Below, piece after piece: positions 1 through 64,000 of a DNA stretch of 64,000 nt. Within the stretch, counting starts at the first letter, position 1. Each line of letters starts with the position of its first letter. Under the pieces are notes generated by a model, which was not told where the DNA came from, ran no database searches, and saw only the letters and a list, made by a program, of their open reading frames with translations. The DNA is from Paeniglutamicibacter cryotolerans. GTDB taxonomy: Bacteria; Actinomycetota; Actinomycetes; Actinomycetales; Micrococcaceae. The translations under genes were made by a program, and so were the position numbers. The stretch is taken from NCBI RefSeq assembly GCF_014190875.1, contig NZ_JACHVS010000001.1, positions 868,001-932,000 of the forward strand, written 5' to 3'.

Positions 1-919
1 AGATCCTCAGGAAACAAGTCAGCAAGGCCCGGTAGGCCTCCAATTTCTCCTGATCCGATATTCCGGGGGCACCCAGGGGACGGGCTGGAGCCACTTTGGT
101 CACCCCGGTCTCTAGCATGCCGGACGTCTGCATGGCCTCCCACAATGGATTCAGCAGTGGCACCTCACGCATGGTCCGCACCTGATACGTCGGCGAGCTA
201 CCGGTGAGCTCATCGGGTTCCCCGACACCTGGCATGAGCGATTCCATTTCATCGAATCGCTTCCTGGTTCCGATCGCCGAGATACCGACTGAGGCAGCTG
301 CAGGTTCGATATCCGCAAGGCGTAATGCACCGGTTGCCGTCACTGCCTTTCCCCTCCCAACCCATGCCAGCAGGGACAGCGCATGCCGAACCAAGGGCGT
401 CGCTTCAAATGCCTGGATCTCCTCGTCCAGCGGAATCCGCGGCACCAGTAACGCGGGAGTCGGCACATCCTCGATGCCGTCCTCGCAGAGCATGGCATGG
501 ACCTGATGGTAGTCTGCGTTGCTTCCGCTCCAACGCCCGGTTTCCAGGAGGAAATCAATGTACAGATGGAATGCCGAGAAGACCGGTTCCGTGTCATCCC
601 CTAAGAGGGCATCAACCATGTCCAGTGCCACGTCCGTGGCGTCCGCGGTGAAAGTCGAAACGTCGGCGGAGCCGGAAACGTCCCTATACCGGCCGATCAC
701 TATCGCGGCCTCTTCTAGGACGGCCTTTGCCTCATGGGCGGGGCCAAAGCCTGCAGCGAACCATTCCACGAAGGGCTTGATCATCGGTGACATGGCCTTC
801 ATGGCAACGTAGCTGCTCAGATCCACCGGGATCCCCTGCAAATGTCCCGGAGCAGGAGACCCCGCACTTTTCCTGCCAGTCGGCTTCTTGGACTTTGGGG
901 CCTTACTTTTCTTGGACAT
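1..919 (-). CDS. Hypothetical protein, 3' end cut by window edge
   Basis: An open frame of about 306 codons runs on the minus strand from an ATG at 919 to the window edge without a stop, so the C-terminus is missing. The N-terminus is lysine-rich (MSKKSKAPKSKK), followed by an acidic, helix-rich body. A segment about 190-210 residues in (WVGRGKAVTATGALRLAD) resembles the short winged-helix-like motif seen in actinobacterial proteins annotated as pRiA4b ORF-3 or SEC-C related. That resemblance is from memory and is weak. Codon use is strongly GC-biased at third positions, which supports real coding. No catalytic motif was recognised and no function is assigned. The IS3-type element lies directly upstream of its start and may have separated it from its original promoter. 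Confidence 0.7.
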   Translation of the reverse strand, partial: MSKKSKAPKSKKPTGRKSAGSPAPGHLQGIPVDLSSYVAMKAMSPMIKPFVEWFAAGFGPAHEAKAVLEEAAIVIGRYRDVSGSADVSTFTADATDVALDMVDALLGDDTEPVFSAFHLYIDFLLETGRWSGSNADYHQVHAMLCEDGIEDVPTPALLVPRIPLDEEIQAFEATPLVRHALSLLAWVGRGKAVTATGALRLADIEPAAASVGISAIGTRKRFDEMESLMPGVGEPDELTGSSPTYQVRTMREVPLLNPLWEAMQTSGMLETGVTKVAPARPLGAPGISDQEKLEAYRALLTCFLRI

Positions 920-1102
920 TCGTCTCCAATGGTGATGCTCTGATAACTCGTTTGGCACCTACGCTATGTGGCGACATCGCGTCAAGCAACCTCCACACGA
1001 GACATGAACTCGGGTGCCCCTATGTGCCAGGGTTGAACGGTGCCAACGTGACATAGCAAGTCACCCCGATGGCGCAGGGCGAGAAGTAGGAAACCGATCA
1101 AT

Positions 1103-1537
1103 ATGTCTAACCTAGTTTTGGCCGATGTAGGCCAAGATGGATCTATGAGTAGTTCCGGACCGCGCTCCGGTGGACCGACCCCACGTAGGTCCTTCACCCC
1201 CGCGCAGAAGCTTGAATTTTTGACCCGATACGAGGAAGCCTGCACCCGTCAGGAAGGGAACGCTTTCCTGCGGGAGCAAGGCCTGTATTCCTCGCAAATG
1301 ACCGAATGGCGCAAGCAGCGTGACGCCGGCGTCCTGCAGGGCAAGAAGGCCGGTGAAGCTATCGGGAAGCTGACTGCTGAGCAGTCAGAGATCGCGCGTT
1401 TGCGCCGCCAGCTGGAGGTGAGCGAGGGCCGGTTGAAGCAGACCGAGGCAGCCTTGGGAATCATGGAAAAACTCTCGGCGTTCTTCGAGAACGCCATCTC
1501 AGAATCACCAGCAGCGCCGAAGTCCAAGAAGAAATGA
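1103..1537 (+). CDS. IS3-family transposase OrfA (HTH protein)
   Basis: A 144-residue DNA-binding subunit of an IS3-type transposase. It has an IS3/IS911-like helix-turn-helix around residues 28-75 (FTPAQKLEFLTRYEEA to SQMTEWRKQ), then a leucine/heptad-rich coiled coil near residues 90-125 and a lysine-rich tail. AGGAAA about ten bases upstream could serve the ATG at 1103; a second in-frame ATG at 1145 is possible. The stop overlaps the OrfB start as ATGA. OrfB lies in the -1 frame relative to OrfA, as in IS3 elements that make an OrfAB fusion by frameshifting, but no classical A-AAA-AAG slippery run is visible. Termination-reinitiation is therefore the simpler reading. Confidence 0.85.
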   Translation: MSNLVLADVGQDGSMSSSGPRSGGPTPRRSFTPAQKLEFLTRYEEACTRQEGNAFLREQGLYSSQMTEWRKQRDAGVLQGKKAGEAIGKLTAEQSEIARLRRQLEVSEGRLKQTEAALGIMEKLSAFFENAISESPAAPKSKKK

Positions 1538-2529
1538 TGGGTGCCTACCAGCAGCTTCGTGACCAACAGCTCTCCACCCGCGAAGCCGCGGCACTGACAG
1601 GGGTTTCGCGCACCACGGTCTACCGCAAACCCGCCGCACCGCAAGATCACATTCAGGTGGTGCCGCCGAACAAGCTGAGCAGCGAGGAACGTGCGGAGAT
1701 CTTGGCCGCGTTGAACTCGCTCCAGTTCGTGGATCTACCACCGCAGCAGGTCTATGCGAAGCTGCTCGATAAGGGTATCTATCTGGGGTCGGTTTCCACG
1801 TTCTACCGGTTGCTGAACGAGAATCGGCAGGTGATGGAGCGCCGGCGCCTGGCCACGCACCCACCCCGGGCTATTCCGGAGTTGGTCGCTAACGCCCCTG
1901 GTCAGGTCATGAGTTGGGATATAACCAAGTTAGCTGGCCCGGTCAAAGGCAAGTACTTTGATTGCTATTTGATGATGGATATCCACTCGCGGTTCATCGT
2001 TGGGGCCCACGTACATGCCACCGAGTCAGCGGTGCTGGCGGTGGAGATGATGAAGGAGATATTCGGGGTCCATGGCATCCCCGAAACAGTGCACGCCGAT
2101 CGTGGCACGAGCATGACGTCGAAGACCGTGGCCGCGCTGCTTTCGGACTTGGGTGTCACCAGATCTCATTCCCGACCGAGAGTCAGTAATGATAATCCCT
2201 ACTCAGAGTCGTTATTTAAGTCTTTGAAGTATGGTCCAACGTTCCCAGAACGCTTTGGTTCCCTGGGTGATGCGCGGGCCTTTATCAGTGACTTCGTGGA
2301 TTGGTACAATCACCATCATCAGCACTCTGGCATCGGTTTTCACACGCCGGCCAACGTGCACTACGGCCACGCCGACGGGGTCGCGCAGAAGCGCTCCAAC
2401 ACGCTGGCCGCGGCCAGGGCGAAACATCCCGAACGATTCACCAGCAGTACCGACGCCAAGATCCTGGCCCTACCTGGGCCCGCGTGGATCAACCAACCAG
2501 CTGAGGCCATCGCAAAAGAGGCTGTCTAA
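1534..2529 (+). CDS. IS3-family transposase OrfB (DDE integrase)
   Basis: A 331-residue catalytic subunit. An N-terminal helical region with a predicted HTH (residues 15-35, STREAAALTGVSRTTVYRK) precedes an rve integrase core from about residue 125. The DDE triad is visible as D in SWDITKL, D in HADRGTS and E in NPYSESLFKSLKY. The terminal WYNHHHQHSGIGFHTP motif is typical of IS3 OrfB. The length is normal and there is no internal stop. It starts inside the OrfA stop codon (ATGA), implying coupled translation. Confidence 0.9.
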   Translation: MMGAYQQLRDQQLSTREAAALTGVSRTTVYRKPAAPQDHIQVVPPNKLSSEERAEILAALNSLQFVDLPPQQVYAKLLDKGIYLGSVSTFYRLLNENRQVMERRRLATHPPRAIPELVANAPGQVMSWDITKLAGPVKGKYFDCYLMMDIHSRFIVGAHVHATESAVLAVEMMKEIFGVHGIPETVHADRGTSMTSKTVAALLSDLGVTRSHSRPRVSNDNPYSESLFKSLKYGPTFPERFGSLGDARAFISDFVDWYNHHHQHSGIGFHTPANVHYGHADGVAQKRSNTLAAARAKHPERFTSSTDAKILALPGPAWINQPAEAIAKEAV

Positions 2530-2610
2530 CTCACGCTGGCACCGTTTGACTTGAAAAGTTCCGGCCCCCGACAAAGTGTCAGGGGAACCCGCGTTATCGA
2601 TTGGCGGCGC

Positions 2611-2859
2611 TTAATGCTTCTCCCCGATGGCTACCGTCCAGCCGGCAACACCATCGGCGCTCAGGCCGGCCCCCTCCTTCCCAAGGTAGATGGCTCCGAC
2701 GCCGAGCTCCCTAGCACCACTGGATTCACAGCCCAACCGGGCCTCGGCCCCCGTCAGTTCGAATACCTGGCTGGCCTTGTCACGGCCGCCCTTCATGGCG
2801 AGGACCTTCGTCCATTCGGCAGCAGCAATAATAGTTCGATGTGAACGCGACGGGCACAC
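2611..2859 (-). pseudogene. Unrecognised coding remnant beside the IS3 element
   Basis: An 82-codon minus-strand frame whose codons have the high third-position GC of real genes here (a run of about 65 residues from AAAEWTKVLAMKGG to the C-terminal GWTVAIGEKH). No family was recognised. The first ten residues look unlike the rest and no good ribosome-binding site precedes the start, so this is probably the 3' fragment of a larger gene lost during rearrangement near the IS. It could also be a genuine small protein. Confidence 0.35.
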
Positions 2860-2866
2860 CGGATGC

Positions 2867-3664
2867 TTAGCTCAACGTCCAGGAACGCTTGGACAGTCCG
2901 AACCAGAAGCCGTCGATCGCCGTCTTCGCCTCGATGCCGCCCGATGCGTAGGCCGCGCCGAGTGCTACGTAGAGCGGCGCCCAGTGTTCGGAGCGCGGGT
3001 GCGCCTCGCGGGCGGCCGGAGCCTTGTGCAGGTAATCGAGGATGGAGTCCACGTCGCCGCGGGTCATGGCTTCCTCGGCCCAGTGGTCGAATTCCGCGGA
3101 AGCGGCCGGGGGCTCGGTGTCCGGACCTGCCGCCGGATTGAACCAGCGCAGGTTGTGCGTGGTGAAGCCCGATCCGACGATCAGCGTGCCGCGTTCACGC
3201 AACGGGGCCAGCGACTGGCCCAGGTCGAACAGTCCCGCGGGGTCCAGCGTCGGCATCGACATCTGCACCACCGGCACATCGGCATCGGGGAACATCTCCT
3301 TCAGCGGCACATAGGCGCCGTGGTCGAGCCCGCGGGTTTCATCGCGTTCGATGTGGTGGCCGTGGCTGACCGTCAGGTGTTCGACCTCGGCGGCAAGATC
3401 CGGGGCCAGCGGTGCGTCATAGCGGACGTCGTAGTACTTCTGCGCGAAGCCCCGGAAGTCGTAGACGAGCTCGTTCTTCTGCTCGGTCGCACTGAGCGTC
3501 ACCGGGGCGTTTTCCCAGTGCGCGGAGACCATCAGGATGTCCTTGGGCGTTTGAATGGTGTCCGACCAGGCGGCGAGCTCTCCGGTCCAGTGGGCGTCGT
3601 CGGCCAGCGGAGGGGCTCCGTGGCTCAGGAACAGGACGGGAGGAAGGGCTGCTGTCTGTGTCAT
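2867..3664 (-). CDS. DODA-type extradiol ring-cleavage dioxygenase
   Basis: A 265-residue protein of the class III extradiol dioxygenase family related to 4,5-DOPA dioxygenase (YgiD/DODA), normal in length. Likely metal-binding or catalytic histidines are visible in order: LFLSHGAPPL (near residue 15), VSAHWENAP (near 49), GLDHGAYVPLKEMFP (near 113) and SEHWAPLYVALGAA (near 225). Members of this family cleave catechol-type rings, but many bacterial ones are of unknown physiological substrate. The start at 3664 gives the expected N-terminus (MTQTAALPPVLFLSHG). It is not closely coupled to either neighbour, so the substrate cannot be inferred from context. Confidence 0.85.
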   Translation of the reverse strand: MTQTAALPPVLFLSHGAPPLADDAHWTGELAAWSDTIQTPKDILMVSAHWENAPVTLSATEQKNELVYDFRGFAQKYYDVRYDAPLAPDLAAEVEHLTVSHGHHIERDETRGLDHGAYVPLKEMFPDADVPVVQMSMPTLDPAGLFDLGQSLAPLRERGTLIVGSGFTTHNLRWFNPAAGPDTEPPAASAEFDHWAEEAMTRGDVDSILDYLHKAPAAREAHPRSEHWAPLYVALGAAYASGGIEAKTAIDGFWFGLSKRSWTLS

Positions 3665-3857
3665 GGTTCAAGCATATGCCGAATTACTTGATGCTTCAAT
3701 CAATACTGGCATAAACCATGCTGTGTTACCGCCGGACGCGCCCCCACCGGCGGCTGCGGGCCTGCCCTCGGCTCAAGAACCACCCCGCACGTGCCTGGAA
3801 GGGAAGCCGAGGACCTCCCCCTCCCGCGCAGATCAGGGGCCGGGCTTGGCTCATCCC

Positions 3858-4808
3858 CTACCAGCCGGCAGGCGCTCCCCCGTCGGTGAGGAACTCGGCG
3901 ATGAGCGCATAGAGGCGGGAGATCGCTTCGGGCACCTTGTCCTCGGAGAACGCAAAAGCGTGCAGCATGCCCGGCGCGATCACCAGGTGCGCGCGGGCAC
4001 CCGCCGCCCTCATCCGCTCGACATATTCGACGGCCTTCGTGAGGAGCGGATCGTACTCGACGGCGATCACCAAAGTCTCTGGCATCTCCGGCGCAAAGGG
4101 CCCCGACAACGGCGATGCGGCGGCTCGGTCCGCACCGGCGGGGAAGTAGTTGTCGAAATACCACTTCACCCGCTCGGCGGAGAGGAAATACCCCGTGGCG
4201 AACTCGCGCAGGCTCTCACCGCCCATGGTGTAGTCGACACTCGGGTAGAGCAGTAGCTGCCGGTCGATCGGCGAGCTCCACTGCCCAGCGGCAACGGGCA
4301 TCGCAATGGATTCTACCTTCGCGGCCCCACCGGAGTCGGCCACCGCCTGGATCTTGCCCGTCGTTTCCACATTCCCGAGCACCACATCGAGATCGCGCAG
4401 GGCCCGGTAGACGTCGCCGAGCCCCTCGGGGAACAAGGCCTCGGGCGATCGGCGGTAGTCCACCGATACGACGACCATGCCGGTTGCCGCCGCCGTACGC
4501 CGTGCGCCGTGCGGAGGAATCATAGACCTCGAGGTCTCCGGCCTGTGCCCGCCGCCGTGGACGAACAGGATGACGTCGCTGGGGGATTCCGGCCGCGGCA
4601 CGTACACGCGCACGGGCACCGCGTCGGCCCCGCCAACCACGGCATCGAACACCCGAGCGTCGGCAACGCTCGGCAAGACGAAGGCACTGAGGCCGACCAA
4701 GGCGGCGCGGGCGGATTCAGGCGTCGGGACGAAACCGTCGCGTGCCGCCTGCTCGACCAGCGGGTTCAACCCATCAAGGTATTCGCGGAACGCCGAATGC
4801 ATGCTCAT
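3858..4808 (-). CDS. Alpha/beta hydrolase (HSL type), probably damaged
   Basis: A 316-residue protein of the hormone-sensitive-lipase type (alpha/beta hydrolase fold 3). The oxyanion motif HGGG, the downstream DYRRSPEALFP, the acid loop EYDPLLTKA and the histidine loop GMLHAFAF are all present. Two stretches do not fit the family. After HGGG the sequence HRPETSRSMIPPHGAR is alien, whereas another frame of the same DNA reads AGDLEVYDSSARRTA, the family-like continuation. The nucleophile elbow, normally GDSAGG, reads ADSGGA. This suggests compensating frameshifts, so the product is probably inactive unless these are sequencing errors. The start at 4808 overlaps the stop of the upstream transporter gene as ATGA. 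It is last in an SDR-MFS-hydrolase operon. Confidence 0.7.
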   Translation of the reverse strand: MSMHSAFREYLDGLNPLVEQAARDGFVPTPESARAALVGLSAFVLPSVADARVFDAVVGGADAVPVRVYVPRPESPSDVILFVHGGGHRPETSRSMIPPHGARRTAAATGMVVVSVDYRRSPEALFPEGLGDVYRALRDLDVVLGNVETTGKIQAVADSGGAAKVESIAMPVAAGQWSSPIDRQLLLYPSVDYTMGGESLREFATGYFLSAERVKWYFDNYFPAGADRAAASPLSGPFAPEMPETLVIAVEYDPLLTKAVEYVERMRAAGARAHLVIAPGMLHAFAFSEDKVPEAISRLYALIAEFLTDGGAPAGW

Positions 4809-6052
4809 GCCTTGGCCTCCGCCTCGGGCGGCGGGTTCTTCTTGAACCAGCTCCACAGCAGGTAGGCGCCGATCACGAACGTCGACTCAACGACCACGAT
4901 GAAGGCGAGCGGGACGTTCGAGACGGGAATGCCGTTTTCCAGCCCACCCGTCGCATCCGCGATCCACGCGAAAATCTGGATGAACAGCGCCGATCCAGCG
5001 TAGGCGACGGCCCGGAAGATCGAGAAGGTCACGGCGATCTGGCGCGGACTGACGCCGGGGCGGATGAATGCGAGCTGCACGAAGAACGGCATGGGGAAGA
5101 AGATCACGAGCCCGAGGATGACCCCGATTAACGGCGCAAGGCGGTGGTCGGTCATGGCGAGCACGGCCGCGGCGGCGATGACCTACGCCGCACCACAGAC
5201 CACGACGACCGTGGGTTTGTGCACATCGGGCACGCGGGTCGAAACCAGCGTCGCGGAAAGCGCGCCGACGACTCCCGCAGAGACGACCCATCGGATCGTC
5301 TCAGGGTCCATGAACGTGAAGGCGACGATGTAGTAGGAGAGGAAGCCCGTGGAGGAGAGGGCGAAGACCCAGTTGAACCACTGCCGGAATCCGTCACGCA
5401 TGGTGAAGGAGGAATCGACCGCGACACCCTGGCTGACCGGACCCTTCAACCCCCGCCGCGCGACGATGAGCCAGAGCAGTAACAAGACCAGGGACAGGGA
5501 GGCTGCCAGGACAGCGGCGAACGCGGGGTTTCCGGCCATCTGCGAGCCGAAGGTGAGGGCAACGGCGAGGCCGGCATTAAAGGCGACCGAGTTCAACCCG
5601 TTGGCGACCTGCAGCGCACCTCCGGTGAGCAGTCGCGCGACGATGCCCGAGAGCAGCACCACCATCAGCGCACCACTGAGCCCGAGCACGAGCACGAAGC
5701 GAATGAAGAAGATCAGCGGGAATGCGTCGGTCAGCGAGACCAGCCCGCCCAGGACGATCAGTCCCGAAGCGAGCGTGAAGGCATGCCGGGGTCCCATGCG
5801 TAGCAGCACGTTGGCTGCGAGGAGGCTGCCAATCACCTGCGCGAGCGTAATCGCGTTGGTCATCAGTGCGGTGCGCGAGGCATTGAATCCGAGGCTGCGC
5901 ACATACAGGTCGCCTCAGTTCCAGGCGACGGCAATGAGCACGTAACTGTGGAAGAGCATCGCCGAGATCAGGAATTTCACCTGTCCGGACACCTCCACAC
6001 CGGTCGATTGCGCTGCAGTTTTCGACGCTTCGCTCATCAAAACTCCGTTCAT
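4805..6052 (-). pseudogene. MFS transporter interrupted by two in-frame stops
   Basis: One continuous minus-strand frame encodes a 12-helix major facilitator protein of about 410 residues, broken by a TGA at 5917-5915 and a TAG at 5185-5183. Reading through gives AVAWN-stop-GDLYVRSLGF, where TGG (Trp) is the expected codon, and VVVCGAA-stop-VIAAAAVLAMT, where a Tyr or Gln codon would fit. All three pieces lie in the same frame and are clearly membrane-spanning (for example MVVLLSGIVARLL and VILGLVIFFPMPFF). The start is either the ATG at 6052 or the ATG at 6037, which has GGAG five bases upstream. It lies between the SDR gene and the hydrolase, which it overlaps by ATGA. Either a true pseudogene or a local sequencing problem. 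Confidence 0.8.
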
Positions 6053-6271
6053 TACCTTCTCACCTGCACCGGACCAGTAATGGACTGTCCTGCAGGCCAT
6101 TGCGTCGAACAGTCCAGCGCAACCGGGGCACCGGAAAGAGCATCGTACGGCTCCTCGGGGAACGGTGGGAAGCACACGACGAAATGGCCCCCGGGCACAG
6201 GGTATCCCGGGGGTATTTCGGGTTTGATCACCGTCTCGGGGGCCGAGGTTCCGCGCCCCGGACGGGTCGGT

Positions 6272-7090
6272 TCAGCGCTTGGCGGCCTTCGCGGGGCGCC
6301 CCACGAAGTGGTCCATGGTGTTGTTGACTCCCAGTGCGTTGGCCAGCTTGTCGAAGAGGAACACCGGCAGCATGCGGGCCAGGGCCAGCGCGTGCACGGC
6401 GCGCGGCATCACCAGCTGCCCCTTACCGGCCTCGATCGCGTTGAGGATCTTTTCCGCCACGTAGTCCTGCTTCAGGATGGGCAGGATCAGCGGGTACTTC
6501 GTCTGCACGCCGTCGAACATACCCGTATCCGTGTAGTACGGGCAGACCACTAGGGAGTTGACGCCGGTGCCGTCCTTCGCCAGCTCGACGCGCAGTGATT
6601 CAGCGAACCCGAACGCGGCGAACTTGGAGGCCGAATAGTCGGTCTGCTTCGCGACGCCGACCAGGCCCGCAGCACTGGAAACGGTCACGATAGTCCCTCG
6701 GCGGCGCTCGATCATGCCGCCGAGGAACGCGCGGGTGACCCAGAACAGCGCCAGCGTGTTCACCCGGATGGTGCGTTCGATGGCCTCCTCGCTGGCATCG
6801 AGCAGCTTCTTGCCGGTGACCACCCCGGCGTTGTTCACCACGATGTCGACCGGACCGGCGGCGTCGGCCATCGCCGTGACCTCATCCTTGTTCGACACGT
6901 CCAGGGCAAAGGATTCCGCTGAGCCACCGGCGGCGCGGACCGCATCGCGGACAGCCTCCCCGGCCTCCGGGTCCAGGTCCCAGATCACGATGCGCGCGCC
7001 GCGGCGGGCGGCCCCGAGGGCGAGCAGGCGGCCGATGCCGCTGCCGCCGCCGGTGATCAGGACGCGCTGGTTCTTCAAGGGGTGGCGCAT
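6272..7090 (-). CDS. Short-chain dehydrogenase/reductase
   Basis: A 272-residue classical SDR. It has the NAD(P)-binding TGGGSGIG (about residues 12-19), LDVSN, NNAG (near 90), a serine in VTVSSAAG and the catalytic YSASK. Overall it resembles the RDH10/17-beta-hydroxysteroid type, acting on a hydroxyl or ketone substrate with NAD(P)H. D in the WDLDP loop after beta-2 suggests NAD preference. The start at 7090 is chosen because AGGAG lies five bases upstream; an ATG at 7138 has no such site. It is the intact first gene of the operon whose next two genes are damaged, so its original pathway may no longer work. Confidence 0.85.
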   Translation of the reverse strand: MRHPLKNQRVLITGGGSGIGRLLALGAARRGARIVIWDLDPEAGEAVRDAVRAAGGSAESFALDVSNKDEVTAMADAAGPVDIVVNNAGVVTGKKLLDASEEAIERTIRVNTLALFWVTRAFLGGMIERRRGTIVTVSSAAGLVGVAKQTDYSASKFAAFGFAESLRVELAKDGTGVNSLVVCPYYTDTGMFDGVQTKYPLILPILKQDYVAEKILNAIEAGKGQLVMPRAVHALALARMLPVFLFDKLANALGVNNTMDHFVGRPAKAAKR

Positions 7091-7588
7091 GGTTGCTCCT
7101 AGTTCGCTCGGATCGAGGGGCCGTGACAGACCGGCCAACGACCGCCCGGACCACCCTGCAAACAGCGATGACCTGCGGTTGATTGAACCCTACCGCGATG
7201 ACCGTCCGGATCGACCGGCCTTCGTCAAATGCCCGCCACCACGGGTCGCCGTCGAACGGATCCCCGGCTCCAGGGCATCACCGCCGGAGGGTCTGCGAGA
7301 CATTGGGCCAACGGCCAGGGCGCTGGTCGTTCCGTGCTTTTTCGCCAGGGGATGAGAAGACATGCACGATCCACAGCGGTCCGGTCCACGCGATTCTCAT
7401 CGATGTGGCGGCCGATGGGCGGTCCCTTCAACTTGCTGCTCGGGACACCACTGCGGCCGGCGATCACTGTCGCCGCTGCCTTCACCGCATGCCCGCCGGT
7501 GAAGCACTGGACCTGAACCTCACTTCCCCCTGCACCGGGCACCCGGTGGAACACCGGATGCAATGCCCTGGTCTGGACCCGGGATCTT
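7091..7588. other. Gene-poor region upstream of the SDR operon
   Basis: About 500 bases between the SDR start and the IS30-type element. It should hold the SDR promoter. A plus-strand frame ending near 7590 has some coding-like stretches (PVHAILIDVAADGRS, GEALDLNLTSP) but no recognisable family or convincing start. It may be the 3' part of a gene displaced by the insertion. I see no RNA gene here. Confidence 0.4.
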
Positions 7589-9534
7589 GAGTTCTAGTGA
7601 TCGTTGCAACACCCCCGAATCCCTCGGGAGATGCAACAACCATGAACACCGCACCCTCACCATCAAATAATGCTTCCTTAAGGGGAAAAACAGCCGCCAC
7701 ACCCCCGGCCCCGGCTAAGCGCTCCAACCGGCGCCACACACCCCAAGATAAGACCGCGTTCTTCGAGGCGCTGGACCGTCTGGGCACCATCGCGGCCGCA
7801 GCCCGGGAACTGGGCTTCAACCGTGCCACTTGCACCATGTGGTCCCGCACCACTGCCCAGCCCCCGGGACAGGAATACACCCCCGCGCAGCGCGAGGAGT
7901 TCTTCGTCCTGCACGACCGCCTGAACAACGTCGCCGATGCTGCACGGCAGCTGGGGATCAACGTCCAAACTGCATTCAACTGGGCCTATTCCATCAAGGC
8001 GGTCACCCGCAGGCCCCAGCGCGCCCTGAGCGCCAGAGAACAGGAACTCAAACCCTTGCGCGAGGGGTTCCTCACCGCACTGGCGCGCGTGGGAAGCGTC
8101 ACCGTCGCCGCCCGGGAGGTGGGCGTGGAACCCAGCCAAGGCGCCAGTTGGGCCAGGGCCGCCGGGATCCGCAACATCCCCCGGCTCTCGGGTCAACGCG
8201 ATCAATACTTGGCACTACGCCGTGAGGGCATGCCCCAGAAGACAGCCGTAGCCGCCACGGGCGCAGAGCGGAAGAATGCAGCCCGCTGGGAACAGGCACT
8301 GATGCCGGTCATAGATCGTCTTGATACCCCAAACCTTTCATCAGACGCGTATAAACAGGAGGTGACCACACTCGTCTGCGAAACACCTGCGCTCGAAACC
8401 TGCTTGCCCGTTTTAGGGGTTCGGGTGCCCGATTCACCGGCCAGCCTCGACCCCGGGAACCTGGAACCTGCGCTGATCCCCGAGATTCCATTGGAGGTCC
8501 TCGAAGCCACGAACAGCACCCGCTACCTGTCGCTGCCCGAGCGCGAAACGATTCGGGACATGCTCCAAGCCGGTGCCTCGCAGCGGGCCATCGCCCGGGA
8601 GCTGGGGCGTAGCCCCAGCTCGATTGGCCGGGAGATCAAGCGCAACTCCCACCCTGTGTTGGGATACCGCCCCTACACCGCCCAGCGAACCTCCACCGCC
8701 CAGCGCCAGCGGCCCAAGCCCAGTAAGCTGGCAGCGCCGGGAGAACTGCGTGATTACGTGCTTGCCAAGCTACGTAAGCACTGGTCCCCGGAGCAGATTT
8801 CGAACTTGTTGATCAAGGAGTTCCCCGATGACCCCTCTATGCGCGTGAGCCACGAAACGATCTATCAGGCCCTCTATCTTCAGGCCCGTGGTGGGCTAAG
8901 CCTGGAGGTGAAATCGGCCCTGCGTACCGGGCGCACCCGACGCAAAAAGCACAAGAATCCCCGGAAGCGTACGGAGCGTTTCCGGGATCCAATGGTCAAT
9001 ATTTCTGAGCGCCCGGCAGAGGTTGAGGACCGTGCCGTGCCCGGGCATTGGGAAGGGGACCTGATCATCGGGGCGCACAGTGGCTCGGCGATCGGGACCC
9101 TGGTGGAACGCACCACCCGCTACGTGATGCTGATACATCTACCGGTGGATCACACGGCCGCATCGGTGCGTGACGGGCTCATCGAAGCAATGCTCACCCT
9201 GCCCGAACACTTGCGTGGTTCGCTGACGTGGGATCAGGGGTCGGAGATGGCCAAACACCTGGCTTTCAGCGTCGCGACCGACATGGATGTCTACTTCTGC
9301 GATCCACATAGTCCCTGGCAGCGCGGGTCCAATGAGAACACCAACGGGCTGCTGCGTCAGTACTTCCCCAAGAGCACCGATTTAGGTGTTTATGGGCTGG
9401 AGGATCTGGAGCATGTCGCCCAGGAGCTCAACAGCCGGCCACGTAAAACGTTGGATTGGGACACCCCGGCCGAGCGTCTACGTGATTTACTGGTCACGAC
9501 ATAACCACGGGTGTTGCATCGACCCCTAGAATTC
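7589..9534 (+). mobile_element. IS30-family insertion sequence, apparently intact
   Basis: A single long transposase gene is bounded by terminal inverted repeats of about 26 bp. The left end at 7589-7614 and the right end at 9509-9534 share TTCTAG(T/G)G(A/G)TCG(T/A)TGCAACACCC, with four mismatches in all. The element is about 1.95 kb, long for IS30 because the transposase carries an N-terminal extension. No clear target-site duplication was found, so the terminal bases are approximate. Confidence 0.85.
7642..9504 (+). CDS. IS30-family transposase with N-terminal HTH array
   Basis: A 620-residue transposase, against roughly 320-400 for ordinary IS30 enzymes. The C-terminal half is canonical: the HTH (QAGASQRAIARELGRS, near residue 315), then an rve core with the DDE triad as D in HWEGDLIIGA, D in LTWDQGSEM and E in RGSNENTNGLLRQYFP. 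The N-terminal half (about residues 35-220) holds four further HTH-like modules of roughly 35 residues, each ending in a conserved tryptophan (CTMWSR, FNWAYS, ASWARA, ARWEQA). The ATG at 7642 is preferred, with GGAG upstream. A GTG at 7597 in the same frame lies inside the terminal repeat. Confidence 0.9.
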   Translation: MNTAPSPSNNASLRGKTAATPPAPAKRSNRRHTPQDKTAFFEALDRLGTIAAAARELGFNRATCTMWSRTTAQPPGQEYTPAQREEFFVLHDRLNNVADAARQLGINVQTAFNWAYSIKAVTRRPQRALSAREQELKPLREGFLTALARVGSVTVAAREVGVEPSQGASWARAAGIRNIPRLSGQRDQYLALRREGMPQKTAVAATGAERKNAARWEQALMPVIDRLDTPNLSSDAYKQEVTTLVCETPALETCLPVLGVRVPDSPASLDPGNLEPALIPEIPLEVLEATNSTRYLSLPERETIRDMLQAGASQRAIARELGRSPSSIGREIKRNSHPVLGYRPYTAQRTSTAQRQRPKPSKLAAPGELRDYVLAKLRKHWSPEQISNLLIKEFPDDPSMRVSHETIYQALYLQARGGLSLEVKSALRTGRTRRKKHKNPRKRTERFRDPMVNISERPAEVEDRAVPGHWEGDLIIGAHSGSAIGTLVERTTRYVMLIHLPVDHTAASVRDGLIEAMLTLPEHLRGSLTWDQGSEMAKHLAFSVATDMDVYFCDPHSPWQRGSNENTNGLLRQYFPKSTDLGVYGLEDLEHVAQELNSRPRKTLDWDTPAERLRDLLVTT

Positions 9535-9616
9535 GCCGATACGGCACATCCAGCCGTTACTACGACGACGGGAAGCAGCCAGCTGCCTCTGCGGATCCGT
9601 TCCTGGATCCGCCGGG

Positions 9617-10258
9617 TCAGATCAGCCGCGGGGCCCGGGCCAGGTTGCTCTCCAGCTCCGCGGCATTCTGTCGCACCACGTAGGCCGGGCGGTCGCGCTC
9701 TACCCGCCAGCTCTCGGCGAGCGGGCCGATGTCCACGGTGTCGAAACCGAAGTCGTCGTAGAGCCCGATGACCAGCGCGATGGCCTCCTGGTGGTTGGAG
9801 GCGGTGGCCAGCGCCCGGCGGTTTTCACTGCCGGCCGGCAACCCGGCGGTGGTGATGTCCCCAGCCGGAATGTGGTTGAAGCCCTTGGCGACCTTCGAAG
9901 CGGACAGGTGCTCCTGCACCAGGCCCGAGGTGGTGGCCTCGCCCTTATCCAGCACCTCGATGTGGCCGTCGCGTTCCCAGTAGTAGTTGATCGTGTCGAT
10001 GACGATCTTCCCGGCCAATTCCTCAGCCGGAAGCTGACTGTAGTTCTTCAGCGGGATGGTAACGACGGCGAAGTCCGCCGCCTGCGCCGCGCCGGCTGCC
10101 GTGGCGGCCCGCGCTCGCGGGCCGAGTTCTGCCACCAGCTCCGTCAGGGTTTCGGGCCCCCGGGAATTGCCGATGACCACGTCGTAACCCAACTGCACGG
10201 CCTTGCGTGCGATTTGGGATCCAATGTGTCCTGCTCCGATGATTCCGATCGTTGTCAT
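9617..10258 (-). CDS. NADP-binding oxidoreductase (F420/NADP-reductase-like)
   Basis: A 213-residue protein with an N-terminal Rossmann motif (GIIGAGHIGSQIA, residues 4-16) and the layout of the NADP oxidoreductase, coenzyme F420-dependent superfamily (also called pyrroline-5-carboxylate reductase-like NAD-binding domain). A basic patch after beta-2 (GNSRGPE) suggests NADP. A short YYW segment around residues 90-95 and KGFNHIPAGD near 145 are typical of this subgroup. Physiological substrate unknown. A paralogue sits at 34986-35639. It is transcribed in the same direction as the DMT exporter gene 80 bases upstream and may share its promoter. Confidence 0.8.
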   Translation of the reverse strand: MTTIGIIGAGHIGSQIARKAVQLGYDVVIGNSRGPETLTELVAELGPRARAATAAGAAQAADFAVVTIPLKNYSQLPAEELAGKIVIDTINYYWERDGHIEVLDKGEATTSGLVQEHLSASKVAKGFNHIPAGDITTAGLPAGSENRRALATASNHQEAIALVIGLYDDFGFDTVDIGPLAESWRVERDRPAYVVRQNAAELESNLARAPRLI

Positions 10259-10341
10259 GCAGTATTCAACAGCGCCATGGGAGCCGGTATTCCGTCAAGG
10301 CCCCAGATGGCAACCGCGCCGTGCAGCGGTTTCCCCTATGG

Positions 10342-11262
10342 CTACGATGCCCGGTCAGCTGCCACCGGGCTCAGCGGTGCAGCGGCCACCGGTTCGTCCA
10401 CAGGCACCACGCGTTCCCCCGAGCGGGTCGCTCCGATGCCCGCGGCAATCACCAGTCCGATGCCGATCACCGCCGCCGGACGCGGTACCTGGTGCAGCAG
10501 CATCAGCCCGACGACCACCGCGATAGCCGGCTCCAGGCACATCAGCGTGCCGAAGGCAGCCGTGGTCAGCCGCCGCAGCGCCGACAGTTCGAGGCTGAAC
10601 GGGATCACCGGCAGCAACAGCGCCAGCGCGAACCCGATGGCCAGCAGCTGCCAATCCATGTTGCCGAGCACCGCGGGACCGACCGCCAGCGAGGCGACCA
10701 CCGCGGCCACCGGCATGGACATGCCCAGCGCGGAAATCCCGGACACCGCGTCCCCGGCCTTCTGCGTGAGCAGCACGTAGGCGGCCCAGCACACCGCTGC
10801 ACCGAGGGCGCACAGCACCCCGAGAGGATCGGTGGCACCCTGCCAGGGCTCGGTCAGCAGGAGCACCCCGACCGCCGCCACCAGCGCCCACCAGCGGGCC
10901 CGCCCACGGCCCTGGGCCACGGCAACCGAGAGCGGTCCGAGGAACTCCAGCGCACTGGCCGTACCCAACGGGATCGTCTGGACGGCAAACATGAAGCCCA
11001 GTGTCATTCCCGCGGTTGCCACGCCCAGCAAGACCAGTATTCCGATCGTGGCCCTGTCGAAGGAAACCTTCCACGGGCGGGCGACTGCCACGATGATGAC
11101 CGCAGCCCAGGCCAGGCGAAGCCAAGCCACCCCATCGGGACCGAGCCGGCCGGCCAAACCGACGGAGGCCGCCAATCCCAGCTGGACGCAGCACATCGCG
11201 GCGCATGCCATCAGCGTGCCGGTGCCGGCGGTGCTCGTCTTCGGGAACCGGGTCAAAGTCAT
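10342..11262 (-). CDS. EamA-family DMT exporter (RhtA-like)
   Basis: A 306-residue membrane protein with ten predicted helices arranged as two EamA repeats, typical of drug/metabolite transporters. The family resemblance is to RhtA-type exporters of threonine/homoserine and other amino acids (AVQTIPLGTASALEFLGPL and LMCLEPAIAVVVGLMLL are characteristic). It would export a small metabolite through the cytoplasmic membrane. The ATG at 11262 has a weak ribosome-binding site. It is divergent from the LysR-type regulator at 11347, a common arrangement in which the regulator controls the exporter. Confidence 0.85.
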   Translation of the reverse strand: MTLTRFPKTSTAGTGTLMACAAMCCVQLGLAASVGLAGRLGPDGVAWLRLAWAAVIIVAVARPWKVSFDRATIGILVLLGVATAGMTLGFMFAVQTIPLGTASALEFLGPLSVAVAQGRGRARWWALVAAVGVLLLTEPWQGATDPLGVLCALGAAVCWAAYVLLTQKAGDAVSGISALGMSMPVAAVVASLAVGPAVLGNMDWQLLAIGFALALLLPVIPFSLELSALRRLTTAAFGTLMCLEPAIAVVVGLMLLHQVPRPAAVIGIGLVIAAGIGATRSGERVVPVDEPVAAAPLSPVAADRAS

Positions 11263-11346
11263 GGGTCAAGTAGACACGAGGCAAGCAGTCCGCGTCCACG
11301 CGAGAATCATCAACATACCGTTCATGATCCGTGGACAATGATCTCC

Positions 11347-12248
11347 ATGGATACCCGGCGCCTCCAATACCTCTACGGGCTCTCCCCCATGGGATCGATG
11401 CGCGCGGTTGCCGATGTGCTGGGCACCACGACGTCGTCGGTCTCCCAGCAGATCGCGCAACTGGGCCGGACACCGGAGTCCGGCTGACCGAGCCGGAGGG
11501 CAGGGGCGTACGCCTGGCACCGGAGGGACGCAGGCTCGCCGGCCATGCCCAGGGGATCCTGGCTGCGGTTGACGCGGCACGGCTGGACCTCGATGCCGCA
11601 GCCGAGCCGTCGGTAACCCTGCGCATCGCCGGTTTTGCCACAGCCATCCGCCGGACCCTGATGCCGGTGATCGGGGAACTGGCCGAACACCATCCCGGAG
11701 TGTCCATCGAGGTGCTCGAACACGAACCGGAGGAGGCCCTGCGCCTGCTCGCCGCCGACGAGGTCGCCCTGGCCCTGACCTACGACTACAACCTCGCACC
11801 ACACGCCGTCGGCACGGCGGTGGAGACCCGGCCGCTGTGGAGCACGCCCTGGGGCCTTGGCGTACGCAGCGAGGAGGCGAAAGCGTTGGGCGGAAAGGAC
11901 GGAGCCGCCGATGCCGCGACCATCTTCACTGCCTTCGGGAAACACCACTGGATCGGGAACTCGCGCAATATCGCCGACGAGACGGTGCTGCGCATCATCG
12001 CCTCGATAGCCGGGTTCGAACCGGACATGCGTCACCAATCCGACAGCCTGGACCTGGTTGAGGAGCTGATCCTGGCCAGGCTCGGCGTCGGGCTGCTCCC
12101 CATGGACCGCCCGGCGTGCAGCGTCATCACCATCCTGCCGCTGCATCACCCCGACCTCCGGCTGCGCGCCTATGCCCGGACCCGCAGCGGACACAGCGGC
12201 TGGCCCGCCCTGGCACTGGTGTTGGAACGGCTCGGCCGCAAGGCCTAA
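11347..12248 (+). pseudogene. LysR-family regulator, frameshifted after the HTH
   Basis: The N-terminal frame from the ATG at 11347 reads MDTRRLQYLYGLSPMGSM and then a normal LysR winged HTH (AVADVLGTTTSSVSQQIAQL), but stops at 11485-11487. The rest of the protein continues in another frame from about 11470 (DTGVRLTEPEGRGVRL, then a substrate-binding domain) to 12248. One missing base near 11466-11475 would restore a roughly 300-residue LysR protein. Both halves retain good coding character, so the lesion is recent or a sequencing error. Divergent from the EamA exporter, which it probably regulated. Confidence 0.8.
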
Positions 12249-12738
12249 GCGCGGTGGCCCCTCGGGTACGGGAGAGGATTGATTCCCCTTTGCCCCACCG
12301 AACCGGATTGCGGACACCGCCGAGCCAAGTACCACCGGCTGCCACTGGGTGGATGGCCCCTCTCTCCTGGCCACCGCGTTCGGGCCGGCTCGTCCCTGCG
12401 GCCTCCGCCGAAATCGTCGAGGAGCACCCGCAGATCCTCCGGGTAGCGTTGGTCCGGGCCATGGATGAGTGATTCGTCACCATCCGGATCGGCAAATCGG
12501 CAAGGAGGCGCTTTCGGACAGCTGAAGCCGGGGCGCCACCGATGGCCGGCACCCCGGGCTCCGCCTTGTTCCCTTTCCGTACGAGGCAAGGGATCCACGC
12601 TCCCGTAGCGAAAGTATCCCGGCGCAGCCCGGACAGTGGAGGACGCCGTTCAGCCCTACCGCTTCACCGGGCCATTTCCGGTCAGGGCCACGCCAAAGCA
12701 GTTTTGACGTGGCCGGCCGGCGGAGTAGACATGAGGGT
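12249..12738. other. Gene-free stretch
   Basis: About 490 bases between the LysR gene and the lipoprotein gene. A minus-strand frame near 12360-12480 has a mildly coding-like stretch (DLRVLLDDFGG) without a family or start that I can support. The last 100 bases should contain the lipoprotein promoter. No repeat or RNA gene was recognised. Confidence 0.4.
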
Positions 12739-13284
12739 ATGACTAGCAAGAACCTTTCAGGAAACACTCTTCGAATCCTCAGGGGCGGCACCTCGCTGGC
12801 ACTTCTGGGCCTGGGCCTGGCCGGATGCTCCTCCGCTGCGGCACCGGCGCCCACCGTGACGGTTACCGCCTCCGTGCCCACCCAGGCCCCTGCCGCGGCC
12901 ACGCCGAGCGCGACCACCGCCCCGGAAGCCACCGCTACCACGGCCGCGCCCTCCCCGAGCACCGAGGCAGCTGTCGAACGACGTGTCGTGATGACCGTGA
13001 CCGGCGCCAAGGACACCGCATTGGTCAAGGCCCTCGTGGTGACGTCGGACAGCAAGGAAAGCGATGCCCAGATGCGTAGCCAGAAGCTGCCCTTCACCCG
13101 GGAAGTCACGCTTCCCGCCACGACCGACTTCACCAAGGTCCTGGTGCTGGGTAAATACTCCTCGGGTGCCACCGGCAAAATCTCCTGCACGGTGAGCATC
13201 GACGGCAAGGAGGTCGCCTCGTCCAGCTCGAGCAGCCACCAGCCGGCCGAGTGCCTCTTCATCAACAAGGATTCAGCGAAGTAG
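12739..13284 (+). CDS. Lipoprotein with MmpS-like C-terminal domain
   Basis: A 181-residue secreted lipoprotein. The signal peptide ends in a lipobox (LGLGLAGCSS) with the modified cysteine near residue 28. An Ala/Thr/Pro-rich linker follows (about residues 30-78), then a compact beta domain. The C-terminal stretch (GKISCTVSIDGKEVASSSSS with a later paired cysteine in PAECLF) resembles the MmpS-type transport accessory domain of actinobacteria. It would be anchored to the outer face of the cytoplasmic membrane. No MmpL partner is adjacent. The ATG at 12739 is chosen because earlier in-frame starts lack a ribosome-binding site and would spoil the signal peptide. Confidence 0.75.
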   Translation: MTSKNLSGNTLRILRGGTSLALLGLGLAGCSSAAAPAPTVTVTASVPTQAPAAATPSATTAPEATATTAAPSPSTEAAVERRVVMTVTGAKDTALVKALVVTSDSKESDAQMRSQKLPFTREVTLPATTDFTKVLVLGKYSSGATGKISCTVSIDGKEVASSSSSSHQPAECLFINKDSAK

Positions 13285-13312
13285 GGAACTACCCCCGTGC
13301 CGCCCAGGGCCT

Positions 13313-13344
13313 CCGGCCGCCATCCCTGAGGGGACGGTGGCCGG
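13313..13344. terminator. Probable bidirectional terminator hairpin
   Basis: A 14-bp GC-rich stem (13313-13326 with 13331-13344), TGAG loop, one G-T wobble and one mismatch. It lies between two convergent genes, the lipoprotein and dimethylglycine oxidase, where a shared terminator is expected. There is no long U-tract. Confidence 0.6.
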
Positions 13345-13357
13345 GGGGGTCCTTTGC

Positions 13358-16820
<3,463 letters not shown>

Positions 16821-16824
<4 letters not shown>

Positions 16825-18701
16825 TTCTTCGCTCCGTTCGTCGGGCATTTGTCGTTGTCGGTGCACTCTTTGGTGCAGTCGTGTTTGGTCACCAGTTCAA
16901 ATGGCACGCCCCCGTGTTCGTCCACCGCGGTGCGAATGGCCCGCTCGACCACAGAATCGGCCAGCCGCTTGCGCAGGGCAAGCGGGTCATGGCGCAGATC
17001 CCTGACCAGCGCGAAGCACAAGACGAACATGACGATGGCGAAAGGCAGCGCGGAGACAATGGTGATGTTCTTCAGACCGTTCAGGGCTTCCCCGGGGTTG
17101 TCCCCTCCGGCCAGCAGCATGATCGCTGCCACGGCACCGGTGAGCACGCCCCAGAACACAATGACCCGCTTTGAGGGTTCCATCGCGCCGTTGGTGCTCA
17201 GCGAGCCCATGACGATCGAGGCGGAATCGGCACCCGTGACGAAGAAGATGCCCACCAGGACCATGGCCAGGACCGCAATTGCGATCGTCACCCCTTGGCT
17301 AACCCCCAGGTTCTGGATCAGATCGAACAGGGCTCCTTGGAAGTTGATCGCGGGTTCCCCATCAACCATCGGCACGAGTCCCTCGGAGGCGCCGTTGGAG
17401 GCGTCGGCCTTGAGCTGGATGTTGAACGCGGCACCACCGAAGATGGAGAACCAGATGACGGAAACCAGCGAGGGGACCAGCAGCACCCCGGTGACGAACT
17501 GCCTGATGGTGCGTCCACGGCTGATCCGGGCGATGAACATTCCCACGAACGGTGCCCATGAAACCCACCAGGCCCAGTAGAAGATGGTCCAGCCGGACAA
17601 CCAGGCCCGGACCGATTCATCGCCGGCGAGCTCGGTACGTGAGGCCATCGAGGGCAGGTCGCGGATGAAGTCGCCGATGGCGGAGGGCACCAGGTTCAGG
17701 ATCATCAGAGTCGGGCCGAGCACGAAGACCAGCACGGCCAGCAGCAGGGCCAACAGCATGTTGATGTTTGAGAGCCACTGGATGCCCCAGGAGATTCCGG
17801 AGACGGCCGAAAGTACGAAGCAGATGGTCAGCACGGTGATGACCACAACCAGCACCGGGGAGCCGACTTTGCCGATCCAGCCGTTGAATTCAATGCCGCT
17901 GGCGATCTGCATGGCACCCAGGCCGAGCGATGCGGCGGTGCCGAAGAGGGTTGCGAAGATGGCGAGGATATTGATGGCCTTTCCGGCCGGGCCATTCACT
18001 CGCTTCCCGAACAACGAGGTGAAGGCGGATGAAATGAGCTGACGGCGGCCCAGCCGGAAGGTGCTGTAGGCCATCGCGATGCCAACCACCGCGAACATCG
18101 CCCACGGGTGGATGCTCCAGTGGAAGATAGAGGTCGCCATCGCGGTCTGGATGGCCTCGGGGGTGCGTCCGTCAACTGTTCCCGGCGGTGGTGAAACATA
18201 GTGGAAGAGCGGTTCGGCCACTCCATAGAAGACCAACCCGATGCCCATGCCGGCACTGAACATCATGGAGATCCACGAGATGGTCTTGAATTCCGGTTTC
18301 TCTCCGTCACGGCCCAACGGGATGTTACCGAAGCGGCCCAGGGCCAGCCAGAGCACGAACACCACGAAGAAGGAGGCCAGCGAGACAAAGAGCCAACCGG
18401 TATTTTCGGTGACCCAGGACAACGCCACGTTGGAGACGGCCGAGAGTGACTTCGGGTTGCTCAGGCCCCAAATGACGAAAGCCAGCGCGAAGGCTCCGGC
18501 GATGCCGAAGATGACCTTATCCATTCCCTCAGGTAGGCGTACCAGGCTGCGGATGGCGTTTCTCTCCGACTCACTGTCCTTCAACTCCCGCAGGATCGCG
18601 GTGTCGTCCGGTGACCGAGACTCCGTCCCCGCGTTATCTGACAGGTAACATTGCGCATCGGCGGGTTCATCGGAGAGAAATTCTTGGGTATCAACAACCA
18701 T
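16821..18701 (-). CDS. BCCT-family betaine/choline transporter
   Basis: A 626-residue membrane carrier of the betaine-choline-carnitine family. A hydrophilic N-terminal segment of about 65 residues precedes 12 predicted helices. Family hallmarks are SAGMGIGLVFYGVAEP (the glycine-rich substrate segment in helix 3) and the tryptophan-rich FYWAWWVSWAPF in helix 8. The C-terminal tail is unusual: it ends DCTKECTDNDKCP with three cysteines. The carrier probably uses sodium or protons to import glycine betaine, choline or dimethylglycine for the enzymes encoded around it. AAAGGA seven bases before the ATG supports the start. It is the first gene of the BCCT-purU-dmg unit. Confidence 0.9.
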
Positions 18702-19245
18702 GGAATATTCCTTTGCTTGGGGGTGCGAGATGCGTCTGAAGAATTGACGTGTTGCCGTGCCCCGTTGGCACAGGACCCGATGCCCGTCGGTTCACGCACC
18801 GGGGGTGAAAAATCGGTCATTCCGATGCCACCCGAAACAACGCAAAAGCAAGATCATGGGTCGAAGACCAATCCGGTGACGGGCCTGGCTCCCTGACGCG
18901 GGGTGAACGTTAGGACTTGGCTCGCATTGTTATTTGCCGGCGGCGTACGTGGCTTCTCAGTTCAAGCAGACGTCACGCATCAATCGCCTCTTTCCTTTCC
19001 GCGGCCCTTCCGTGCTTCTATTCGGTCTTCAAAGGGCTGATGTTGTTTTGCAATACACAACAGCAAGCGTCCTGAGCAACAAGCGTGGCGCACGTCACAG
19101 GTCAAAGTCAAGGATCGGATGCTAATAATTTGAACATGCTGGATGCGACCGAGCGTTGCAAGCAAAAGCACCCGCCGCCCCAAAAGGGCAGCGGCATGAG
19201 CGACGCCAGATCACCACCCACATGCCGGACGCTAGCCGCGCGGAA
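18702..19245. other. Intergenic region upstream of the BCCT operon
   Basis: About 540 bases with no gene I can support. Its left part should contain the BCCT-purU-dmg promoter. At 19172-19194 there is a hairpin (CCGCCGCCC / GGGCAGCGG with one mismatch and a CAAAA loop) about 50 bases past the LysR stop, a plausible terminator for that gene. I looked for a glycine-riboswitch-like leader before the BCCT gene and did not recognise one. Confidence 0.45.
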
Positions 19246-20178
19246 TCAACAATCACTTTCCAGTCGCTCCGTGAGAATTCGCCTCGCCCGGGTCTGCAGG
19301 ATATTCAGGGATTCCTTGATCAGCGGCGAACCCATGCTGCCCATGCGTACAGCGGCCACAATTCTACGTGCCGGCTTTCCGCGGCCCGATATGGGTAGTC
19401 GAATCACGTTCTCCGCACTTCCCAGGGGCGCCAAGCGCGGCAACAGGCCCACTCCCAATCCGGCACCAACGAAAGCGATCAGGGTTTCCCATTCGACGGC
19501 CTCATGAGCGATTCGCGGAGTCACCCCGACGGCAGTGAACGCCGCCACAAAAAGGGAATGATAGGCGGACCCGGGGGCGTCGGTAATCCAGGGATCGGTT
19601 GCCATCTCTTCAAGTGTCACCGTTTCCCGCGACGCCAGCCGATGGTCCGCAGGGAGGATGACGTCGAGGGGGTCATGGAGCAGCGTTGTCTGCTCAAAGC
19701 GGCGGTCTTCGTCCGGGTGCACCTCCGCCTGCATGGCAACGATGACGGCCAGGTCGATTCGCTCGGCGATCAGCAGGTCAAAACATCGTGCCGGATTCGC
19801 CTCGAGAACCTGAACCTCCAGCAGGGGGCGCGCCGATCGAAGCGCGGCCGCAAGCGGTGCCAGCAATTGGGCGGCGGCACTGGAGAATCCCCCGATGCCC
19901 AAATGGGACTGCACCTGGCCGCCGGCCTCCAACGCCGAGGCACGCAGTAGCTCCCATTGCGCGATCAGCGCATCCGAGCCCGACACTAGCTGTCGACCCG
20001 TGGCGGTGAGCCGCAGGCCTCGGCCATCCTTTGTCAGCAACTGCATTCCAAGCACACGCTGAAGTTCGCGCAACTGCGCGGAGATCGCAGAAGGGGAGTA
20101 TCCCGTGAGCTCCGCAGTAGCTGCCACTGAGCCGCACCGGGAAAATACTCTGAGCGTTGCGAGACGCGGATCAATCAT
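19246..20178 (-). CDS. LysR-family transcriptional regulator
   Basis: A 310-residue LysR-type regulator. The N-terminal winged HTH is intact (LRVFSRCGSVAATAEL to SPSAISAQLRELQRVLG, residues 8-45), followed by the linker helix and a LysR substrate-binding domain (for example VGAGLGVGLLPRLAPLG near residue 255). The start at 20178 gives the standard short N-terminus before the HTH. It is divergent from the Rieske oxygenase gene with a 154-base spacer, so it is the best candidate activator of the betaine demethylation genes. The effector could be betaine or a methylated glycine (inference). Confidence 0.88.
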   Translation of the reverse strand: MIDPRLATLRVFSRCGSVAATAELTGYSPSAISAQLRELQRVLGMQLLTKDGRGLRLTATGRQLVSGSDALIAQWELLRASALEAGGQVQSHLGIGGFSSAAAQLLAPLAAALRSARPLLEVQVLEANPARCFDLLIAERIDLAVIVAMQAEVHPDEDRRFEQTTLLHDPLDVILPADHRLASRETVTLEEMATDPWITDAPGSAYHSLFVAAFTAVGVTPRIAHEAVEWETLIAFVGAGLGVGLLPRLAPLGSAENVIRLPISGRGKPARRIVAAVRMGSMGSPLIKESLNILQTRARRILTERLESDC

Positions 20179-20264
20179 GCACCTATCTTGCACTATTATC
20201 GCCAAAATATTGCGATTTTGCCGCAGTAGATTGTGACGAATCTCATGACATCATGATTTCAATA

Positions 20265-20278
20265 GCTTCAGTTGAAGC
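20265..20278. promoter_or_regulatory. Perfect inverted repeat, candidate LysR operator
   Basis: GCTTCA-GT-TGAAGC lies in the 154-base divergent spacer, 55 bases before the Rieske oxygenase start. A larger TTCAA...TTGAA pair overlaps it. The position and dyad symmetry fit a binding site for the LysR protein encoded on the other side. Confidence 0.5.
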
Positions 20279-20332
20279 AATCAACTCGCAGCCCCAGTAG
20301 CTTATGCCTACCTCGCCCTCGGAGGAATCCTT

Positions 20333-21637
20333 ATGCCTGCTTCAGTGAACGTGCCGATCAATTCACGCGGCAAGCTCGCCTCGTCATTACCAGCTGAGCA
20401 GCTGGCGGAGATCGCCGAGCTTTTCGAATACCGACGCGAGGGCTTTTCACTCGATGCTCCCTTCTACACGGAGCCCGCAATCTTCAAAATAGATATGCAG
20501 GCGATATTCGGCCAGCACTGGCTCTTCGCGGCGAGCGTTGCGGAACTTCCCGAGCCGGGCGACTATGTAACCGTGGACTACGGTCCTTATTCCTTGATCA
20601 TCTTGCGCAATGACGATGGCGGCGTGAACGTCATGCACAACGTATGCCGCCACCGTGGCGCACGCGTCTTGACCCAGCCCGCCGGGAGCACCGGAAACAT
20701 GGTGTGCGGTTACCACGCTTGGACCTACTCGCCCAACGGTGATCTGATCCACGCCTCAGCTCCGGGGGAAACCAAGTTCGACAAGAGCTGTTTCGGCCTC
20801 AAGCGGGCCCACGGCCGCGAGTATGCCGGCCTCATCTTCGTCTGCATCGCCGACGAAGCACCAACGGACTTTGATGAAACGGCAAAGGTCTTCGAGCCCT
20901 ACCTCGTGCCACACGACCTGCCAAAGACGAAGGTGGCCTACCAGCAGAACATCATCGAAGAAGCCAACTGGAAGCTCGTCATGGAGAACAACCGTGAGTG
21001 CTACCACTGCGACGGCCATCCGGAGCTTGCCTGTTCGCTCTTCCCGACGTGGGGCCTCACCGAGGGGCTCATCCCACAGCATCTCGAAGCAGTTTGGGAT
21101 CGCAGCAAGGAAGCCCAAGCCGCCCTCGAAGAGCGTTGCCGGCGCTACGGCATCCCTTATGAAGTCTTCGAGGAACTCGATACCCGTGTGGCGGGAATCC
21201 GCATCTCCCGCGAATCCCTCGACGGCGACGGCGAATCGTTCTCAGCCGACGGGCACCGGCTCTCCAAGAAGCTGCTGGGAGACTTGCCTGATTTTCGACT
21301 CGGGCGATGCTCGATGCACCTTCAACCCAACAGCTGGTTCCATTTCCTCGGCGACCATGTCATCACGTTCGCCGTCTTCCCCATCAACGAGCATCAGACT
21401 CTGGTTCGTACTACGTGGCTTGTCGCAGATGACGCCGTCGAAGGCGACGACTACGACCTCGACAAACTCACTTACACCTGGAAGCAGACCAATCTGCAGG
21501 ACAAGGAATTCGTGGAGCTGTGTCAAAACGGCGCCAACAGCCCGGCCTATGAGCCCGGCCCCTACATGAAGAGCGAGTATCAGGTCGAGGCATTCATCAA
21601 CTGGTACGTGCAGCGAGTGCAGGAGCACTTAGCATGA
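20333..21637 (+). CDS. gbcA: Rieske oxygenase, glycine betaine demethylase alpha-like
   Basis: A 434-residue ring-hydroxylating-type oxygenase. The Rieske 2Fe-2S ligands are C105 and H107 (CRHRGA) and C125 and H128 (CGYHAW). The mononuclear iron site follows in NRECYHCDGHPEL. The sequence style matches GbcA/BmoA oxygenases, which demethylate glycine betaine to dimethylglycine and formaldehyde, rather than aromatic dioxygenases; relatives acting on stachydrine or carnitine are an alternative. The start has an excellent site (GGAGGAA five bases before the ATG). Its stop overlaps the reductase start as ATGA. The neighbours dmg, formaldehyde dehydrogenase and a BCCT carrier support the betaine assignment. 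Confidence 0.85.
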   Translation: MPASVNVPINSRGKLASSLPAEQLAEIAELFEYRREGFSLDAPFYTEPAIFKIDMQAIFGQHWLFAASVAELPEPGDYVTVDYGPYSLIILRNDDGGVNVMHNVCRHRGARVLTQPAGSTGNMVCGYHAWTYSPNGDLIHASAPGETKFDKSCFGLKRAHGREYAGLIFVCIADEAPTDFDETAKVFEPYLVPHDLPKTKVAYQQNIIEEANWKLVMENNRECYHCDGHPELACSLFPTWGLTEGLIPQHLEAVWDRSKEAQAALEERCRRYGIPYEVFEELDTRVAGIRISRESLDGDGESFSADGHRLSKKLLGDLPDFRLGRCSMHLQPNSWFHFLGDHVITFAVFPINEHQTLVRTTWLVADDAVEGDDYDLDKLTYTWKQTNLQDKEFVELCQNGANSPAYEPGPYMKSEYQVEAFINWYVQRVQEHLA

Positions 21638-23037
21638 TCGAGAGCATGACCGCCACCGCAATTCCTGAGCCGCAGCGCATCCGCGGCCTTGAAATGCCGT
21701 GGAACAGGGTACTGGGAAGCACCGATGGGCCCGCCGGCGCAGCCCGAGCACTCGGCCCGTGGCATCCACAGGAGTTCCTCGCCGAGTGCGTCGAGACAGT
21801 GCCCGAGGCCGGCGGCATGATGACTTTCATATTCCGACGCATCGACGGCGCCCCCCTGGCCTTCCGACCGGGCCAGTACCTGAATATCGCCTTTCCCGTG
21901 CACGGTGAGAATCAGGACCCGGTGGATCGTAGCTACTCGTTGTCCAGTTCGCCGACCGAACCCTGGACGTTCAATGTCACGGTCAAACGTGATCCCACGG
22001 GCCTGGTCTCGCCATGGGCACACGAGAACGTCCAACCCGGCACCATCCTCGAGATGCTCGGACCCGTTGGGGCCTTCCACCTGCCCGATGTCGACCGACG
22101 GGCGCGCTACCTCCTGCTGGCCGCGGGAGCCGGCATCACACCCATCATGTCCATGCTGCGGACCATCCATTCGCTCCCCGGGCAGGCGGATGTCGTGGTT
22201 CTCTACCATGGCTCCGAACCCGGAGGCTTCGCCTTCTGCAAGGAGCTGGCCTACATTGCCTCGGTGGATTCCCGCATCAAGGTCTTCTACTCCTTGGGTG
22301 ACCGCAATCAGCCCGCTGGATGGGCTGGCCTGAGCGGTCGCTTAACTGCCGCAATGATTGACCAAGTGGCTCCGGATGCCAACGGACGAAAAGTCTATGC
22401 CTGTGGCCCGGAAGGATACCTCAATAGTGTGTCCGAGCTGCTGGCCGCAGTTGGCGTCGACGATACGTCTATCCATATGGAGTTCTTCTCGGGAGACCGT
22501 CAGACCACGATGGAATACCGGGCAGAGGTCGCGCTTGCGGAGGAAATCGCCGAGGAAATCGCGGATTCCGCGGAGGTGTACTACGAAAACCAGCCCTCGA
22601 CCCTGGGAATGTACGAACCTGCCTACGATGCAGAGGGGGCCATAGAGGCCTCGGGTCTTCCGCTGGAAGCCGCCGATCCCGACTTCTCAGGATCCGAGGC
22701 CCTCGCTGATGGAGCGGAAGAGGCACTTGATTCCAGCCCGCCCGATATCTCAGCATTCGATACCGTTGGAACGGGAAGCCTCACCTTGTCCTTCATCCGC
22801 ACCCGCCTCAACGTCCGCATCAATCCCGAGGAGAAAATCCTTGGGGTTGCCCAACACGCCGGCGTGAGGATCGGAGCAAACTGTCAAGAAGGAATGTGTG
22901 GCTCGTGCAAGGTGGTCAAACTCTCCGGGGACGTTGAGATGAACCACCAGGGCGGCATCCGTGCCCGAGAAATCGCTGTCGGAAAGTTCCTGCCATGCTG
23001 TTCGACCGCACAGAACGACCTCGTCATCGATGCCTAA
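21634..23037 (+). CDS. gbcB: GbcB-like ferredoxin reductase with acidic linker
   Basis: A 467-residue electron-transfer partner for the Rieske oxygenase. Order of domains: FAD-binding barrel with RSYSLSSSP (near residue 98), NAD-binding domain with GAGITPIMSM (near 167) and YACGPEGY (near 255), then a C-terminal plant-type 2Fe-2S ferredoxin with CQEGMCGSC and a distal CC. Between the reductase and the ferredoxin is an unusual stretch of roughly 85 residues (about 290-375), rich in Glu, Asp and Ala, which makes the protein about 100 residues longer than the Pseudomonas-type GbcB I recall. An in-frame ATG at 21646 is an alternative start. Overlaps gbcA by ATGA. Confidence 0.85.
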   Translation: MIESMTATAIPEPQRIRGLEMPWNRVLGSTDGPAGAARALGPWHPQEFLAECVETVPEAGGMMTFIFRRIDGAPLAFRPGQYLNIAFPVHGENQDPVDRSYSLSSSPTEPWTFNVTVKRDPTGLVSPWAHENVQPGTILEMLGPVGAFHLPDVDRRARYLLLAAGAGITPIMSMLRTIHSLPGQADVVVLYHGSEPGGFAFCKELAYIASVDSRIKVFYSLGDRNQPAGWAGLSGRLTAAMIDQVAPDANGRKVYACGPEGYLNSVSELLAAVGVDDTSIHMEFFSGDRQTTMEYRAEVALAEEIAEEIADSAEVYYENQPSTLGMYEPAYDAEGAIEASGLPLEAADPDFSGSEALADGAEEALDSSPPDISAFDTVGTGSLTLSFIRTRLNVRINPEEKILGVAQHAGVRIGANCQEGMCGSCKVVKLSGDVEMNHQGGIRAREIAVGKFLPCCSTAQNDLVIDA

Positions 23038-23244
23038 CCGCTTCAAACTGATCACGACATTTAAGCTTCTGCTTCTGCCGCGGCCAGCTCCATAGCCCTC
23101 GCTTCGGTGTGGAGAGCAAGCATTGCGACGACTAGTCGTGCCAAGCCCCGCTTCACAGATACTGTCCACTACGGACCAGACATTCAGTCCACTACGACTG
23201 GTGTCACCACTCAGTTCTCATCGCCAACTCATAGGAGCCATTTA

Positions 23245-24465
23245 ATGTCAGGTAACAGGGCAGTCGCCTACCAGGGCCCGGGCATCGTCGAGGTCATCGA
23301 CACCCCCTTCCCCACCTTCGAACTCACCGACGGACCCGGAGTCAACCCCGCCAACGTGGGCCGCAAGGTCCCGCACGGGGTCATCCTGCGCACCGTGGCC
23401 ACCAACATCTGCGGCTCGGACCAACACATGGTCCGCGGACGCACCACCGCCCCCACCGGCCTGGTCCTGGGCCACGAAATCACCGGCGAAGTCATCGAGG
23501 TGGGCCGGGACGTCGAATTCATCAAGGTCGGAGACATCGTCTCGGTCCCCTTCAACATCTCCTGCGGCCGCTGCCGCAACTGCAAGGAACAAAAGACCGG
23601 GATCTGCCTGAACGTGAACCCCGACCGCCCCGGATCCGCCTACGGCTACGTCGACATGGGCGGCTGGGTCGGCGGCCAAGCCGAATACGTCCTGGTCCCC
23701 TACGCCGACTGGAACCTGCTCCGGTTCCCGGACCGCGACCAGGCCCTGGAAAAGATCATGGACCTGACCATGCTCTCGGACATCCTGCCCACCGGCTTCC
23801 ACGGCGCAGTCACCGCCGGGGTCACCGTCGGCTCCACCGTCTACGTCGCCGGCGCCGGACCGGTCGGCCTGGCCGCCGCAGCCTCCGCCCAGCTCCTCGG
23901 CGCCGCGGTGGTCATCGTCGGGGACCTGAACGAGGACCGCCTGGCCCAGGCCCGCTCCTTCGGCTGCGAAGGAATCAACGTCGCCCACGGGGACCCCGCG
24001 GACCAGATCGAACAGCTGCTCGGCGTGCGCGAGGTCGATGCGGGCATCGACGCCGTCGGCTTCGAAGCCCGCGGCCACGGCCACGGCGCCGGGGCCGCCG
24101 AGGCCCCGGCCACCGTGCTGAACTCGCTCATGGACCTCACCGCCGCCGGAGGATCCCTGGGCATCCCGGGCCTCTACGTCACCGGGGATCCCGGAGCAGC
24201 GGACGAAGCGGCCCAGAAGGGCTCCCTGTCCCTGTCCCTGGGCACCGGCTGGGCCAAATCCCTGTCCTTCACCACCGGACAATGCCCGGCCATGAAATAC
24301 AACCGGGCGTTGATGATGGCGATCCTGCACGAGCGGATCCACATCGCCAAGGCCGTCAACGCGCAGGCGATCCTGCTCGAGGACGCCCCGCGCGGCTACG
24401 CCGAATTCGATGCCGGTGCCGCGACGAAGTACGTGCTGAACCCCAACGGCTACCTCAACAACTAA
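23245..24465 (+). CDS. fdhA: Glutathione-independent formaldehyde dehydrogenase
   Basis: A 406-residue zinc alcohol dehydrogenase-family enzyme that oxidises formaldehyde to formate with NAD (EC 1.2.1.46). Catalytic zinc ligands C56 (NICGSDQH) and H77 (GHEITGE) and the four structural-zinc cysteines C107, C110, C113 and C121 are all present. A long insert, with the NAD Rossmann motif GAGPVGLAAA near residue 205, is typical of the Pseudomonas putida-type enzyme. AGGAG lies seven bases before the ATG at 23245. It follows gbcB by about 200 bases and removes formaldehyde released by betaine demethylation. Confidence 0.93.
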   Translation: MSGNRAVAYQGPGIVEVIDTPFPTFELTDGPGVNPANVGRKVPHGVILRTVATNICGSDQHMVRGRTTAPTGLVLGHEITGEVIEVGRDVEFIKVGDIVSVPFNISCGRCRNCKEQKTGICLNVNPDRPGSAYGYVDMGGWVGGQAEYVLVPYADWNLLRFPDRDQALEKIMDLTMLSDILPTGFHGAVTAGVTVGSTVYVAGAGPVGLAAAASAQLLGAAVVIVGDLNEDRLAQARSFGCEGINVAHGDPADQIEQLLGVREVDAGIDAVGFEARGHGHGAGAAEAPATVLNSLMDLTAAGGSLGIPGLYVTGDPGAADEAAQKGSLSLSLGTGWAKSLSFTTGQCPAMKYNRALMMAILHERIHIAKAVNAQAILLEDAPRGYAEFDAGAATKYVLNPNGYLNN

Positions 24466-24899
24466 CCTGAACCCTCGATGGGGGACCACAGCTGAGCTAG
24501 CTGACTGGCTCTCTGGGCGGCTGAACGAAAATGCGCAGTGGCCGGTTCAGGTGTACTAGGTGGCTGCTTTTCTCCGGTTACAGGAAGTAGCGATCCCAGG
24601 CGGGTTGACCAGGGATCGCTACTTCCATGGCCGCTAAGTAGGTGCCGCGCCTGGGTGCCTGGGTCTCTTCGCGCGATTCCTCGGCATGGCAGAACACGTT
24701 GAAAGGCACCTGCGAGTTCTGGGACCACTGGCTCCCTCGGCAAGGCGGAGTCGATGCTGCACTCATGAACCATTCATCGGCCTCGTTCATGAGACCGCCC
24801 GGGCCATTCTCACGCACTAGTGGTTGAACAAGGCTGGCCTGCAGCGTACCGAGCTGATGCCAACAGGACGTTGCCCGCTCCCGTGACGCTGCCTAAACA
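24466..24899. other. Gene-free stretch with a perfect inverted repeat
   Basis: About 430 bases between convergent fdhA and the IclR gene. It contains the 15-bp inverted repeat annotated at 24583-24626. A 79-codon minus-strand frame (24578-24817) reads through it but matches no family I know. No other feature seen. Confidence 0.4.
24583..24626. repeat. Perfect 15-bp inverted repeat
   Basis: GGAAGTAGCGATCCC at 24583-24597 and its exact reverse complement at 24612-24626, separated by 14 bases. It lies between convergent genes, so it could terminate transcription, but no T-run follows on either side. It might equally be an end-joined remnant of a mobile element. Confidence 0.75.
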
Positions 24900-25709
24900 T
24901 CACGTCCCGGAGTAGCCCATCGCGACGCTGATCTGCTTCCCCGCCCGTTTGAGTCCATCGAGCAGGCCAGGGATTTCCTGCGGATCAAATCGAAATGCCG
25001 GACCAGAAATAGTAATTGAGGCCACCACGTTGCCAAGATGGTTGCGCACCGGTGCGGCAACCGAGTTAATTCCCAATTCAAATTCCTCACGAGCCTGTGC
25101 GTAGCCATTCTTCACGGCACGCAGCAGGTCACGTTCCAGTGCTAAGCGGTTATCGATCGTGTTTGCCGTGCGTTTCGGAAGCCCGGTGGTCTTCAAAATC
25201 TTCTCCCGCTCGTCGGCACCGAGACCCGCTAGGAGAATCTTTCCACTGGAGGTGGCATGCAAGGGGGTCAGGCTACCCAGCCAATCGTAGGTCGCTAGCG
25301 TCGAGGGCCCCATGGCTTGGTCGACGTTGACCGCGTATTCCTCCCGGAGGACCGCCAAATTGACTGTCTCCTTGTATTCGAGGGCGAGCGCCTCGAGCAC
25401 CGGTCGGGCCTGCCCGACCAGTGAGAGGCGTCCGGGGATCGAGGCGGCCAGCTTCAAGATCCCGAACCCGAGCTCATACTTACCGCGATTGTTATTCTGC
25501 TGAACCATGCCTCGGGCCAACAGTGAGCCAAGGAGTCGCGATGCCGTGGATTTGTGGATCCCCATCTCGTCGGCGACCTCTCCAACTCCGGCGCTGCCCT
25601 CCCGGGCAAGGATTTCCAACATGGCCAGCGCCCGGTCAACCGATTGAACGCCACCCGGTACCGCTTCGTCATCGCCGCTCTCGTCGGCCTGCGGTTCTCC
25701 CAAAGTCAT
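24900..25709 (-). CDS. IclR-family transcriptional regulator
   Basis: A 269-residue regulator. An N-terminal winged HTH of IclR type (QSVDRALAMLEILAREG, then GIHKSTASRLLGSL, residues 20-65) precedes the IclR effector domain (ATSSGKILLAGLGADER near 160, ELGINSVAAPVRNHLG near 220). The start at 25709 is preferred; an upstream in-frame start at 25799 would add an unconserved leader. Its position at the end of the betaine-catabolic block suggests a role in sensing a one-carbon or amine metabolite. That is inference from neighbourhood only. Confidence 0.87.
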   Translation of the reverse strand: MTLGEPQADESGDDEAVPGGVQSVDRALAMLEILAREGSAGVGEVADEMGIHKSTASRLLGSLLARGMVQQNNNRGKYELGFGILKLAASIPGRLSLVGQARPVLEALALEYKETVNLAVLREEYAVNVDQAMGPSTLATYDWLGSLTPLHATSSGKILLAGLGADEREKILKTTGLPKRTANTIDNRLALERDLLRAVKNGYAQAREEFELGINSVAAPVRNHLGNVVASITISGPAFRFDPQEIPGLLDGLKRAGKQISVAMGYSGT

Positions 25710-25823
25710 GAAACCCAGCACTTCCCGTCTCAGTAGGGGTGATCCTCTCCCGGCTTCCCATACTATGCCGGAAGGCCAGGCGACCTTATGTCTGTCCAAA
25801 CCGTAACGCGACAGAGAATGGGC

Positions 25824-25840
25824 ATATTTTTATACAATAT
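25824..25840. promoter_or_regulatory. AT-rich palindrome upstream of the IclR gene
   Basis: ATATT-N7-AATAT in an AT-rich stretch about 115 bases upstream of the IclR start, in otherwise GC-rich DNA. IclR proteins often bind short AT-rich palindromes in their own promoters, so autoregulation is possible. Confidence 0.35.
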
Positions 25841-25986
25841 TAAGCATTGATCCACCGATGAACGTCCGTGAACGACCGGCGTTCTAACCACGAAATGCCC
25901 CAGTTCTCGGGGTAAATTGAACTTACCCTAGAGCAATTTTGCCAGAGCGAAAGGGCTCTTCGCAGAAGCAAGTTTCTCACAGCCCT

Positions 25987-26270
25987 TCCTCGATGCCAGC
26001 CTCCTTCGACGAGACAAACCTGGTCGCCTCCGCCGGACTGCTACCCATCATGCCCACCCCTGGCCCGGGATACAGGGCTGCAAGACCTCGTAGGCCAATG
26101 GGTGAAAAACCCCACCGAGAAGGGAGCAAACGCGGGCCTGAAACTCTCCTCTCTGGTCGCCGGAATGATTGCCGGCGCCGATTCCGTTGACGACATGGCC
26201 CTGCTGCGCCACGGAGCCATGAACAAGGTTTCCCAGTCCACCCAGTACTGCGGCATGCAAGGTTTGCTCC
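25987..26270 (+). pseudogene. IS1380-family transposase N-terminal remnant
   Basis: Two overlapping reading frames give pieces of the N-terminus of an IS1380-type transposase. ASFDETNLVASAGLLPIM occurs in one frame near 25999-26052, and then EKGANAGLKLSSLVAGMIAG followed by SVDDMALLRHGAMNKV in another frame near 26118-26240. A frameshift lies between them and the remaining C-terminal 350 or so residues are absent. No terminal repeats were found. It is a dead fragment within a cluster of transposase relics. Confidence 0.75.
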
Positions 26271-26380
26271 TGCCCGGTGACGGGTGGGGATGACCTGCCG
26301 TTGCGTGGACGCCGATGTGGTCGCACTCTGGAGATACGGGATTCCGTGTTGACCCAGGAGCGACTCCCCTGACACAGCGA

Positions 26381-27090
26381 GTGAAAGTACGGACACTCGA
26401 ACCGGAAGAAGAAGCCCAGTTGCTGCAGATCGTGCGGCGAAGTACGGGATCGGTGGTCACCTGGAGACGGGCGCACCTGGTCCTGCTCTCGACCCGGGAC
26501 CTGGACGTGGCGGTGATCGCGGAGGTCGCCTTCACCAGCGTGGACCCCGTCCACGACGTGCTGCATGACTTCACCGATGACGGCTTTGATTCCCGGCATC
26601 CGAAGTACGCCGGAGGCCGGCCACCGAAATTCAGCCCCGAACAGCGAGACCTGATCAAACAGGTCGCCCTGGGGCGTCCCGCCGATGACCACCTGCCGTT
26701 TCCCCCTGGAACCTGTCCACACTGGCCGGCTACCTCATCTCACAGGGGTGGTGGACGCGATTTCCCCTGAGGGCCTGCGGTTGGTGCTGCGCAAGGAAAA
26801 CGTTTCCTTTCCAGTGCAGCACCACCTGAAAGACCAGCAACGATCCCGACTATGAGGCGAAGCAGAACCGCGTCCTGGAACTCGACAAGAGTGCAGAGGG
26901 TACGCCGGAACCCGGTGCTGGGGACCCGGGCGTGGTTTTCTGCATGGATGACTTCGGGGCGTTGAATCTCCAGCCGCCTCCCGGGTACCCATGGACGCCG
27001 GCCACCACCGGGACCGGGGGCCAGCAGACCCCGCGCCGCAGGCGACGAAGATCACCACGCACAAGAGCATCAAGGAGGCCAAAATCTGTG
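26381..27090 (+). pseudogene. IS630-family transposase remnant, several frameshifts
   Basis: The first 100 or so codons from a GTG at 26381 read as an IS630-type N-terminal HTH domain (VKVRTLEPEEEAQLLQIVRR, then WRRAHLVLLSTRDLDV). After about 26690 the homologous sequence continues only by changing frame (STLAGYLISQG, then VDAISPEGLRLVLRKENVSF), and near 26930 the catalytic-core piece VFCMDDFGALNLQP appears in a third frame. The DDE domain is incomplete. At least three frameshifts make it inactive. Confidence 0.8.
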
Positions 27091-27844
27091 TACTTGACAC
27101 CGGCGCACCCGCCTACAGGGCTTACGGTGGAAATTGATTCCCCGGCTTTCGGCTTGGTTTCTCTCCAGCAAGGGTCGACGCGTTTGGTAAAGCGCCAGCA
27201 AGTTGGGCGGATCTGCCTGCGGCGAGACAATTACCGTGCTCAGGACTCCTGAGGTACCCAAGTTCCAGCTCAGAGAAACCGCGGAAACCCGTGGTTTCTC
27301 TGAGCCCGATATCTGTCAGGTCGGCCCGGATCCAACATAATTAATGCAAAGTCAGCTGCAGTGCTGATCATGCAACACTCCTGATATTCCGCGGTTTTGA
27401 TGGTCCAGAATAGGCAAAGTCCACTCCCGAACGTTGCATCAATTAAAGCGGTATGTCGAGAGTCCTGGTGCTCCCGTGGGCGGAGATCGCCACGAAGTAG
27501 GCCATGTCTGGGAAGGCCCATACCCGCAGCTACACGGTCATAACTGGCTACGGAACAGAATTCCTGAATGATCTCCACCCAGGTCCGGAAAGTCTCCGTG
27601 ATGTCCGGGCTCGACCCTGACGCCGGATACGACTGCGGCATTGGAGTCCGCAGCGGCAAGAACGCCGTGATGTCCAGTACAAAGTTGCCGTATTGGCGGC
27701 AACGTCAAGCTGGCAGACACATCGGCCAACCCGAAGCCCGCCAGTTCCATGCTCCAGCGCGGCCTCAAACCCGACAGCGCACAGCAGATTGCTCAGATCA
27801 GGTCGTTCATGTTCGGCACAAGTGCCATCAGCAAGCGCAGGAAT
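27091..27844. other. Degraded region after the transposase relics
   Basis: About 750 bases without a supportable gene. Short coding-like runs occur on the plus strand (KLADTSANPKPASSML near 27710, then QQIAQIRSFMFGTSAIS near 27790) and on the minus strand near 27480-27600, none matching a family I know. The region looks like further decayed mobile or accessory DNA. It ends at the opu-operon terminator. Confidence 0.4.
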
Positions 27845-27875
27845 ATGCCGCCGACCCTCGTTGGGTCGGCGGCAT
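27845..27875 (-). terminator. Terminator hairpin of the betaine ABC operon
   Basis: A perfect 13-bp stem (ATGCCGCCGACCC with its complement) and a TCGTT loop, starting four bases past the stop of the substrate-binding protein gene on the minus strand. No long U-tract, but the position and stability fit an intrinsic terminator. Confidence 0.75.
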
Positions 27876-27878
27876 GCT

Positions 27879-28916
27879 CTATGGCGCTGGGGTAATTAGC
27901 CCTTCTGAGACCATCCAGTTGAAGGCGACATCCGCCGGCTCCTCCCCCGCCACATCGACCTTATAGTTCAGCGCGCGCATCGACTCGTCGGTCAGCAGGG
28001 GCGAGATCTGGGCAAAGACATCCTGCAACTGCGGATATTTCTCCAGTGTCGCAGTGAGGAAAACCGGAGCCACGTTGTAGGCCGGGAAGAAGTGCCGGTC
28101 ATCTTCGAGCACCGTCAGGTCCAGTGCATCGATCCGTCCGTCGGTGGTGAACACCTCGCCGAAGTTGCACACACCCTGGTCGGTGGCCGAATAGACGGCA
28201 CCGGTGTCAAAGATGCCGATGTTTTCATCCGGTACACCGTCGGCGGCGCCCCGGGTCAAACCATAGGCCTTGAGCATCGGGTTGAAGCCGTCGGGCCGGG
28301 AATTGAATTCCGATTCCAAGCAGAACGTCCGCTCGGACACGGGCAGATCCGCGATCTGCGACATCTTGGAAATGTTCCCCAGTTGCTCCACCGCCTCGCT
28401 GCGCACCGCCAAGGCATAGGTGTTGTTCAACGGTGCCGGTTCACCCCAGGTGATCCCATTGCCCAGGTCCTCGTCGTGGACCGCCTGCCATTGCTTTTGC
28501 TTGTCGGGGATCCCCTCGGCGTGTCCCATGTATGAGATCCAGGCGCTGCCCAGATATTCCCACATCATGTCCGCCTGGCCCGTTGTCATCAGCTTGCGTG
28601 CGGGCTGGCTGCCCGGCACGTTACTCATGTCACTGACCTTGAATCCCGCGGCTTGGGCCGCGAGGACTGCGATCTTTCCCAGAATCAGTTGCTCGGTGAA
28701 GTTCTTGCTTGTTATGACCAGCGAGGCGTTTTGCGGTAGCCCCTCGATGGGTTTGATGCTTCCCTGTCCCGCCGGGGGCACATAGGAGGAGGCCGGCTCA
28801 AGTCCGCAGCCAGTGGCTGCCAAGCCCAGGCATCCCATGATGGCGAGCAGGCTTCCGACCCTCCGGATCCGGCCCCGCCGGCCAGCCTGTGCACGGAGGT
28901 GGTGTCGGTTCTTCAT
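27879..28916 (-). CDS. Glycine betaine/choline ABC substrate-binding lipoprotein
   Basis: A 345-residue OpuAC/ProX-type binding protein. A twin-arginine-rich N-terminus and a lipobox (LGLAATGCGL) put the modified cysteine near residue 36. The mature part begins with the OpuC-family hallmark VITSKNFTEQLILGKIAVLAAQA and contains MMWEYLGSAWISYMG, also typical. It captures glycine betaine, choline or a related quaternary amine outside the membrane. It is last in a four-gene operon, one base after the permease stop, and a strong hairpin follows. Confidence 0.9.
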   Translation of the reverse strand: MKNRHHLRAQAGRRGRIRRVGSLLAIMGCLGLAATGCGLEPASSYVPPAGQGSIKPIEGLPQNASLVITSKNFTEQLILGKIAVLAAQAAGFKVSDMSNVPGSQPARKLMTTGQADMMWEYLGSAWISYMGHAEGIPDKQKQWQAVHDEDLGNGITWGEPAPLNNTYALAVRSEAVEQLGNISKMSQIADLPVSERTFCLESEFNSRPDGFNPMLKAYGLTRGAADGVPDENIGIFDTGAVYSATDQGVCNFGEVFTTDGRIDALDLTVLEDDRHFFPAYNVAPVFLTATLEKYPQLQDVFAQISPLLTDESMRALNYKVDVAGEEPADVAFNWMVSEGLITPAP

Positions 28917-28917
28917 A

Positions 28918-29712
28918 TCAAATTCCCTTCGGGCGGGCCACGTGTTCAACGAGGCGTCCCACCCAGTCAACGACCAATGCCAGCAGTGCCACGAGGACAG
29001 ATCCGCAGACCAAAACCACGGTGAGGCCCAGGTTCACTCCGGTGATGATCAGGATTCCCAGGCCGCCTCCGTTGATGAAGGTGGCCAGGGTGGCCGTACC
29101 CACCAGCAGCACCAACGCGGTCCGGATTCCGGCCAGCATGATCGGCACTGCCAATGGCAGTTCTATCTTCCAGAGCACGGCAGAGGAGCTCATGCCCATC
29201 CCGCGGCCTGCCTCGACGAGCCGATCATCGACCTGGCGCAGGCCCACCATGGTGTTGCGAAGCACCGGGAGCACCGCATAGAGGACCAGTGCGATGATCG
29301 CGGCCCAAAAGCCGAATCCCACCCACATGGCCAGCAGCACGATCAGCCCGATGGCAGGCGCTGCTTGGCCGAAATTGGCTACGGCCATCACTGGCCCGCT
29401 GAATCTGCGCAGCGGGGCGCGGGTGAGCAGGACACCCAGCGGAATGGCGATCGCCAGCACGATGACAGCCGCGACGGCGGTCAGGGCCAGGTGTTCCACG
29501 GTGTATCCCCACAGCGCGGCGGGGGCCAGGGTAGTCCGTTCCGTGGCACTGAGATCTGCCGTGGCGAGAAAGAGGACCACGAGGGACAAGGCCACGGCAA
29601 TGCCGAAGAGTTGCCACCCGAGCGCCTTCCAGCTGCCCGCGTCCGATGACACCGGAGCATCGGGTCCGGTGGCGGTACCCAGGTTCGGATGGGCAGCCTG
29701 AACGGCGCTCAT
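28918..29712 (-). CDS. Betaine ABC transporter permease (OpuCB/D type)
   Basis: A 264-residue inner-membrane permease with about six predicted helices and the binding-protein-dependent EAA-like loop (VEAGRGMGMSSSAVLWKIELP, near residue 165 onward). Helices such as AVAAVIVLAIAIPLGVLL are clear. Compared with its partner at 31006-31647 it has a longer N-terminal segment of about 55 residues with an extra helix. Its ATG overlaps the ATPase stop (ATGA), and the binding-protein gene follows after one base. Confidence 0.88.
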   Translation of the reverse strand: MSAVQAAHPNLGTATGPDAPVSSDAGSWKALGWQLFGIAVALSLVVLFLATADLSATERTTLAPAALWGYTVEHLALTAVAAVIVLAIAIPLGVLLTRAPLRRFSGPVMAVANFGQAAPAIGLIVLLAMWVGFGFWAAIIALVLYAVLPVLRNTMVGLRQVDDRLVEAGRGMGMSSSAVLWKIELPLAVPIMLAGIRTALVLLVGTATLATFINGGGLGILIITGVNLGLTVVLVCGSVLVALLALVVDWVGRLVEHVARPKGI

Positions 29713-31013
29713 GCCCGGGCCCTCCCGTGTTCGGCCTCCACCGCTGAACGCGCATCGGCGGCGTCGGCCGCCAGTGCAGCAGCGATTGCGGTGGTCGGAA
29801 TTGCCCCGCTATTGAGGCCCACGGGGGCATCGCCGTCGTTCAGGGCGGAATCGTGGGCGGCACTGATGGCCTCCATCACCGTCTGGACGGTGATCAGCCC
29901 CTTGAAGATGTCCCTGTTTCCGGTGACCAGTGCGGCCTCCGAACTGGCCACGAGCATGGTGTCCAGCGCATCGTTCAACGTTGACTTGTCGCCGATGACC
30001 GGTATCCGGGGATCCACCGTGTCGTCGATGATCTGCAGCCGGGAAAGCTGGCGGCGCGAGAGCCACTGAATCGGGCGGCGGCGTCGGTCAAGGACCACGG
30101 CATGCTTACCGCCGGCCCCCTGCAGGCGCGAGAGCACGTCGCTGGCCAAGTCGCCGGGAAGCGCGGTGACGGCCTCAGCGAGCTTGACCTCGTTCACCCG
30201 GGAGAGCGTGAGCTGTTTGAGCCCTGCACCGGAGCCAATGAAGTTCTCCACGAATTCGTTGGCCGGATTGGCCAGGATCCGCTCGGGCGAATCGTACTGG
30301 ACCAACTGGGCGCCCTCATCGAAGACGGCGATCCAGTCTCCGAGCTTCACCGCCTCGTCGAAGTCGTGGGTCACGCAGACGATGGTCTTCTGCAGTTCCG
30401 ACTGGATGTTCAGCAGTTCGTCCTGCAGCCGCTGGCGGGTGATCGGATCCACAGCACCGAAGGGCTCATCCATGAGCAGGACCGGCGGGTCGGCAGCCAG
30501 CGCACGGGCCACACCCACGCGCTGCTGCTGTCCGCCGGAGAGCTCCTTGGGGTAGCGGTCCCGGTAGACGGCGGGATCCAGCGAGACCAGTTCCAGCAGC
30601 TCGTCAACGCGCGCCGCGATGCGGGCTTTGTCCCAGCCGAGCATCTTGGGCACCAGGCCGATGTTCGTTGCGACGCTCATGTGCGGGAAGAGCCCGCCAG
30701 CTTGGATCACGTACCCGATTTGGCGGCGCAGCTTATCGCCGTCCATCGTGGTGACGTCTTCCCCGTTAATGACGATCTTTCCGCCGCTGGGCTCGATCAA
30801 CCGGTTGATCATTTTCAGCGTGGTGGTCTTGCCGCAGCCCGAGGGGCCCACGAACATGACCACCGAGCCGGCGGGGATCTCCAGCGTCAGACCGCCGACG
30901 GCCGGCTTGCCCTGACCGGGGTAGCGCTTGGTGACTTCGTCCAGAAGGATCGAGGCGCCGGTGACTGCCCCCGGATTTTCTGCAGAAAGTGACTTGTTGT
31001 GTGAATCAGACAC
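29709..31013 (-). CDS. Betaine ABC transporter ATPase with C-terminal CBS domains
   Basis: A 434-residue ATPase of the OpuCA/ProV type. Walker A GPSGCGKTT (near residue 57), the signature LSGGQQQR (near 157), Walker B LLMDEPFGAVD and the switch CVTHDFDEA are intact. The region after about residue 260 contains a CBS-domain pair (for example DTMLVASSEAALVTGNRDIF), which in OpuA/OpuC transporters senses ionic strength or nucleotides. This suggests osmotic control of uptake. The start at 31013 overlaps the preceding permease stop by eight bases. Confidence 0.92.
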   Translation of the reverse strand: MSDSHNKSLSAENPGAVTGASILLDEVTKRYPGQGKPAVGGLTLEIPAGSVVMFVGPSGCGKTTTLKMINRLIEPSGGKIVINGEDVTTMDGDKLRRQIGYVIQAGGLFPHMSVATNIGLVPKMLGWDKARIAARVDELLELVSLDPAVYRDRYPKELSGGQQQRVGVARALAADPPVLLMDEPFGAVDPITRQRLQDELLNIQSELQKTIVCVTHDFDEAVKLGDWIAVFDEGAQLVQYDSPERILANPANEFVENFIGSGAGLKQLTLSRVNEVKLAEAVTALPGDLASDVLSRLQGAGGKHAVVLDRRRRPIQWLSRRQLSRLQIIDDTVDPRIPVIGDKSTLNDALDTMLVASSEAALVTGNRDIFKGLITVQTVMEAISAAHDSALNDGDAPVGLNSGAIPTTAIAAALAADAADARSAVEAEHGRARA

Positions 31014-31647
31014 GGATACCTCGCGGTGTGGTTAGTCGGCCGATCCCCACAAGGATCAGGTCGAGAATGAGGGCCAGGATGATCACGCCAATGACTCCCA
31101 CGGCGACGGACTCCAACGCATTGGCACCGCCGAGCCGGGATAGTCCTGAAAAGATGAATCCACCCAGGCCGGGGCCCAGCGCATAGGCTGCCACTGCGGC
31201 AATACCCATGACCATCTGCGCCGAAACGCGTACTCCGGCCAGGATGACGGGCCAAGCCAGGGGAAGCTCGACGGTGGCCCACGCGCGGAAGCGGCTCATG
31301 CCGATTCCCCGGGCGGACTCAACCACGCCCGGATCGATGCCGTTCAAGCCCACGATGGCATTGCGCAAAATGGGCAGGGTCGCGAAGAACGACACGACGA
31401 TGACGGCCGGGGCCACGCCGAATCCGACCGGAGCAATCAGCAGCCCGATGAGGGCAAAGGAGGGGATGGTCAGGCCGATGGCCGAGACGCTGTTGGCCAC
31501 CGAGGCCAGGGATTTACTGCGGTAGACCAGCGCCGCCAGGACAACGGCGATGACTGTTGCCAGGATTAGACACTGAACAACCAAACTGAAATGTTGCCAT
31601 GAGGCAAACAGGATTTGGCGATATCTATCGCCGACGAATTCCCACAC
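31006..31647 (-). CDS. Betaine ABC transporter permease (first gene of operon)
   Basis: A 213-residue membrane permease with about five helices and the EAA-like loop VESARGIGMSRFRAWATVELP near residue 110. It is the usual short permease of OpuC/OpuB-type importers and pairs with the longer permease encoded downstream. It opens the operon (permease, ATPase, permease, binding protein). Promoter elements should lie in 31648-31720, but I could not pick a clear one. Confidence 0.88.
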   Translation of the reverse strand: MWEFVGDRYRQILFASWQHFSLVVQCLILATVIAVVLAALVYRSKSLASVANSVSAIGLTIPSFALIGLLIAPVGFGVAPAVIVVSFFATLPILRNAIVGLNGIDPGVVESARGIGMSRFRAWATVELPLAWPVILAGVRVSAQMVMGIAAVAAYALGPGLGGFIFSGLSRLGGANALESVAVGVIGVIILALILDLILVGIGRLTTPRGIRV

Positions 31648-32315
31648 ATTAAGACCTTCTTCACGTTAGTTTCGTATCAAACAGGGCCTTGCCGCAAAGG
31701 CAGGCCCGCTACCTCAAGGTAATGGATTCAGCACCCAGTATCCACCTGAAGTCCATGCATCCAGGCCGGCCGGCTCCTCGAACTATCTCTAGAATCCGCG
31801 GAATTCAGGTGATGTCGAGGCTTTGCCGCAAGCAATCAGTCACACCCCAAAAAAATATGCATTATGCGGACTACGCAGCGTTTCTTCTGTGCAACCCCAC
31901 CGGGGAGAGCCCCCTGATGGTTCCTGGAATGCATCGTCGCCCCCAGTACCACGGCCAGCTTTGTGAGGTGTGAACGACCGAAGGTGGCCAAGGCCTTGTT
32001 GACGTCCACGGTTCGACGCCCTTGTCCCGTGCAGTGCGCGATGGATCCTTGCGAAGAGGCCCCCCAGCGGCTTCCTCGTGGCGGACCGGATCCCGGATCC
32101 GCCGGGCCAGACACCGCAGTTCGTTTGCGGTTCCATGCACGCCCGAAGAATGTCAGGCGTTCGGCCAAGCCCCGCCCGAAGAGCGCATCGGCCTTGCCTC
32201 GGGGCGCAGCTACCTGCATGGTCGAAGATGGCGATTCGGGCTTCCCGTGCGGCCTCGTGCGCCGCTTGGGCATCGGGAGTCTGTTTGCCGAGGCGAATTC
32301 CTTCGCGGTGGATGA
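31648..32315. other. Gene-free stretch upstream of the betaine ABC operon
   Basis: About 670 bases. The right half carries minus-strand coding-like pieces, such as IIHREGIRLGKQTPDAQAAH near 32250-32320 running into EAAREARIAIFDHA, that lose frame afterwards. They look like the start of a decayed gene just below the GntR stop, family unknown. The left 200 bases are AT-richer and should hold the operon promoter. Confidence 0.4.
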
Positions 32316-32993
32316 TCAGGGCATCCACTCCATGCAGTAGCTGAGGTTCGAATGAACGCTGTCACAGGCAGCCTCCGCGTCGCCGGCCTCAATGGCGTCA
32401 ACCAGGTCCTCGTGCCCCGCTGAGCGACACCCGGCGAAACCCTCACGTAACCGCTGGGCCATTTCCCGCCCGTGGAAGACGTCGCCGAAGGAGCCGTAGA
32501 GCTCGAGCAGCAGCGAGTTTCCCGAGGCCTCGGCGACGGTGAGGTGGAACGCCCAATCGGCACCGATCCAGGCTTCTGCGTCCTCGGCGTCCCAGGCCAG
32601 CTGACGTTGCGCCAGCAGCCCGCGCATTGAGGCGACCTGCTTTTCGGTTGCAGCTGTGCAGGCCAGCCGGGCGGCCTGGGTATCCAGGCCGAAGCGGACC
32701 TGGAGGACCTCCTCGTCGCTGTGGTTGCGGTAGGCCCGCTGCACTGCACCGTGGATCTCACTGGTGGCCCGGACGTAGGTTCCGTCTCCGCGCCGGACCT
32801 CGAGTAGGCCCGAGTGGGCCAGCGCCTTGATGGCTTCGCGCAGGGTCCCCCGGGACACCCCGAGCTGTTCCATGAGCACCGGTTCGGCCGGAATGCGTTC
32901 ATGCAGGGCCCAGACACCGGTCACTATGGCGTTGCGCAATTGTCCGGTGACGGCGTCGGACAGGGGAAGGCGGGCAGTGTTTTCGAGGCTCAT
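32316..32993 (-). CDS. GntR/FadR-family regulator (FCD domain)
   Basis: A 225-residue regulator with an N-terminal GntR winged HTH (LRNAIVTGVWALHERIPAEP, then GVSRGTLREAIKALAHSGLL, residues 19-65) and a C-terminal helical FCD domain. Candidate metal-binding residues are D and H in GADWAFHLTVAEASGN and the late H in CDSVHSNLSY. It overlaps the stop of the upstream MFS gene by four bases (ATGA) and so is co-transcribed with it. It probably represses its own operon in response to the substrate of that transporter. Confidence 0.88.
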   Translation of the reverse strand: MSLENTARLPLSDAVTGQLRNAIVTGVWALHERIPAEPVLMEQLGVSRGTLREAIKALAHSGLLEVRRGDGTYVRATSEIHGAVQRAYRNHSDEEVLQVRFGLDTQAARLACTAATEKQVASMRGLLAQRQLAWDAEDAEAWIGADWAFHLTVAEASGNSLLLELYGSFGDVFHGREMAQRLREGFAGCRSAGHEDLVDAIEAGDAEAACDSVHSNLSYCMEWMP

Positions 32994-34267
32994 GCCGTTT
33001 TCCTTCCCGGGAACTTGGGCGTCAGCCCGATTCCGAGCAGCAGCTGCAGGAAGGCAACGCCCGCCAGCAGCCAGAGCGACAGCGTCCAGCCGTTGGTTGC
33101 CGCGTAGAGCAGGCCCATGCCGAACGGTCCGATCGTGGAGAAGAGGTAGCCCAGCGACTGGGAAATGGTCGACATGGCGGTGGTCTCGGCCGCGTTCTTT
33201 CCGCTGCGGCTGATCACCACGAGGATCAGTGGGAAGACGGCAAATTGGATTCCTATCAGGACCGGTCCGATGAACGCCAATGACAGCGGCAGGTACAACA
33301 GGCAGAGCACCCCGGCCATGGCAGCCAGGGCACAGATGTTCATGGCCGTGCGGAGCCTTCCCGGCCGATTGGCCAGGGTCAGCAGCAGGATGCTGGCGGG
33401 GACCGAAACGATTTGCATGAGCCCGAGCATGACGCCCGCTGCCTCGGGGGTCATTCCCCGGGAAATCAGGATGATCGAGAGCCAGCTGATGATGGCGTAG
33501 ACGAACAGCGCCTGGGCCAGGAAGAACCCGGTAATCATCAGCCCTTTACTGGTCTTCAGCAGGGCCCACGGCGATACCCGCTCCTGGTCCGTCGATGTGG
33601 TCTGCCGCTTGGCGCTCAGGACGATGGGCAGGAACACCAGGATGCCCACGACCCCGAGAATCGACCAGGCGGCCAGGCCGAGCAGCGGGGAGTCAAGCTG
33701 CCGGGCCAACGGAACGCTGAGCGAGGATGCCGCCGTCGCCCCGATGGACATGGTGATCGTATAGACACCGGTCATGGTGGAGGTCTTGTGCGAATAGTTT
33801 TGGCGGATGAAGGACGGCATGGTGACGTTGCACAGCGCCAGGCCGCACATCGCCAGGACCGTGCCGAGCATGAGCACGCCCACCGAGGGAATCCCCCGGA
33901 CCGCGAGCCCCGCGGTCAGCAGCGCCAGCGCGAGCAGGATCGTGCGTTCGATCCCCATCCGGCGCACCACCCCGGACGTTGTGGCACCGGCCACGGCAAA
34001 GACAAGCGTGGGAATCGAGGGCAGCAAGGCAGCCACGAAAGGGCCGTACCCCAAAAAGAGCTGCATATCGTGGAAGAGTGCAGCGGCGCTGCTGATGCCC
34101 GCGCGCAGGTTCAGCCCGATCAGGACCACCGCCACCACGCCGAGGATGCTCATCCGGCGCAGGCGCCTGCGTTCGGCCGCTGACTGGTCCTGGTGGGATG
34201 CTTCCGATTTTTCGGGCTTCGTGGGGGAAAGGGCTTGCGGCTGCTCGACCGGACTTGTTTGCGACAT
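32990..34267 (-). CDS. MFS transporter, CynX/NimT type
   Basis: A 425-residue, 12-helix major facilitator protein of the CynX/NimT (cyanate/nitroimidazole-like) family. It has the N-terminal GLNLRAGISSAAALFHDM segment, the helix-4 LAMCGLALCNVTMPSFIRQ, and a long hydrophilic N-terminus of about 35 residues. Family members include cyanate and 2-nitroimidazole transporters, but most actinobacterial ones have no known substrate. It is first in a two-gene operon with the GntR regulator. A paralogue is encoded at 36268-37494. Confidence 0.86.
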   Translation of the reverse strand: MSQTSPVEQPQALSPTKPEKSEASHQDQSAAERRRLRRMSILGVVAVVLIGLNLRAGISSAAALFHDMQLFLGYGPFVAALLPSIPTLVFAVAGATTSGVVRRMGIERTILLALALLTAGLAVRGIPSVGVLMLGTVLAMCGLALCNVTMPSFIRQNYSHKTSTMTGVYTITMSIGATAASSLSVPLARQLDSPLLGLAAWSILGVVGILVFLPIVLSAKRQTTSTDQERVSPWALLKTSKGLMITGFFLAQALFVYAIISWLSIILISRGMTPEAAGVMLGLMQIVSVPASILLLTLANRPGRLRTAMNICALAAMAGVLCLLYLPLSLAFIGPVLIGIQFAVFPLILVVISRSGKNAAETTAMSTISQSLGYLFSTIGPFGMGLLYAATNGWTLSLWLLAGVAFLQLLLGIGLTPKFPGRKTA

Positions 34268-34350
34268 TGCGTAAACATTAGACGTCCAATGTTTGCCGCG
34301 TCGAATCCATGACGCGGTGGCTGCCGCTGGCGCATCCCCAGATGGGTCAG

Positions 34351-34866
34351 CTAGGAGCCCGCAGCCGTCCCCGGCATTTGCTCGACGGCTTCGCAGGCAC
34401 CCAGGTCCGAAGGGTCGACCTCCGGGCTATCGCAGGCTACGCGGCGCAACAGCCCGCGGAACACCTCCTGCTCCACCGGATCCAGCGCGCCCAGCACTCG
34501 TGCTTCGACATCGCGAACCCGCCGCTCGAGGTCGGCGAGCTCGATCCGCCCCTTCCGGGTGGCGACAATGATGCGGGCTCGGCGGTCGGCGGGGCTCAAT
34601 TGCCGTTCCACCAGCCCGGCCTTCACGAAGTCATCGATGAGGTAGGTCATTACCGTCCGGTCGATGCCTAGGTGGGTTGCTAGCGCCAACTGGTTCGGCA
34701 ACGACCCGTCGATCACCGCAACCATCACTTGGTAACCCCGGGGGCCGTGGGGGAATTCCCCGGTCACCTCGGCCGTGGCGTTCTGGTAGTTGCGGATCAG
34801 GACGCCTAGGGTCCACCCGAAGTTCTCACCGGCGCTAACACCGTCTCGCGTTGATTCGCTGCTCAC
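34351..34866 (-). CDS. MarR-family transcriptional regulator
   Basis: A 171-residue regulator with the MarR winged HTH: LPNQLALATHLGIDRTVMTYLIDD (recognition part LGIDRTVMTYLI, near residue 66), then the wing LSPADRRARIIVAT. N- and C-terminal helices form the dimer interface. It is divergent from the NADP-binding oxidoreductase at 34986. Two AGATnATCT palindromes lie in the spacer over a good promoter, so it is very likely the repressor of that gene and of itself. Ligand unknown, often a phenolic or electrophile in this family. Confidence 0.88.
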   Translation of the reverse strand: MSSESTRDGVSAGENFGWTLGVLIRNYQNATAEVTGEFPHGPRGYQVMVAVIDGSLPNQLALATHLGIDRTVMTYLIDDFVKAGLVERQLSPADRRARIIVATRKGRIELADLERRVRDVEARVLGALDPVEQEVFRGLLRRVACDSPEVDPSDLGACEAVEQMPGTAAGS

Positions 34867-34893
34867 AATCCCCAGTCTAAACCATCCATCGTC

Positions 34894-34926
34894 TTTACAG
34901 CAGATGATCTGCGAGTAAGATTATCT
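34894..34926 (+). promoter_or_regulatory. Promoter with two MarR-type operator palindromes
   Basis: A -35-like TTTACA at 34894-34899 and a -10-like TAAGAT at 34916-34921 are 16 bases apart, pointing to the oxidoreductase gene. GCAGATGATCTGC (34900-34912, perfect 6-1-6 palindrome) fills the spacer, and AGATTATCT (34918-34926) overlaps the -10. The two AGATnATCT sites have centres 16 bases apart, as expected for a repressor encoded by the divergent MarR gene. Confidence 0.6.
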
Positions 34927-34985
34927 GTAGAGCCTCAAGAAATCGAGAACCGCCTCGGGAACGGCCGGCCGGAAGGAATCGGGAC

Positions 34986-35639
34986 GTGAGTATGAAGACC
35001 ATCGGGATCCTCGGTGCGGGCAAGGTCGGTACCGCCGTCGCCCGCCAGGCGATGCGCGCCGGCTACAGGGTCAACATCGCCGCTTCAGGCGACCCGCAGA
35101 AGATCGCGCTGATCATCGAGATCATGGCCCCGGGCGCCACCGCCCTGTCGGCGGCCGAAGTCATCGATGCGGCCGATCTGGTCATCCTGTCCGTTCCGCT
35201 GCGGAAATTCACTTCCCTGGACGCCTCAGCCCTGGCCGGGAAACATGTCGTGGACACCATGAACTACTGGGCCGAGAACGACGGGGACATGCCCGAGCTC
35301 GACGCTTCCGCATCGAGTTCGGAGATGGTCGCCCAGCACCTTTCCGGCGCGCTGGTGGCCAAATCCCTGAACCACATCGGCTACCACGAACTGGAACAGG
35401 ACGGGTTGCCCGACGGCACACCCGGACGCCGTGCACTGGCCGTCGCCTCCGACCATGCCCAGACCCTGGAACTGGTCATGGAACTGGTCGAGGCCATGGG
35501 CTATGACGCAGTGGATGCCGGCGACCTGGCTTCCGGGTCGGCCTTCGAATCGGGCACAGAGATCTTCAATGGAGTCCATACCCGCGAACAGATGCTCGCG
35601 CTGCTCGACTCCCATGCCCTCGTCCTGCAGGGTCCTTAG
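34986..35639 (+). CDS. NADP-binding oxidoreductase (F420/NADP-reductase-like)
   Basis: A 217-residue Rossmann protein (GILGAGKVGTAVARQA near residue 6-20) of the NADP oxidoreductase, coenzyme F420-dependent superfamily. Its layout matches that of the paralogue at 9617-10258: NYWAENDGDMPELD near residue 100 and KSLNHIGYHELE near 125 parallel the segments there. A GTG at 34986 or the ATG at 34992 could start it. Controlled by the divergent MarR regulator through the operators at 34900-34926. Possibly a detoxifying or stress reductase; substrate unknown. Confidence 0.82.
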   Translation: MSMKTIGILGAGKVGTAVARQAMRAGYRVNIAASGDPQKIALIIEIMAPGATALSAAEVIDAADLVILSVPLRKFTSLDASALAGKHVVDTMNYWAENDGDMPELDASASSSEMVAQHLSGALVAKSLNHIGYHELEQDGLPDGTPGRRALAVASDHAQTLELVMELVEAMGYDAVDAGDLASGSAFESGTEIFNGVHTREQMLALLDSHALVLQGP

Positions 35640-36267
35640 GCGCACCAGTCCACCCCGAATGACGGCGGGAGGGTCGGTGCCATCCGTTCGATCGTGACGA
35701 CCCCGGACGACACCGCCCCTCCCGTTTCGGTGTTTCGCGGCCTACCGGCCGGCTACTTCGTGACCGAACCAGTCAATGCGGCAATACTCCGAAGCACCAG
35801 CGGCCTGGCCGCGAACCATGCCAAGCCTGTAGTGCTACTTCCGGACCCCATGTTGCGGGGGCAGTCCTCGACAGCTCACCGATCCCAGGGCCGCTTGAAA
35901 GGATACTCCAGCTGGAAACATCTCGCTGACTGTAGTGAACGCTGCTCTCCGATCTGCAGGTTTCTTCAGATGCCCCAGCAGGTGGGGGCCCGCGCCAAAG
36001 GCGATGCCGAGTACCTCTCCGATATAAACGGAAAAAGTCTTGCTAGCCATGATTGGCCTTATCAATAGTGATCCATGAACAGGGGACTGTTCGCCTGCCG
36101 TTCATGGATCTCTCTGCACCGACCTCACTGACGGTTGCTTGTGGCTCATTGAGGACACAGTCTCCGGAGCAACCCACGCTCTCTTACACAGTCAAATACC
36201 AAAACCCGTCATGTGAGCACCGATCGCGTAACGTGACCTTCGATGCTTGACGAGGGGAAACGCGAAC
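35640..36267. other. Gene-poor stretch
   Basis: About 630 bases. A minus-strand frame at 35835-36065 (76 codons, with FSVYIGEVLGIAFGAGPHLL) might be a small or broken membrane protein, but no family or start could be supported. The last 100 bases before 36268 should contain the promoter of the MFS gene. No RNA gene recognised. Confidence 0.4.
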
Positions 36268-37494
36268 ATGGGCTTGAAAATGGCAGCTGCGACACGGCGG
36301 TCTTCCGGCGCACTGATGATCGCCGGGATCCTGCTGGTCGCAGCGAACCTGCGCCCCGTGCTGACAAGCGTCGGTCCGCTGCTCGACCAGATCGGCGCCG
36401 AAACGGGGCTCGGCGCACCCGCACTAGGCCTTTTGGCTGCCGTGCCGCTTCTGGCTTTCGCCCTGGTTTCGCCGCTCGCGCAGTCGCTGAGCGAGCGTTT
36501 CGGAGTCGAACGCACGGTGTTCGCGGCGCTGTTGGTGCTGATCTGTGGCACGCTATTGCGGCCATTGCCCGGAAGCGTCGCCTATCTCTGGGTCGGGACC
36601 TTCATCATCGGCGCCTCCATTGCCGTCTGCAATGTGCTGCTCCCGGCGCTGCTCAAACGTGACTTCCCCGAGAAGGTCGCCAAGCTGACCGGAGCCTACT
36701 CGGCGGTGATCGGCGGCGTGGCATCGCTGGGTGCCGGGCTCTCGGTGCCGCTGTCGATGATTCGGCTGCCCGACGGTTCACAGGCCGGCTGGCGCCTCGC
36801 GCTCGGCGCATATGTGCTCCTCGCCATACCGGCGGTGCTGCTCTGGCTGCCCCAGTTGCGTCGCAAATCCCCGGATTCCGACGTTGCCCGCCAGCTGGCA
36901 GCCGTCCCAGCACCGGCGCGCGGGGCCGTCTGGAAGTCGGCCGTGGCCTGGCAGGTGACCATCTACATGGGGCTGCAGTCGCTCACCTTCTTCAGCCTGG
37001 TCACGTGGCTGCCAACCCTGGAACGCTCCTACGGGCGCAGCGATGTCGCATCGGGTTGGGACCTGATGCTCTTCCAGCTCATTGGAGTCGTGGCCAGTCT
37101 GCTGACTCCGCTCATGCTGCGCGGTGAGGAGCAGCGCATCGGGGCGGCCTTCCCTCCGGCATTGCTTGTCGTGGCGGTGCTGGGCGTCATGTTCTTCCCG
37201 CCCCTGATGCTGCTATGGGTTTTGCTGTCCGGTCTGAGCAGCGGCAGCTCGCTGGTGGTGGCGTTGGCTTTATTTGGACTGCGGACCGGAAACCACCGCC
37301 AGGCCGGTGCGTTGTCCGGCATGGCCCAGTCCATCGGCTATCTCCTTGCCGCTGCCGGCCCCCCGCTATTCGGGGCCCTTTTTGCCGTCGCGGGAGGATG
37401 GCCGCTTCCGCTGGCCTTCCTGGCCCTGGCCGCTTCAGCGCAGATTGCCGTCGGATCACTTGTCGGTAGGAACCGGAACGCATTCGCCCGTTGA
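36268..37494 (+). CDS. MFS transporter, CynX/NimT type
   Basis: A 408-residue, 12-helix transporter of the same CynX/NimT family as the one at 32990-34267. It shares AANLRPVLTSVGPLLDQI at the start of helix 1, FIIGASIAVCNVLLPALLKR in helix 4 and the C-terminal ALSGMAQSIGYLLAAAGP. ATG at 36268 is preferred, with GAGGGG ten bases upstream; a TTG at 36247 is the alternative. Substrate unknown. Followed at 92 bases by a DUF1304 gene in the same direction. Confidence 0.86.
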   Translation: MGLKMAAATRRSSGALMIAGILLVAANLRPVLTSVGPLLDQIGAETGLGAPALGLLAAVPLLAFALVSPLAQSLSERFGVERTVFAALLVLICGTLLRPLPGSVAYLWVGTFIIGASIAVCNVLLPALLKRDFPEKVAKLTGAYSAVIGGVASLGAGLSVPLSMIRLPDGSQAGWRLALGAYVLLAIPAVLLWLPQLRRKSPDSDVARQLAAVPAPARGAVWKSAVAWQVTIYMGLQSLTFFSLVTWLPTLERSYGRSDVASGWDLMLFQLIGVVASLLTPLMLRGEEQRIGAAFPPALLVVAVLGVMFFPPLMLLWVLLSGLSSGSSLVVALALFGLRTGNHRQAGALSGMAQSIGYLLAAAGPPLFGALFAVAGGWPLPLAFLALAASAQIAVGSLVGRNRNAFAR

Positions 37495-37586
37495 GACCGG
37501 TCAAGGGCATTGCGATCCGGCGCATCGCCCCTAACATGGGGAAATGGGCCCCGGACAGGCGTCCCACCCGGATTAGGAGCACTGCC

Positions 37587-37976
37587 ATGCAGGTTCTCAC
37601 GCTGGTTTTCGCTGGCATTGCCGCACTCGTCCACGTCTACATCTTCGTGCTCGAGTCGTTGCGCTGGGATCGGCCATCCACGCGCTCGGCGTTCGGGGTC
37701 AAAACCGATCAGGAGGCAGCGGCAACACGACCGCTCGCCTTCAACCAAGGGTTCTACAACCTCTTCCTGGCCCTCATGGCCGGTACGGGCATCACCTTCG
37801 TTGCAGCCGGTTCCACCACCGTGGGCGCGACGCTGATCTTCGCCTCGGCCGGTTCGATGCTGGCCGCAGGGCTGGTCCTGTGGATATCCAATCCCCGGAT
37901 GATGAGGGCGGCGCTGATCCAGCTCGCCGCCCCGGTGTTGGCCATCATCAGTGGACTGGTTGCCTTCATTGCGTGA
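37587..37976 (+). CDS. DUF1304 small integral membrane protein
   Basis: A 129-residue protein with four predicted helices (LVFAGIAALVHVYIFVLE, LFLALMAGTGITFV, LIFASAGSMLAAGLVL, LAAPVLAIISGLVAFIA). The first helix with the E-x-x-x-W motif (VLESLRWDRP) and NQGFYNLFLALMA are DUF1304 hallmarks. Function unknown. The start at 37587 has AGGAG at a good spacing. Confidence 0.85.
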   Translation: MQVLTLVFAGIAALVHVYIFVLESLRWDRPSTRSAFGVKTDQEAAATRPLAFNQGFYNLFLALMAGTGITFVAAGSTTVGATLIFASAGSMLAAGLVLWISNPRMMRAALIQLAAPVLAIISGLVAFIA

Positions 37977-38070
37977 CTCCCGGGGGGCCCCGCACTGGTC
38001 TCCCTTACTAGCATCCCCTCGACGAGGCGCGAAGCGCTCGGCTGGTCTCCCGACCGGGCATTTACCCGCG

Positions 38071-38238
38071 AACGAGGTCTTCCACCAGTCGATGACCTTT
38101 ACCGACGGGTACCTGTACCCCGGGGATGAACCGGGTCTCGGCGTGATCTTCAATGAGGGAGCGGCCCTGGCCTACCCCTACCAACAGGCGTACCTGCCCT
38201 ACAACCGCCTGCGGGACGGAACGGTGCACGATTGGTGA
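38071..38238 (+). pseudogene. 3' remnant of a mannonate-dehydratase-type gene
   Basis: Only the last 55 or so codons of an enolase-superfamily D-mannonate/D-gluconate dehydratase (RspA/ManD type) remain. The ending NEVFHQSMTFTDGYLYPG, then EPGLGV and YNRLRDGTVHDW is the typical C-terminus of this family. The upstream 350 residues are absent and the frame before 38071 is unrelated sequence. The stop overlaps the start of gluconokinase, suggesting the pair was once an operon for sugar-acid use. Confidence 0.75.
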
Positions 38239-38744
38239 GCGGGGGCCGGCCCGTCATCGTCATGGGCGTCTCCGGCTCGGGAAAGACAACAGTGGGCACC
38301 CGGGTGGCACAGGAACTGGGAGTTGCGTTCATTGACGGTGATGCCCTCCACCCGGTGGCCAACAAGGAGAAGATGGCCGCCGGTCGTGCGCTGGACGACG
38401 CTGACCGGTATCCGTGGCTCGCACGCATCGGCGCCGAGCTGGCCGAAGCAACGGCCAACGGCCGGCCGGTCGTGATCGCCTGCTCCGCCCTGCGGCGCAG
38501 CTACCGGGACGCGCTACGCGCGGCGGAGCCCACGACACGCTTCGTGTACCTGAAAGGGGACGGCCCACTGATCGGCGAGCGCATGGCACAACGCCACCAC
38601 GAATTCATGCCGGCTTCGCTGCTGCAAACCCAGCTGGAAACCCTCGAACCGCCTGGCCCGGACGAGGAGGCCATCACCGTGGACATCGGACAGGACCTGG
38701 ATTTGGTGGTGGAGGCCGTGACGGCGCTGCTGCAGGCAGACTGA
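38235..38744 (+). CDS. gntK: Gluconokinase
   Basis: A 169-residue kinase that phosphorylates D-gluconate to 6-phosphogluconate with ATP. The P-loop GVSGSGKTT is at about residues 11-19, followed by the family motifs DGDALHP, NKEKMAAGRALDDADRYPWL and CSALRRSYRD. The length is typical of the GntK/IdnK family. A GTG at 38235 is taken as start (a TTG precedes it by three bases); it overlaps the stop of the mannonate-dehydratase remnant. The gene itself looks intact and may now depend on read-through from upstream. Confidence 0.9.
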   Translation: MSGGRPVIVMGVSGSGKTTVGTRVAQELGVAFIDGDALHPVANKEKMAAGRALDDADRYPWLARIGAELAEATANGRPVVIACSALRRSYRDALRAAEPTTRFVYLKGDGPLIGERMAQRHHEFMPASLLQTQLETLEPPGPDEEAITVDIGQDLDLVVEAVTALLQAD

Positions 38745-38867
38745 TCCACCCCGGCAAACCCCCGGCGCCCGGACCGGGGTCCTACCGCTCAACGGGTGGG
38801 CAGCTGGCCGAGGTACCCTCCGTGCGATTCATGCTCCCACAGTGGACGGAGAGTCCCCGGATGCCAG

Positions 38868-39602
38868 TCAGCGACCGGATGAATCGTCGTGGAACCAGTG
38901 GATGTGTTCACGCAACAGTTCGGCGGCTCCGTTTCCGTCTCCGGCCAACAGGGCAGCGTGAATGCCGCGGTGCTGGGTGCGCAGCACCCCGACCATCGCG
39001 GTCCATTCCGCGGGCCCCTGCACCGATTCGCCGACGTAGCCGCTGATCGACAGGCGCAGGGATTCCATCATTGCCTCGATGACGGCATTGCCTGCCAGCG
39101 AACTGAGCAGCACGTGGAACCGGGCATCGAGCGCGTGGAAGCCCTCGCGCTCCAGGTCCGGGTCCTCCATGGCATCCAACAGCTCGCCTGCCCGGGTCAG
39201 TTTTTCGCGCACTGCGGCATCGTGCTGGTCCAATCGGGCCGATCTGGCGGCCCAGGTCTCGAGCAGCACCCGGGATTCGACGATGTCGTCCACCGGCAGG
39301 CGCCGTGTTGCCACATGCATACGCAGAGCCGCAGCCAGGCCGGCGGCGGGGTTGGACACCACCACGGCACCCGAGCCGGGGCCGGAGCCGGTGGCCGTCT
39401 TCACCACGCCCAGCACATCCAGGATGCGGATCGCATCACGCACCGAGGCGCGGGAAATACCGTGGGTTTCGGCCAGTGCCCGCTCCCCGGGAAGCCGGTC
39501 CCCCAGCTGGAGCATGCCGGAACGCAGCTGCTCCTCGATGCTCTCAAGCACCGTCTCATAGGCGCGCGCCCCGGGTTCAGGGGTTCTGGGTTCACTGGTC
39601 AC
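38868..39602 (-). CDS. FadR/GntR-family regulator of the lut operon (LldR-like)
   Basis: A 244-residue GntR-family regulator. The winged HTH (LQLGDRLPGERALAETHGIS, then RASVRDAIRILDVLGVV, residues 27-70) is followed by a helical FCD effector domain with candidate ligand residues in DARFHVLLSSLAGN and EHIHWFHDD. It is divergent from lutABC, and a perfect TGGTC-A-GACCA site, the classic FadR/LldR recognition half-site pair, lies between them. It is therefore read as the lactate-responsive repressor. Start: GTG at 39602 is preferred, ATG at 39644 possible. Confidence 0.85.
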   Translation of the reverse strand: MTSEPRTPEPGARAYETVLESIEEQLRSGMLQLGDRLPGERALAETHGISRASVRDAIRILDVLGVVKTATGSGPGSGAVVVSNPAAGLAAALRMHVATRRLPVDDIVESRVLLETWAARSARLDQHDAAVREKLTRAGELLDAMEDPDLEREGFHALDARFHVLLSSLAGNAVIEAMMESLRLSISGYVGESVQGPAEWTAMVGVLRTQHRGIHAALLAGDGNGAAELLREHIHWFHDDSSGR

Positions 39603-39662
39603 CGCCCCATCATCCCATGTGGAACGCCCGATCTGGACGGGCATGGCACCTCCGACCTAGTA

Positions 39663-39673
39663 TGGTCAGACCA
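39663..39673. promoter_or_regulatory. FadR/LldR-type operator TGGTCAGACCA
   Basis: A perfect 5-1-5 palindrome in the spacer between the divergent FadR-type regulator and lutA, 35 bases before the lutA start. It matches the TGGT-N3-ACCA pattern used by FadR and LldR. Expected to be bound in the absence of lactate. Confidence 0.7.
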
Positions 39674-39708
39674 CAGGTGGACCAGGTTGTCCGGAAGGTA
39701 GCCAACGC

Positions 39709-40503
39709 ATGAGAATCGCACTTTTCGCCACGTGCATCGTCGACGCGATGTACCCGCAGACGGCCCAGGCCACCGTCAGGATCCTCGAGCGGCTCGGCCA
39801 CGAGATCATCTTCCCCGCCGGCCAGGCCTGCTGCGGGCAGATGCACATCAACTCCGGCTACCTCGACGAGGCGAAGCCGGTGGTGGAAAACCACGCACGC
39901 GCCTTCGGCGCCGATGACTACGACGTGGCAGTGGCACCCTCGGGATCCTGTGTCGCCTCGGTCAAACACCAGCACCCCATGATCGCCCGGCGGTACGGGG
40001 ATGCCGGGCTCGAGGAACGAACAACGGCCATCGGCGCCAGGACCTACGAACTCTCCCAGCTGCTCACCGACGTCCTGGGCATCACCGACGCCGCGGCCCA
40101 GCTCGGATCGCACTATCCGCACCAGGTCACCTACCACTCCTCCTGCCACGGCATGCGGCTGCTCAAGCTGGAGGACCGGCAACTTGACCTGCTGCGCAGC
40201 GTCGGCGGCATCGAGGTCACCGAACTGCCCGAGGCAGACCAGTGCTGCGGATTCGGCGGCACATTCGCGCTGAAGAACGCCGAGGTCTCTTCGGCCATGC
40301 TCGCCGACAAGGTGCGCAACATCGAATCCACCGGCGCCGGGCTCTGCGCCGGTGGCGATGCATCATGCCTGCTGCACATCGGCGGCGGGCTATCGCGTTC
40401 CGGCAGCCCGGCAACCACGCTGCACCTGGCCAGGATCCTGGCCAGCACGATGCAGGATCCGGCGCCGGCGCCCGAATCCCTGCGGAGCGGAGCCCGGGCA
40501 TGA
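39709..40503 (+). CDS. lutA: L-lactate utilisation protein LutA
   Basis: A 264-residue protein of the LutA/YkgE family, a cysteine-rich subunit of the iron-sulfur L-lactate dehydrogenase complex LutABC. Two CCG domains are present: CCGQMHINSG (near residue 41) and QCCGFGGTFALKN (near 178), with an additional SSCHGMR (near 145). The complex oxidises lactate to pyruvate at the membrane. First gene of the operon, behind the FadR-type operator; its stop overlaps lutB as ATGA. Confidence 0.93.
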   Translation: MRIALFATCIVDAMYPQTAQATVRILERLGHEIIFPAGQACCGQMHINSGYLDEAKPVVENHARAFGADDYDVAVAPSGSCVASVKHQHPMIARRYGDAGLEERTTAIGARTYELSQLLTDVLGITDAAAQLGSHYPHQVTYHSSCHGMRLLKLEDRQLDLLRSVGGIEVTELPEADQCCGFGGTFALKNAEVSSAMLADKVRNIESTGAGLCAGGDASCLLHIGGGLSRSGSPATTLHLARILASTMQDPAPAPESLRSGARA

Positions 40504-42011
40504 GCAAGGTCTTCATCGGCATGCCTCCCCTGCCTGCCTTCGGAAGCGGCAACCTCAACCTCACCGAGCCCTTCCCCCGGGCCGCGGCGCGCGAACTGGG
40601 CAACCAGCAGCTGCGCTCGAACCTGCGCCATGCCACCCACACGATCCGGGACAAGCGGCTGAAGGTCGTCGCCGAGCTGCCCGACTGGGAGGAACTGCGC
40701 GACGCGGGCTCGGCCATCAAGGAATCGGTCATGGCCGACCTCCCGGCACTGCTGGAGCGGTTCGAGGCGAATTTCACCGCACGCGGCGGGAAAGTCCATT
40801 GGGCCCGCGACGCAGCCGAGGCGAATGCGATCATCACCGAGCTGGTCCGCGCCACCGGCGCGCAGGAGGTGGTGAAGGTCAAGTCCATGGCCACCCAGGA
40901 GATCGGGCTCAACGAGCACCTCGAAACCGAGGGCATCGCCGCCTTTGAGACCGACCTGGCCGAGCTCATCGTCCAGCTCGGCCACGACAAGCCCAGCCAC
41001 ATCCTGGTCCCGGCAATCCACAAGAACCGCACGCAGGTCCGGGACATCTTCCTGGCCGAGATGCCCGGAGTGGACCCGGATCTGACCAACGACCCGGCCA
41101 TGCTGGCCGGCGCCGCCCGGTCCTATCTGCGCAGCAAGTTCCTCACGGCCAGGGTCGCCATTTCGGGTGCCAACTTCGGCATCGCCGACTCCGGCACGCT
41201 GGCGGTCGTCGAATCCGAGGGCAACGGACGCATGTGCCTGACCCTGCCCGAAACACTGATCACCGTGATGGGCATCGAAAAACTGCTGCCGACCTTCGCC
41301 GACCTCGAGGTGTTCATGGCGTTGCTGCCGCGCTCCTCCACCGGCGAGCGCATGAACCCGTACACCTCGCTGTGGACCGGCGTCACCGCCGGCGACGGAC
41401 CGCAAGACGTGCACCTGGTGCTCCTCGATAACGGACGCAGCGCGGCACTGGCCGATGAGATGGGTCGCTCGGCGCTGCATTGCATCCGCTGTTCGGCCTG
41501 CATGAACGTTTGCCCGGTGTATGAGCGCACCGGTGGACACGCCTACGGCTCCACCTACCCGGGGCCGATCGGGGCGATCCTCTCTCCGCTGATGACCGGG
41601 ATCGAAGCGGAAGAGAACAACTCGCTGCCCTATGCCTCATCGCTGTGCGGGGCCTGCTTCGACGCCTGCCCCGTGAAGATCAACATCCCGGAGATCCTGG
41701 TCCACCTGCGCGGAAAGGACGTCGACTCGCGCAGGGGAAGGATGAAGCCGCCCTCGCAGATGGACCTGCTGATGAAGGGAGCGCAGTGGGCCTTCTCCTC
41801 CGGAACGCACCTGGGGCTGCTGGAAAAGGGCCTGCCGCTGGGCCGGTTGGCGGCGGGGCGCAGCAAGAAGATCAAGCACCTGCCCGGGCTCGCTGCCCGG
41901 TGGACGGACAGCCGGGACATTCCCGCACCGCCGCCTGCCTCCTTCCGTGACTGGTGGGCGAAGGAACACGTGCCCGAGGCACCGATCACCCAGCAGGGAG
42001 GGGAAGCATGA
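40500..42011 (+). CDS. lutB: L-lactate utilisation iron-sulfur protein LutB
   Basis: A 503-residue protein with an N-terminal LUD domain (residues about 70-300; SGANFGIADSGTLAVVESEG) and two 4Fe-4S clusters (CIRCSACMNVCPVYE near 323 and CGACFDACPVKI near 382). The C-terminal region is of the DUF3390 type. It is the electron-transfer subunit of LutABC. A longer upstream in-frame start exists, but the ATG at 40500 overlapping the lutA stop gives the family N-terminus. Confidence 0.94.
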   Translation: MSKVFIGMPPLPAFGSGNLNLTEPFPRAAARELGNQQLRSNLRHATHTIRDKRLKVVAELPDWEELRDAGSAIKESVMADLPALLERFEANFTARGGKVHWARDAAEANAIITELVRATGAQEVVKVKSMATQEIGLNEHLETEGIAAFETDLAELIVQLGHDKPSHILVPAIHKNRTQVRDIFLAEMPGVDPDLTNDPAMLAGAARSYLRSKFLTARVAISGANFGIADSGTLAVVESEGNGRMCLTLPETLITVMGIEKLLPTFADLEVFMALLPRSSTGERMNPYTSLWTGVTAGDGPQDVHLVLLDNGRSAALADEMGRSALHCIRCSACMNVCPVYERTGGHAYGSTYPGPIGAILSPLMTGIEAEENNSLPYASSLCGACFDACPVKINIPEILVHLRGKDVDSRRGRMKPPSQMDLLMKGAQWAFSSGTHLGLLEKGLPLGRLAAGRSKKIKHLPGLAARWTDSRDIPAPPPASFRDWWAKEHVPEAPITQQGGEA

Positions 42012-42652
42012 GCGCCCGGGAGGAAATCCTGGCCCGGATCACCGGGGCGCTGGCCGATTCCCCCGTGGCGCGACCTGTCCCCCGGGGCTACCTCCGGGCC
42101 TCAGATACCTCAACAGCACGGCTGATCGAGCTGCTCACCGACCGGTTGGCTGACTACAAGGCCCACGTCGATGTCGTTGCCTCGGCAGGGGTCCCGGGTA
42201 TCCTGGCCGGGCTGCTGGCCGGGGCCGAGAGCTACGTGGTGCCCTCCGGGCTGCCCGATGACTGGTTCGCGCACCCAGCACTGGAGGCAGACGGTGCACC
42301 GCGCCGGCTGCGCGATGACGTGTCGTGCCCACTGTCGGTTGCCGAGCTGGACCGGGCCTCGGCGGTCATCACCGCCAGCGCCGTGTCGGTGGCCGAGTCG
42401 GGCACGATCATGCTCGACGGATCCCCGGCCCAGGGGCGCCGGGTGATCAGTCTGGTCCCGGACCACCACGTGTGCCTGGTCCCCGCCTCGAGCATCGTGC
42501 ACATCCTGCCCGAGGCTGTGGCCCGGTTGGATGGAACCCGGGCGATGACCTGGATTTCGGGGCCGAGCGCCACCAGCGACATCGAACTGGAGCGGGTGGA
42601 GGGGGTCCACGGTCCGCGCCGGCTCGATGTCATCATCATCACCGACAAATAG
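42008..42652 (+). CDS. lutC: L-lactate utilisation protein LutC (LUD domain)
   Basis: A 214-residue LUD-domain protein, third component of the LutABC lactate-oxidising complex. Typical segments: AVSVAESGTIMLDGSPAQGR near residue 127, VPDHHVCLVPASSIV near 150 and TSDIELERVEGVHGPRRL near the C-terminus. The start at 42008 overlaps the lutB stop as ATGA. Last gene of the operon. Confidence 0.93.
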   Translation: MSAREEILARITGALADSPVARPVPRGYLRASDTSTARLIELLTDRLADYKAHVDVVASAGVPGILAGLLAGAESYVVPSGLPDDWFAHPALEADGAPRRLRDDVSCPLSVAELDRASAVITASAVSVAESGTIMLDGSPAQGRRVISLVPDHHVCLVPASSIVHILPEAVARLDGTRAMTWISGPSATSDIELERVEGVHGPRRLDVIIITDK

Positions 42653-42738
42653 GCTGGTCGCCTGCGGTTCCGCTTAGGACGGGAGACATTCATCGGTTAG
42701 CGTTTACCTCAGACAATCCAATGGAGGAACCCCGTATC

Positions 42739-43416
42739 ATGAGCATTGACCCCTACGCGGCGCAGCCGTCCGCCGCCGTCCCCCTGGACAAGCCACTCTA
42801 CGGAGCCAGCTTCGGCCAAGCTGTTTCCCGCTTCTTCAAGAAGTACGGCACCTTCTCCGGCCGGGCCAGCCGCAGCGAATTCTGGTGGGTGCAGCTCTTC
42901 ACCACGCTGGTGGCCATCGTCCTGACTATCGTCATCATCGCAGGAGCCGTGGCCACCTCGGGCCCGGACGTCAGCGAACCCGGGACGGGCATCATTCCGG
43001 GCCTGATTCTGCTCATCATCTTCGCCCTGGCGATCATCGTTCCAGGCATCGCCGTGACGGTACGCCGGCTCCACGACGCCAACTTCAGCGGCTGGTTCTA
43101 CCTGCTGACCCTCACCTCCGTCGGCGGCATCATCGTACTGGTGTTCACGCTGCTCGAGCCCAAGCCCGAAGGTGCGCGCTTCGACGCTGACTTCAACGGC
43201 CAGTTCCCGGGCCAGCCCGGCGTCTACCCGATGCAGCCGGGCCAATACCCGGGCTCGCAGTACCCGGGTGCGCCGACCCCGTATGGCACCCCGGGCCACT
43301 ACCCGGGCGCCTCGAACCCGCCGGCCGCCAACCCGTATGGAACCCCGGGCCAGACCCCGCCGCCGCCGAACCCCTACGGAACCCCCGGCCAGGATCCCCA
43401 CAAGCCGGGCGCCTAA
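42739..43416 (+). CDS. DUF805 membrane protein with Pro/Gly/Tyr-rich tail
   Basis: A 225-residue protein. The N-terminal 40 residues lead into the DUF805 domain (FFKKYGTFSGRASRSEFWWV, then three or four helices, with TVRRLHDANFSGWFYLL as the family hallmark). After about residue 150 the tail becomes a low-complexity repeat of YPG and NPYGTPGQ units. Function unknown; DUF805 proteins are inner-membrane proteins sometimes linked to envelope stress. An ATG at 42721 is an alternative start. Confidence 0.85.
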   Translation: MSIDPYAAQPSAAVPLDKPLYGASFGQAVSRFFKKYGTFSGRASRSEFWWVQLFTTLVAIVLTIVIIAGAVATSGPDVSEPGTGIIPGLILLIIFALAIIVPGIAVTVRRLHDANFSGWFYLLTLTSVGGIIVLVFTLLEPKPEGARFDADFNGQFPGQPGVYPMQPGQYPGSQYPGAPTPYGTPGHYPGASNPPAANPYGTPGQTPPPPNPYGTPGQDPHKPGA

Positions 43417-43431
43417 CCGCTAGATTCCGAA

Positions 43432-43471
43432 CCATGGCCGGCTCCTCCCGCATGGGAGGGGCCGGCCATGG
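43432..43471. terminator. Bidirectional terminator between convergent genes
   Basis: An 18-bp stem, 43432-43449 with 43454-43471, with a GCAT loop and a single G-T wobble, 16 bases after the DUF805 stop and 30 bases after the stop of the convergent gene. Very stable GC-rich hairpin, no U-tract. Confidence 0.7.
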
Positions 43472-43501
43472 CCGTTAACCGCGCTGGCCACGGGCAGGAC
43501 G

Positions 43502-43888
43502 TTACAGGGCGACGGCGAGCTGCCGCAGCACATTGCAAAGGACCCCGAAGGCGGCCGACGACCAAGCCAAGACCGTGAACAACAGCACGTGGGACTCTGG
43601 TTCATCCAGTTGCCACTGCCCGCGGTTGCCCGGCTTGTAGTACACGACGCCGGAGTCCGGGACACCGTGGGGATCCTCGCTCGGCTGGCAGTTGAGCACC
43701 CCGTCGTGCCCGGTCCAGAGGAGGCAAGGCTGCCCCTCGAGCACCACCGGCTCATAGGAGGCCGAGCGCCACAACGCATGCTGGCGGCGTTCGTAGGACA
43801 CCATCACGAAGAAGAAAGCGGCTGCCAACAGCCCAACCCACCCGATGACGCCAAGCCCGGGGCCGAGGGCAGTGAGGATGTCGTTCAT
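43502..43888 (-). CDS. Small two-helix membrane protein, unknown function
   Basis: A 128-residue protein with a helix at each end (VIGWVGLLAAAFFFVMV near residues 14-30 and HVLLFTVLAWSSAAFGVL near 100-118). The central soluble part reads like a small beta domain with two cysteines (GQPCLLWTG, LNCQPSED) and a YYKPGNRGQWQLDEPE segment. I recognise no family. Codon use matches its neighbours and it converges on the DUF805 gene across a strong terminator, so it is probably real. Confidence 0.7.
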   Translation of the reverse strand: MNDILTALGPGLGVIGWVGLLAAAFFFVMVSYERRQHALWRSASYEPVVLEGQPCLLWTGHDGVLNCQPSEDPHGVPDSGVVYYKPGNRGQWQLDEPESHVLLFTVLAWSSAAFGVLCNVLRQLAVAL

Positions 43889-44314
43889 GGTTGAATCCTA
43901 TGTCCGTACGGACCTCCGCCGGGCCCCGCCCGTCATCTGAGCGTTCCGAGCACCTCGTTCACGCCGCCGTCGGTGACCGGTGGATGGCGAGCGCATCGTG
44001 CGGGTCCCCGCCGATCCTCCGCGGCGACAGGGAGGCGGTGCCGCCACGCAGGTACCCAGCGGCCCCGCGCTCCGTGGTGGCGATCTCCGCGTTTTACAGG
44101 TCCAGGCCCGGTGTGGCCGGGCTCCGCCGCCAGCGCCAGAAGCATCATGCCGGTCTCGATGGCATGTTCAACCCGTTGGCCGCATAGCTGACCCGGGCGG
44201 AGGGGCTGGCCTTCGCCCGGGCATCGGCGGGCGCGGAGAGCACCACGGTGTGCGGGCCGGTGAAGCGGGCCCGGGTTAGCGACCTTCAGGGGAAGCCCGC
44301 CGCCGTTTCCCGGA
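43889..44314. other. Gene-free stretch with coding remnants
   Basis: About 425 bases below the sensor kinase stop. On the minus strand one frame reads TRARFTGPHTVVLSAPADAR (near 44210-44275) and another continues with coding-like sequence to about 43935. This suggests a frameshifted remnant of a gene of unknown family. No response-regulator motifs were found in it. Confidence 0.4.
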
Positions 44315-45799
44315 TCAGGTCAGCGGCAGCGCGAAGGAGAACGTCGAGCCGCCGCCGGGGTTTTCCTCCGCGGTGATGGTGCCGTGGTGCCGGGTGACGA
44401 TCCGGTGGCTCAACGCCAGCCCGAGCCCGCTGCCATCGGCCTTCGTGGTGAACGCGCCGTCGAAGATCCGCCCGTCGGGGAAGCCGGAGAGCCCTGATCC
44501 GTGGTCGATGACCCGGAAGACGGCGAAGCCGCCCTCCCGCGCCGTTTCGAGCCGCACCATGCGCTGCTCCTGCGGGAAGCCGGACATCTCCTCGATCGCG
44601 TTGCGGCACAGGTTCAGCACCACCTGGCCGATCAGCACCTTCTCGCAGAGCACCGGCAGCTCCCCCGGATCCAGGGCGACCTCCAGCGTCGTGGAGTGCC
44701 GCGAGGCAACCAGTTCGATGAAGTACCGGCAGTCTTGCGCCACGGCGTTCAGGTCGACATGTTGTTCAGAGGTCTCCAGCGTGCCCACGAAGCCACGCAG
44801 GCTGCGCAGGATCTGGTTGGCCCGCTCGACCTGCCGTTGCGCGTTCTGAAGCCCGAACTCCAGCTCGGCGACGCTCATCGTGCCCGCCTGGTGGCGGCGT
44901 TGGACTCCGTCCAGGAAGTTGGTGGCTGCGCCCAGCGGCTGGCCCAGCTCGTGCGAAAGCGCCATCGCCATGTCGCCCATGACGTTGTACCGGGCCAGAT
45001 AGTTCAGGTGCTCCTGGTCGCGCTCGCGTTCCCGGTCCTCGCGCACCCGCTCGGTGATGTCGTGCAGGAAAACCAGCGTGCCGGCCAGGTCGTGCTTCAG
45101 GTCGATGCGCTGGCAGGCGGCCCCGAACCAACGCGACTCCCCCGCGGGACCATGCAGTTCCAGCCGGCAGGTGACCATGCCGTCGTCCTGCGCGCATTCG
45201 GCCGACGCCCGGGCAAAGGCCTGTGCCGCTTCGCCCCGGCAGAACCCGGCGAAGTCCAGCCCGATCACCTCGTGCGGGTGGAGTCCCAGCTGCGGAAACA
45301 ACGAATTGCTCGCATAGGAGATCCTCCCGTCCACGCCGATGACCAGGATCGCCTCGCCCATGTTCCCGATGAATGCGTTCAGCCGGCCCTTGGTCCGCTC
45401 CAGTCCGCTCTTGAGCCGTTCCTCGCGTTCCACGTCGCGGAATTCGACGAGCACCACCTCGCGCTCCTCGAGCACCACGTGCCGGGCCAGTGCCTCGGTG
45501 AGGAAGTCCTGTCCGTCCTTGTTCCGGTACATCCACTGCGTCCGGCTGGCCCCGTGCTCCACGGCATCCTGGAGCCAGCGCCGTCCGATGGTCCGGCTGT
45601 AGGGCTCGGCCAGGCCGCTCATGTCGTTTGCCTTCAGCGGGCGCAGTTCATCGAGCGTGAATCCGAACATCCGGCACGCCGCCGGGTTCGCCCACAGGAT
45701 GTCCTTCGTCGCAGCATCGTGCATCAGCAGGCACTGCTCCAACCCGGTGAGCAGGATCCGCGCGTCGGCCTCTGACGGTTCGTATTTTTGGGTATCCAC
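44315..45799 (-). CDS. PAS-domain sensor histidine kinase
   Basis: A 494-residue cytoplasmic-type sensor kinase with no membrane helix. Two PAS domains (about residues 10-125 and 140-255; the second has DGRISYASNSLFPQLG) precede the dimerisation/phosphoacceptor helix with His in ALSHELGQPLG (near 282). The HATPase then shows an N box NLCRNAIEEM and G boxes DHGSGLS and GSGLGLALS. The layout resembles FixL/TodS-type kinases that sense small molecules or redox through PAS. It is divergent from the iac-like genes and probably controls them, but no response regulator is adjacent. A GTG at 45799 is taken as start; a TTG at 45835 is possible. Confidence 0.85.
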   Translation of the reverse strand: MDTQKYEPSEADARILLTGLEQCLLMHDAATKDILWANPAACRMFGFTLDELRPLKANDMSGLAEPYSRTIGRRWLQDAVEHGASRTQWMYRNKDGQDFLTEALARHVVLEEREVVLVEFRDVEREERLKSGLERTKGRLNAFIGNMGEAILVIGVDGRISYASNSLFPQLGLHPHEVIGLDFAGFCRGEAAQAFARASAECAQDDGMVTCRLELHGPAGESRWFGAACQRIDLKHDLAGTLVFLHDITERVREDRERERDQEHLNYLARYNVMGDMAMALSHELGQPLGAATNFLDGVQRRHQAGTMSVAELEFGLQNAQRQVERANQILRSLRGFVGTLETSEQHVDLNAVAQDCRYFIELVASRHSTTLEVALDPGELPVLCEKVLIGQVVLNLCRNAIEEMSGFPQEQRMVRLETAREGGFAVFRVIDHGSGLSGFPDGRIFDGAFTTKADGSGLGLALSHRIVTRHHGTITAEENPGGGSTFSFALPLT

Positions 45800-45994
45800 G
45801 GCTACTAGTTCTATCCCAGTCGGGCGCCACCGCAATAGGTAGTTACTTCAGGCGGCATCGTCCTTTCTTTGCCCGGCGGCGCATAAACACCCATTGAAGG
45901 GCAGTAATTGGGTCAATACCGTGATGCAGACAACACCAGCCTGACCCCCGCAGTTCCCGCCCGGGCCAAGGAACAGACCAACGAGGAGCCCCAC

Positions 45995-47137
45995 ATGACG
46001 TCCGTTGCCGAAGCCCCAGCGCAGGACACGCTGACCGCGGTCCTGGAACTCGTCGATCGGCGGCGCGAGGAGTTCAACACGAACCGCTTCGTGCCCAAGG
46101 ACGTCATCGCTGCCTTCAAGGCAGCCGGCATCTACCGCGCTGCCACCCCGCGCCAGTTCGGCGGCGACGCGCTGCCACCGGCAGAGTTCCTGCGCAAAAT
46201 CGAACTGATCTCCACCGTCGATGCCTCCAGCGGCTGGGTTGCCAGCTTCGGCTCGGCCCTGGTGTACCTGGCGGCGCTGCCGGTGGACACGCAGGCCGAA
46301 CTGTACAAGGACGGCCCCGACCTGGCTTTCGCCGGAGGGCTCTTCCCGGTCCAGAAGGCCGAGCTGAGAAACGGGGCGTTCCATGTCAAGGGCACCTGGA
46401 AGTTCGCCAGCGGCTGCAAGGGCGCCGACCTGCTCGGCGTGGGCATCGCCGGTGGCGAGTCGGCAGCGGGCAAGCCGCGCACGGCGCTGCTGCGCCCGGA
46501 CCAGGTCACCATCCAGGACAACTGGGATGTCATCGGCCTGCATGGCACCGGCAGCCACGACTTGATCGTGGACGGCGTCGACGTGGACCAGGACTGGACG
46601 TTCATTCGCGGTGGCGAGCCGATGATCGACGAGCCGCTCTACCACTACCCCACCATTGCCTATGCGGCGCAGGTCCTGGCCGTGGTGAACCTCGGCGTAG
46701 GCCGTGCGGCCCTGGACTACGCGACGCAGATCGGCGCCGGACGGACCGGCATCACCGGCGCGCCGAAGCTTGCTGACCGCGCCTACTACCGCATCGAACT
46801 GGCCAAGGCCGAGGCCCTGCTGCGTTCGGCCCGTGCCTTCTTCTACGAGATCACCGAGGAAACATATGCGACTGTCGTCGCCACCGGCCGGGCCACGGAT
46901 GCGCAGAAGGCGTTGCTGCGCCTGGCCTCCACGCACGTGGCCAAGGTCGGCGCGCAGGCAGTCAACACCGCCTACTCGCTCTCCGGCACAGCCGCGATCT
47001 ACGACGGCAATCCGCTGCAGCGCCACCTGCGCGACTCGGCCGTCGTCACCCAGCATGCGTTCCTGGGCGATGGCATGTACGACGGCACCGGGTCGGTCCT
47101 GATGGGCCAGCCGCCTCTCATCCCCGGCTTCATCTAA
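45995..47137 (+). CDS. iacA: IacA-like flavin monooxygenase (acyl-CoA dehydrogenase fold)
   Basis: A 380-residue protein of the acyl-CoA dehydrogenase/HpaH-type monooxygenase fold, with FRKIELISTVDASSGW-like substrate helices (KIELISTVDASSGWVASFG, near residue 65) and the FAD-binding middle domain (GTWKFASGCKGADLLGVGIA near 133). In the iac pathway IacA performs the first oxidation of indole-3-acetate on the indole ring. The assignment rests on family plus exact gene order with the six following genes. The ATG at 45995 has GAGGAG eight bases upstream. First gene of the cluster. Confidence 0.8.
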   Translation: MTSVAEAPAQDTLTAVLELVDRRREEFNTNRFVPKDVIAAFKAAGIYRAATPRQFGGDALPPAEFLRKIELISTVDASSGWVASFGSALVYLAALPVDTQAELYKDGPDLAFAGGLFPVQKAELRNGAFHVKGTWKFASGCKGADLLGVGIAGGESAAGKPRTALLRPDQVTIQDNWDVIGLHGTGSHDLIVDGVDVDQDWTFIRGGEPMIDEPLYHYPTIAYAAQVLAVVNLGVGRAALDYATQIGAGRTGITGAPKLADRAYYRIELAKAEALLRSARAFFYEITEETYATVVATGRATDAQKALLRLASTHVAKVGAQAVNTAYSLSGTAAIYDGNPLQRHLRDSAVVTQHAFLGDGMYDGTGSVLMGQPPLIPGFI

Positions 47138-47186
47138 CCCGCGCCCCCCACCTCATCCACCGCAAGATCCCAGCGAAGGAATAACC

Positions 47187-47573
47187 ATGACAGCGAGCGA
47201 TGCCCGCCCCGAGCCGTTGCGCACCCTGTTCTGCATCGGCATCAACCAGAACTTCTTCAACCTGCCCAAGAAGGACATCGGCCCGGTCTGGGTCGCCTTC
47301 TCCGGCATGCTCTCGGCCATGGCGTCGATGCCCGGCGTCGATGTCATCGGCAACATGGACGACGACTCCCACGTGGTCGGCCCGTCGGCCGGATGGCCTT
47401 GGACCTGCTACGTGATGGCCGACGTCGACACGCAGGAAACCGTCAAGGCGGTCTGCAACCTGTTCCGCACCACCATGGTCGATGAGACCCACGCGCTATG
47501 GACCTACGCCCACATCGAGGCCCGCATGGGCCGTGCGCTGACCATCCGCAACGACGTCGAAATCGCCAAGTAA
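47187..47573 (+). CDS. iacB: IacB-like small protein
   Basis: A 128-residue soluble protein with no catalytic motif I can name. Its size, position directly after iacA, and the sequence around LFCIGINQNFFNLPKKDIGPV suggest IacB, a conserved small protein of iac clusters whose biochemical role is unsettled. Good ribosome-binding site (AAGGA eight bases upstream). The iacI-like gene begins two bases after its stop. Confidence 0.7.
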   Translation: MTASDARPEPLRTLFCIGINQNFFNLPKKDIGPVWVAFSGMLSAMASMPGVDVIGNMDDDSHVVGPSAGWPWTCYVMADVDTQETVKAVCNLFRTTMVDETHALWTYAHIEARMGRALTIRNDVEIAK

Positions 47574-47575
47574 CC

Positions 47576-48109
47576 ATGGTCGGAGTCCGGGCCACCACGA
47601 GCCTCACCGGGTTGGAGACGCGCCTGCAGCTGCTGGAGGCGGGCGAATCGATCCGCTGGATCATTTCCCGCTACCTGGAGTTGTGCGACGTTCCGCAACC
47701 GGAATTCGACCTCGCCGAGCTCGGCTCGCTGTTCACGCACGATGCCACCTGGCAGGGAATCGGACCCGAATATGATGCGAAGTTCGGCCGCTACAGCGGC
47801 CGCGAAGCCATCGTCGAAATGCTCGGTCACCACCTGCTGCCCGGCGGCCCGTTCACCGCCAATGCCCATGTGCTGGGCGAGGGACGCATCAACATCTCGT
47901 TCCCCACGGCGAGTGGCAGCTGGATCATGCAGCAGCTCTCGCAGTACGCGGACGGCCGCCAGGAAGTGGTGGCTGCCCGGATCACCGTGGACTTCGAACT
48001 CGGCGGGGCCATGGCCCTGATCAAGGCCTTCCGCACCCAGCGCCTCGTGGCGCTTTCCCCGGCGGACCTCGCCACCCCCACACTAGCCACCACCTTAAGG
48101 AGTCACTGA
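47576..48109 (+). CDS. iacI: IacI-like SnoaL/NTF2-fold protein
   Basis: A 177-residue protein of SnoaL/NTF2-like architecture: an N-terminal helical part (ESIRWIISRYLELCDV), an acidic FTHDATWQGIGPEYD strand typical of SnoaL_4 proteins, then a curved beta sheet. In iac clusters this position is occupied by IacI, which assists an early oxidation step. There is no strong ribosome-binding site; translation is probably coupled to iacB two bases upstream. Its stop shares a base with the iacC start. Confidence 0.7.
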   Translation: MVGVRATTSLTGLETRLQLLEAGESIRWIISRYLELCDVPQPEFDLAELGSLFTHDATWQGIGPEYDAKFGRYSGREAIVEMLGHHLLPGGPFTANAHVLGEGRINISFPTASGSWIMQQLSQYADGRQEVVAARITVDFELGGAMALIKAFRTQRLVALSPADLATPTLATTLRSH

Positions 48110-49386
48110 TGAGTACCCCCCTCATGGAGAACCACGACGGCTTCTCCGCACTTGCCGCCACCGATCGGGTCGCCGGGCAGCTTTACACCGATCCGGAGAT
48201 CTTCGAGGCCGAGCTGGAGAAGATCTTCTACAAGACCTGGGTCTGGGTGGCCCACGAGTCGGAGATCCCGGACAAGGGCAACTTCAAGAAGGCGATGATC
48301 GGCCGCCAGCCGGTCATCGTCACCCGCGACCGCAAGGGCGCGCTGAACGTGCTGCTGAACCGCTGCCGCCACCGTGGCGCCTCGATCTGCGAGCCGGACA
48401 AGGGCAAGGCCAACGGCTTCACCTGCCCGTACCACTCCTGGTCCTACTCGCTCGACGGGCAGCTGCGCGGCATCCCGTACCCCGAGGGCTATGAGGGCGT
48501 GATCGAGAAGAAGGACATGCCGCTGCAGAAGCTGCGCGTCGAGTCCTACGCCGGGATGGTCTTCGCCTCCTTCAACCAGGACATCGAACCGCTCGAGGAC
48601 TTCCTGGGCGATGCGAAGCTGTGGATGGACCGCTTCATGATGCAGGGCGCAGGCTTCGGCATCAAGGTCCAGGGCGAGCACAAGTTCCGCTTCGACGGCA
48701 ACTGGAAGATTCAGCTGGAGAACACCACCGACGGCTACCACTTCCCCATAGTTCACCGTTCGTGGATGGCCTCGGTCGACGCCGAAACCGCTGACATGCT
48801 CTCCTTCATGACCGATGAGAACGCGGTGACCCACGCGCTGGGCAACGGCCACAGCGTCGCCATCATGGTCCCCGAGCACGTGGAGCTGGATGCCGACGAC
48901 GGCACCGAGGAGCTGCAGGAACGATTCCGCCACATCATCGATGAACTCTCCGAGACGATGCCGGCCGACCAGGTCCGCCGCATCGTGCGTTCGATGCACG
49001 GTGCCGGGTTCAACCTGAACCTGTTCCCGAACGTCGCCATGTCGATGTCCTTCTTCCGCGTGCTGCGCCCGATCTCGGTCAACGAGACCGAGGTCCAGCA
49101 CATGGCCCTGGGCCTGGATGGCGGACCGGAAAGCGTCAACCGCGAACGCCTGCGCATCCACGAACACTTCCAGGGCCCGTTCGGTTTCGGTACACCCGAT
49201 GATGCCGAGGCATGGGACCGCGTGCAGCGCGGCGCCAACGGCAACCCGCAGATGCCGATCATGGTCAACCGCGGCCTGAACCGCGAAACGACGGGTACAG
49301 AAGGCTGGAAGACATCGCACGTGACCGACGAATCAGGCATGCGCGAATCCTACTCGCAGTGGAAGAAGATGATGGGCAATGACTAG
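48109..49386 (+). CDS. iacC: IacC-like Rieske dioxygenase, large subunit
   Basis: A 425-residue alpha subunit of an aromatic-ring-hydroxylating dioxygenase. Rieske ligands C86 and H88 (NRCRHRGA) and C106 and H109 (CPYHSWSY) are present, and the mononuclear-iron histidines lie in NTTDGYHFPIVHRSW (near residue 205). Its neighbour iacD is the matching beta subunit, so an alpha3beta3 enzyme is expected. In the iac pathway it dioxygenates an oxidised indole-acetate intermediate on the way to catechol. Overlaps iacI by one base and iacD by eight. Confidence 0.87.
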   Translation: MSTPLMENHDGFSALAATDRVAGQLYTDPEIFEAELEKIFYKTWVWVAHESEIPDKGNFKKAMIGRQPVIVTRDRKGALNVLLNRCRHRGASICEPDKGKANGFTCPYHSWSYSLDGQLRGIPYPEGYEGVIEKKDMPLQKLRVESYAGMVFASFNQDIEPLEDFLGDAKLWMDRFMMQGAGFGIKVQGEHKFRFDGNWKIQLENTTDGYHFPIVHRSWMASVDAETADMLSFMTDENAVTHALGNGHSVAIMVPEHVELDADDGTEELQERFRHIIDELSETMPADQVRRIVRSMHGAGFNLNLFPNVAMSMSFFRVLRPISVNETEVQHMALGLDGGPESVNRERLRIHEHFQGPFGFGTPDDAEAWDRVQRGANGNPQMPIMVNRGLNRETTGTEGWKTSHVTDESGMRESYSQWKKMMGND

Positions 49387-49912
49387 CGAAAGCACCCTGA
49401 CGGCACCCCTGGAAAACGGCTTCGCGTCCGACGCGCTGCTCGATCCGATGGTCTCCAAGGCCATCGCGCTGATCTGGCACGAGGCCACGCTGCTCGATGC
49501 CAAAAACTACGTCGCCTGGGAGGCCCTGTGGACCCCGGGCGGGAAGTACGTGATCCCGATCGATCCGGACACCGATGACTTCGAGTCCGGCCTGAACATG
49601 ATCTACGACGATGCCCGGATGCGCCGCATGCGCGTGACCCGGCTGACCGAGGGCTACTCGATGTCTGCCGTCGCCTCGGCGCGCACGGCACGCACCATCT
49701 CCCGCTTCACCGTCACGGCGAACGACGGCGAGTGCGTGACGCTGCGCTCGGCGCAGATCATCGTGGGATTCAAGCGCGAAAAGCACCTGCTGCTGGCCGC
49801 AGACCTGGAACACCGGATCAGCTTCGTCGACGGCGAACCGCGCCTGGATCTGAAGGTCGTCCGCCTGGTCAATTCCGAAGGGGCCGTCACGGCCTCGGGA
49901 TTCCTCCTCTAA
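49379..49912 (+). CDS. iacD: IacD-like aromatic dioxygenase, small subunit
   Basis: A 177-residue beta subunit of a ring-hydroxylating dioxygenase (SnoaL-like cone fold). Family features are the N-terminal HEATLLDAKNYVAWEALWTPGG-type strand (acid and tryptophan residues around 40-55), the central DDARMRRMRVTRLTEG and the C-terminal RISFVDGEPRLDLKVVRLVNS. Starts eight bases inside iacC, so the two subunits are translationally coupled. Confidence 0.85.
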   Translation: MTSESTLTAPLENGFASDALLDPMVSKAIALIWHEATLLDAKNYVAWEALWTPGGKYVIPIDPDTDDFESGLNMIYDDARMRRMRVTRLTEGYSMSAVASARTARTISRFTVTANDGECVTLRSAQIIVGFKREKHLLLAADLEHRISFVDGEPRLDLKVVRLVNSEGAVTASGFLL

Positions 49913-49922
49913 GGGGCACCCC

Positions 49923-50705
49923 ATGACGACAACAGTTGAAACCACGGCAGCACCCCGCATCGACAACGGCCAAGTCGCCGTCGTCACCGGCGCAACCCGC
50001 GGACTGGGCGCGGTCATCGCGCGCACCCTGCATGCTGCCGGCTATTCGGTGCTCGCCACCGGCAGCCGGATCGGACCGGTCCAGGACCTGGCCGACGAGC
50101 TGGATCCCAGCGGCAAGACGGCCGCAGCCACGGTGCTCGACGTCCGCAGCAAGGACGACTTCTCAGCGGCGCTCCAAGCCGCGGTGGAGCGTTGGGGAAC
50201 GGCCCACGTGCTGGTCAACAACGCCGGCCGCTCCCAGGTCCAGGCGCTGATGGACATCAGCCCGGAGGACTTCTCGGCGATCGTTTCCACCAACCTCGAC
50301 GGCGTCTTCCTGGGCTGCCAGGTTTTCGGCAGCTACTTCGCTTCCAACGGCTACGGCCGCATCGTGAACATCGGCTCACTGGCCGGCCAGAACGGCGGCA
50401 CAGCCACCGGCGCGCACTACGCGGCAGCCAAGGGCGGAGTGGTCACCTTGACCAAGGTCTTCGCCCGCGACCTGGCCTCCGGCGGTGTCACGGTGAACTC
50501 GGTGTCCCCGGGCCCGCTCGATCTGCCGGTGGTCCACGAGACGGTCGCCCCGGACAAGCTGGAGGCCGTCAAGGCGAGCATTCCCGTGGGCCGTCTCGGC
50601 TCCGCGGAATTCATCGCCTCGACCGTCGCCCTGCTGGCATCCCCCGAGGCCGCTTCGGTCAACGGCGCCAGCTGGGACATCAACGGGGGGCTGTTCATGC
50701 GCTGA
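49923..50705 (+). CDS. iacE: IacE-like short-chain dehydrogenase
   Basis: A 260-residue classical SDR with TGATRGLG (NAD(P) motif, near residue 21), NNAGRSQV (near 98), the catalytic serine in VNIGSLAGQNG and YAAAKGG (Tyr/Lys pair near 164). In the iac pathway IacE reduces or dehydrogenates an intermediate between the first oxidation and the dioxygenase step. AAGGGG lies before the ATG, ten bases after the iacD stop. Confidence 0.82.
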   Translation: MTTTVETTAAPRIDNGQVAVVTGATRGLGAVIARTLHAAGYSVLATGSRIGPVQDLADELDPSGKTAAATVLDVRSKDDFSAALQAAVERWGTAHVLVNNAGRSQVQALMDISPEDFSAIVSTNLDGVFLGCQVFGSYFASNGYGRIVNIGSLAGQNGGTATGAHYAAAKGGVVTLTKVFARDLASGGVTVNSVSPGPLDLPVVHETVAPDKLEAVKASIPVGRLGSAEFIASTVALLASPEAASVNGASWDINGGLFMR

Positions 50706-50773
50706 TCGCCACCGCGATCAGCGCACGGCGCCCCGACACATGCGTAGCACCACCAAGCTAGAGGAGTACGGAC

Positions 50774-51730
50774 ATGAAAAAGGTCCGGGTTAAAGTGGCA
50801 GCGGTTTCGGATGAAACCAGCAGCATCAAGACGTTTCGTTTGGAACGCGCCGACGGGTCGGTCTTTGCCCCGGCCCCGGCCGGCGCGCATATCGATATTG
50901 TCGGTCCCACCGAGGTCACCCGCCAGTACTCGCTGTGCAACGCACCGGACGAGGGCTCCTACCTGGTCGCGGTGAAGCTCGAACCCGAGTCCCGCGGCGG
51001 TTCCGCCGCACTTCACGGCGAGGTGGCCGTGGGCACCGAACTCGAGGTCAGCGAGCCGCGCAACCTGCTCAACGTGGCAACCGATGCCGACCGCCACGTG
51101 CTGGTGGCGGCCGGCATCGGCATCACCCCGATGATCAGCATCGCCTACGATCTGCACCGTTCGAACACCGACTTCGAGCTGCACTACTTTGCCCGCTCCC
51201 ACGCGGAGGCCGCATTCACCGAGTTACTCGAGCAGCGCTGCGGCTTCACCGAATCGGTGCGCTTCCACTTCGGGATTCCGCGCGGCGAGCAGGGCGCCAT
51301 CATGACCGCCCTCGCACAGGACGCCGGAGCCGGCGTCCATGTCTACACCTGTGGCCCGGTCGGCTTCATGGAGAAGGTCCATGACGCATTTGCCCCGGTG
51401 ATCGGCGAGGCCCAGTTCCACATCGAGCATTTCGAGGCCGAGGCGATCGATGCCTCCCACGACACGGCGTTCGAGGTGGAACTGGATACCGGTGAAGTCT
51501 TCGAGATCCCGGCCGACCGCTCGATCGTGGACGTGCTCCAGGAAAACGGCATCGAGGTCGATACTTCCTGCAAGGAGGGAATCTGCGGCACCTGCGTCAT
51601 GGGCGTGCTCGAGGGAGTTCCCGAGCACCGCGATAACTGCCTCTCCACCTCGGAGAAGGCGGCAAATGACCAGATGGCCACCTGCGTGTCCCGGACGTGC
51701 GGCAAGCGCCTGCTGTTGGAGCTCTTCTAG
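50774..51730 (+). CDS. iacF: IacF-like oxygenase reductase with 2Fe-2S ferredoxin
   Basis: A 318-residue reductase of the phthalate-dioxygenase-reductase type. The flavin domain has RQYSLCNAP (near residue 55), the NAD domain has AAGIGITPMISI (near 112) and YTCGPVGFM (near 195), and the C-terminal plant-type 2Fe-2S domain has CKEGICGTC with a distal cysteine in MATCVSRT. It transfers electrons from NAD(P)H to the Rieske dioxygenase encoded upstream. GAGGAG precedes the ATG. Last gene of the cluster in this window; iacG and iacH homologues are not adjacent. Confidence 0.85.
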   Translation: MKKVRVKVAAVSDETSSIKTFRLERADGSVFAPAPAGAHIDIVGPTEVTRQYSLCNAPDEGSYLVAVKLEPESRGGSAALHGEVAVGTELEVSEPRNLLNVATDADRHVLVAAGIGITPMISIAYDLHRSNTDFELHYFARSHAEAAFTELLEQRCGFTESVRFHFGIPRGEQGAIMTALAQDAGAGVHVYTCGPVGFMEKVHDAFAPVIGEAQFHIEHFEAEAIDASHDTAFEVELDTGEVFEIPADRSIVDVLQENGIEVDTSCKEGICGTCVMGVLEGVPEHRDNCLSTSEKAANDQMATCVSRTCGKRLLLELF

Positions 51731-52224
51731 CCATGCAGCTGTGGGCCGAAAGTCCCCGATCAAAAACCCATGAAGGTAATCCGTCAGAGCCTGGACCGGC
51801 GCTTTGGCTGCCGGATCCGATCTGCAGGAGGAACCGACGTGTACAGGAAGCCGGTTTCCCGAAGGATTGAGAACATTTCCGCCACGTGACCGGGTTTCTC
51901 GAACCGCCGACAGGCCTCCTGCGACGCAAACACCGCGAGGCCTGTCGACCCGGCAGAAGCGTAGGAATTCCCTGTCCACCATTTGACCGGATTGGCGTCC
52001 GTATCGGGATCTGAGTAGTAGTGGACCGCGATTGCACGACAAGCCCCCGGCTTGAGGGTTGTAGTCCCTCATGCCTCCGGCACTCAGATATACCGTGTGC
52101 GTTTTCAGTTTGACGTTTGGGCGGATATTCCGATGCTGGTTGCCTTGCCCACAACCCCTACCTGCGCCACGGAGCACACCCTGGACATGCTTATCTGGTT
52201 CGACGGCCCTTCCGCAATGCTGGA
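51731..52224. other. Gene-free stretch after the iac cluster
   Basis: About 490 bases with no supportable coding region in any frame. I saw no strong hairpin directly after iacF, no tRNA and no recognisable repeat. GC content dips slightly toward the right. Confidence 0.4.
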
Positions 52225-52923
52225 CTATTTGCGGGAGAGCACCTCGGCGCTGTTGAGGATCACGAATTCATGCCCATCGGTCAGCACGTTCAGGTATCCA
52301 GGATCGACGCTGAGGACGTAACCGATGACGTTGCCGGTCGTTGTCCTAATCTGCTCCTGGGGAACCCACGGCGTCTGGACGAACGCGGCGACGAGCAGCA
52401 GGGCCAGCCCGGCCACCCACCCCACGCTGGCCATGGACAGAGAGAACATGCGGCGGAGCCAGTGCTTCAAGGAAAGCCTGCGAATCAGCACGAAAACCAC
52501 GAAAACGGCCGCTGCTGCCGGCGGTAGCCACCAGATTTTGAAGCTGATCGTCAACGCCAGCAGCGTGACTGCAGCCAGGGTGGTGGCCAAGAATATCGAC
52601 GACCGATGCCCGCCCTCGGACCAGAGGTACGTGGCCAGGAGCAGCGGGAAAACCCCCACCAGCAGGATCTGCACCAGGAAGTGACCGGCCATGAGGGATC
52701 CGAAGACGAGGGCCAGTCCGTCGCTCAGGCTCAGCGTGGTACTCACCGCGAACGCGGTGTTCCAGTCATATCCGGAGACGGCAAAGATACGCAGAATCAA
52801 GAAAACGAATCCCACCGAGGCAGCAGGGACAATATCTCCGGAAGAGAAACGCCGGCCCTCGCCGGCAGTTGCTGCTTCGGTACCCGGCTTCCTGCCGGTG
52901 GCGTTGGCTTTGTTGTCGGTCAT
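52225..52923 (-). CDS. Integral membrane protein, unknown function
   Basis: A 232-residue protein with about five predicted helices (AASVGFVFLILRIFAVSG, LALVFGSLMAGHFLVQILLVG, IFLATTLAAVTLLALTI, WLPPAAAAVFVVFVLI, ASVGWVAGLALLLVAAFV) and a short extracytoplasmic-looking C-terminus. The tail (VIGYVLSVDPGYLNVLTDG, EFVILNSAEVLSRK) reads like a small beta unit. No family was recognised. A truncated relative of its N-terminus lies at 54684-54899, behind the amidohydrolase. Confidence 0.7.
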   Translation of the reverse strand: MTDNKANATGRKPGTEAATAGEGRRFSSGDIVPAASVGFVFLILRIFAVSGYDWNTAFAVSTTLSLSDGLALVFGSLMAGHFLVQILLVGVFPLLLATYLWSEGGHRSSIFLATTLAAVTLLALTISFKIWWLPPAAAAVFVVFVLIRRLSLKHWLRRMFSLSMASVGWVAGLALLLVAAFVQTPWVPQEQIRTTTGNVIGYVLSVDPGYLNVLTDGHEFVILNSAEVLSRK

Positions 52924-53052
52924 GGGTCGAGGCTAGTGCGCAATGCCGCCCGCAGCCCAATTCGGCTCCGTTCGGCCACCCGTGGAACACCTAGCCGGCT
53001 TGGGTTGTGGATCGAAGGCGCTTTCCCGCTCGTCTCGTCATAGGCTTGGGAC

Positions 53053-54687
53053 ATGCCCACCTCACGCCTCACAAAGGTCGAGTCAGCACCCCGCAACGCT
53101 GATTTTGTATTCACCGGTGGACCGGTGTTGACGATGGATGGGGACCGTCCCTTGGCGGAATCGGTTGCAGTTCGTGGTGGGCGCATCGTGTCGGTCGGAT
53201 CCGCGCTGGAAGTCCACGACTTTGTCGGGCCCGCCACGGAACGGATTGATCTGGCCGGACGGACGCTTCTTCCCGGGTTCATCGATCCGCACATGCATTC
53301 GGCGTTGGTTCAACTCGCTGACTGGGTTGAGGTGAGCCCCATGTCCACGCCAACCGCTGACGCGGTGTTTACCGCTTTACGTAGTGCCGCGCCGACCTCG
53401 ACGGGCTGGGTGCTGGCCCAACAGTTCGATCCGAGCATCACGATCGGACATCCACGACTGGATCGCACACTGCTCGATCGCCTGATCCCCGATCGACCGG
53501 CTCTGGTGTTGGAAAGCAACGGACACGTCGCCTACGCGAACTCTCTCGCCTTCGAGCTAGCCGGTGTCGATCGTGATACGCCGGATCCGCCCGCAGGCCG
53601 GTATGTGCGCGATGAGCGGGGCGAGTTGACGGGCAGGCTCGAGGAATCGTCGGCGACCGCCGCATTCACCATCGGGTTTCCCATGGCCAGCGGCGACGCA
53701 CTGGTGGGCCGTATCCGTGACCTGCTGTGGCATGCGGCAGGCAAGGGCACGACGCTGCTGCACGACTGCGGTATCGGATCGATCGACGGGGCCACCGATC
53801 TCGAGGTGCTGCGGAAAGCCATTGCAACAGATTCGCCGGTGCGCTACCGAGGGATGCTGGTGTCCAGCGCCTACGACGAATGGTCGCGGCTGGGCCTGAC
53901 GCCGGGATTCGGTGACGACTTGTTCCGGGTGCACGGAATCAAAGCGTGGTCAGACGGATCCAACCAGGCCGGATCCGGATATCAACGGGAACCGTACCTT
54001 GGCACCACGTCGCGCGGCACCCTCAATTATTCAGCTGAAGAACTCGCCGAGATCGTGCTCAGGGCCCACATCGACGGCTGGCAAGTTGGTGTGCACGCCA
54101 ATGGCGACGCAGCAATCGACGTCACGATCGACGCGTTCGATCAGGCTTTGGCTGCACACCCTCGCGCGGATCATCGTCACCGGGTCGAGCACTGCAGCAT
54201 CCTGCATCCGGAGCAGATCGAGCACATGGCATCTCTCGGCCTGTCGCCGTCGTTTCTGATAGGCCACATTCGTTGGTGGGGTACCGCGTTCCGCGACCGG
54301 TTGCTGGGGCCAGAACGCGCGAACCTCTATGATCCGTGCGCATCAGCACTGCGCGCGGGGTTACGGATTTCACTGCACAGCGACTGGAACGTCACTCCGC
54401 TGGATCCACTGCGATACGTGGAGGACGCCGTCACCCGGGTGATGGCCGAAAATGGTGAGGTGCTGAACCCCGACGAATGCATCCCGGTCGAGGCGGCTCT
54501 GCGCGCGGTCACGATCGATGCAGCCTGGCAATGCCGATCGGAGGACATCACCGGGTCGATCGAGGTCGGCAAATTCGCGGACTTCGTCCTGCTGGAAGAG
54601 GACCCGCGGAACGTCGATCCGACCACCATCTCAAAGATCGCCGTTTCGGAGACGCGGCTGGCCGGCGAGGTCCGCTTCTGCCGATGA
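53053..54687 (+). CDS. YtcJ-like amidohydrolase (amidohydrolase family 3)
   Basis: A 544-residue metal-dependent hydrolase. The N-terminal composite beta domain runs into the metal motif FIDPHMHSALVQL (near residue 78). Further ligands appear in GVHANGDAAIDV (near 355), HRVEHCSIL (near 380) and ISLHSDWNVTPLDPL (near 440). This is the LAF3/YtcJ branch, which hydrolyses cyclic amides or formamides such as N-substituted formamides; substrate here unknown. Codon choice differs slightly from its neighbours (more GATC-containing and CGA/CGG codons), a mild hint of transfer. Its stop overlaps the start of the truncated membrane-protein gene (ATGA). Confidence 0.85.
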   Translation: MPTSRLTKVESAPRNADFVFTGGPVLTMDGDRPLAESVAVRGGRIVSVGSALEVHDFVGPATERIDLAGRTLLPGFIDPHMHSALVQLADWVEVSPMSTPTADAVFTALRSAAPTSTGWVLAQQFDPSITIGHPRLDRTLLDRLIPDRPALVLESNGHVAYANSLAFELAGVDRDTPDPPAGRYVRDERGELTGRLEESSATAAFTIGFPMASGDALVGRIRDLLWHAAGKGTTLLHDCGIGSIDGATDLEVLRKAIATDSPVRYRGMLVSSAYDEWSRLGLTPGFGDDLFRVHGIKAWSDGSNQAGSGYQREPYLGTTSRGTLNYSAEELAEIVLRAHIDGWQVGVHANGDAAIDVTIDAFDQALAAHPRADHRHRVEHCSILHPEQIEHMASLGLSPSFLIGHIRWWGTAFRDRLLGPERANLYDPCASALRAGLRISLHSDWNVTPLDPLRYVEDAVTRVMAENGEVLNPDECIPVEAALRAVTIDAAWQCRSEDITGSIEVGKFADFVLLEEDPRNVDPTTISKIAVSETRLAGEVRFCR

Positions 54688-54899
54688 GCGGCGCAAGTTC
54701 ATCGGAACCTGAGCGCAGCATAACCCGTCCGGCGCACGCCGCGGCGTTCGCGGCCGTCCGGGTCTTCGGCTTCACCGTCTTGCGGATCCTTGCCATGTCC
54801 GCATACACGTGGGATACCGACCCCTGGGACTTGAGCAGGCCTAGGTCATCAGTGAAATTCGGGCATGCGACCTGCTCATTGCGCCCGGCAACAGCCTGA
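54684..54899 (+). pseudogene. Truncated relative of the 52225-52923 membrane protein
   Basis: A 71-codon frame begins in the amidohydrolase stop codon. Its first helix (RVFGFTVLRILAMSAYTWDT) parallels SVGFVFLILRIFAVSGYDWNT in the complete protein encoded at 52225-52923. The similarity ends after about 45 residues and the frame runs into unrelated sequence, so the other helices have been lost. It appears that an amidohydrolase plus membrane-protein pair was truncated here. Confidence 0.6.
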
Positions 54900-55887
54900 A
54901 CCACATGGTCGTAGGGAACATATTCCACCCGCCTATACAGTCGACTAAGCTTCGCAGCAGAGATACTGGTACACCCCAAAACAACACATTCGAATCCCGA
55001 GAAAAGCGTTGCGTTAGGGTATCTATTCATACTTTTGCGGCAGAACTGCACAAGCCTCTGGCCATGACGGCCCCTAGGGCAGCGCGTCGGATATGCCCGG
55101 GTTTAGAGCAAAACGACCAGAACCTCGTCTGCCATCGGGAAAATCTGAGACATCTGGACCTCCTGTTCAAGGAGAAGCAACCCGGCGCCCTCCGCGGACG
55201 GTCGCACCGCGCTGGCCGAAGTGATCGCCAAGGAAGCCAGTTTGTAATTCCTCACCGGGAAGACCTGCTTCCACACCGGCACCGCGGACCCATTCATTGA
55301 GTTTCAATTGCAGTGCACATCGTATCTTCATTCGCCCGGCTCGAGCGCTCCATTAGCAAGGAACGCCAAGGCCGAGGGTTTCGAGGATGCCAAGGTCCGC
55401 GTCGCCCTGCAGCTGGGTGTCGACCACTCCACCCTGCATCTGGCTCTGTCCGCGACACGCAGCAGGAAGTGGCACCGGCTGTGCTTCGTTCACTTTAAGT
55501 CGGCCACGATACTCAGGGAGAAATCAAGCAAACCTTTCGCGGTGACGGCTTCGGCCCGCTGCATGTCGTAACGGCACACAAAAATGTGGCATGGCGAACG
55601 GGACGGCAATTTTGAATCCCCTGCCCGTGACCTCTAGGATCCAGGCTTCCGTCCTGATGCCGCACATCCAAGTTGTCCTTGGCCGCCGTGTTGGAAGGTC
55701 GTTCCATGACGCTTTTCGGACCCCGCTCCGGAGGCATGGCCCTCGGTGAGGCCTCCAGCATGCAGTTAGTGCTTGTCGTGAGTTAGGTTTCGAAGTCCAT
55801 AGCTCTGCACAGACGATCTCGAGATGGATCAACTGTGGTCTCAGGTCCGCTATCTTCCTTCTGTTCGCATGGTGTTGTTGGCGGTTT
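54900..55887. other. Degraded intergenic region
   Basis: About 990 bases without an intact gene. Coding-like pieces appear in shifting plus-strand frames (DGRTALAEVIAKEASL near 55200-55240; EGFEDAKVRVALQLGVDHST near 55375-55435) and a minus-strand piece near 55100-55297. None matches a family I can name, and none has both a plausible start and a plausible length. Probably decayed accessory genes. Confidence 0.4.
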
Positions 55888-57261
55888 CTAGACTCGTCCA
55901 GAGACGCGGTCCGCAAGATGAGCGATCTTTGAGGTTGACGATTTGCCGCCCTTTTCTGCCCAGTCGGCCATGCCGTAAGCCTTGTATAACGTCTGGACCG
56001 CAACCCAGCGGGCGGGCTCAACTTCCCAGCGTCGCACCTTGCGGTTCACCCACGGCATGGAGGCCAGCTCACTGCCGGGGTCAAGGATCAGGTCCCGCAA
56101 GGTCCGCCCGGCCAGGTTGGTGGCGGTGACCCCGGTACCCACGTAGCCTCCGGCCCACCCGATACCCGTTTCCTTATCCAGTCCGACGGTGGCCTTCCAA
56201 TCCCGGGGGACTCCCAGCACGCCGGCCCAGGCGTGGTCGATCGCGGCATCGCGGGTGGCTGGAAACATGACATGGAGGATATCTGTGAGTAGCTTGATGG
56301 TGCCGCGCTGGGTTGCCCCGTCGGTGTCCGTCTTGGATCCGTAGCGGTACGGCACCCCGCGCCCGCCCAAGGCGATGCGGTTATCGGCGGTGCGTTGGGC
56401 ATACATATAGGCGTGGGCCATGTCGCCCACGACATCGCGTCCGTTCCAGCCAATGGCATCCCATACCGAATCCGGCAGCGGTTCGGTGGCGATCATGGAG
56501 GAGTTCATGGGCAGCCATTCGCGGTGAGCGCCCTTCAGGTTCGCGGTGAACCCCTCGGTGGCGCGCAGGATATAGGTGGCTTGAACGGTTCCGTACGTGG
56601 TGATGGCCTTGCGCGGCAAGACCTCGGTGACGGTGGTCCCCTCGTAGATCCTCACGCCCAGCCTCAAGCAGGCATCGGCCAGACCGCGGACCAGCTTCAC
56701 GGGGTGGATCCGGGCCGCATGGGGGTGGTGGATGGAGCCCAGCGCCCCGGCGATGTCCACCCGTTCCCTGGTCTGCCCGGCATCCAACAACCGGGCTCCG
56801 GCCTCGGGCCACTGCGCCTCATCGTCGGCCAGGGCCTGCAGGCGCAGCAGCTGGGCCTGGTTGCGGGCCACGTTCAGCTCCCCGCCCTTGATGTATCCGG
56901 CGTCGATGCCTTCAGCGCCGGATACGCTAATGACCTCGTCAACCGTTTCGTTCAGCAGCTCCTGGAAACGGCCCACCGTAGACCGTCCGTGGGATGCAAC
57001 GTACTGATCCCGGCCACCGGTGATCGAATTGGTCAGCCACCCGCCGTTGCGCCCGGAGGCGCCGAAGCCGGCAAACCTGGATTCGAGCACCACAATATCC
57101 AGCGACGGGTCGGCCTTCTTCAGGTAGTACGCGGTCCACAACCCGGTGTAGCCGGCACCGACGATCACCACGTCGGCGATGGTGTCCCCGGTCAGGGGCG
57201 TGCGCTGACCCGGGAGGCCATCGGCGGCGAACCAAAAGGAAACGTTGCCGTTAACAGTCAT
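55888..57261 (-). CDS. FAD-dependent amine oxidoreductase (PuuB-like)
   Basis: A 457-residue DAO-family flavoprotein. The N-terminal FAD motif GAGYTGLWTAYYLKK (near residue 36) is followed by FAGFGASGRNGGWL (near 65), the hallmark of gamma-glutamylputrescine oxidase PuuB and related amine or amino-acid oxidases. The C-terminal GWAGGYVGTGVTATNLAGR closes the FAD site. It is the last gene of the pot-like operon, 33 bases after the ATPase gene. It probably oxidises the amine that the transporter imports, giving aldehyde, ammonia and a reduced acceptor. Confidence 0.85.
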   Translation of the reverse strand: MTVNGNVSFWFAADGLPGQRTPLTGDTIADVVIVGAGYTGLWTAYYLKKADPSLDIVVLESRFAGFGASGRNGGWLTNSITGGRDQYVASHGRSTVGRFQELLNETVDEVISVSGAEGIDAGYIKGGELNVARNQAQLLRLQALADDEAQWPEAGARLLDAGQTRERVDIAGALGSIHHPHAARIHPVKLVRGLADACLRLGVRIYEGTTVTEVLPRKAITTYGTVQATYILRATEGFTANLKGAHREWLPMNSSMIATEPLPDSVWDAIGWNGRDVVGDMAHAYMYAQRTADNRIALGGRGVPYRYGSKTDTDGATQRGTIKLLTDILHVMFPATRDAAIDHAWAGVLGVPRDWKATVGLDKETGIGWAGGYVGTGVTATNLAGRTLRDLILDPGSELASMPWVNRKVRRWEVEPARWVAVQTLYKAYGMADWAEKGGKSSTSKIAHLADRVSGRV

Positions 57262-57294
57262 GGTGGGGGTATCTCTTTCGTTTTCGTGCTTGGA

Positions 57295-58401
57295 TCAGGT
57301 GATGGAGACGAGGTCGTAGTCGCTGAGCAGCACGCCGTGTTCGCGGGTCCAATAGACCCAGGCGCGGTCCCCGGAGACCAGTGTGGTGCCGTGCTCGCGG
57401 GAGGCGCGCACGATGCCGGTGGATCCGTCGGGCAGTTCGAGTTCGTATTTGTGCCCGGAGCCGAGGTAGATGTTCTGGATGACGGTGACCGGGACCATGG
57501 TGGAGCCCTGCGGGACTTGCACAGCGTGCTCTACCACGCGCATTTGCTCGGGCCGCAGCACTAGCGCACCCTTGGTGGGCACCGTTTTAGTAACCGGGCC
57601 ATTGAGGGTGGTGCCATGGAAGTCCATGGACCAGTCGCGCCCGTTGCTGTCCACCGCGGCCTTGAAGACGGTGGATTCACCCATGAACTTGGCCACGAAC
57701 AGGGACTCTGGACGCTCGTAGAGATCCGAGCTGGTGCCGACCTGCTCGATGCGCCCGTTATTGAAGATGGCGATGCGGTCCGAGAGGATCAGTGCTTCTT
57801 CCTGATCGTGGGTGACGAACACGAAGGTGCGCCCTACCTCTTGGTGGATGCGCTTGATCTCCAGCTGCAACTTCTCGCGCAGGTTCTTGTCCAGGGCGCC
57901 GAGCGGTTCATCCATGAGCAGTGCCATCGGGTCAAAAACCATGGCCCGGGCGAACGCGACACGCTGCTGCTGGCCGCCGGAGAGCTCCTTCGGGTAGCGG
58001 CCTTCATAGCCGGAGAGGCCCACGGTGTTCAGCACCTGGGTGATCATCTGGGACTGTTTGTCCTTGGGGACCTTGCGTTGGCGCAGCGGGAAGGCGATAT
58101 TTTCGGCGACGCTCATGTGCGGAAAGAGGGCGTAGTGCTGGAAGACCACACCGAGTCCGCGTTGGTGCGCCGGGACGTGGTCCACGCGCCGACCGTCGAT
58201 TTCGATGGACCCGCTTGAGAGGTCAGTGAAACCGGCAATGAGGTTCAGCGTGGTGGTCTTACCCGAACCCGAGGGACCCAGCAGGGTGATGAATTCGCCT
58301 GGCTTGATGCTCAGTGAGACGTCGCGCACCGCGATGGATTTGTCGTAGCGTTTGGTGGCGTTGTTGACATCGATGCGGATGCCGGTCGTGGGGTTAGACA
58401 T
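57295..58401 (-). CDS. Polyamine-type ABC transporter ATPase (PotA-like)
   Basis: A 368-residue ATPase with Walker A GPSGSGKTT (near residue 41), signature LSGGQQQR (near 140), Walker B LLMDEPLGALD and switch FVTHDQEEA. The C-terminal TOBE region (about 270-360) is typical of spermidine/putrescine and Fe3+ type importers. It energises uptake of the substrate captured by the binding protein at 60096-61223. Overlaps the preceding permease gene by eight bases. Confidence 0.9.
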   Translation of the reverse strand: MSNPTTGIRIDVNNATKRYDKSIAVRDVSLSIKPGEFITLLGPSGSGKTTTLNLIAGFTDLSSGSIEIDGRRVDHVPAHQRGLGVVFQHYALFPHMSVAENIAFPLRQRKVPKDKQSQMITQVLNTVGLSGYEGRYPKELSGGQQQRVAFARAMVFDPMALLMDEPLGALDKNLREKLQLEIKRIHQEVGRTFVFVTHDQEEALILSDRIAIFNNGRIEQVGTSSDLYERPESLFVAKFMGESTVFKAAVDSNGRDWSMDFHGTTLNGPVTKTVPTKGALVLRPEQMRVVEHAVQVPQGSTMVPVTVIQNIYLGSGHKYELELPDGSTGIVRASREHGTTLVSGDRAWVYWTREHGVLLSDYDLVSIT

Positions 58402-59188
58402 GTTTCCTCCTGCGCATGCTCAACAGGCCAACGGCGATGATGACGGTGGTGAGCAGCATGATCATGGTGGCTGCGGCGGCGATAGTGGGGTCAGTGTCGC
58501 GGGTGACCGATGCATACATCTTCACCGGCAGGGTTTCTAGGTAAGGGCTCTTGATGAAGATCGAGAGCACGACCTCGTCGAACGAGGTGACGAACGCGAA
58601 CAGGGCGCCGGAGACGACTCCGGGCATGATCAGCGGCAGCATCACGGTACGGAACGCGTTCCAGCGACTGGCCCCGAGGCTGGCGGCGGCCGTGCTCAGG
58701 CGTTCGTCGTAGCCGGCCAAGGCCGCGGTGACGGAGACCAGCACGAACGGGATGGCCAGGATGGAGTGGGCGGCGACGAAGCCGATGAGGGTCCCCAGCA
58801 GTTGGAAGCGCAGGAACAGGGCGTAGATGCCGATGGCCAAGATGATGGCCGGGACCACCAGCGGTGCTAGGACCAGGACTTGGGCGGCTTTGGCCCAGCG
58901 TCTGCGTTTCCAGGAGCGGATGCCCACGGCGGCCGCGGTGCCGAAGCTGGTGGCCACGATGACCACGATGACGGCAACCAGGATGGAGTTGCCGAAGGCG
59001 CTGGTCCAGGCGGGGTCTTCAAAGAAGTTCGTGTACCAGCGGGTGGACCACCCCGTGGGCGGGAAGCTGAGCGAGGCTTTGTCGGTGAAGCCCAGCGGGA
59101 TGACCACCAAGGTGGGGGCCACCAGCAGGAACGCGACCAGGGCCGTGTAGATTCCGAGCAGGCTCCGGGTCAGGGGACGGTGTTTCAT
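58394..59188 (-). CDS. Polyamine-type ABC permease (PotC-like)
   Basis: A 264-residue permease with six predicted helices and the EAA-type loop AAASLGASRWNAFRTVMLP (near residue 165). The N-terminus MKHRPLTRSLLGIYTALVAF is typical of PotC. It pairs with the PotB-like permease, whose stop overlaps its start (ATGA). Confidence 0.88.
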   Translation of the reverse strand: MKHRPLTRSLLGIYTALVAFLLVAPTLVVIPLGFTDKASLSFPPTGWSTRWYTNFFEDPAWTSAFGNSILVAVIVVIVATSFGTAAAVGIRSWKRRRWAKAAQVLVLAPLVVPAIILAIGIYALFLRFQLLGTLIGFVAAHSILAIPFVLVSVTAALAGYDERLSTAAASLGASRWNAFRTVMLPLIMPGVVSGALFAFVTSFDEVVLSIFIKSPYLETLPVKMYASVTRDTDPTIAAAATMIMLLTTVIIAVGLLSMRRRKHV

Positions 59189-60099
59189 ATCAGATCTCCA
59201 TCGTCACCGGTGTGGCGTTTGCTGCGTTTGGTCAGCAGGGCCAGCAGGCCCAGCAGCAGGAGGGTTGCCACCAGGAGCAGGACCCCCAGGACGCTGCCCC
59301 GGCCCCATTGGAGCTGGCCGTTGACCTGAACGTAGATGTATTGGGAAATGAGCATTTGTGAGGGTGAGCCGAGCAAGGCGGGGGTGATGTAGAAGCCCAG
59401 TGCCTGGATGAAGACCAGCAGCGAGCCGGAGATCACCCCGGGCATGGCCAGCGGGACGAAGATCTTGAAGAATGCGACCGAGGGGCGGGCGCCGAGGCTG
59501 GCGGCGGCCTGGACCAGGCGCAGGTCGACGTTGCCCATGGCGGAGTATAGGGGCAGGACCATGAACGGCAGCAGGACCTGAACCATGCCAATGAGGATGC
59601 CGGTGGTGTTGCGGATCATGCTGAACGGGCCCAGACCCACCCAGGAAAGGACCTCGTTGACCAGCCCGGTGTCCTGGAGCAGGATGATCCAGGCGAAGGA
59701 GCGGATCATCAGGGAAGTCCAGAAGGGAATGAGTACGATGACGATCAACACGGTCTTCATCTTCTGGCTGGAGATGGTCATGAAGTAGGCGTAGGGGTAG
59801 GCCAGGGCCAGACAGATGACGGCGGAAAGCAGTGCGATCCACAGGGTGCGGCCCAGGATGACCCAGTTGGCGGAGTCGGAGGCGAACCACTGGTAGTTCT
59901 GGAAGCCCAGCACGGGGTCCGAGACGCTGGTCCACATGGATTCGGCCAGGGGGTAGGCGAATATGCCCGCGGCCAGGGCCAGTGCGGGCAGGATCAGCCA
60001 GGCGGGGCCGGGCCGGAATCTGCGTTTGCGGTCCGCGGCCCGGTCCGTGCGGCCGGAGGCGGGCTCCGGCCGCACGGTGTCGAGGGTTGGAAGGCTCAT
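59185..60099 (-). CDS. Polyamine-type ABC permease (PotB-like)
   Basis: A 304-residue permease with six helices and the EAA-type loop VQAAASLGARPSVAFFKIFVP (near residue 205). The helix-2 to helix-3 segment, with SLMIRSFAWIILLQDTG, is a PotB/PotH signature. The start at 60099 is chosen because it overlaps the binding-protein stop as ATGA; an upstream in-frame start at 60153 lies inside that gene. Confidence 0.88.
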   Translation of the reverse strand: MSLPTLDTVRPEPASGRTDRAADRKRRFRPGPAWLILPALALAAGIFAYPLAESMWTSVSDPVLGFQNYQWFASDSANWVILGRTLWIALLSAVICLALAYPYAYFMTISSQKMKTVLIVIVLIPFWTSLMIRSFAWIILLQDTGLVNEVLSWVGLGPFSMIRNTTGILIGMVQVLLPFMVLPLYSAMGNVDLRLVQAAASLGARPSVAFFKIFVPLAMPGVISGSLLVFIQALGFYITPALLGSPSQMLISQYIYVQVNGQLQWGRGSVLGVLLLVATLLLLGLLALLTKRSKRHTGDDGDLI

Positions 60100-61223
60100 T
60101 TTGCGACCCAGGCGACCCACTGCTCGGCGACCTGGGTGTAGTTCTTGCCCCACCAGGCAAAGTCACTCTTGAGCACCTTGGGGGCAATGGCCGGGTCGGT
60201 GATCAGGAAGTTCTTCGCGGTCTCGCTCAGGTTCGGTTTGGCCTCGGTGTTGATCGGGGAGTAGGAGGTTTCCTCGGTCAGCTTCGCCTGCTGTTCGGCA
60301 CCCAGGTAGTAATTGATCGCTGCCATGGATGCCTGGGGGTTTTTGGCGCCCTTGGGCACCGTCAGCGTGTCCATAACGACCGCGGATGCGTCCCAGAGCG
60401 GGGCGTAGTGGGCGCCGTTGTCCACGGCGCCGAAGGCGCGGCCGGACCACATGACCGACATGTCGACCTCCCCGGATTCGAGCATCTGCTGGGCCTGGGC
60501 CCCGGTGGTCCAGTAGACCAGGGAATCCTTGATGGTATCGAGCTTCTTGAAGGCCCGGTCCATGTCCAGCGGGTAGAGGTCCTTCGGATCCACACCGTCG
60601 GCGATCAGGGCACCTTCGATGATGCCGGCTTCGATGTTCTCGGTGCCGTCGATCGAGCGCTTGCCCGGGTACTTCGCGGTGTCGAAGAAGTCAGCCCACG
60701 AGGTGGGTGCGTCCTTGTACTTATCGGTGTTATACATCAGCACGTTGGCGTACTGCATAGCCGGGACGGCGCACTCGCTGACCAGCCCCTCGGGTACCTT
60801 GGAGACGTCGATGATGTCCAAGTCCAGCGGCATCAGTTCGGTTCCGCACTGGCTGGCCGCCCAATATGAGCCAGTGTCCACGATGTCCCAGGAGACGTTG
60901 TTGGATTCGACCTGGGCCTTGATTTTGGAGTATTCGGTCGGCCCATCGGAGAGGATCTTGGCTCCCGATTCCTTGCCGAACGGGGTAATCGCTGCCGCCA
61001 TCTGGCCGTCCTGGTAGAGCCCGCCATAGGAGACGAAGGTGAGCGTCTGGCCCTTGAGCGCGTCGGCCTTGACGGTGCCTGCCTTAGCTGGCCCGCTGCC
61101 GAGATCTACTTCCGCGGCCGGAGCCCCGCTGCTGCTGCCGCAGGCGCTCAGCAGCAGCGCCGAGGCGGCTGCGAGCGATAGGACGGTGAAACCACGGGAC
61201 TTTTTGGACTTCGAATCAATCAT
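60096..61223 (-). CDS. Polyamine-type ABC substrate-binding lipoprotein (PotD-like)
   Basis: A 375-residue periplasmic-type binding protein. The lipobox ALLLSACGSS puts the modified cysteine near residue 28. The mature part reads LTFVSYGGLYQDGQMAAAI and later SWADFFDTAKYPGKRSI, typical of PotD/spermidine-preferential and related amine or opine binding proteins. First gene of the five-gene operon (binding protein, two permeases, ATPase, oxidase). The substrate could be putrescine, spermidine or another amine. Confidence 0.88.
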   Translation of the reverse strand: MIDSKSKKSRGFTVLSLAAASALLLSACGSSSGAPAAEVDLGSGPAKAGTVKADALKGQTLTFVSYGGLYQDGQMAAAITPFGKESGAKILSDGPTEYSKIKAQVESNNVSWDIVDTGSYWAASQCGTELMPLDLDIIDVSKVPEGLVSECAVPAMQYANVLMYNTDKYKDAPTSWADFFDTAKYPGKRSIDGTENIEAGIIEGALIADGVDPKDLYPLDMDRAFKKLDTIKDSLVYWTTGAQAQQMLESGEVDMSVMWSGRAFGAVDNGAHYAPLWDASAVVMDTLTVPKGAKNPQASMAAINYYLGAEQQAKLTEETSYSPINTEAKPNLSETAKNFLITDPAIAPKVLKSDFAWWGKNYTQVAEQWVAWVAK

Positions 61224-61268
61224 GACTGCTCCTACTTCGTTGTATGGATACTTCGTTTGCAGGCTTAT

Positions 61269-61835
61269 TCAGCTTGTGGGCGGTGAAACTACCCACAGGA
61301 CCTCGGCGGTCTCCCTGTCCAGGTTTCGCAGACCATGCTCGGTGGAGGAGACGTATTCGATACTGTCGCCCGGTTCGAGGATGTGCACCTCGTCCGCGAG
61401 GTAGAGTTCGACCCGTCCCTTGAGGCAGAGTACGAACTCTTGGGAGTTGCCATGGAAGTAATGTTGCGCACCGGTGCTGCCGCCGGGTTCGATATCGGCA
61501 GTGCAGATTTCAAGGTTGCGTAGCGGGGCCTTTGTGAGGATGAACTTGGTCAGTCCGTCCGCCATGGTGATCGAACGCCGATCCGCCCTGCGCAACACTC
61601 CACGGGACTCCTTGATGCCACCCTCGATGAGCTCAGCGGTGCTCACTCCCAGTGCGGTGGCTAGATTCTTCAGGCTGGCCACGCTCGCATTCGACCGGTC
61701 ATTCTCCAGCTGGCTGATGAATCCCGAGCTGAGCCCCGTCGTGGAGGCCAACCGACGAAGGGTCAGGCCCCGGAGTTCACGTGCGGACCGTATGCGGGAG
61801 CCGAGGGTCTCCTCGGTCTCTGCATCTGCGCTCAT
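61269..61835 (-). CDS. XRE-cupin regulator (PuuR-like)
   Basis: A 188-residue regulator with an N-terminal lambda-repressor-type HTH (IRSARELRGLTLRRLASTTG, then LSSGFISQLENDRSNASV, residues 14-55) and a C-terminal cupin domain (GSTGAQHYFHGNSQEFVLCL to EPGDSIEYVSSTEHGL). This is the PuuR architecture that represses polyamine catabolism and uptake genes until the amine binds the cupin. It lies 45 bases before the PotD-like gene in the same direction, so probably autoregulates the whole unit. Confidence 0.87.
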   Translation of the reverse strand: MSADAETEETLGSRIRSARELRGLTLRRLASTTGLSSGFISQLENDRSNASVASLKNLATALGVSTAELIEGGIKESRGVLRRADRRSITMADGLTKFILTKAPLRNLEICTADIEPGGSTGAQHYFHGNSQEFVLCLKGRVELYLADEVHILEPGDSIEYVSSTEHGLRNLDRETAEVLWVVSPPTS

Positions 61836-61869
61836 TTACGCTGTGCCCCTTTCACCAAGACCAAACACC

Positions 61870-61929
61870 GTGTCCTGCCCCACTAAGCGGGACGTTCAGC
61901 AACCATAAAGGTTTTGTGATGCAGGACAC
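61870..61929. promoter_or_regulatory. Spaced inverted repeat in the divergent promoter region
   Basis: GTGTCCTGC (61870-61878) and its exact complement GCAGGACAC (61921-61929) lie 42 bases apart between the PuuR-like and TetR genes. Spaced repeats like this can be a pair of operator half-sites or separate sites bound by one of the flanking regulators. Confidence 0.4.
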
Positions 61930-62001
61930 AACACTTGAAAGGATTGTTGCCCTTCCGTGATCAGTTGTGGCTCCGCGGGAAGGTTGGCATAGGTTGACTA
62001 A

Positions 62002-62712
62002 ATGGAGCGACGTGGACGACCCAAGGCCAATCCCGAATTATTAGAACCCATCCTGCTGGCGGTAGTGGGGCTCATTGCCCGGCGCGGAGTCGGCGTTATT
62101 TCGATGCGGGATGTGGCCGATGCCTCCGGAGTGTCGGTGGGGCGCCTACAGCACCATTTCGGAAGTCGCCGCAACCTGATGCTCCGGGCTCAGGAGTGGT
62201 TCCTGTATTCGGTCATCGAGGAAATCGGGGTCATGGCCGCCGGCGCGGACTCCCCATGGGACCGACTCACCCGCGTGTGCCTACGCGCCTCCGCCGGCGC
62301 CGATCAGGAGAGGCGAGCAGCGATCTGGATCGACCTGCTGGCCGAGGCCCAGCGCGACACCGAGGTGCGGTCGCTGGTGGAGGCCATTAACGACCGTTGG
62401 CTAGAGGTCTTGGAAGGCCTTGTCAGGGAGGGTGTCGCCTCCGGCGAGTTCAGGCCTGCGCTCGGGGCTCGGGAGTCGGCCTACATGTTAGTGATTTTCG
62501 TCGATGGGCTGGATGTTGCCGAACTGAGTGGACCCCCGGGAGAGGCGAGGCGCGAGGCGCGCTTGTTCACTGCTGCCCGGCTACTGCTTGGCCTGGAGGC
62601 CGAACAGGGCCCCTTGACAGCCCACGAGGAGATTGCCAATATATCCGTATTGGAAAATCAGGACGGAGTCACCCGGGCTCCACGCCACAGCCCGAGAGGC
62701 CTCCGCCCATGA
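62002..62712 (+). CDS. TetR-family transcriptional regulator
   Basis: A 236-residue TetR-type regulator. The N-terminal HTH is clear (ILLAVVGLIARRGVGVISMR, then DVADASGVSVGRLQHHFG, residues 14-53), followed by an all-helical ligand domain. Its C-terminal 30 residues are poorly ordered. It overlaps the following flavoprotein gene as ATGA and is thus co-transcribed with it, suggesting the ligand is a substrate or product of that enzyme. Divergent from the XRE-cupin gene. Confidence 0.87.
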   Translation: MERRGRPKANPELLEPILLAVVGLIARRGVGVISMRDVADASGVSVGRLQHHFGSRRNLMLRAQEWFLYSVIEEIGVMAAGADSPWDRLTRVCLRASAGADQERRAAIWIDLLAEAQRDTEVRSLVEAINDRWLEVLEGLVREGVASGEFRPALGARESAYMLVIFVDGLDVAELSGPPGEARREARLFTAARLLLGLEAEQGPLTAHEEIANISVLENQDGVTRAPRHSPRGLRP

Positions 62713-64000
62713 ATGCCACCCAGTCAGACCACCTCCCCTCCCGGGATCGGGGAGCCGTTCTGTCCCCGGGCCAGCTCGGACCGGTCACGTTACGCAACCG
62801 CGTCTTCAGCTCCGCCCACCAAACCTCGCTGGTCCGGGACCATGTACCTACCGATGATCTGCGGGCATACCATGAGGAGCGTGCACGTGGCGGGATAGGA
62901 GCCATCTTCCTGGAGGCGACCGCAGTGCACGCCAGTGGCCTGCTCACGGCCAAAACCATGGGTGGGTACCTGCCCGAAATCGTCGAGCCCCTGGCTGCCG
63001 TCACCCGGGCCGTGCAACGCAACGGCGCCAAGATTTTCGTCCAGCTCTTTCATGGTGGACGCGAACAAATCGCTTCCGCACCTAAGGCCGCGGCACTAGC
63101 GCCTAGTGCGGTGCCGTCTGCCCGTTTCCATGTCGAGCCCCGCGCCATGGACGCCGAAGATATTGCCGAGCTCGTGGCCGGATATGCGCTCTCCGCCCGC
63201 CACATGGCAGAAGCTGGGCTGGACGGCGTCGAGATCTCTGCCTCCCACGCCTATCTTCCTGCCCAGTTCATCGCTCCGCGCACTAACCTGCGCACTGACG
63301 ACTACGGCGGGGAACTGCGCAATCGACTACGCTTCCTGCTCGAGGTCATCGCGGCGGTGCGAGCCAACTTAAGCCCCGACATGGCCCTTGGCGTGAGGGT
63401 GGCCCTCGATGAGATCAGCCCCGGTGCCATGGGCTATGACGAATGCGCCGAGGTCTCCGAGATCCTAGCCCGTGAGGCGGGAATCGACTTCATTTCCCTT
63501 GTGGTCGGTGACTCGGCGACCTATCAGGGATCGACGTTCATCGCTCCCCGGGCGTCCACCATGCCCGCGAGCATCATCGAGCGGCTCCACGGGATCAAGG
63601 CCCGACTCGGTGGCAACGTCTCCGTGCTGGCCACCACCCGCATCACCGAACTCGACGAGGCCGATGCGGCAGTGGCCCGAGGCGCCCTGGACTTTGTGGG
63701 CATGACTAGGGCGCATATCGCCGACCCGCACCTGATCCGGAAGGCACAGGATGGAGCGAGCGCGATTCCCTGCATTGGCTGTAATGTCGGATGCATTGGG
63801 CACTACCATGCGGGGCTTCCCATCGCCTGCGTCATGAACGTGGCCACCGGACGCGAACGCACCACTGCGCAGCCGGTCCGCATCGAGCCAATCCGTAGCG
63901 CCGGGAACCTGGCCGTGCTTGGGGCCGGGCCGGCCGGCATTGCGGCCGCCGTCGCCGGGTCCGAAGCTGGCAAGAACGTGACCGTCTTCGAAAAGACCGG
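62709..64000 (+). CDS. TMADH/DgcA-like FMN-FeS flavoprotein, cut by window edge
   Basis: An open frame of 430 codons from the ATG at 62709 (overlapping the TetR stop) to the window edge. The N-terminal FMN barrel of old-yellow-enzyme type shows LRNRVFSSAHQT and SHAYLPAQFIAPRTNLRTDD, then GG. A 4Fe-4S motif (CIGCNVGC from residue 355, with a further Cys near 374) and then a second Rossmann motif (VLGAGPAGIAAAVAG, near 405) follow. This is the layout of 2,4-dienoyl-CoA reductase, trimethylamine dehydrogenase and DgcA-type dimethylglycine demethylases. Given the amine and betaine genes nearby, an N-demethylase is attractive but unproven. The C-terminal 250 or so residues lie outside the window. 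Confidence 0.85.
   Translation, partial: MNATQSDHLPSRDRGAVLSPGQLGPVTLRNRVFSSAHQTSLVRDHVPTDDLRAYHEERARGGIGAIFLEATAVHASGLLTAKTMGGYLPEIVEPLAAVTRAVQRNGAKIFVQLFHGGREQIASAPKAAALAPSAVPSARFHVEPRAMDAEDIAELVAGYALSARHMAEAGLDGVEISASHAYLPAQFIAPRTNLRTDDYGGELRNRLRFLLEVIAAVRANLSPDMALGVRVALDEISPGAMGYDECAEVSEILAREAGIDFISLVVGDSATYQGSTFIAPRASTMPASIIERLHGIKARLGGNVSVLATTRITELDEADAAVARGALDFVGMTRAHIADPHLIRKAQDGASAIPCIGCNVGCIGHYHAGLPIACVMNVATGRERTTAQPVRIEPIRSAGNLAVLGAGPAGIAAAVAGSEAGKNVTVFEKT

What the first reader, a model, noticed from the sequence alone, without database searches (positions are those of the whole stretch)
44315..51730. Actinobacterial indole-3-acetate (iac) degradation cluster
Seven consecutive genes match, in order and family, iacA-B-I-C-D-E-F: flavin monooxygenase, small protein, SnoaL-like protein, Rieske large and small subunits, SDR and 2Fe-2S reductase. 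This order is established for Pseudomonas putida 1290 and other proteobacteria that destroy the plant hormone IAA. Finding it intact in an Arthrobacter-like genome would extend the pathway to a Gram-positive soil actinobacterium. iacG and iacH homologues are not next to the cluster, so the pathway may be completed elsewhere or differ.
Basis: partly seen in the sequence, partly recalled or inferred. Interest (0 to 1): 0.8.

Follow-up and report, generated by a model that had tools for sequence, protein, structure and literature searches.

The report
Auxin-breakdown genes in a soil actinobacterium
This stretch carries the known set of genes with which bacteria break down the plant hormone auxin, here in an Arthrobacter-like bacterium; the missing helper genes turn up a little further along the chromosome, and a shared DNA motif suggests that both halves are still run together.

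Summary
Window 45995-51730 (+) encodes IacA-B-I-C-D-E-F, the set reported as minimal for indole-3-acetate (IAA) catabolism. IacA and IacC fall in supported actinobacterial groups of iac homologues that exclude BenA and iad-type oxygenases. 'No iacG/iacH nearby' is explained: the cluster is split. A FixJ-like response regulator, an iacG flavin reductase, an amidase and an MFS transporter lie 34 kb downstream on the same contig; a congener keeps everything together. catABC-like genes follow near 983 kb. Kinase and regulator match the two-component pair beside iacA and iacG in other bacteria (79 of 80 and 59 of 59 named loci). A 17-bp motif learned only from those loci gives, as its three best sites in 122.9 kb of this genome, the kinase/iacA, MFS and regulator/iacG promoters. 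So: an ordinary iac pathway, probably whole, rearranged, predicted to be two-component controlled. Actinobacterial iac loci are already in print, and split iac pathways are known in Paraburkholderia. The shared operator and the regulator's wide spread are the fresh part. IAA use by the host is untested.

The parts
44315..45835 (-). IacS-like sensor histidine kinase with PAS domains, no clear membrane span; divergent from iacA; exact start uncertain (TTG at 45835 overlaps the predicted operator)
   Evidence: Pfam PAS and HATPase_c; H, N and G boxes; 84% to congener G012; homologue divergent from and adjacent to iacA in 79 of 80 named loci
45835..45851 (-). predicted response-regulator operator at the kinase/iacA gap
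   Evidence: best hit in 122.9 kb of own genome of a motif learned only from loci L029-L108
45995..47137 (+). iacA, flavin-dependent IAA monooxygenase (acyl-CoA dehydrogenase fold)
47187..47573 (+). iacB, small protein of unclear role
   Evidence: homologue in 78 of 80 named loci, median 56% identity
47576..48109 (+). iacI, SnoaL-like protein
   Evidence: Pfam SnoaL_4; homologue in 73 of 80 named loci, median 42%
48109..49386 (+). iacC, Rieske dioxygenase large subunit
   Evidence: metal-site motifs
49379..49912 (+). iacD, dioxygenase small subunit
   Evidence: Pfam Ring_hydroxyl_B; homologue in 76 of 80 named loci
49923..50705 (+). iacE, short-chain dehydrogenase
   Evidence: Pfam; homologue in 77 of 80 named loci, median 64%
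50774..51730 (+). iacF, 2Fe-2S/flavin reductase for the dioxygenase
   Evidence: Pfam Fer2 and NAD-binding; homologue in 66 of 80 named loci

Best explanation
It is an iac-type IAA-to-catechol pathway, split into two loci in this genome. IacA, fed reduced flavin by IacG (34 kb away), oxidises IAA to 2-oxoindole-3-acetate; IacE converts this to 3-hydroxy-2-oxindole-3-acetate (DOAA); the IacCD dioxygenase with reductase IacF, helped in an unknown way by IacB and IacI, takes it on to catechol; CatA, CatB and CatC, encoded near 983 kb, open the ring. A soluble PAS kinase (IacS-like) senses IAA or a metabolite, phosphorylates the FixJ-like regulator encoded beside iacG, and this binds a 17-bp box in front of kinase/iacA, regulator/iacG and the MFS gene, so that the split halves act as one regulon. 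Shown by sequence: genes, families, synteny, split, boxes. Inferred: substrate, the signal, phosphotransfer, DNA binding, and the enzyme steps (by homology to characterised Iac proteins).
For: Seven intact genes in a known order. Window IacA lies in a group of 17 actinobacterial rows (100/98) and window IacC in one of 15 (SH-aLRT 95, quick tree), which exclude all outgroups. In an even-step sample of 60 of 301 plasmid records, six IacC matches are 53.5-75.4% and the other 54 are 37% or lower, with nothing between. The second locus RR-iacG-amidase-MFS is at C1:954048-958415; RR, iacG and amidase are 87-94% identical to the congener's, where they and the MFS gene are contiguous with the cluster. 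catA and catC pass their NCBIfam cut-offs; catB matches below its own. Linkage counts 79 of 80 and 59 of 59. Motif log-likelihood 365 against 56-62 in three shuffled sets; top three hits in 122.9 kb are the three iac promoters. The minimal set A, B, C, D, E, F, I is as stated in PMC10329457 (passages). Enzyme steps for IacA and IacE: PMC7225977 (passages).
Against: No activity data for this host. The amidase is only 27-43% identical to IacH-type amidases of the named loci (69 of 80 gave a match), so orthology is weak. The ABC transporter beside the congener's cluster has no close copy here (best 42%). Motif scores fall gradually: hits 4 and 5 in the own stretch (10.3, 9.8) are not iac-linked and only just below hit 3 (10.8). 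Seven of 17 other actinobacterial iacA upstream regions show no box above the 95% background, nor do 7 of 12 iacG upstream regions. The motif control was searched less hard (300 seeds, 4 refined) than the real set (900, 12). The trees have long branches; the IacC tree is the quick version, and BenA/iad rows join it in an unresolved part beside the proteobacterial rows, so a single all-iac IacC branch is not itself shown.
Confidence: 0.87

Rival explanations
1. The cluster degrades another 3-substituted indole (indole-3-propionate, indole-3-butyrate or a related soil indole) rather than IAA.
For: IacA and IacE of Caballeronia glathei accept several indole derivatives (PMC7225977, passages).
Against: The seven genes plus iacG and the two-component pair match clusters of the IAA type; no extra side-chain enzyme lies in the cluster.
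Confidence: 0.08
2. The split marks decay: the pathway is no longer functional in this genome.
For: The congener's ABC transporter genes have no close copy and a DDE-transposase-like gene lies between the two halves (L020:15849-16769).
Against: Every gene is an intact frame; catalytic motifs are kept; the 7.4 kb block is 87% identical to the congener from kinase stop to iacF stop; predicted operators persist at both halves; iac genes split over two chromosomes are described for Paraburkholderia LB400 and PsJN (PMC11676955, passages).
Confidence: 0.05
3. The cluster is a recent import from Proteobacteria.
For: Patchy spread (2 of 15 in the genus, 7 of 395 in the family, own genome counted) and the same order as Pseudomonas.
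Against: IacA and IacC sit in actinobacterial groups; GC of the block is 65.8% against 63.8% for the rest of the window.
Confidence: 0.04

Closest known systems
iac clusters with a two-component regulator (Pseudomonas and Burkholderiales loci among L029-L108; Paraburkholderia phytofirmans PsJN as cited in PMC11630574, passages)
   Same: Same seven enzymes, divergent kinase beside iacA, response regulator divergent from iacG, related promoter box
   Different: Split by 34 kb on one contig here; amidase and MFS transporter only distantly similar; iacH not inside the operon
iac cluster of Pseudomonas putida 1290 (MarR type) and Acinetobacter
   Same: Homologous IacA-F and I families
   Different: MarR repressor there; kinase plus FixJ-like regulator here
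Actinobacterial iac loci (Streptomyces sp. NBC_00564 plasmid L133; Rhodococcus plasmids L134, L135; congener G012)
   Same: G012 holds the closest IacA and IacC of the rows compared; L133 also has iacG and an amidase (61% and 48%)
   Different: L133 has a ROK regulator, no iacI found and adjoining cat genes; L134 shows no kinase, iacI or iacG in reach; L135 is shuffled; G012 is unsplit and carries an ABC transporter
iad clusters (Variovorax)
   Same: Rieske dioxygenase-based IAA degradation
   Different: IacC here is 31% identical to the Variovorax plasmid oxygenase L162 (that L162 is an IadD is my assumption); IacA, IacB and IacI are present; predicted end product catechol, not anthranilate

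Membership tests
iac-like IAA catabolic cluster | IacA monooxygenase of the iac group | tested here: met
   Tree of 36 rows and identities 59-66% to 80 named loci; outgroup only two own-genome paralogues
iac-like IAA catabolic cluster | Adjacent IacC and IacD grouping with iac, not with benzoate or iad oxygenases | tested here: met
   Supported actinobacterial group excludes BenA and iad-type rows; 65-75% to the 76 named loci with IacC against 29-35% for those outgroups
iac-like IAA catabolic cluster | Minimal set iacA, B, C, D, E, F, I | tested here: met
   All seven in the window; set as stated in PMC10329457 (passages)
iac-like IAA catabolic cluster | IacG flavin reductase | tested here: met
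   L021:3034-3540, 87% to the congener, median 64% in the 59 named loci where it was found; 34 kb from the cluster
iac-like IAA catabolic cluster | IacH amidase | tested here: inconclusive
   Amidase beside iacG, but 27-43% to amidases of the named loci; 41-52% to those in other actinobacterial loci outside the congener
iac-like IAA catabolic cluster | Catechol ortho-cleavage genes in the genome | tested here: met
   catA and catC over cut-off, catB-like below cut-off, one stretch near C1:983 kb
iac-like IAA catabolic cluster | IAA consumed to catechol | not testable with these tools
   needs culture work
Two-component regulated iac subtype (IacS/LuxR-type) | Kinase divergent from iacA and response regulator divergent from iacG | tested here: met
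   Kinase in window, regulator at C1:954048-954716 divergent from iacG
MarR-regulated iac subtype | MarR gene in the cluster | tested here: not met
   Genes of 44315-51730 and RR, iacG, amidase, MFS show other or no Pfam domains; the rest of the genome was not searched for MarR
iad-like cluster | IadD/E-type oxygenase, no iacA/B/I | tested here: not met
   IacC 31% to Variovorax L162; IacA, B, I present

The most novel reading that the evidence does not exclude
The kinase/FixJ-type pair with its 17-bp box (CTAAAGAAATCACCTAG-like) is an old and widespread regulator of iac genes shared by Actinobacteria and Proteobacteria, not an innovation of Pseudomonas, and it has held the pathway together as one regulon after its genes were physically split in this genome.
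Probability: 0.6. Interest if true: 0.5.

Novelty: new member of a known kind. Interest (0 to 1): 0.38.

Why it matters
IAA destruction by soil bacteria alters root growth, and the characterised iac clusters cited in the papers seen here are proteobacterial. An actinobacterial cluster with its parts named gives a direct test case. A 2024 survey suggested that the two-component regulator evolved or was obtained independently within Pseudomonas (PMC11630574, passages); the same pair, the same divergent layout and a related box in Actinobacteria argue for an older link and name the DNA site to test. It also shows that a search for a full adjacent cluster would miscall this split pathway as incomplete.

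Tried and rejected
Rejected: benzoate- or iad-type assignment; recent import from Proteobacteria; 'pathway incomplete'; the window's other Rieske gene (20333-21637) as part of the pathway, since it matches glycine betaine monooxygenase GbcA, though below that model's cut-off. The cat-linked flavin reductase near 982 kb is not IacG: 29% to the congener's IacG, and it lies beside an HpaB-like gene (below cut-off).

Led nowhere: a phylum sample gave only the own genome (1 of 396; at most four candidates per genome scored). A first box search with a matrix from five actinobacterial sites was partly circular (20 of 98 iacA and 32 of 72 iacG upstream regions above the 99% background), so the motif was relearned from L029-L108 alone. 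A 14-base whole-genome pattern gave two exact sites, both iac, but it was made from those sites, and at up to one mismatch its reversed control gave 7 hits against 3, so I do not lean on it. A looser consensus gave 4 window hits against 1.0 expected, only one of them exact, at 45835.

Rows dropped before counting: in the trees 15 of the 80 named loci were used; L135 fell out of IacA (cut by the locus end), L144, L146 and L148 out of IacC, and 9 of 11 own-genome paralogue loci gave no IacA row. For the motif, 50 of 139 upstream regions were kept after dereplication. The L105 record (titled Ammoniphilus) has IacA but no kinase, IacB or IacC in reach and is the one exception among 80.

Limits: the 80 named loci are the best 80 of 458 for an alignment headed by a Pseudomonas IacA, so counts from them are not a census. 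The PsJN regulator paper (Donoso 2017) is not held. That I found no operator or actinobacterial two-component iac report rests on searches only, in an open-licence library.
Full report
WHAT IS THERE. The window is C1:868001-932000 of a 4.14 Mb genome in 6 contigs. Reading frames at 45995-51730 (+) give IacA, B, I, C, D, E and F with the expected Pfam domains. No NCBIfam model listed for the seven enzymes passes its cut-off (best 25 shown per protein); the nearest are related families (HsaA-type monooxygenase, anthranilate and benzoate dioxygenases).

IS IT IAC. Trees were built from 36 IacA rows and 39 IacC rows. IacC outgroups were three own-genome Rieske oxygenases, a BenA, a Rhodococcus PD630, a Variovorax and an Achromobacter oxygenase; IacA outgroups were two own-genome paralogues (of 11 offered). 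Window IacA falls with 16 other actinobacterial rows (100/98), window IacC with 14 others (SH-aLRT 95; quick tree). The nearest rows are congener G012 (93% and 94%) and G158 (77% and 85%). Long branches make deep placements unsure: the BenA/iad rows join the IacC tree by a long branch in an unresolved part beside the proteobacterial iac rows, so the separation there rests mainly on identity. In the plasmid collection 301 records match IacC at E 1e-40; of 60 shown by even steps, six lie at 53.5-75.4% and 54 at 37% or lower.

WHERE THE REST IS. Congener G012 has the block in one piece: kinase, iacA-F, an ABC transporter (substrate-binding, ATPase and permease genes, named by eye), a FixJ-like response regulator, an iacG-type flavin reductase, an amidase and an MFS transporter. 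In the window's genome the nucleotide match stops exactly at the iacF stop and at the kinase stop (51730 and 44315; 86.8% over 7431 bases), and a second match (83.3% over 2193 bases) covers regulator, iacG and part of the amidase gene; these three genes span C1:954048-956811 and the MFS gene follows to 958415 (domains). The distance from iacF to this locus is 34.3 kb. Three other family members with enough flanking sequence (G107, G054, G077) also keep these parts close together (the iacG match is only 24-27% in the last two), so the split is probably derived here. The ABC transporter has no close copy (best 42%). A DDE-transposase-like gene lies between the halves at about 947.8-948.8 kb; that it caused the split is a guess. 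catA, catC, a catB-like gene and a gene that looks LysR-type by eye are at C1:982404-985761, so the route from catechol is present.

SPREAD. IacA at E 1e-100 or better: 7 of 395 family genomes including the own one, 1 of 396 phylum genomes, the own one, 15 of 392 in a genus that I take to be Streptomyces; at E 1e-80, 2 of 15 in the genus, own included. score at most four candidates per genome. Named database hits include Rhodococcus, Prescottella, Nocardia, Streptomyces and Arthrobacter (best 120 listed each). So the genes are patchy but plainly present in Actinobacteria.

REGULATION. In 79 of 80 named loci the kinase homologue (37-46%) is divergent from and adjacent to iacA; in all 59 loci where iacG was found the regulator homologue (51-59%) is divergent from and adjacent to iacG (best 80 of 458; all but one titled as Proteobacteria). 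In the seven family-level loci the kinase is beside iacA in 6 (G021 lacks it). Of nine Streptomyces-type loci (L133, L142-L149), three show kinase and regulator in reach; the annotated L133 has a ROK regulator before iacA. A motif learned without supervision from 50 dereplicated iacA and iacG upstream regions of L029-L108 reads CTAAAGAAAtCaCCTAG (log-likelihood 365; 56-62 in three shuffled sets, which were searched with fewer seeds). Scored on 122.9 kb of the own chromosome, both strands, its top three sites are the kinase/iacA gap (13.7), just before the MFS gene (12.0) and the regulator/iacG gap (10.8); the next two, 10.3 and 9.8, are not iac-linked. The congener's MFS gene carries the same box. 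In 17 other actinobacterial loci, 7 iacA upstream regions exceed the 99% background, 3 more the 95%, and 7 show nothing; of 12 iacG upstream regions 2 exceed the 99%, 3 more the 95%, and 7 show nothing. Of two Acinetobacter loci one iacA upstream region is negative and one exceeds the 95%. The background was drawn from these same loci and can contain true sites.

LITERATURE. Auxin-degrading loci (iac and iad together) in five phyla including Actinobacteria, 221 genera (PMC9613470, section 8). iac predicted in Nocardiaceae (PMC12462448, passages). Arthrobacter and Rhodococcus cited as IAA catabolisers, though that paper's own Arthrobacter isolate was IAA-negative (PMC7481731, passages). Seven-gene minimal set (PMC10329457, passages). 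IacA gives Ox-IAA and IacE gives DOAA, with IacB and IacI unclear (PMC7225977, passages). iac genes split over two chromosomes in Paraburkholderia LB400 and PsJN (PMC11676955, passages), so a split pathway is not new in kind. Two-component regulator seen in four Pseudomonas strains, as in PsJN, and said to have independently evolved or been obtained there (PMC11630574, passages). My data do not fit an origin inside Pseudomonas.

VERDICT. A real, probably functional iac pathway, new member of a known kind. The interest lies in the explained split and the shared predicted operator, not in the mere presence of iac in a Gram-positive.

Noticed in passing
window 20333-24465 and 27879-31647: A Rieske oxygenase (GbcA-like, below cut-off), its reductase (GbcB-like, below cut-off), glutathione-independent formaldehyde dehydrogenase (over cut-off) and a ProV-like ABC transporter ATPase: looks like a betaine-type demethylation and uptake set.
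   Followed up: partly
window 40242-42652: LutB/LldF family lactate-oxidation iron-sulfur protein (just over its cut-off) with a LutC-like neighbour by eye, on the far side of the kinase from the iac genes.
   Followed up: partly
window 55888-61835: FAD oxidoreductase, polyamine-type ABC transporter and a cupin/HTH regulator on the minus strand: a probable amine uptake and oxidation operon (ATPase and oxidoreductase, the rest by eye).
   Followed up: partly
L020:15849-16769 (C1 about 947.8-948.8 kb): DDE-transposase-like gene between the two halves of the split iac pathway.
   Followed up: no
L146, L147, L135: Iac genes in some Streptomyces-type and Rhodococcus loci are present but shuffled into several blocks, so other rearranged iac layouts exist in Actinobacteria.
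   Followed up: partly
L105: Record titled Ammoniphilus has an IacA 62% identical to the window's with no kinase, IacB or IacC found nearby; contamination or a different pathway.
   Followed up: no
L141 (G021): A family member with IacC, D, F and a distant IacA (45%) but no IacB, IacE, IacI or kinase detected: perhaps a related pathway for another substrate.
   Followed up: no
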